Of a stretch of DNA of 20,971 bases, positions 1 through 20,971 are shown in pieces. The DNA comes from an uncultured Lachnospiraceae bacterium (GTDB lineage: Bacteria > Bacillota_A > Clostridia > Lachnospirales > Lachnospiraceae). Each line of letters starts with the position of its first letter. Within the stretch, counting starts at the first letter, position 1. The notes under the pieces were generated by a model that worked only from the letters and a program-made list of their open reading frames with translations, had not been told where the DNA came from and did not search any database. A program made the position numbers and the translations under genes. The stretch is taken from the NCBI GenBank assembly GCA_902773195.1, contig CACYDL010000050.1, positions 1-20,971 on the forward strand, given 5' to 3'.

Positions 1-53
1 GGGGAATCATTTTTGGGAAAAGTAACGAGAATCAGGAAAGTGACGCGAAACGG

Positions 54-81
54 TTGACATTTCCCGTGATCAGAATATAAT
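54..81 (+). promoter_or_regulatory. Sigma-A-type promoter of the fructan operon
   Basis: TTGACA at 54-59 and TATAAT at 76-81 are both perfect consensus hexamers, separated by 16 bp. Transcription should start near position 88, directly in front of the first palindromic operator. That placement suggests a strong promoter held down by a repressor. Confidence 0.85.
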
Positions 82-90
82 GAATTCAAG

Positions 91-114
91 GGATGTGGAA
101 CGCGTTCCACATCC
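91..114. promoter_or_regulatory. Perfect 24-bp palindromic operator (site 1)
   Basis: The half-site GGATGTGGAACG is followed at once by its exact reverse complement, so all 24 bp are symmetric. It sits at about +3 to +26 of the predicted transcript, a classic repressor position. The central step is GC, not the CG step usual in LacI/CcpA operators, so the regulator family is uncertain. No matching regulator gene lies downstream in this operon; it may lie just left of the window. Confidence 0.75.
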
Positions 115-164
115 GCAATTCCCATTCAGAACACGCCAGGTTCTGATTTTTCTTTACAGCCGTA

Positions 165-178
165 TGGAACGGGTTCCA
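165..178. promoter_or_regulatory. Second operator with the same TGGAAC half-site (site 2)
   Basis: The sequence TGGAACGGGTTCCA has 6-bp inverted arms identical to the core of site 1 and a GG centre. The two centres are 69 bp apart, which would allow looping by a tetrameric repressor. The site ends just before the Shine-Dalgarno sequence of the binding-protein gene. Confidence 0.65.
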
Positions 179-199
179 CAAACAAAAAAGGAGAAAGCT

Positions 200-1498
200 A
201 TGAGTAAAAACATTTTCAGGAAGCTTTTCGTGGCAGGTACGGCGGGCGTTCTTGCGCTCGGGCTTATGGCGGGATTCGAGACCATCGCATCCGCCGATGA
301 AACAGTGATCCGCTTCGGCATCCACGTCGCCAATCCGGCGGAGCAGGAAGCCGTCACCAACACGATCGTGGAAACCTTCAACCAGAAGTATGAAGGCCAG
401 TACAAAGTGGAATTCGTCGCCTCCGACACGGAGTCCCACTCCACCAACATGAAGCTGGCCGCCCAGGACAACACCCTTCCCGAGATCTTCTGGATCGACG
501 CCAGCGAGGCTCCGGAATACGCGGACAACGGCCTCCTGCTGGATCTGAGCGGCTATCTCGCCGAATCCAAGGAAATCGACGACGCCCTCAACGGAATGGA
601 AAACGCCTTCAACAACGGCTCCATCCAGTACGGCCTTCCCTATCAGTGCAACGTCCAGGGCATCTTCTACAACAAGGCCATCTTCGACGAGGCCGGCGTC
701 GCGTATCCGACGGAAACGACGACCTACGACGAGTTCGTCCAGATGTGCAAGGACCTGAAGGCAGCGGGCGTCACGCCGATCTCCATCGGAAGCATGAACA
801 GCTCCTTCGCCATGTGGGAGTTCAACGAATTCCTCTCCAGATACGGCTGGGAGGACAACTATGAGACCATCGCCGCCGGCGGAGAGAAGTACAACAACCC
901 CGCTCTGACGGCCTGCTTCGAGAAGATCCAGGGCCTGGCCGAAGCCGGCGCCTTCCCGGAGAACATGACGACCCTTCAGTACTTTGACGCCAAGCAGCTC
1001 TTCGACAACGGCACCGCGGCCATGTTCGGAACGGGCCAGTGGGACTGCGCCGAATTCGACAGCAACATCGGCGACCAGATCGGCTTCTTCTGGGGCCCGG
1101 TTTTCGAGGACACCGACTTCTCCCAGGAAATCGCGATGAAGGTTCCGTCCGCTCCGCTGGTCTGCAGCGCCGCCGTGGAGGGCGATCCGGCCCTCAGCGA
1201 AGCGCTCTTCGCTTTCCTTGACTTCTACTACGGCGAAGAAGCCGCGGAGATCTCCTACGCAGGATCCATCTTCCCGGCCAGCAGCTACAAGGACGTCGAG
1301 GCGACGGAGACCCAGTACGCCATGAACGCGATGATCGAAAATCTCGCCTCCGGCTGGCCGTCACCGGCCGCGGCCCCGGACCAGACCCTTTCCGCGGCGG
1401 TTCAGGAGCAGCTCTATGACTCGATCTTCGGCGTGATCCAGGGCACCTACACACCGTCCGAGGCCCTCGACAAGATGGATCAGGCGGCGGCCTACTGA
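200..1498 (+). CDS. Sugar ABC transporter substrate-binding protein (CUT1, family 1 SBP)
   Basis: This 432-residue protein is the extracytoplasmic sugar receptor for the two permeases encoded next. The start at 200 has an AAAGGAGAAAG ribosome site; an in-frame start at 80 would lie inside the promoter and is rejected. An N-terminal signal segment (K8, then hydrophobic residues 9-25) is followed by a bilobed-SBP pattern: FGIHV strand near 40, the YGLPYQCNVQGIFYNKAIFDEAG hinge segment near 180, and a late AAMFGTGQWD motif. The usual lipoprotein cysteine is absent: where LMAGC would be expected the sequence reads LMAGF (F26), and a signal-peptidase-I-like ASA site ends at A32. The ligand cannot be read from sequence; fructo-oligosaccharides or difructose anhydrides are inferred from the downstream GH172 and GH32 genes. 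Confidence 0.92.
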   Translation: MSKNIFRKLFVAGTAGVLALGLMAGFETIASADETVIRFGIHVANPAEQEAVTNTIVETFNQKYEGQYKVEFVASDTESHSTNMKLAAQDNTLPEIFWIDASEAPEYADNGLLLDLSGYLAESKEIDDALNGMENAFNNGSIQYGLPYQCNVQGIFYNKAIFDEAGVAYPTETTTYDEFVQMCKDLKAAGVTPISIGSMNSSFAMWEFNEFLSRYGWEDNYETIAAGGEKYNNPALTACFEKIQGLAEAGAFPENMTTLQYFDAKQLFDNGTAAMFGTGQWDCAEFDSNIGDQIGFFWGPVFEDTDFSQEIAMKVPSAPLVCSAAVEGDPALSEALFAFLDFYYGEEAAEISYAGSIFPASSYKDVEATETQYAMNAMIENLASGWPSPAAAPDQTLSAAVQEQLYDSIFGVIQGTYTPSEALDKMDQAAAY

Positions 1499-1534
1499 TC
1501 ACAGACAGAAGCACTGTATCACGAAAGATATTGT

Positions 1535-1566
1535 ACGGGCATCGGCAGCGAGGTGCCGATGCCCGT
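1535..1566 (+). promoter_or_regulatory. Intercistronic hairpin between binding protein and permease
   Basis: A perfect 13-bp stem (left arm ACGGGCATCGGCA, 1535-1547; right arm 1554-1566) encloses a 6-nt loop and is followed by TCTTTCT. Such stem-loops after the first gene of sugar ABC operons commonly stabilise the binding-protein mRNA or partly terminate transcription, so that the receptor outnumbers the permeases. That role is inferred here. Confidence 0.75.
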
Positions 1567-1648
1567 TCTTTCTATCAGTGGGAGCATCCATGCGGCGGCA
1601 GAAGATTCTGTCCGGAGTGCCGTCGGGCAGTCTTGAAAGGAAGAAGAT

Positions 1649-2530
1649 ATGTACTGGCTCAGCAAAAAACGATACAAGGCAGGACTGATGATTCCCACCC
1701 TGCTGCTGTATACGATCTTTATCATCATTCCCATCGGAATGGCGGTCGCCTACAGCTTCACGAAATACTCGGGCCTCGGGAAGCCGGTGTTCAACGGCCT
1801 GACGAATTACAGAAGGCTCTTCTCGGACCCCCTGTTCTGGAGATCCTTCCGGAACACGATGGAGATGTTCATTCCCGCGTTTCTGCTGCTGCTCGTGGTG
1901 TCGTTCCTTCTGGCGATTCTTCTCAACAAGAAGATCCGCGGCAGTGACTTCGCCAAGGCGTTCATATTCTCGCCGGCGATCATCGCGCCCATCATCTGCG
2001 GTATCATCTGGGTCTACATCCTGGATCCGAATATCGGCATCCTCAACAGCCTCCTCGACGCGATCGGCCTGGGGAACCTGAAGCAGGCCTGGATCGGCGG
2101 GGACCGCCTCTCGCCCTACAGTGTGGCGGTGATCTACTTCTGGCAGCAGCTGGGCTACCTGACCACGATCTTCATCGCGGGACTCAAGATGATCCCGGAG
2201 GACATCTTCGAGGCGGCCGACATCGACGGCGCCTCCGAGAGACAGAAGGTGTGGTACATCATCATCCCGATGATGAAGTCCAACATCTCCACGGTGGCGA
2301 TCCTGATCATCACCGGCGTATTCAAGATCTTCGAGCTGGTCCAGCAGACGACCGGAGGCGGCCCCAACCACCTCTCGGAGACGCTGGTTACCTACAGCTA
2401 TTCCATGACGTTCTCCAGCGGCGACTACGGATACGGCATGTCCCTGGCGACGGTGACGTTCGTGATTTCCCTGATCATTGTCGGAATCTACAGTCTGGTG
2501 TTCGGTGAAAGAAAGGGCGCGGAGGCATGA
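1649..2530 (+). CDS. Sugar ABC transporter permease, MalF-like
   Basis: This 293-residue integral membrane protein is one of two permease subunits of a CUT1 sugar importer. Hydrophobic segments include residues about 12-33, 73-95, 106-128, 160-178, 208-228 and 266-286, consistent with six helices. The cytoplasmic EAA loop that docks the ATPase is clear (EAADIDGASERQKVWYIIIP, starting at E188). The start at 1649 has an AAAGGAAG ribosome site. Its stop overlaps the start of the second permease by 4 bp (ATGA), indicating translational coupling. It is separated from the binding-protein gene by a 150-bp spacer carrying a hairpin. Confidence 0.93.
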   Translation: MYWLSKKRYKAGLMIPTLLLYTIFIIIPIGMAVAYSFTKYSGLGKPVFNGLTNYRRLFSDPLFWRSFRNTMEMFIPAFLLLLVVSFLLAILLNKKIRGSDFAKAFIFSPAIIAPIICGIIWVYILDPNIGILNSLLDAIGLGNLKQAWIGGDRLSPYSVAVIYFWQQLGYLTTIFIAGLKMIPEDIFEAADIDGASERQKVWYIIIPMMKSNISTVAILIITGVFKIFELVQQTTGGGPNHLSETLVTYSYSMTFSSGDYGYGMSLATVTFVISLIIVGIYSLVFGERKGAEA

Positions 2531-3357
2531 CGGCAAAGGGAAAAAGAAGAGTATACGGATTTCTGATCATTCTCGTGACGGTGCTGGTCGTCTTCCCGTT
2601 TGCCTGGATGCTGATGCTTTCCTTCAAGACAAACGCGGAGATCATGAACAATCCGCTGGCGCTGCCGACGGCCTTCAACCTGGAGAACTACCGGCACGCG
2701 CTGGCCACCCTGGATTATCTCACGCTTTACCGGAACACGGCCGTCGTGTGCGTCCTCGCCCTCGCGCTGGAGCTGGTGTGTACGTTCCTGAGCTCCTTTG
2801 TCCTGGCGAGAATGCATTTCGTGCACCGCGCCGTCCCGGACATGCTGTTCCGCTACCTGATCCTCGGGCTTTCGATCTCGCCCTTCATCCTCCTCTTTCC
2901 GGTGTACCGGGTGGACATCTTCTTCGGGATCCGCGGAAAGTGGGCGCTGGTCTTCGCCTACGCGGCTTCGTCCGTGTCGTTCAACACGCTGCTTCTCGTC
3001 AACTACCTGAAGCAGCTCCCGGTGGAGATCGACGAGGCGGCGGTTCTGGACGGGTGCAGCGTGTGGCAGCTGATCCTCCGCGTGATCCTTCCGATGTCGA
3101 AGCCCGTGATCGCGACGGTGGTCATTTTCAATGTGCTTTATATCTGGAACGAATTCCCCTACGCCTCCGTCATGCTGCGGAACGTCGCGGACTACACGCT
3201 GTCCATGGGGGCCTCGTTCTTCAAGGGAACCTACACCGTCGACTACGGCGGAATCGTTGCCTCCAGCGTCATGATCATCATTCCCGAGCTGATCTTCTAC
3301 GGATTCTTCCAGAAGAACATCGTCGAGGGCATGACCGCGGGAGCAGTAAAAGGCTGA
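2527..3357 (+). CDS. Sugar ABC transporter permease, MalG-like
   Basis: This 276-residue protein is the second permease subunit. It starts with a short basic N-terminus (KGKRR), then a first membrane helix at about residues 9-30. The EAA loop reads DEAAVLDGCSVWQLILRVILP with its glutamate at E170. The C-terminal region (FFQKNIVEGMTAGAVKG) is the conserved tail of MalG-type permeases. It overlaps the upstream permease by 4 bp. No nucleotide-binding subunit follows, so the importer probably uses a shared MsmK/UgpC-type ATPase encoded elsewhere, as is common in Firmicutes CUT1 systems. Confidence 0.93.
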   Translation: MTAKGKRRVYGFLIILVTVLVVFPFAWMLMLSFKTNAEIMNNPLALPTAFNLENYRHALATLDYLTLYRNTAVVCVLALALELVCTFLSSFVLARMHFVHRAVPDMLFRYLILGLSISPFILLFPVYRVDIFFGIRGKWALVFAYAASSVSFNTLLLVNYLKQLPVEIDEAAVLDGCSVWQLILRVILPMSKPVIATVVIFNVLYIWNEFPYASVMLRNVADYTLSMGASFFKGTYTVDYGGIVASSVMIIIPELIFYGFFQKNIVEGMTAGAVKG

Positions 3358-3384
3358 TCAATTTATCTGACAGGAGAGAATAGT

Positions 3385-4728
3385 ATGAGTGGAGTATCCG
3401 GAATCTTTAAGGACCTGACAAAACTGAAGGAAGCCAGAAACGGCAGACTGGCAAGCTGGGATCAGAGGGGAAAGAACCAGGATTACTGGGAGATCCCCGC
3501 ACAGGAGACGATCGTGCTCGGGGAGGTGGAAGGCCCCGGCTGCATCACCCACATCTGGATGACGTCCTCCTGCAGAAAGGTGAAGGCGCCGAGCATTCTC
3601 GATCCCGTGCTGAACGCCTCCGCGGCGCCGGTGATGGAGATCCACCCGGCCCTCGGCGTGATCTGGGACGACTACGATCCTTTCTACTACAGAAAGGTGC
3701 TGATCCGGATCACCTGGGACGATCAGGACACGCCGAGCGTCCTGGCGCCCTTCGGCGATTTCTTCTGCATCGGGAACTGCTATCCCGGCAATTTCTCGTC
3801 CCTTCCCTTCAACGTCTCGCTGAAGCCGGAGGAGGCGGGGAGATACGGCGCCCCCTGCTCCGTGTCCTGCTACTTCCCGATGCCCTTCAACAAGAAGGCC
3901 AAAATCGAGATCGTGAACGAAAACGAGCTTCCGTTCATCCTGTACTTCAACATCGACTACGAGATGTACCGGGAGCCGCTGGATGAGAACACCGCCTACT
4001 TCCACGCCAGCTGGAGGCGGGAGAATCCGTGCAAGGGCTGGGGGCCGGACCTTCAGACCAACTGCCCGGAGGTCAACAACGTCACCAACCTGAAGGGCGA
4101 GAACAACTACACCGTCCTGGACGTGAAGGGCAGCGGCCACTACGTGGGCTGCAATCTGACCGTGAAGCACTACCAGGGCAGCTGGTGGGGCGAAGGAAAC
4201 GACATGTTCTTCATCGACGGGGAGGAGTATCCCAGTCTCAACGGCACCGGCACGGAGGACTACTTCAATCACGCCTGGGGCATGCAGAGGAATTCCTATC
4301 CCTTCTTCGGGACCATCGTCCACGAGGGGGACACCGACGGCTTCCAGGTTTCCTACCGCTTCCACATCACGGACCCGGTGCGCTTTGAGAAGAGTCTGAG
4401 GGTGACCATCGAGCACGGCCACGCCAACCATCTCTCCGACGACTGGAGCTCCACCGCCTACTGGTATCAGACGCTTCCGACGGCGGAGCCCCTGACGATC
4501 CTGCCGGTCGAAGAGCGCCTGCCCAACGTGCCGGCCCTTCCGGAGCGGAAGCTGGAGCTTCCCGAACTTACGGACGAGATGAAGGCCGCGAGGGAATCCT
4601 GGGCGAAGCGCTGGGAGGAGTACCGTCCGGCGAGAGAGGAGCAGTTCAGGATCAAGGAAGACAAGTGCAGGAGAGAGTCAGCCCTGAACACGGAATTCGC
4701 GAAAAAACTGAGGGACGAGTACAGATAA
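3385..4728 (+). CDS. GH172 (DUF2961) glycoside hydrolase, likely alpha-fructofuranosidase / difructose-anhydride enzyme
   Basis: This 447-residue protein matches the DUF2961 family, now GH172. Characterised members act on alpha-D-fructofuranosides and difructose dianhydride I, or on related alpha-linked furanosides such as arabinofuranosides. Recognisable elements are EGPGCITHIWMTS near the N-terminus, a WGEGNDMFFIDGEE segment and the GTGTEDYFNHAWG motif. From memory, the catalytic glutamates of the Bifidobacterium dentium enzyme are E270 and E291; this protein has Glu at exactly 270 (WWGEGN) and 291 (GTGTED). There is no signal peptide, so it acts in the cytoplasm on imported sugar. A good ribosome site (ACAGGAGAG) precedes the start. 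It lies 12 bp before the GH32 gene. The substrate is inferred from family and neighbours. Confidence 0.88.
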   Translation: MSGVSGIFKDLTKLKEARNGRLASWDQRGKNQDYWEIPAQETIVLGEVEGPGCITHIWMTSSCRKVKAPSILDPVLNASAAPVMEIHPALGVIWDDYDPFYYRKVLIRITWDDQDTPSVLAPFGDFFCIGNCYPGNFSSLPFNVSLKPEEAGRYGAPCSVSCYFPMPFNKKAKIEIVNENELPFILYFNIDYEMYREPLDENTAYFHASWRRENPCKGWGPDLQTNCPEVNNVTNLKGENNYTVLDVKGSGHYVGCNLTVKHYQGSWWGEGNDMFFIDGEEYPSLNGTGTEDYFNHAWGMQRNSYPFFGTIVHEGDTDGFQVSYRFHITDPVRFEKSLRVTIEHGHANHLSDDWSSTAYWYQTLPTAEPLTILPVEERLPNVPALPERKLELPELTDEMKAARESWAKRWEEYRPAREEQFRIKEDKCRRESALNTEFAKKLRDEYR

Positions 4729-4740
4729 CGGAGACGCGGT

Positions 4741-6225
4741 ATGTCAAAAGAAACCATGCTTCACAACATTGAGCGGGCCGGGAAGGCGATCGAAGCGAAC
4801 AGGGAGGCTGTCAGCAGAGGCAGCATGCGCCAGCATTACCACTTTATGGGGCAGGCCGGCTGGATCAACGACCCCAACGGGCTGATCTGGTACAAGGGAA
4901 AGTACCATTTCTTCTATCAGCACAATCCCTACTACGGATTCTGGGATTACATGCACTGGGGACACGCGGTGAGCGAGGACCTGGTCCACTGGGAGTACCT
5001 TCCGATCGCCCTCGCCCCCAGCGAAATCTACGACGACCACATGCGGGGAGGCTGCTTCTCCGGCAGTGCCATTGAGTACGACGGAAAGCTGTTCCTGATG
5101 TACACCGGCGTTACCAACGAGGGCCGGGATTTCGACCAGACCCAGTGCGTCGCCTGGAGCGAGGACGGGATCCATTTTGAGAAATACGAGGGGAATCCGG
5201 TTCTCCGCGCCCCGGAGGGGATCCCCACCCGTTTCTTCCGGGATCCGAAGGTGTGGGAGCACGAGGGCACCTTCTACATGGTGTGCGGCGCGAGCAGGAA
5301 CGGCCGCGCCCAGGCCATGCTCTACCGCTCCCCGGATATGCTCCACTGGGAATTCTTCAACGTGCTGGCGGAGAGCCGCGGGGAGTGGGGCATGATGTGG
5401 GAGTGCCCGGATTTCTTCCGGCTGGGCGACCGGTACGTCCTGATGGTCTCCCCCATGGGAGCCGGGGAGCGCACCACGGTCTACTTCACGGGCGATTTTG
5501 ACTATGAGACGGGAAAATTCGACAGCAGGACGAACGGCGAGATCGACTGGGGCTATGATTTCTACGCCCCTCAGTCATTCCTTGCGCCGGACGGCCGGCG
5601 GCTGATCGTCGCCTGGGCGAACTGCTGGGACTGGATGCCCTTCTGGAAGGACTGGGGTCCGACCTACAAGGAGGGGTGGTGCGGCGCCTTCAATATTCCC
5701 CGGGAGGTCCGCCTGATGGACGACGGATCGCTGCAGTTTATCCCCGTGAAGGAGCTGGAGGCCATCCGCGCGGACGGGAGAACGTCCGGCCCGCTCACCG
5801 TGGGCAGGGAGGCCTGCGAGGTGCAGGCGGGGGACGGCGTGTCCTTCGAGTGGAAGCTCACGCTGGATCTGGAGAAGACGGACGCGGAGGAGTTTGTGAT
5901 CGAGCTGCGCTGCGGGGAAGGCCGGAAGGCCGTCTGCCGGTTTGACTTCGCCCGGGCGGAGATGTCGCTGGACCGCCGTCAGGCCGACGGATGGAGCGAG
6001 GGAATGAGCCGGAGCCCGCTGACGCTGAAGGGCAAAAAAGAGCTGCTGATCCACATTTTCTCGGATCAGAGCTCCCTCGAGATCTTCGCGGACGACTACC
6101 GGAACAACCACTCGATGAATGTGTTCGCGGGAAGCGGCCAGAACGGGATACGCATGTTTTCGCGGGGCGGAAGCACGGCGGTCACCGGTATGGAATCCTA
6201 TCGGATGGAGGAATGCTTCCGCTGA
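4741..6225 (+). CDS. GH32 beta-fructofuranosidase (sucrase / exo-fructanase type)
   Basis: This 494-residue enzyme hydrolyses terminal beta-fructofuranosyl bonds with retention. All three GH32 signatures are present: WINDPNG with nucleophile D44, FRDPKV with transition-state stabiliser D168, and WECPDF with acid/base E221. The five-bladed propeller region (about 30-340) is followed by a beta-sandwich domain carrying the typical SLEIFADD motif. There is no signal peptide, so it is intracellular. It is the last gene of the operon, 12 bp after GH172, and is followed by a strong terminator. The pairing suggests it removes the beta-linked fructose left after GH172 opens a mixed-linkage dianhydride, or that the two enzymes serve different fructan substrates. 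Whether it prefers phosphorylated sucrose cannot be decided from sequence; no PTS gene is nearby. Confidence 0.95.
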   Translation: MSKETMLHNIERAGKAIEANREAVSRGSMRQHYHFMGQAGWINDPNGLIWYKGKYHFFYQHNPYYGFWDYMHWGHAVSEDLVHWEYLPIALAPSEIYDDHMRGGCFSGSAIEYDGKLFLMYTGVTNEGRDFDQTQCVAWSEDGIHFEKYEGNPVLRAPEGIPTRFFRDPKVWEHEGTFYMVCGASRNGRAQAMLYRSPDMLHWEFFNVLAESRGEWGMMWECPDFFRLGDRYVLMVSPMGAGERTTVYFTGDFDYETGKFDSRTNGEIDWGYDFYAPQSFLAPDGRRLIVAWANCWDWMPFWKDWGPTYKEGWCGAFNIPREVRLMDDGSLQFIPVKELEAIRADGRTSGPLTVGREACEVQAGDGVSFEWKLTLDLEKTDAEEFVIELRCGEGRKAVCRFDFARAEMSLDRRQADGWSEGMSRSPLTLKGKKELLIHIFSDQSSLEIFADDYRNNHSMNVFAGSGQNGIRMFSRGGSTAVTGMESYRMEECFR

Positions 6226-6251
6226 GGGATGATAACGGAATTCCGTGAAAT

Positions 6252-6314
6252 ACGGCAGGGGAGAGCCGGGGGCGATGCAGGCCTTTGGCTCTCCTCTGCC
6301 GTTTGTCATTGTTT
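6252..6314 (+). terminator. Rho-independent terminator of the fructan operon
   Basis: A 16-bp stem with one G:T pair (left arm 6252-6267, right arm 6287-6302, core CGGCAGGGGAGAGCC) is followed by the T-rich stretch TTTGTCATTGTTT. It starts 26 bp after the GH32 stop. A separate 12-bp palindrome ACGGAATTCCGT lies at 6235-6246 and might help terminate the opposing strand. Confidence 0.85.
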
Positions 6315-6344
6315 CCGGACCTCTCCCTGCCGCGCCGCGGCGGA

Positions 6345-6496
6345 GGAATCTCCGGGCGATACCGTCTGCGTCACGCTGCGGCGGTCTCTCCGGGCGATAC
6401 CGTCTGCGCCACGGCGGCGCGGTCTCTCCGGGCGATACAGTCTGCGCCACGGCGGCGCGGTCTCTCCGGGTGATACGGTCTGCGTCACGCCGCGGC
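6345..6496. repeat. Four tandem copies of a 38-bp repeat
   Basis: Units begin at 6345, 6383, 6421 and 6459. The shared core is TCTCCGGGCGATACCGTCTG followed by GCGYCACG, with a few substitutions; the inner two copies are most alike. The period is not a multiple of three, so it is not a protein repeat. It sits between the terminator of the fructan operon and the stop codon of the convergent AEC gene. It resembles a minisatellite that could vary in copy number between strains. Each unit also holds short self-complementary GC stretches, for example GCGCC/GGCGC. Confidence 0.85.
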
Positions 6497-6503
6497 TGTC
6501 TTC

Positions 6504-7436
6504 TCAGATCCCGACCGCCGCCAGCACCGCGAAACCGGCGATGGCGGCCAGGGTGGACACGGACAGCGCCGACGACACGTATACCCGCTGGTCCGCGTCG
6601 TCCGCGAACACCGGCAGAACAAAGGGCGGCGGCAGGATGAACATGACGCTGACGGCGGCGGAGAGCGCCGCGTCCAGCCCGAACAGGCGCAGAAAACCGA
6701 TCAGGACGAAGCGGAGGATCATCATGATCCCGAAGCGGACCGCCACGACCTTCACCGTGGACGCCCACGGAATGTCGCCGGGTACCAGATCGTAGCCGAT
6801 GGCCAGCAGGATGATGGCGCTCGTGGGAGCGCCGATGAAATCCGTGCAGGCGTCGAAGACGCCGCTGACGCCGGAGGGCACCAGCGCCTGATAGATTCCC
6901 GCCGCCCCGAGGATCACGCCCGCGGCGATCGCCAGGATGATCGGGGAGAAGGCCATCTCCCGGAGGAGCTGTCTGACGTCTGTCTTCTCCCGGGTCTCCA
7001 TGCCCAGAAGAACCTTGTAGAGCGTAAAGACGAAGAGCACCTGTCCCAGGTCGATCCGCGCGAACTCGGCGGTCCGGCTGCTGCCGCAGAGCATGCCGAA
7101 GAGGGCGTAGCCCAGCATGCCGGCCTCAAATCCGGTGGTGAGAAAGGGCACGAAGCGCGAGGAGAGCCGGAAGATCCGGGCCGCGGCTTTGCCCATAAAA
7201 TACGCGGCCAGGCAGATCAGGAACATCATCAGCGGGATGACCACGTCCATGAAGGTGTACTTTGTCGTCGCGAAGGCGCTGAGCAGCACGGCGGGCAGCG
7301 TGATATTCACCACCACGCTCTTGAGCGCGTTGATGCCCTCCCGGGAAATCAGCTTCCGGCTCCGGCAGACCATGCCGATGCAAAGCAGGACCAGAACCGG
7401 CGCGACGGTCTGTATCACTTCGATTACTCTTCCCAT
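6504..7436 (-). CDS. AEC-family transporter (auxin efflux carrier / malonate-type permease)
   Basis: This 310-residue membrane protein has about ten predicted helices in two halves, typical of the AEC family, whose bacterial members move organic acids or related metabolites. The N-terminus PVLVLLCIGMVCRSRKLIS plus NALKSVVVNITLPAVLL is a family hallmark. A second-half equivalent reads ILAIAAGVILGAAGIY. The start at 7436 is chosen because AGGGAGAAACGAT precedes it; a longer frame opening at 7529 adds 31 polar residues not expected before the first helix. It is transcribed opposite to its neighbours and stands alone, so its substrate is unknown. Its stop lies 8 bp from the 38-bp tandem repeats. 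Confidence 0.88.
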   Translation of the reverse strand: MGRVIEVIQTVAPVLVLLCIGMVCRSRKLISREGINALKSVVVNITLPAVLLSAFATTKYTFMDVVIPLMMFLICLAAYFMGKAAARIFRLSSRFVPFLTTGFEAGMLGYALFGMLCGSSRTAEFARIDLGQVLFVFTLYKVLLGMETREKTDVRQLLREMAFSPIILAIAAGVILGAAGIYQALVPSGVSGVFDACTDFIGAPTSAIILLAIGYDLVPGDIPWASTVKVVAVRFGIMMILRFVLIGFLRLFGLDAALSAAVSVMFILPPPFVLPVFADDADQRVYVSSALSVSTLAAIAGFAVLAAVGI

Positions 7437-7958
7437 ATCGTTTCTCCCTGAACTCGCTCTTTGAAATCGTTCTTTTCCGGGGGCTTCCCCATGGTTTTCC
7501 ACGCCCGTTTCCCGCAGTTTTCCGGTCATCAGACACCCGGATAGCTTCCTCCCGGAAATGTAAGATCAGCCGGTTTTGCAGGATCCTTCTTCTTCAAAGA
7601 ACCACCTTTTCGTAAAACACACAGGTAGTATACCACAACAGAAACAAGCTCCATAAACAGGGTGAAAAAAGAAGAAATCGCATGAAAAAGTTCCTGTCCG
7701 TCGAGATCATGTGGTAGAATTGAAATGGCATAGAAACCGCCTTGTGTGTGATTGTTTCCGGACAATTCAATTATACCAAAGGCAGGGCATCTGTGCCTTT
7801 ATAATTGCCTGTTTTTATTGAGTCAACGGTTCTGCACACCTTTGCGGTGCGGGAAGTTTTAGCAGGGTATAAGAAACACAGGCATATCCAAAAACGTTAT
7901 GACGGATCTTCTCTCGAACGGAGACGTGGTCCTGACGATCAGCGGGGAGGAATAAAAG
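7437..7958. other. AT-richer intergenic stretch with possible decayed gene end
   Basis: This 522-bp stretch lies between divergent genes and has no convincing full gene. On the minus strand TGGTATACT (7627-7635) could be an extended -10 for the AEC gene. At 7863-7955 a stop-to-stop frame of 30 codons ends ...MTDLLSNGDVVLTISGEE and stops just 3 bp before the flavoprotein start. It reads like the C-terminus of a protein whose upstream part is lost, with a neighbouring frame containing HTFAVREVLAGY possibly supplying more of it after a frameshift. I do not recognise the family. Confidence 0.35.
7768..7816 (+). terminator. Imperfect hairpin followed by T-run
   Basis: The right arm TGCCTTTATAATTG (7794-7807) pairs with CAATTATA plus AAAGGCA (7768-7784), leaving a small 2-3-nt bulge, with a 9-nt loop. 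TTTTT follows at 7812-7816. It looks like a terminator, yet no intact plus-strand gene precedes it, so it may be left over from a lost gene. Confidence 0.45.
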
Positions 7959-8492
7959 ATGCACGTTTTGATCTTAAACGGAAGCCCGAGACCAAAGGGA
8001 AATACCAGGCAGATGATCGCGGCTTTCTGCGAAGGTCTGAAAGCGGCCGGTCACGAGTGGGACGTCTATGATGTCTGTAAGATGAATATCCACGGCTGTC
8101 TGGCCTGTGAGTATTGCCATACCAAAGGAAACGGCCTGTGTGTGCAGAAGGATGACATGCAGAATATCTATCATCAGCTGCAGGAGGCGGAGATGCTGGT
8201 GATCGCGTCGCCGATTTATTATCATGGCCTTTCGGGACAGCTCAAATGCGTGATCGACCGTTTTTACGCAGCCGCCTACCCAAACAAGCCGGAAAAGCTG
8301 AAGAAGGCTGCCATGTTCTTAAGCTCCGGGGATCCGGACATGTACGACGGCGCGCTGTTCTCCTATCAGGGGGATTTTCTGGATTATCTGAAGCTGGAGG
8401 GAATGGGCGTTTTCACTACGAACGGCTATGATCCCGGCGTGCCGGAGGAGAAGTTAAACGAGCTGCGCTCCTTTGGGGCTTCCTTGAAATAA
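7959..8492 (+). CDS. Iron-sulfur flavoprotein / NAD(P)H-dependent FMN reductase family
   Basis: This 177-residue protein has a flavodoxin-like fold. The N-terminal strand and FMN phosphate loop read VLILNGSPRPKGNTRQM. The second flavin segment is ASPIYYHGLSGQLKCVIDRF. Between them is a compact cysteine motif, C47-x2-C50-x2-C53-x7-C61 (CLACEYC...LC), the pattern used by Isf-type iron-sulfur flavoproteins to bind a 4Fe-4S cluster. These proteins pass electrons in anaerobes, often to quinones, oxygen or peroxide; the partner here is unknown. The start has a GGGGAGGAATAAAAG ribosome site. It appears to be a single-gene unit followed by a weak terminator. Confidence 0.88.
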   Translation: MHVLILNGSPRPKGNTRQMIAAFCEGLKAAGHEWDVYDVCKMNIHGCLACEYCHTKGNGLCVQKDDMQNIYHQLQEAEMLVIASPIYYHGLSGQLKCVIDRFYAAAYPNKPEKLKKAAMFLSSGDPDMYDGALFSYQGDFLDYLKLEGMGVFTTNGYDPGVPEEKLNELRSFGASLK

Positions 8493-8525
8493 GCTGAAAT
8501 AAGCTGAAAGGCCATCATAACGGAC

Positions 8526-8561
8526 ATCATAACGGGCGCTGTTCCTTTATGATCGTTTTTT
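8526..8561 (+). terminator. Possible terminator after the flavoprotein gene
   Basis: Arms ATCATAA (8526-8532) and TTATGAT (8547-8553) form a 7-bp stem with a 14-nt loop, followed by CG and TTTTTT (8556-8561). The stem is AT-rich and weak. A 10-bp tandem duplication (TAAGCTGAAA twice) spans the flavoprotein stop just upstream. Confidence 0.45.
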
Positions 8562-8732
8562 GGGATCGCTTCGGGATCGCGACCGGCCAGGGCTGTTTTT
8601 TCATCTGGAGGCATGGCCATGGATCAACGAAAGGTTTCCCCATGATATGGTCCATATGATTTCAATGAACGATAAGCAAGATACGATGTCAGAACCAGTC
8701 AACAGGCTATTTGCCGGGAAGGGCGGAAACAG

Positions 8733-9845
8733 GTGAAAGAGGAACATCTTCGGAAGATCACGGAGCTGAGGCATCTGCTGCACCGGCACCCGGAGCTTTC
8801 CGGAAGGGAAAAGGAGACGATCGGGCGGCTGAAGTCCTTCCTTCGGCAGAACACCTCGCTGGAGATCGTGGACCGGGACGGCTGGTTCTACGCCGTGAAA
8901 AAGGGCGCCTCCGGGAGGAGCCCCCTCGCCTTCCGCGCGGACATGGACGCGCTGCCGATGGAGGAAGGGACGGATCTTTCCTACGCCTCCGTGAACCGGG
9001 GCGTCTCCCACAAATGCGGCCATGACGGCCATATGGCGGCGCTGTGCGGTCTGGCCCTCGGACTGGACCGGCGGGAAGCCGGAAGGACCGTCTTTCTGAT
9101 CTTCCAGCCCGCCGAGGAGACGGGTCAGGGGGCCCTCCGGTGCAGGGAACTGATCCGGGAGGAGGGGATCTCCGGGATCTACGCCTTCCACAATCTCAGC
9201 GGCTACCCGGAAAACAGCGTCGTCTTCCGGAGAGGCCTGACGCAGCCCTCCTCCGAGGGGCTCACGATCCGCCTCGCGGGAAGGCCGTCCCACGCCGCCG
9301 CCCCGGAGGAGGGAAACAGCCCCGCGGCGAGAATCGCGGGCCTTGCCCTGCGCGCCCCGGAGACCGCGGCCGCGTGCGGCGGAAAGGCGCTCTGCACGGT
9401 CGTGGGAATGAGCTGCGGCAGCGGCGATTTCGGCATTTCCCCGGGGGAGGGACAGATCTCCTTCACGCTTCGGGCGGAGCGGGGAGAGACGCTGAAGGAA
9501 ATGGAGGAGGACCTCCTGCGGTACGCCTCGTCGCCTTCCCCGTCCGGCGCGTTCCGCGTGTCCCACTCGGTCACAGACTATTTTCCGGAGACGGTCAACC
9601 ACGATGGACCTCTCGGCAGGGTTCTGGCTCTGGCGGAGGCCGCGCGTCTGGAGACCGTGGAGATGAAGGAGATGTGGCGCGCCTCGGAGGATTTCGGGTA
9701 TTACCTGAAGGAATGCCCCGGCGCGATGTTCTATATCGGCAACGGCGTGAACTACCCGCCGGTGCACACGGACGCCTATGATTTCAACGACCGGATTCTC
9801 CCCACGGCGGCGGATCTCTTCCTGGCCCTCGCGGAGGACCCTTAA
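8733..9845 (+). CDS. M20-family amidohydrolase / peptidase
   Basis: This 370-residue metallohydrolase belongs to the M20D group that removes acyl groups from N-acyl amino acids and similar amides. It opens with the usual LRHLLHRHPELSGREKET. Two-metal site residues are visible: C95 and H97 in KCGHDGH, E128/E129 in PAEETGQGA, H153 in AFHNLSG, and H345 in PPVHTDAYDF; RADMDALP (D70) is also present. The lid domain (about 180-290) contains RPSHAAAPEEG. The start is GTG with only a weak GGGCGGA in front, so expression may be low or the start may be slightly wrong. It has no operon partner. Part of its last exon-like 32 bp is repeated just downstream of the stop. The substrate is unknown. Confidence 0.9.
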   Translation: MKEEHLRKITELRHLLHRHPELSGREKETIGRLKSFLRQNTSLEIVDRDGWFYAVKKGASGRSPLAFRADMDALPMEEGTDLSYASVNRGVSHKCGHDGHMAALCGLALGLDRREAGRTVFLIFQPAEETGQGALRCRELIREEGISGIYAFHNLSGYPENSVVFRRGLTQPSSEGLTIRLAGRPSHAAAPEEGNSPAARIAGLALRAPETAAACGGKALCTVVGMSCGSGDFGISPGEGQISFTLRAERGETLKEMEEDLLRYASSPSPSGAFRVSHSVTDYFPETVNHDGPLGRVLALAEAARLETVEMKEMWRASEDFGYYLKECPGAMFYIGNGVNYPPVHTDAYDFNDRILPTAADLFLALAEDP

Positions 9846-9902
9846 CGTGATCCCCGCTGTGATGCCTGACGCGGATCTCTTCCTGGCTCTGGCGGAGGAC
9901 CC
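9810..9902 (+). repeat. 32-bp duplication of the amidohydrolase 3' end
   Basis: The segment 9810-9841 (start GCGGATCTCTTCCTGG) recurs at 9871-9902 with two mismatches, an offset of 61 bp. The first copy encodes the C-terminus ADLFLALAEDP; the second, after the stop, keeps the same frame meaning (ADLFLALAEDPPRG then stop). It looks like a local tandem duplication that was truncated by the stop codon. Confidence 0.85.
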
Positions 9903-9911
9903 GCCGCGCGG

Positions 9912-9940
9912 TTGACAGCGGAAATCACTTCTCCTATAAT
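9912..9940 (+). promoter_or_regulatory. Perfect consensus promoter for the L,D-transpeptidase-like gene
   Basis: TTGACA (9912-9917), a 17-bp spacer and TATAAT (9935-9940) match the housekeeping consensus exactly. Transcription would begin near 9947, giving a leader of about 130 nt before the gene. Confidence 0.85.
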
Positions 9941-10077
9941 TTTTCTGACGGTTTCCGCAGAGGCGAAATCCGCCGGACGTGACGGATCCGCCGCGTCCGT
10001 GGGCCGGACGGCCCCGATCGGGCGAGATCCGGGAAAAACCGGGATTCCCGCCGGAAGAAATCCGGGAAAGATCAACC

Positions 10078-10788
10078 ATGAAGATAAGACAGGAGACAAT
10101 CATGCAGACTGCAGCCGCGGTCATCGTCGTTCTGGCGCTGGCGCTGCTTTGCGCCGTCCCCGCGCGGGCCGGGGAGAAGCCGCCGGTCCGTCCGGAAAAC
10201 CAGGCCTTCTGGCGGCGCATCCTTCAGCAGTACCGCGATGACGGCGTCGTCCGCCAGATCCTGCTCGTCAGGTGCAGGCCGGGCGGCAGCGCCGCCGTCC
10301 GGTTCTACCGCAAGCTGTCCGGCGGGAGCGAGGCCTGGGACCTCGTATTTGAGACGGACGGCTATATCGGGAAGAACGGCACCGGCAAGACCCGGGAGGG
10401 GGACGGGAAGACGCCCCTGGGTGATTTCGGGGTCCGGGAGGCCTTCGGCATTCTCGACAATCCCGGCACTTCCCTCCCTTACATCAACGTGAACGAGAAC
10501 ACTTACGCCTGTGACGAAGACAGCGAGTACTACAACCGGATCATCGACAGGGAGGATACGGAACACAGCTGCAAAGGGGAGAGGATGTACGACTGCGCTC
10601 CGGCGTACAACTACGGGATCGCGATCGACTACAATCCCGACTGCGTCTGGCCCAGAGGATCCGCCATCTTCCTGCACTGCAAGGGATCAAAGGGTTATAC
10701 CTCCGGCTGCGTGGCCATCGGCGAAGCGTTTATGAAGACGATCCTGGAGTGCGCGGGACCCGGGATGAGGATTGTCATCTACGAGTAA
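10078..10788 (+). CDS. Secreted L,D-transpeptidase-like (YkuD-fold) protein
   Basis: This protein of about 236 residues has a signal peptide (basic MKIR start, hydrophobic AAAVIVVLALALLCAV, cleavage after PARA) and a YkuD catalytic core. Such enzymes make or remodel 3-3 peptidoglycan crosslinks outside the membrane. The core motif is FLHCKGSKGYTSGCVAI with H200 and likely nucleophile C211; the usual Arg after the Cys is not present, as in the COG3786-like branch. KTREGDGKTPLGDFGV is the typical upstream signature. The start at 10078 gives the positive charge a signal peptide needs; an alternative ATG at 10102 has a better ribosome site (AGGAG) but no basic residue. It is driven by the consensus promoter at 9912-9940 and is followed within about 100 bp by the RpiR gene. 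Confidence 0.85.
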   Translation: MKIRQETIMQTAAAVIVVLALALLCAVPARAGEKPPVRPENQAFWRRILQQYRDDGVVRQILLVRCRPGGSAAVRFYRKLSGGSEAWDLVFETDGYIGKNGTGKTREGDGKTPLGDFGVREAFGILDNPGTSLPYINVNENTYACDEDSEYYNRIIDREDTEHSCKGERMYDCAPAYNYGIAIDYNPDCVWPRGSAIFLHCKGSKGYTSGCVAIGEAFMKTILECAGPGMRIVIYE

Positions 10789-10893
10789 GCCGCCCGCGGA
10801 TCAGCAGGAGCGCCCCGGCCCCGCGGACGGGCCGGCATAGAGATGTATCACATGCCGGAGAAGGATCCGGCCAGAACGGGAGGGACGACGGTT

Positions 10894-11670
10894 TTGAACG
10901 TACTGCAGAATCTGATCGAGCTGTACAATACTCTTCCGGCGGACAGCACCTACCGGGGCGTCGCCCGGGGGATCCTCACGCATCTTGACGAGATGCAGGA
11001 CGTCACGATCTACGACATCGCGGAGATCACCAGCTCCTCGCGCACCACGGTGTGGCGCATGGTGCAGAAGATGGGCTACAGCAGCTTCTCAAATTTCCGT
11101 TATGCCCTGCAGGCCGCCGTGACGCAGTACAACTACTACAACCGGATTCTGCCGGCGGAAGCGCTGAAGAGCGAGGAGAAGATTCTCGAGACGGCGGAGG
11201 CCCAGCTCTCCCTCGCCGCGGAGAATCTGAAGGCCCATGTGACGCCGGAGCTTCTCGGCGGGCTGGCCTCCGCGCTGGGGGACGCCGGCCGGGTGGATTT
11301 CTACATGCCCTTCCGCCTCTCCGGCATCTCGTCCCTCCAGCAGAACCTGGCGATGGACGGCAAGGAGACCGGTTGGTTCGCGCTGTACCCGGAGATGCTG
11401 GCGGCCTCGGAGACCGCCGGGCCGGACTGCGTGGCGATGATCTCCACCATCGAGTTCGCGGAGACGCTGAACATGACGGAGGTCTTCAAAAACCTTCGCA
11501 AAAACGGCGCTGCCGTCTGGCTCGCCGGGAGCAGCCGGACCCGCTACCGGAAGTACGCGGACCGGGTCATCCTCGACTCGGAGGACATGCCTCTGTGCTG
11601 GCTTACGATGATGGAAGGCTTCCTGATCGCCCTCAGCGAGGAGTACAGGGCCCTCCATCTGGAATACTGA
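10894..11670 (+). CDS. RpiR/MurR family transcriptional regulator
   Basis: This protein of about 258 residues carries an N-terminal RpiR-type helix-turn-helix (VTIYDIAEITSSSRTTVWRMVQKMGYSSFSNFRYAL) and a C-terminal SIS-like sugar-phosphate sensing region from about residue 110. The TTG start at 10894 is chosen because GGGAGGG (10878-10884) lies 9 nt before it, and RpiR proteins usually begin just ahead of an LQNLI-like helix. An in-frame ATG at 10843 would add 17 residues but has no ribosome site. The SIS region is poorly conserved by eye: no clear glycine-rich G-x-G-x-S loop is visible. It immediately precedes the sugar-catabolism cluster and is the obvious candidate to control it, perhaps through the palindromes at 11855-11870 or 11906-11920. 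Confidence 0.85.
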   Translation: MNVLQNLIELYNTLPADSTYRGVARGILTHLDEMQDVTIYDIAEITSSSRTTVWRMVQKMGYSSFSNFRYALQAAVTQYNYYNRILPAEALKSEEKILETAEAQLSLAAENLKAHVTPELLGGLASALGDAGRVDFYMPFRLSGISSLQQNLAMDGKETGWFALYPEMLAASETAGPDCVAMISTIEFAETLNMTEVFKNLRKNGAAVWLAGSSRTRYRKYADRVILDSEDMPLCWLTMMEGFLIALSEEYRALHLEY

Positions 11671-11702
11671 GAGACCGGGCGGAGCCGTCGGCGGCCTTGC
11701 CC

Positions 11703-11761
11703 GTCCTTCAGCCCGGAATGTTTTAAGGACCGGGAAGCGCCGTGTTTTGCGGCGGGCTTCC
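11703..11761 (+). terminator. Two adjacent hairpins after the RpiR gene
   Basis: GTCCTT/AAGGAC (11703-11708 with 11725-11730) is followed by a stronger stem GGAAGCGCCG (11733-11742) pairing with CGGC and GCTTCC (11750-11761, 2-nt bulge) around a TGTTTTG loop. No T-run follows, so termination is uncertain. The rest of 11671-11847 is GC-rich with a run of eight C and no gene seen. Confidence 0.35.
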
Positions 11762-11847
11762 GCCTCGACGAAGGAATCGGCCCCCCCCGCGCGGGCAGGA
11801 CATCCGCTCAGATGTTCCGCGCCGCCGCGGAGGGGTGTTTCTGCGCC

Positions 11848-11876
11848 TTGACAGGTATCAAATATGATACTAGATA
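11848..11876 (+). promoter_or_regulatory. Promoter with an operator inside its spacer
   Basis: TTGACA (11848-11853), 17 bp, then TAGATA (11871-11876) is a good -35 with a poor -10. The spacer holds the inverted repeat GTATCA-AATA-TGATAC (11855-11870), so a bound regulator would block or distort the promoter. The transcript would carry a leader of about 170 nt before the isomerase gene. Confidence 0.6.
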
Positions 11877-11905
11877 TTCTTTTTAGGAACCATTATCCCT
11901 TCTGT

Positions 11906-11920
11906 GGAAAACGGTTTTCC
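11906..11920. promoter_or_regulatory. 15-bp palindrome in the leader of the isomerase operon
   Basis: GGAAAACGGTTTTCC is perfectly symmetric around a single G and lies about 25-40 nt downstream of the predicted transcription start. Position and symmetry suit a second repressor site; the regulator is unknown. Confidence 0.5.
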
Positions 11921-12053
11921 GAATCGTGCGCTCGGCAGGGGCTCTGTGAGTAAAATAAAATCAACAGGGAGCGGAACGGTCCGAAGCGGGACCGGGAGGC
12001 AGCCCCGAAGGGAAACGGATCGCAGCAAAACACAGGAAGAGGAGGAAAAAGAG

Positions 12054-12830
12054 ATGCAGTACAGCCTTTGTGCGGATATCATGTTTGTCGGCGTAGGAGA
12101 GAAGGGCCCGGTGTGGCCGGATACGGACGGGATCGTCAAGGCGATGGAGTTCGCGAAGGAAAACGGCCTGACCGGAATCGAGATGTTCAGCCTCGAGGGA
12201 AGAGATCTGGAAACGCTCGCCGCGAAGAGCCGTGAGCTCGGCATCGAGATCCGCGCCTGCGTCTCCGGCGGAGCGACCTGGCTCGGAGATCCGGCGAAGA
12301 CGGAAGAGCTGGCCGCGGCGTTCGCCGAGAGCGTCCCGAAGGCGAAGTCCATCGGCTGCCGCAAGCTGATCTTCAACGCGGACCAGTACGCGAAGGATCT
12401 CTCCGCGGACGAAGTGCTCGACGTGATGGAGGAGCAGCTCAGAAAGATCGCCCCGATCGCCGAGAAGGAAGACGTCCTCGTCATCGTGGAGCCGCTGACC
12501 GGCGGGTTCTTCACCTCCGCGGAACAGGCCTTCGGACTGATCCGCCGCGTCGGAAGCAGCAACGTGAAGCTGCTGTATGACATCTTCCACTTCCAGAACA
12601 TCTGCGGCGGCATCACGGAAACCATCAAAAACAACCTGGACCTGATCGGCGACCTCCACGGAGCGGGATCCCCGATGAGAGGCGAGCTGACCGTGGGCGA
12701 GCTGAACTACAGCTACATCCTGAACACGGTGAAGGAGCTCGGCTACGAAGGCAACTTCTGTCTGGAGTTCTTCACCTTCCAGAACAGGGAAGAGAAAGTG
12801 GCCGCCTCCTGCACGGTCCTGCCGCAGTAA
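12054..12830 (+). CDS. TIM-barrel sugar isomerase/epimerase, hydroxypyruvate-isomerase-like
   Basis: This 258-residue protein belongs to the xylose-isomerase-like TIM-barrel (AP endonuclease 2) superfamily, which isomerises, epimerises or dehydrates sugars and keto-sugars with a divalent metal. Candidate metal ligands are all present: E146 (VIVEPL), D176 and H179 (LLYDIFHF), H202 (GDLHGAG) and E238 (CLEFF). The layout resembles hydroxypyruvate isomerase. The start at 12054 follows AGGAAGAGGAGG; a longer frame from 11904 would add 50 basic, low-complexity residues and is rejected. It is the first gene after the regulated promoter at 11848-11876 and precedes the Gfo/Idh/MocA gene, with no terminator seen between them. 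The specific substrate is unknown. Confidence 0.88.
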   Translation: MQYSLCADIMFVGVGEKGPVWPDTDGIVKAMEFAKENGLTGIEMFSLEGRDLETLAAKSRELGIEIRACVSGGATWLGDPAKTEELAAAFAESVPKAKSIGCRKLIFNADQYAKDLSADEVLDVMEEQLRKIAPIAEKEDVLVIVEPLTGGFFTSAEQAFGLIRRVGSSNVKLLYDIFHFQNICGGITETIKNNLDLIGDLHGAGSPMRGELTVGELNYSYILNTVKELGYEGNFCLEFFTFQNREEKVAASCTVLPQ

Positions 12831-12893
12831 AAACGGCGGAGGAACGGCAGGTCCGCCGAAGGGAACGGGAAACGCACCGAATCAAAAGAGCGC

Positions 12894-12920
12894 GGAAACA
12901 GAAGCGAGGAAACAGAAGCG
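12894..12920 (+). repeat. Short direct repeat in a purine-rich spacer
   Basis: GGAAACAGAAGCG occurs at 12894-12906 and 12908-12920. The surrounding 206-bp gap (12831-13036) is strongly purine-rich on the plus strand and shows no gene, hairpin or promoter; it ends with the TACAGGAGG ribosome site of the next gene. Confidence 0.7.
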
Positions 12921-13036
12921 CGGAATGAAAAAGTACGGGATCAAAAACGTACGGATAAAAGAAACGCCAGGATAAAGAAACAGGAAAGAACCAGGAACAC
13001 AAAACGCAGAAGATCACATTTACAGGAGGAAAAATC

Positions 13037-14104
13037 ATGTCGAAAATCAGAGTCGCCATCATCGGAGTCGGAGAAATCGGAACAACGAAGCATCTGGAGC
13101 AGCTGACGAAGCATCCGGACGAGGTCGAGATCGTCGCCCTCTGCGACATCATCCCCGAGAGATGCGAGAAGGCCAACGAGAAGTTCGGTCTCAGCGCGGC
13201 CGTCTACACGGACTACAAGGAGATGCTGAAGGACGAGACCATCGACGCCGTCCACGTCTGCACGCCGAACCCGCTTCACTGCGAGATGACCATCGCGGCC
13301 TTTGAGAGCGGCAAGCATGTCTACTGCGAGAAGCCCATCGCCTGCAACTATGAGGATGCGAAGAAGATGCTCGCGGCCCGTGACAAGGCAGGACGCCAGC
13401 TCGCCTCCGGCACGCAGTGGCGCTACAACACCGCTCCGATGGAGATGAAGAGAATGTACGACGCCGGCGAATTCGGCGACGTGTACTACATCCGCTCCTC
13501 CCAGCTCCGCCCGAGACGTCTTCCGGCCTACGGCGTCTACACCAGCAAGGAACTGAACGGCGGCGGCGTCCTCATGGACGGAGGCCCCCACTCCATCGAC
13601 CTTCCGATGTGGCTGACCGGCAACTATGACGTGGCCACGGTCCGCGGCGTCACCTTTGACAAGATGAAGAATTTCCCGGAGGGCAACGACCTCGGTCCGT
13701 GGGATCCGGACAACTTCGACGTCGAGGATACCGCCTACGCGATGATCACCATGAAGAACGGCGCGATGTTCTATGTGGAGACCGCCTGGTGCTCCAACAT
13801 GCTGCAGGAGGCCCCCGGCATCATCTGCTCCGTCGCGGGAACCCTCGCCGGCGCCGACATGGTGGGCCCGGGCTTTGAGAACTGCGTCCGCGTGACAAAG
13901 ATGGTCGACGGAAAGCTCACCACGGAGACGGTGGATCCCGAGGCCAAGTACAACATGTGGGCTTATGACATGGACAAGTGGATCGAGGCCGTCGCGACGG
14001 GCAGCGAACCGGCGGTGACCGGCGAGCAGGCGGCAGTGGTTACGCGCGTCATCGAAGCCATCTACAAGTCCGCCGAGACGGGCGAGACGGTCGTGTTCGA
14101 CTGA
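13037..14104 (+). CDS. Gfo/Idh/MocA family NAD(P)-dependent oxidoreductase
   Basis: This 355-residue dehydrogenase has an N-terminal Rossmann domain (VAIIGVGEIG dinucleotide loop) and a C-terminal alpha/beta substrate domain. The family oxidises a ring hydroxyl of sugars or inositols to a ketone, or the reverse. The catalytic lysine is K99 in YCEKPIA, and the second motif MDGGPHSID supplies D181, H185 and D188. A TACAGGAGG ribosome site precedes the start. It follows the isomerase gene without a visible terminator and is itself followed by a strong one, making a two-gene operon. It probably produces the keto-sugar or keto-polyol used by the TIM-barrel proteins. Position oxidised and substrate cannot be read. 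Confidence 0.93.
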   Translation: MSKIRVAIIGVGEIGTTKHLEQLTKHPDEVEIVALCDIIPERCEKANEKFGLSAAVYTDYKEMLKDETIDAVHVCTPNPLHCEMTIAAFESGKHVYCEKPIACNYEDAKKMLAARDKAGRQLASGTQWRYNTAPMEMKRMYDAGEFGDVYYIRSSQLRPRRLPAYGVYTSKELNGGGVLMDGGPHSIDLPMWLTGNYDVATVRGVTFDKMKNFPEGNDLGPWDPDNFDVEDTAYAMITMKNGAMFYVETAWCSNMLQEAPGIICSVAGTLAGADMVGPGFENCVRVTKMVDGKLTTETVDPEAKYNMWAYDMDKWIEAVATGSEPAVTGEQAAVVTRVIEAIYKSAETGETVVFD

Positions 14105-14145
14105 TCCCCCAAGACCCGTAAAAAAGAAGAGAGAAAACAGCGATC

Positions 14146-14188
14146 AGGAGAGTCGGAAACAGCCGGCTCTCCTTTCTTGTCTTTCCCT
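14146..14188 (+). terminator. Rho-independent terminator after the dehydrogenase gene
   Basis: An 11-bp stem with one G:T pair (AGGAGAGTCGG, 14146-14156; CCGGCTCTCCT, 14163-14173), loop AAACAG, is followed by TTCTTGTCTTTCC. It lies 42 bp past the stop and splits the cluster into two transcripts. Confidence 0.85.
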
Positions 14189-14208
14189 GAAAAAACGGGG
14201 TCCGGACC

Positions 14209-14233
14209 ACTTTTTATAAAACTTATAAAAAGT
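14209..14233. promoter_or_regulatory. Perfect 11-bp inverted repeat upstream of the second promoter
   Basis: Arms ACTTTTTATAA (14209-14219) and TTATAAAAAGT (14223-14233) are exact inverse copies around AAC. The site ends 13 bp before the -35 hexamer, the usual place for an activator or an UP-like element. No T-run follows, and a proper terminator lies just upstream, so an operator is the better reading. Confidence 0.65.
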
Positions 14234-14246
14234 TATTAAAAATTAG

Positions 14247-14275
14247 TTGACAGGCCTTCTCCGGGCGGTTATATT
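14247..14275 (+). promoter_or_regulatory. Promoter of the second catabolic operon
   Basis: TTGACA (14247-14252), a 17-bp spacer and TATATT (14270-14275) form a strong housekeeping-type promoter, preceded by AT-rich DNA. The start codon of the first gene is about 33 nt downstream of the expected transcription start. Confidence 0.85.
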
Positions 14276-14314
14276 GGAATTAACAACGAAGACATGGAAA
14301 GGTAGGTAACTGGT

Positions 14315-15304
14315 ATGAAGGCTGTAGGAAGCTTTGGCATCGTCAACGCCGACACGAGCGGTCCCGGCGCTTTCCTGAGAGCGGCGAAGTGGTACTGGGA
14401 TGAAGTCACGGACATGTTCGCGGCGGCAGGATTTACGTCCATTATGATTCCGATGGTTCCCAATACGGAGAACGTATCCCGCAACGGCGCGCCCATCTGC
14501 ACGGCGTCGATCCGCACGAGATTCGGCTCTCCTGCCGGGTACAGGAAGTACCTCAACGAGAAGGGCATCGACAACGTGGAGGTCATCGGCATCTCCGCCC
14601 AGGCGCAGTTCAACAGCCTCTTCGAGACGGGCCTTCCCATGGAGAAGTTCTTCGACGCGTTCTACGAGCACGCCGTCGACTGCGCGGACGCACTGACGGA
14701 GCTTGGCGGCAGCACGCTCCTGATCTCCCCGACGCCGGGCGTCGGCTTCCTGGAGCAGGTGTTCGAGGGCGACGAAGCGAAGACCGCCGCCTTCCTTGAG
14801 GACGCGGCCGCCTGCATGAACAGGATCGGCGCCGCCTGCAAAGAGAAGGGGATCAACGCGGTGATCCGCAACGAGTACTGGACGCTGATGCGCGGCGCGG
14901 CCGTCGACGCCTTCCTGGAGAAGCTCGACGCGGACGTCGTCACCTACGCCCCGGATCCGGCCCATCTCGTCATCGCCGGAGCCGATTACGCCGCTTACTA
15001 TGAGAAGTACGCGAAGCAGGCGAAGGCGGTCTGCTTCACCGATACGAAATTCGTGGATGAGCTGGACGTCTACAAGACCATCTCTCCCGAATTCCCGCAG
15101 GACGGCAGGCTCCAGAGAGTCTACTACGACCTGGGCTTCGGCGGCATCGACTTCGACCGTCTCTACAGGATCCTGAAGGACAGCGATTTCGACGGACCGG
15201 TGATCCTGGATTCGAAGTACTCGCTGGATATCCCGAAGGGCATCCTCAGAATGCGCACGTTCTGGAACAGGCTGGAAAAGAATTACGCGGCGGAGGTGAA
15301 ATGA
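14315..15304 (+). CDS. Divergent TIM-barrel sugar isomerase-like protein (altered metal site)
   Basis: This 329-residue protein is an apparent paralogue of the next gene: both have an N-E-[YF]-W motif and a similar layout. Two candidate ligands are kept, E187 (IRNEYW) and D214/H217 (YAPDPAHL). At the third site, where the neighbour has FHLKDT, this protein reads FTDTKF (T242, D243), and at the fourth ILDSKY (D299) replaces IESDG. It may therefore use a changed metal site, or act as a partner subunit without its own activity. A GGTAGG-type ribosome site lies ahead of the start. It overlaps the next gene by 4 bp, implying equal production. No gene symbol can be assigned. Confidence 0.82.
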   Translation: MKAVGSFGIVNADTSGPGAFLRAAKWYWDEVTDMFAAAGFTSIMIPMVPNTENVSRNGAPICTASIRTRFGSPAGYRKYLNEKGIDNVEVIGISAQAQFNSLFETGLPMEKFFDAFYEHAVDCADALTELGGSTLLISPTPGVGFLEQVFEGDEAKTAAFLEDAAACMNRIGAACKEKGINAVIRNEYWTLMRGAAVDAFLEKLDADVVTYAPDPAHLVIAGADYAAYYEKYAKQAKAVCFTDTKFVDELDVYKTISPEFPQDGRLQRVYYDLGFGGIDFDRLYRILKDSDFDGPVILDSKYSLDIPKGILRMRTFWNRLEKNYAAEVK

Positions 15305-16239
15305 TGGAGAAGAGAAATATCAATTACACCTACATGACCAACCTGTGGGGCAACATCAATTACAAGCAGATCAACAACTTCGACGAGTGGTACATGGGTG
15401 ATTTCGGTTCCGCCTACTACTACCAGGACTGGGACAAGATCCTCCGCTACTTCGCCGGGGCCGGCTTCAAGGGAATCGAGATCATGGTCTTCTCGGTTCC
15501 GAGCATCCGGAACGCCTTCGGCTCCATGAAGAATTTCAAGGAATTCGCCCAGGAGCGGGGCATCGAGCGCATCACCGGCATGTTCTCCCATCACGTCGGA
15601 TCCCAGGACAAGAGAAATCATCCCGCGATCTTTGCCTATGAGCAGCAGGCGATCGACGCCCTGGCGGAGTGCGACGGCATCAACCTCATCGTCCAGCCGG
15701 CGGGACAGTACTACGGCACCGGCCCCCTCGACGAGGAAGGACTGAAGAACGTCGCCGAGTGCATGAACACGGTCGGACGCATGTGCGCCGAGAAGGGCCT
15801 CGCGGTCTCCATTCACAACGAGTTCTGGTGCGCGGTCAACAAGTACGATCACGAGAAGTTCCTCGAGATGACGGATCCGCGGTACGTCTTCTACTGCCTC
15901 GACACCGCCCAGGTCTCGATCATGGGCAAGGACATCTGCAAGTTCTATGACGATTATCACGACAGGGTCCAGTACTTCCACCTGAAGGACACGACCTACA
16001 TCAACGCCCCGGACGAAAAGAGATTCGGACCCGGCGCCGAATTCGACGAGCACGGCGCCCGCTGGTTCTGGGAGCCGGGCGGAGGACTTCTGGATTTCAA
16101 GGGACTGCTTGCCCTGATGAAGAAGCATCAGCACAAGGGATGGGTCGGCATCGAATCCGACGGGACGCCGGATCCGCTTTCCACGATCCTTCTGACCAAG
16201 AACTACATCGACACCGTCCTGGACCCGATCTACAGATAA
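15301..16239 (+). CDS. TIM-barrel sugar isomerase/dehydratase-like protein (intact metal site)
   Basis: This 312-residue protein of the xylose-isomerase-like superfamily keeps all four expected metal ligands: E174 (IHNEFW), D201 (CLDTAQ), H227 (YFHLKDT) and E285 (GIESDG). Relatives include inosose dehydratase (IolE), sugar epimerases and the enzymes that cleave 3-keto-glycosides by elimination. Its start overlaps the stop of the divergent paralogue (ATGATG against TGA), suggesting a two-subunit enzyme. The N-terminal stretch NINYTYMTNLWGNINYKQIN is unusually long before the first barrel strand. It is followed by a 97-bp spacer and the VOC gene. The substrate is unknown; a keto-sugar from the dehydrogenase is inferred. 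Confidence 0.88.
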   Translation: MMEKRNINYTYMTNLWGNINYKQINNFDEWYMGDFGSAYYYQDWDKILRYFAGAGFKGIEIMVFSVPSIRNAFGSMKNFKEFAQERGIERITGMFSHHVGSQDKRNHPAIFAYEQQAIDALAECDGINLIVQPAGQYYGTGPLDEEGLKNVAECMNTVGRMCAEKGLAVSIHNEFWCAVNKYDHEKFLEMTDPRYVFYCLDTAQVSIMGKDICKFYDDYHDRVQYFHLKDTTYINAPDEKRFGPGAEFDEHGARWFWEPGGGLLDFKGLLALMKKHQHKGWVGIESDGTPDPLSTILLTKNYIDTVLDPIYR

Positions 16240-16336
16240 GCCGCACGTCCGGCCGGGACGGCGCGGAGCCGGTTCAGAATCAATAACGTTCATAATCAAC
16301 AAAATTCATAATACAAATTAACGGAGGGGACATATC

Positions 16337-16831
16337 ATGATGGACACACAGTTCGCAAAGTTTTTACAGATCGGCATCATCGTTGAGAACGTCGAGGAGA
16401 CAATCAAGAACTATGAGAAGTACGGAATCGGCCCGTGGAGAGTCAGCCCGCTGGATTCCGCCGAGTTCCCGGATTTCACGATGAACGGAACGCGCGACCG
16501 TCTTCAGACGATCATGGCCTTCTGCGACTGCTGGGGATTTGAGATCGAGCTCATCCAGCCGATCAGCGAAAGCCCCTACAAGACCTGGCTCGACGAGCAC
16601 GGCCCGGGCATGCACCACATCGCGCTGATCACGAGAGACAGCTTCGACAAGGTCATCGAGGAGCACAAGGTCAACACCGGAAGAGATCCGTGGCTGTGGT
16701 GCAAGGATCCGGTCATCGGCATGGAGTTCGCCTATCTGGATCTCCACAAGGAACTGGGACTTTTCCTGGAGGTCTACAACGAGGAGAAGCACGGCGGACT
16801 TCCCGCAAACTTCAAGCTTCCGGAAGAATAA
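16337..16831 (+). CDS. VOC-superfamily metalloprotein (glyoxalase / methylmalonyl-CoA epimerase-like)
   Basis: This 164-residue protein has two beta-alpha-beta-beta-beta modules typical of the vicinal oxygen chelate superfamily. Likely metal ligands are Q11 (FLQIGIIV, where many relatives have His), E71 (FEIELIQP), H94 (PGMHHIAL) and E145 (FLEVYNE). Module layout and the GPGMHHIALIT motif recall methylmalonyl-CoA epimerase, but the role could be epimerase, isomerase, lyase or dioxygenase. AACGGAGGGG is a strong ribosome site; the gene starts with two Met codons, so the start may be 3 bp later. It lies between the TIM-barrel pair and the aldo/keto reductase in one direction. A metal-stabilised enolate step on a keto intermediate is a reasonable inference. 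Confidence 0.87.
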   Translation: MMDTQFAKFLQIGIIVENVEETIKNYEKYGIGPWRVSPLDSAEFPDFTMNGTRDRLQTIMAFCDCWGFEIELIQPISESPYKTWLDEHGPGMHHIALITRDSFDKVIEEHKVNTGRDPWLWCKDPVIGMEFAYLDLHKELGLFLEVYNEEKHGGLPANFKLPEE

Positions 16832-16851
16832 TTTACGGCAGGAAAAACGAT

Positions 16852-16902
16852 CCGGGGCGGAGCGGCCTCCGAGGAAATGCGGAGCGGGCCGTCCCGCCCC
16901 GG
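16852..16902 (+). promoter_or_regulatory. GC-rich intercistronic hairpin between VOC and AKR genes
   Basis: CCGGGGCGG (16852-16860) pairs exactly with CCGCCCCGG (16894-16902); inside it CGGCC pairs with GGCCG and TCCG with CGGA around an AGGAAATG loop, with small bulges. No T-run follows, so RNA stability or partial attenuation is more likely than full termination. Confidence 0.6.
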
Positions 16903-16942
16903 GCCACAGAACGCAAAAGGTCATATAAGGGAGGAAACGGAT

Positions 16943-17908
16943 ATGGAATACACGACATTCAAGGGCATTGACAAGAAAATCAGCAAGTTCTTCATGGGAA
17001 CCTTCGGCATGTTCCCGGACAACATGGAGAAGCACTTCACGACGCTGGACGCCGCCTTCGATCTGGGCATCAACTGCATCGACACCGCCCGCGCCTATGA
17101 TTCCGAGCCGACCGTCGGGGCGTGGATCGAGAGCCGCGGCAACCGCGAGGACATCGTTCTTCTTTCCAAGGGCGCTCATCCGAAGGACGATGTGCAGCGC
17201 GTGACCCCGGAGGACATGGATTATGACATGAACCTCACGCTGGAGGCCCTGAAGACGGACTACCTCGACATCTATCTGCTTCACAGGGACAACACCGATC
17301 TGCCGGTCGGCCCCATCGTCGAGAAGCTCAACGAGTTCAAGGCCGACGGAAAGGTCAGGATCTTCGGCGGATCCAACTGGACGCATCAGCGCCTGGAGGA
17401 GGCCAACGAGTACGCCTACGCCCACAACCTCGAGCCGATGTCCGTCTCTTCCCCGAACTTCAGCCTCGCGGAGCAGGTCAAGAATCCCTTCGCCCCCGGC
17501 TGCGTGACCATCGCCGGCAACAAGAACGCCGACGCCCAGGCGTGGTACATCAACAACCAGATGCCGGTCCTGGCCTACTCCTCCCTCGCCAGAGGCTTGT
17601 TCTCCGGCCGCATCACCAGGGAGCTTCTCGCCAATGATCCGGAGAAGATCGATATGTTCTGCCGCATCGGCTACTGCTATGAAGAGAACTTCGTCCGTCT
17701 TGACCGCTGCGCGGAAATCGCGGCCGAGAAGGGCTGCACGATCCCGCAGGTCGCCATGGCCTACGTCCTTGACAGCCCGCTGAACGCTTTCCCGATCATC
17801 GGCGCGGCGAACCGCTCCGAGATCGAGTCCTCCATCGGCGCCCTGAACGTGAAACTTACGCCCCAGGAAGTCCTTTATCTTGAGCTGAAGTCCGATTCAA
17901 GGGTATAA
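16943..17908 (+). CDS. Aldo/keto reductase
   Basis: This 321-residue NAD(P)H-dependent oxidoreductase has the AKR catalytic tetrad: D47 and Y52 (IDTARAYD), K76 (LLSKG) and H114 (YLLHRD). The cofactor region near the C-terminus (FPIIGAANRSEIESS) is also present. These enzymes reduce aldehydes or ketones, including keto-sugars. The start at 16943 follows AAGGGAGGAAACGG; a longer frame beginning at 16877 runs through the intercistronic hairpin and is rejected. In this cluster it may restore a keto group after elimination or reduce the released product. A possible internal promoter for the next gene overlaps its last codons. Confidence 0.93.
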   Translation: MEYTTFKGIDKKISKFFMGTFGMFPDNMEKHFTTLDAAFDLGINCIDTARAYDSEPTVGAWIESRGNREDIVLLSKGAHPKDDVQRVTPEDMDYDMNLTLEALKTDYLDIYLLHRDNTDLPVGPIVEKLNEFKADGKVRIFGGSNWTHQRLEEANEYAYAHNLEPMSVSSPNFSLAEQVKNPFAPGCVTIAGNKNADAQAWYINNQMPVLAYSSLARGLFSGRITRELLANDPEKIDMFCRIGYCYEENFVRLDRCAEIAAEKGCTIPQVAMAYVLDSPLNAFPIIGAANRSEIESSIGALNVKLTPQEVLYLELKSDSRV

Positions 17909-17909
17909 T
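17880..17909 (+). promoter_or_regulatory. Possible promoter for the ROK-type regulator
   Basis: TTGAGC (17880-17885), an 18-bp spacer and a perfect TATAAT (17904-17909) overlap the stop codon of the aldo/keto reductase. It could let the regulator and the thiolase genes be expressed separately. Confidence 0.45.
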
Positions 17910-17963
17910 CATACAGAGAAACAATAACGCAGGAGCAAAGCAGACGGGAACGGCAGGAAAAGC

Positions 17964-19154
17964 ATGAAAGCAGCCAATACAATGGAGGTTCGACAGCAGA
18001 ACGCTCTGTATATCATGAGGGATATCGAGTGCTTCCCCGGGATCACGATCGCCGAGATCGCGAAGAACAGGGAGGTGAGCGTCGCCACGGTCTCCAATAT
18101 TGTAAATCTGCTGAAAGCAGGAGGATTTATCACGGCGGCCGGCGCCGCCGTCTCCTCCGGCGGCCGGCGGCCGGTGCAGCTGTCGGTCAGCGCGGACTAT
18201 CAGAAATACCTCGGCGTCAGCGTCGCCGGGCACACGGTGTACCTGGTGCTGACGGACTTCGCCGGCACCATCCTGAAGAAAGAGAGATTCTATCGGGAAT
18301 ACGCCGGCACGAGGGAGTACTGGAGCGGCGTCGCGGCTCTTGCGGAGGAGTTCTGCGGAGAGGCGTACGCGTCCTGCCTCACCGGCATCGCGCTGCCGGG
18401 TTTCGTCGATGAGGAGCGCGGCATCGTGACCGGCACGGAGACGCTGGGCGTGCCGGTGGTCCTCCTGGAAGACGTCCGCGCGGCGTTCGGGGAGGACGTC
18501 TCGGTCGGAGACGCGGGAATGCTCGCCGGTCTCGCCCAGACCTTCGGTAAGGCGGATTATCCCGACAGCTTTTTCATTCTTCTCAGCCGGCGCATCAGCG
18601 GGTTTCCGATCCGCAGCGACGAGCTCATCCGGACCGGCGGCTCGGGCGTCGACGTCGGCGCCATGATCCTGGATCCCCGGGGGACGACGCGCGATTACGG
18701 GATTCCCGGGAGCTTCCTCGAGCTGTGCTCCGCCAGCCGGATCATCGATCTGATGAAGAGACGCGGAGCGGCCGAGGCCGGCTACGAAGCCTTTTTCAGG
18801 GACATCGCCGGGGGGAACGAGGAGTATCGCGCCCTCTGGGACGAATATCTCGGATATCTTGCCCTCGCGCTTTGCAATCTCAGGGCCGCCTACGGCATCG
18901 GCCTTGTGATCGGCGGCGAGATGGCAGGCTATATAAGTGAATACGCGGAGGAACTGGAGAAAAAAGCCGCCGCCTTCGCCCCGGCGCACGGGCGGAATGT
19001 TTCCGTCTCGTTCAGCTCCTGGGGGGAGTACGACGACGCCTGCGGGGCCGCGCTGGCGGCCAGGCACGAACACGTAACCGGATTGATTCCGACTCTCATG
19101 AAAGGCGCGCCGCCCCACACCGTCCGCGGAAGGAAACGGCGCAGCGCTTCGTGA
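17964..19154 (+). CDS. ROK-family-like transcriptional regulator with degenerate sugar-kinase domain
   Basis: This 396-residue protein has an N-terminal winged helix (residues about 10-70, ITIAEIAKNREVSVATVSNIVNLLKAGGFI) followed by a SSGGRRP linker, both typical of NagC/XylR-type ROK regulators. The rest follows the ROK length and plan, but the signature sites are lost. The ATP loop expected as DxGGT reads GVSVAGHTVYLVLTDFAG, and no zinc-binding C-x-C-G-x-x-G-C stretch is visible. It is therefore a sensor or DNA-binding protein, not a kinase. The C-terminus ends in a basic tail (RGRKRRSAS). GGCAGGAAAAGC precedes the start. Being inside the cluster, between reductase and thiolase, it probably responds to a pathway metabolite. 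Confidence 0.85.
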   Translation: MKAANTMEVRQQNALYIMRDIECFPGITIAEIAKNREVSVATVSNIVNLLKAGGFITAAGAAVSSGGRRPVQLSVSADYQKYLGVSVAGHTVYLVLTDFAGTILKKERFYREYAGTREYWSGVAALAEEFCGEAYASCLTGIALPGFVDEERGIVTGTETLGVPVVLLEDVRAAFGEDVSVGDAGMLAGLAQTFGKADYPDSFFILLSRRISGFPIRSDELIRTGGSGVDVGAMILDPRGTTRDYGIPGSFLELCSASRIIDLMKRRGAAEAGYEAFFRDIAGGNEEYRALWDEYLGYLALALCNLRAAYGIGLVIGGEMAGYISEYAEELEKKAAAFAPAHGRNVSVSFSSWGEYDDACGAALAARHEHVTGLIPTLMKGAPPHTVRGRKRRSAS

Positions 19155-19180
19155 GATACTGACCGAAAAGGAGAACCGAT

Positions 19181-20464
19181 ATGGTCGAGGGAAAACTGGG
19201 GAACTACAAAAGAAGTGTATCGATTATCGGCGTCGGTGCAACGCCGTTCTGCGATATCACTGAGATTCCGGAGTACGAGGGGCTCACGGAAGGGGAATTT
19301 TTCGGGCATGCCGCACTGATGGCCATGGAGGACGCCGGCCTTGAGCCGAGAGACGTCGACTATTTCTATCACGGCTCCGCGAATCCTAAATTCTTCAACA
19401 ACGCCGCCACGCCGAACATGCAGGTCGCCGAGTGGTTCGGTATGAGAGGCAAGGGTTCCATTCACCATTCCGAGGCATGCTGCTCGGGCTATGTCGGCCT
19501 GGAGGAGGCGGTGATGGACGTCGCCAGCGGCGCCCATGACATCGTGCTCAGCGGCTGCGTGGAGATGGCCTGCGGTCTTCCCGTTCCCGGAAAGCCGGCC
19601 CACATCAGAAGACAGATCACCACCGACGACGTCATCCCGGATATCGAAGCCATCATGGACCGCGCCTACACGAGGGCCCTCGGCGGCGGACATATCGGCC
19701 AGGACGACTGGATCGACCTCTACAGGAAAGAGAACGGTCTGACCGACGAGCAGATCGACCTGATTCTCAACACCATGTCCTACAACGGCAGAAGAGCGGC
19801 CGCGCTCAATCCGCTGGCCATGCTCCGCACTCCCTTCGAGGAGCTGGCGAAGGAGGCCGGTTACGACGACGTGATGGAGTATCTCGCCTCCCCTTACAAC
19901 CCGAAGACGACCATGTATCTCCGCAACACGGGGAACGCCCCCAGCGCGGACGGCGCGGCCTGCTGCATCGTGTGTCCCACGGAGATGGCCGGACAGTTCC
20001 GTCAGAAGCCGGTGGAGGTCCTCGGGATCGGCGCCTCCTGCCTCGAGCTGATGCGTCCGCACAACGAGAAGGAGATCACGAAGGAGGCGGCCAGACAGGT
20101 CTACGCCGCGACGGGACTTACCCCGGACGACATCGATCTGCTGCTCGTAAACGACTTCGTCCTTCCCTCCCAGCTGCTGGCGGCCGAGGAGGTCGGCTAC
20201 CTGCCGAAGGGCGAGGGCTGGAAATGGGTTCTTGAGGGCAGAACCGCCTTCGACGGCGACCGCCCCATCAATCCTCACGGCGGCCGCACTTCCTACGGAC
20301 ACGCCTACGGTGCCTCCGGCATGGCGGACATCTACGAGGCGGTTCTTCAGCTGAGGGGACAGGCCGGAGCGCATCAGGTAAAGAACAACCCGAAGACAGC
20401 GATGCTCCGCGGATTCGGCGGCGGCCAGAACTGCCGCATACCGATCCTCAGGGTGGTTGAATAA
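19181..20464 (+). CDS. Thiolase-fold acyltransferase/aldolase (SCP2/PhlC-like clade)
   Basis: This 427-residue thiolase-fold protein has a likely nucleophile C100 in SEACCSGYVGL and the C-terminal NPHGGRTSYGHAYGASG motif, where H374 occupies the GHP histidine position. The second catalytic cysteine of classical biosynthetic thiolases (in CxGGG) is replaced: the sequence reads RGFGGGQN with Gly at 411. This pattern and the DUF35 partner immediately downstream place it with thiolases that work with DUF35 proteins (archaeal acetoacetyl-CoA thiolase, PhlC, and Ltp2-type retro-aldolases). It may make or break a carbon-carbon bond with a CoA or non-CoA substrate. It is 26 bp from the ROK regulator stop, with AAAAGGAGAACC as ribosome site, and 14 bp from DUF35. 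Confidence 0.87.
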   Translation: MVEGKLGNYKRSVSIIGVGATPFCDITEIPEYEGLTEGEFFGHAALMAMEDAGLEPRDVDYFYHGSANPKFFNNAATPNMQVAEWFGMRGKGSIHHSEACCSGYVGLEEAVMDVASGAHDIVLSGCVEMACGLPVPGKPAHIRRQITTDDVIPDIEAIMDRAYTRALGGGHIGQDDWIDLYRKENGLTDEQIDLILNTMSYNGRRAAALNPLAMLRTPFEELAKEAGYDDVMEYLASPYNPKTTMYLRNTGNAPSADGAACCIVCPTEMAGQFRQKPVEVLGIGASCLELMRPHNEKEITKEAARQVYAATGLTPDDIDLLLVNDFVLPSQLLAAEEVGYLPKGEGWKWVLEGRTAFDGDRPINPHGGRTSYGHAYGASGMADIYEAVLQLRGQAGAHQVKNNPKTAMLRGFGGGQNCRIPILRVVE

Positions 20465-20478
20465 GGAGGACCGAAGCC

Positions 20479-20895
20479 ATGATGAAGATTGAAAGAGTCG
20501 TCTCCAAATTTTACGAAGGCCTGGCGCAGCACAAGATCTACGGGAGAAAATGCAAGGAATGCGGCTCGATCGAATTCCCGCCCCGCTACGCCTGCAACAC
20601 CTGCGGCTACCACGAGACCGAGTGGGTGGAGCTGTCCGGCCGGGGAATGCTTCACAGCATCATCCTGCCGTCCACGCTGAACGCGGATCCCTGGAACAGC
20701 AAGATCGGCCCCTATTTCTACGGACTCGTCCAGCTGGAGGAGGGCCCGATGTTCAACTGCACGGTCTTCGGACTCAAGAAGAAGCAGGCGAGAATGCTTC
20801 GCGACAAGCTTCCGATCCCCGTCCACGCCATCTTCGCCGAGAGGGACGGATTTACGACGATTTTCTTCGAGGTCGACGAGGTGCCCCAGGCATAA
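20479..20895 (+). CDS. DUF35 zinc-ribbon / OB-fold protein, thiolase partner
   Basis: This 138-residue protein has an N-terminal rubredoxin-like zinc ribbon (C25-x2-C28 ... C39-x2-C42; KCKECGSIEFPPRYACNTCG) followed by an OB-fold from about residue 50 (GMLHSIILPS, YFYGLVQLEEGPMFNCTVFG). DUF35 proteins pair with thiolase-fold enzymes and help bind the acyl or CoA group or bridge active sites. It starts at ATGATG, so the true start may be 3 bp later, behind the AAGGAGGACC ribosome site. It directly follows the thiolase gene by 14 bp. The remaining 76 bp of the window are purine-rich and show no gene; the cluster may continue beyond them. Confidence 0.92.
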   Translation: MMKIERVVSKFYEGLAQHKIYGRKCKECGSIEFPPRYACNTCGYHETEWVELSGRGMLHSIILPSTLNADPWNSKIGPYFYGLVQLEEGPMFNCTVFGLKKKQARMLRDKLPIPVHAIFAERDGFTTIFFEVDEVPQA

Positions 20896-20971
20896 AGGCC
20901 GGGAGACAGAAAGCAGAAACAAAGATTGGAAATACAGTAAAAATACAGCAGAAATGCAAAGACAGAGCGGA

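Follow-up and report, generated by a model that had tools for sequence, protein, structure and literature searches.

A thiolase-DUF35 pair beside candidate 3-keto-glycoside genes in a Lachnospiraceae bacterium, from a thiolase clade coupled to acyl carrier protein

Gene content and transcription units

The window, i.e. the whole stretch of DNA that was analysed, comprises 20,971 nucleotides from an uncultured Lachnospiraceae bacterium. An initial annotation listed eight genes in a common direction, namely three TIM barrels, a Gfo/Idh dehydrogenase, a VOC metalloenzyme, an aldo/keto reductase (AKR), a thiolase and a DUF35 protein, and this is borne out: together with a ROK-family gene they are open frames on the + strand and fill positions 12054-20895. 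Missing from that list were two regulators on the same strand, an RpiR-type protein (10843-11670, PF01418) and the ROK-family protein itself, which has an N-terminal HTH (17964-19154, PF00480; its MarR-type HTH matches fall below cut-offs).

The first barrel, TIM1 (12054-12830, PF01261), is sugar isomerase-like, from the hydroxypyruvate/2-oxo-tetronate isomerase branch, and is followed by the Gfo/Idh gene GfoA (13037-14104, PF01408/PF02894). The gap between GfoA and TIM2 holds a terminator-like hairpin of 11 pairs with a T-rich tail (14146-14173, + strand) and a promoter-like site, TTGACA-17-TATATT (14247-14275, + strand, 11/12). Both are consensus matches only, with 4 promoter-like sites found against 2.1 expected by shuffling, and 7 terminator-like sites against 9.5 expected. 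Because the hairpin and the near-consensus promoter-like site precede TIM2, the earlier treatment of the gene set as one unit was dropped, and the genes probably form two co-directional units, TIM1-GfoA (unit A) and TIM2-TIM3-VOC-AKR-ROK-thiolase-DUF35 (unit B). The RpiR protein is likely to regulate unit A; RpiR is also found together with GfoA and TIM1 in three other loci (L002, L014 and L121).

Unit B opens with the overlapping barrel pair that the initial annotation had noted, TIM2 (14315-15304) and TIM3 (15301-16239), which share 4 bases and both belong to PF01261. Next come the VOC protein (16337-16831, PF13669), which is isomerase/epimerase-like and scores 29 of 115 bits against the methylmalonyl-CoA epimerase model, and the AKR (16937-17908, PF00248). 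Beyond the ROK gene lie the thiolase (19181-20464, PF22691/PF00108), of the SCP2/PhlC-like branch, and its Zn-ribbon/OB partner DUF35 (20479-20895), with PF12172 at 33 bits (cut-off 23), PF01796 at 25 bits, just below its cut-off of 27, and C-x2-C present twice in the translation. The mechanical open frames of TIM1 and AKR begin upstream (11904 and 16877), and the starts at 12054 and 16937 were chosen for agreement with relatives. The window genes that were scanned include none for an acyl carrier protein (ACP), phosphotransacylase (PTA) or butyrate kinase (BUK) and no clear hydratase gene, and the C-glycoside deglycosidase beta subunit (CGDB, PF19906) is absent from the 19 window proteins scanned.

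Kinship with glycoside oxidation and recurrence of the block

GfoA is DgpA-like by sequence and a candidate glycoside 3-dehydrogenase, far from IolG. Its PDB matches are DgpA 7xr9 (E 1.6e-87, residues 1-349) and 9m3d (E 6.7e-88), against 1.2e-30 for inositol dehydrogenase. The cut-off for levoglucosan dehydrogenase is not reached (103.8 of 650 bits). Of the leads offered earlier, C-glycoside breakdown is therefore the better one, and that of inositol finds no support. Catabolism of inositol or another cyclic polyol, in which a cyclic dione would be opened thiolytically, would fit a TIM3 that is distantly IolE-like and a GfoA that is distantly IolG-like. It was rejected as very improbable because the scores lie far below the NCBIfam cut-offs (IolG inositol 2-dehydrogenase, 131.2 of 355 bits for GfoA; IolE 2-keto-myo-inositol dehydratase, 73 for TIM3 and 32 for TIM2 of 290) and GfoA is much nearer DgpA; a Pfam scan of the 19 window proteins also found nothing like IolB, IolC or IolD. 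Judged by homology, the setting is one of 3-keto-glycoside cleavage, not of inositol.

TIM3 keeps E174, D201, H227-x-K229 and E287, and is a candidate 3-keto-glycoside lyase or isomerase. TIM2 has Cys and Asp at the positions of H227 and E287 and is probably its non-catalytic partner. Neither resembles a DgpC-type alpha subunit, as what they match in the PDB, at E 1.2e-13 or weaker (3cny for TIM3), is IolE, epimerases and further isomerase-like barrels; the DgpC of Faecalicatena orotica, by comparison, gives E values of 1.7e-72 to 1.8e-31 against alpha subunits of deglycosidases with solved structures. The 2-hydroxy-3-keto-glucal hydratase 8ro4 has no clear homologue in the window, where TIM3 matches it at E 6.7e-5. 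In five relatives (L002, L003, L004, L007 and L008), DUF35 is followed by a further barrel gene, TIM4, and a second Gfo/Idh gene, Gfo2. The TIM4 of Catenibacillus scindens, the sole one compared, matches this hydratase at E 2e-50. The DfgCD of C. scindens are given as AKC35075/6 (PMC8398226), and may be the TIM4-Gfo2 pair of that genome or a TIM2/TIM3 pair.

Related loci were gathered by their thiolase, and those described are the best 80 of at least 233 confirmed matches, so the thiolase in them is no evidence in itself and the surrounding genes are what is informative; any count out of 80 applies to that set alone. Genes of the relatives were called by open frame and similarity rather than by a trained gene finder, and three antisense families (f3, f9 and f16), judged spurious by eye, were left out. 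TIM2-TIM3-VOC-AKR-(ROK)-thiolase-DUF35 is whole in 7/80 of these loci (L001-L005, L007 and L008; ROK in four), and three more (L006, L009 and L011) show the same order as far as their contigs reach. This recurrence across species, which includes the known C-glycoside degrader C. scindens, is more than chance. A second arrangement (L014) has RpiR-GfoA-TIM1, a PTS EIIC-like gene and thiolase-DUF35, without TIM2/TIM3; its GfoA, three genes before the thiolase, is 87.6% identical to that of the window. In three Oscillospiraceae, TIM2-TIM3 do not adjoin the thiolase. The initial annotation had proposed looking for such conserved neighbourhoods and, within what was searchable, the pair does co-occur with the sugar genes in related genomes and the whole set matches no already described inositol or glycoside operon.

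The thiolase is also tied to C-glycoside deglycosidases. Across 299 genomes from the family to which C. scindens belongs, CGDB occurs in 7 of 9 thiolase-positive genomes (excluding G081, with a single match only 33% identical) and 18 of 290 others (Fisher p 3.9e-7, which becomes 3.7e-6 if the centre genome is left out and 3.4e-5 if the two genomes from our own loci are), counts in which related genomes are not independent samples. CGDB-like genes lie in 7 of the best 80 of at least 233 thiolase loci, where the rate of thiolase-positive genomes predicts 1.4 (p 7e-4), and CGDB and DgpC genes share one F. orotica contig (L117). Two genomes (G201 and G274) have the thiolase and no CGDB.

These associations bear on whether the thiolase belongs to the sugar pathway at all. 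The sugar genes could serve an ordinary 3-keto-glycoside pathway of oxidation, elimination, hydration and reduction to glucose, with thiolase-DUF35 as an unrelated neighbour engaged in, for example, acetoacetyl-CoA chemistry. The PUE, Agrobacterium and levoglucosan operons follow this four-step scheme, and a thiolase is not mentioned in the accessible part of the source (PMC10628242). Gfo2 beside TIM4 in the five relatives could carry out the reduction, and thiolases serve other purposes in a butyrate producer. We nevertheless consider this quite unlikely, given the genome-wide co-occurrence with CGDB, the second arrangement joining the thiolase to GfoA, and the genomes with a TIM3 at least 88% identical: in 9 of these 12 (from a search of 48 genomes, all from thiolase loci) the thiolase lies in the same block, and in the other three the contig ends first.

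The thiolase clade and its acyl carrier proteins

In the thiolase, C100 and H374 are invariant across 18 sequences, and 7yvy has its Cys and GH aligned at these positions. A structure model (mean pLDDT 75) informs on the fold only, and the nearest folds include the CoA thiolases BbsB and SCP2, so CoA could still be the thiol.

The thiolase clade is coupled to ACP, including by gene fusion, and is often accompanied by PTA and BUK genes. Near the thiolase, within the best 80 of at least 233 loci, an ACP-like gene is found in 61 (one being the C. scindens remnant), PTA in 37, BUK in 32 and a phosphopantetheinyl transferase in 16; ACP is also present in 13 of 15 further loci from the family sample. 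DUF35 and ACP are fused in five open frames, two of which carry tandem ACPs, and the ACP serine is kept in 81/82 rows. The tie of thiolase-DUF35 to glycoside-type genes, as first proposed, recurs, and the usual company of the clade, ACP and often phosphotransacylase and butyrate kinase, was missing from that picture.

The window ends 76 bases beyond its DUF35 gene, and no ACP lies in that stretch; nor does its nearest relative, L001, with a thiolase 90% identical, have one, and the gene that follows DUF35 in L001 is not recognisably part of this pathway. Eight window-type loci reach past DUF35: an intact adjacent ACP is found in one (L005), a remnant in one (L003) and none in six. Going by gene order, the window's own clade is mostly without an adjacent ACP, which appears to have been lost, and the use of ACP may have been lost with it, since only one of the eight loci keeps an intact copy. 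The tree places the window thiolase within an ACP-bearing clade, its 10-row clade (support 100/100) lying inside a 14-row set (97/89) with ACP in six rows, none in six and a contig edge in two. A second thiolase, 63-64% identical, is present in all ten genomes of the window-type loci (G001-G009 and G011; a contig-cut piece in G008), and in the tree all 33 rows that belong with this second thiolase (33/33) lie no further than 2.6 kb from an ACP. We infer that the window thiolase would use ACP in trans.

A possible thiolytic exit from the 3-keto-sugar stage

Our main reading, which we place somewhat short of even odds (roughly 0.45), is that the window encodes a branch of the 3-keto-glycoside pathway ending in C-C bond cleavage by the thiolase. 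GfoA, from its kinship with DgpA, would oxidise C3 of a glucoside, and TIM3, with TIM2 as partner, would eliminate the aglycone or isomerise the product. A TIM4-type hydratase, as seen in relatives, would then hydrate the product to 3-keto-glucose, the open-chain form of which is a beta-keto-aldehyde. Cys100 of the thiolase could attack a carbonyl of this free beta-dicarbonyl, breaking, as a best guess, the C2-C3 bond and releasing glycolaldehyde. Assisted by DUF35, the thiolase would pass the acyl group, a C4 aldonyl, to the thiol of a carrier protein or of CoA, and the phosphotransacylase and butyrate-kinase homologue encoded beside ACP-bearing paralogues could convert the thioester to acid and ATP. 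AKR may reduce the released aldehyde, and VOC and TIM1 may isomerise. What is established is which genes are present, that their order recurs, that the thiolase and C-glycoside deglycosidases go together, that the clade is coupled to ACP and that the thiolase keeps its Cys and His; the direction, the substrate, the bond broken and the roles of the barrels, AKR and VOC are inferred.

Attack on a free ketone has a parallel in PhlC, whose Cys88 is acylated by a free aryl ketone with no CoA involved (PMC6392133). There PhlC acts on acylphloroglucinols, and the aglycone could be the substrate of the window thiolase: a beta-diketone derived from a phloroglucinol-type ring would be cleaved, with the sugar genes adjoining because the aglycone arrives as a glycoside. 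Flavonoid aglycones are among the compounds that C. scindens degrades (PMC11170127), and OYE, flavoprotein or URO-D-like genes occur in some thiolase loci. What recurs beside the window-type block, however, is the barrels, the Gfo dehydrogenase and AKR, and a general survey of these neighbours brought up no gene for a phloroglucinol reductase or cyclohydrolase; we regard cleavage of the aglycone as unlikely. Since the module is also found apart from genes for 3-keto-sugars, as in three loci with URO-D-like genes found by eye (L191, L192 and L196, the first two also with NuoG-like genes), the neighbourhood fails to fix the substrate class.

The kinase and phosphotransacylase could also run in the biosynthetic direction, making acyl-ACP from an acid for the thiolase to C-acylate a nucleophile derived from the sugar or aglycone, as multi-component acyltransferases do. 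This seems improbable, as the surrounding transporters, sugar-type regulators and deglycosidases point to catabolism and the 19 window proteins scanned include no HMG-CoA-synthase-like third subunit of the PhlA type.

Returning to thiolytic cleavage, the known systems match it in part. Like dgpABC/dfgABCDE of strain PUE, Eubacterium cellulosolvens and Catenibacillus, the window has a DgpA-type Gfo/Idh protein and a xylose-isomerase-like barrel with a metal-site pattern, but its scanned genes lack the CGDB beta subunit, TIM2/TIM3 are a pair of barrels rather than barrel plus beta subunit, and thiolase-DUF35, VOC and AKR are added. With the Agrobacterium GlycDH-AtOGE-AtHYD and levoglucosan operons it would share oxidation, elimination and hydration, the last through the TIM4 of the five relatives; as described, those operons end in the reduction of 3-keto-glucose to glucose (PMC10628242), whereas the window adds a thiolase. 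Compared with the DUF35-linked BbsAB, archaeal thiolase/HMGCS, PhlABC, MucABC and Ltp2-ChsH2 aldolase, the clade of the window is set apart by its ACP coupling, through DUF35 fusion in five open frames, and by the frequent PTA/BUK.

Citrate lyase and malonate decarboxylase carry out catabolic C-C cleavage with the acyl group on a dedicated carrier protein; they resemble the proposed system in this respect, are not thiolases and use other chemistry. A bolder proposal, less likely than not, is that thiolase-DUF35-ACP, equipped with a phosphopantetheinyl transferase, phosphotransacylase and butyrate-type kinase of its own, forms a third such kind, cutting free beta-dicarbonyls, which in gut Lachnospiraceae would split the 3-keto-sugar of plant glycosides into an acyl-thioester and glycolaldehyde, making ATP without reduction to glucose. 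We know of no other thiolase that employs a carrier protein in catabolism, and the coupling to ACP, with its natural DUF35-ACP fusions, would be the first such case.

Gut bacteria use 3-keto sugars as intermediates when they release bioactive aglycones from the C- and O-glycosides of plants, and in the schemes described so far the sugar half ends up reduced to glucose. If a thiolase exit is real, the sugar would be split at the keto stage and energy conserved as acyl-phosphate, and an uncharacterised family of thiolases in gut Firmicutes and Coriobacteria would gain a function. Among the matches listed in the PMC literature, which mostly excludes subscription papers, we found no description of a thiolase-DUF35-ACP system or of a thiolase in 3-keto-glycoside breakdown, in keeping with the initial remark that the combination was not a recognised one. 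The ACP company of the thiolase clade is new, and the gene combination suggests an undescribed route of sugar breakdown. The coupling is directly testable in the cultivable F. orotica, C. scindens and Extibacter muris.

TIM1 matches 3ngf and 1k77 (YgbM) in the PDB, and its NCBIfam scores (best 96.7 of 465 bits; OxoTetrIsom 77 of 325), like those of a class II aldolase adjacent to paralogues, are below cut-offs. A tetronate route, with TIM1 as OtnI and this aldolase as OtnC, is suggestive, but is weakened because the aldolase scores higher as ribulose-1-P (126 bits) or fuculose-1-P aldolase (121) than as OtnC (105). OYE and ThuA genes also adjoin paralogues, where the proposed scheme leaves them unexplained.

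Gene content of the window and recurrence of its thiolase block

All eight genes named in the initial annotation proved real by ORF check and domain search, and belong to the families it stated. An RpiR gene (10843-11670) precedes unit A, which comprises TIM1 (12054-12830), a PF01261 barrel gene, and GfoA (13037-14104), a DgpA-like candidate glycoside 3-dehydrogenase. Units A and B are separated by a hairpin resembling a terminator (14146-14173) and, after it, a promoter-like site (14247-14275), both recognised by consensus match only. Unit B consists of two further barrel genes, TIM2 (14315-15304) and TIM3 (15301-16239), followed by VOC (16337-16831), AKR (16937-17908), ROK (17964-19154), thiolase (19181-20464) and DUF35 (20479-20895). 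No recognisable further gene is present in the remaining 76 bases of the window. Upstream, 80-6225 holds a separate gene set, an ABC sugar transporter (SBP and two permeases), a DUF2961 protein which we take to be GH172-like, and GH32, probably for fructan or fructoside use.

Genome contigs were scanned with 18 thiolases, and the best 80 of 233 confirmed matches were taken as loci, a set biased towards thiolase by its collection. Within it, the TIM2-TIM3-VOC-AKR-thiolase-DUF35 block is whole in seven loci (L001-L005, L007 and L008), including those of Faecalicatena orotica (L002) and Catenibacillus scindens (L003), and runs off the contig in L006, L009 and L011, giving 10/80; ROK was found in L001-L004. 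Because the loci had been collected via the thiolase, 48 of their genomes were also searched with TIM3, which matched at E 1e-10 or better in 20 and with at least 88% identity in 12. The thiolase lies downstream in the same block in nine of these 12, and in the rest (G006, G021 and G031) the contig stops before its position. TIM2 is rare, with 76-78% orthologues in 2/299 genomes of the C. scindens family, both inside the block; these are the centre genome and one already in the locus set. Directly past DUF35, another barrel gene (TIM4) and then another Gfo/Idh gene (Gfo2) follow in L002, L003, L004, L007 and L008; the TIM4 of C. scindens, the sole one compared, matches the 2-hydroxy-3-keto-glucal hydratase 8ro4 at E 2e-50.

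Other arrangements were also seen. In L014, a thiolase of 64% identity is preceded by an MFS gene, RpiR, GfoA (87.6% identical to that of the window), TIM1 and a PTS EIIC-like gene. In three Oscillospiraceae (TIM3 73-75%), the TIM2-TIM3 pair adjoins a convergently read butyrate kinase gene and thiolase-DUF35-ACP (acyl carrier protein) is located elsewhere, the thiolase falling in the same 14-row tree set as the window clade. Eight of the 12 genomes with window-type TIM3, plus two Oscillospiraceae, also carry a paralogous TIM2'-TIM3' pair (L101-L110; TIM3' 42-49% identical to TIM3), which frequently adjoins another Gfo/Idh gene.

Association with C-glycoside deglycosidases

The link between the 3-keto-glycoside gene set and the ACP-type thiolase clade is real and recurring. 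Among 299 genomes of the C. scindens family, a clear thiolase (at least 45% identity; G081, at 33%, was left out) was found in nine and the C-glycoside deglycosidase beta subunit (CGDB, PF19906) in 25. CGDB is present in 7/9 thiolase-positive genomes versus 18/290 others (Fisher p 3.9e-7; 3.7e-6 with the centre genome excluded and 3.4e-5 with both genomes from our own loci excluded). Using matches to the alpha subunit DgpC instead gave a similar outcome (7/9 versus 17/290). G201 and G274 have the thiolase without CGDB. Among the loci themselves (best 80 of 233 matches), seven hold CGDB-like genes, where the frequency in thiolase-positive genomes would predict 1.4 (p 7e-4). Kinship among the genomes makes all of these p values too good.

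F. orotica contig C7 carries two thiolase types, GfoA, a DgpA homologue, CGDB and DgpC inside ~45 kb. In G001 and G021, DgpA homologues of 44-45% are at most 2 kb from more distantly related thiolases, and in G122 another is ~5 kb from a thiolase. The C7 stretch (L002, L047, L116, L117 and L118, ~64-142 kb) is rich in glycoside-breakdown genes and also holds a paralogous barrel pair, transporters and AraC-GH39 proteins. Between its two thiolase loci, two ORFs (L047 13870-14781 and 15141-16064) have near-identical starts, perhaps from duplication. The fusion of an AraC-type HTH to a GH39 domain (L016 5952-8351 and family f20) recurs near these clusters, and is perhaps a sugar-sensing regulator.

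Searching the PMC literature, we found no account of 3-keto-glycoside genes combined with this thiolase. The C. scindens dgp genes are described in PMC11170127, where the word thiolase is absent from the main text; DfgCD is described in PMC8398226, and nothing bearing on the thiolase was found in PMC12724307 or PMC8873060. We read the link as a variant on known kinds of system, and the pathway may be categorically new.

A possible role for the thiolase

In known systems, as outlined in PMC10628242 and PMC8563793, C3 of the glycoside is oxidised, the aglycone is eliminated, 2-hydroxy-3-keto-glucal is hydrated and 3-keto-glucose is reduced. Since no CoA ligase was found among the window proteins scanned, and the acyl-thioester-consuming genes phosphotransacylase (PTA) and butyrate kinase (BUK) adjoin paralogues, we interpret the thiolase as an enzyme that cleaves a free beta-dicarbonyl. 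According to PMC6392133, PhlC needs no CoA to form acetyl-Cys88 from monoacetylphloroglucinol. Open-chain 3-keto-glucose is a beta-keto-aldehyde, and attack at C3 would yield a C4 aldonyl thioester and glycolaldehyde, the exact bond being a guess. Such products could be taken up by enzymes encoded in the ACP-bearing paralogous (type-2) loci, namely a lactaldehyde reductase-like Fe-ADH, a 2-hydroxyacid dehydrogenase and an aldolase of class II, but the latter is closer to sugar-1-phosphate aldolases than to OtnC.

Several observations count against this scheme. ACP, PTA, BUK, CGDB and a clear hydratase were not found in the window, and OYE and ThuA genes beside paralogues fall outside what it explains. 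The thiolase module also occurs in other gene settings, and the thiolase here may use CoA. More distant thiolase loci (L191, L192 and L196) have, by eye, URO-D-type methyltransferase-like genes, the first two also NuoG-like genes, and such neighbours suggest that the module may have other substrates.

Acyl carrier protein and energy genes

The short gene near most clade thiolases encodes an ACP, both examples tested passing PF00550. Among the best 80 of 233 matches, ACP is present in 61/80 loci, counting a C. scindens remnant; by tree row, it lies within 2.6 kb in 62/80, is lacking in 13 and meets a contig edge in five. PTA is found in 37/80, BUK in 32/80 and an Sfp-type transferase in 16/80 of the same loci, many on short contigs. 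One BUK representative scored above the butyrate kinase cut-off; the PTA representative passes PF01515 and is below its NCBIfam cut-offs. Fifteen further family-sample loci gave ACP in 13, PTA in 12 (one weak) and BUK in nine, anywhere in the fetched stretch. DUF35-ACP fusions occur in five ORFs (L191, L192, L194, L197 and L080), with tandem ACPs in L192 and L194.

The ACP serine is kept in 81/82 rows, the exception being the shortened C. scindens remnant past DUF35 (L003 11711-11854), in which the serine region is missing. Among window-type loci with contig continuing beyond DUF35, L005 has an intact ACP there, L003 has only this remnant, and L001, L002, L004, L006, L007 and L008 have none. 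All the relatives' genomes G001-G009 and G011 carry another thiolase of 63-64% identity (a contig-cut piece in G008); as ACP is near 33/33 tree rows of this type (best 80 of 233 matches), an ACP is likely available in trans in these genomes.
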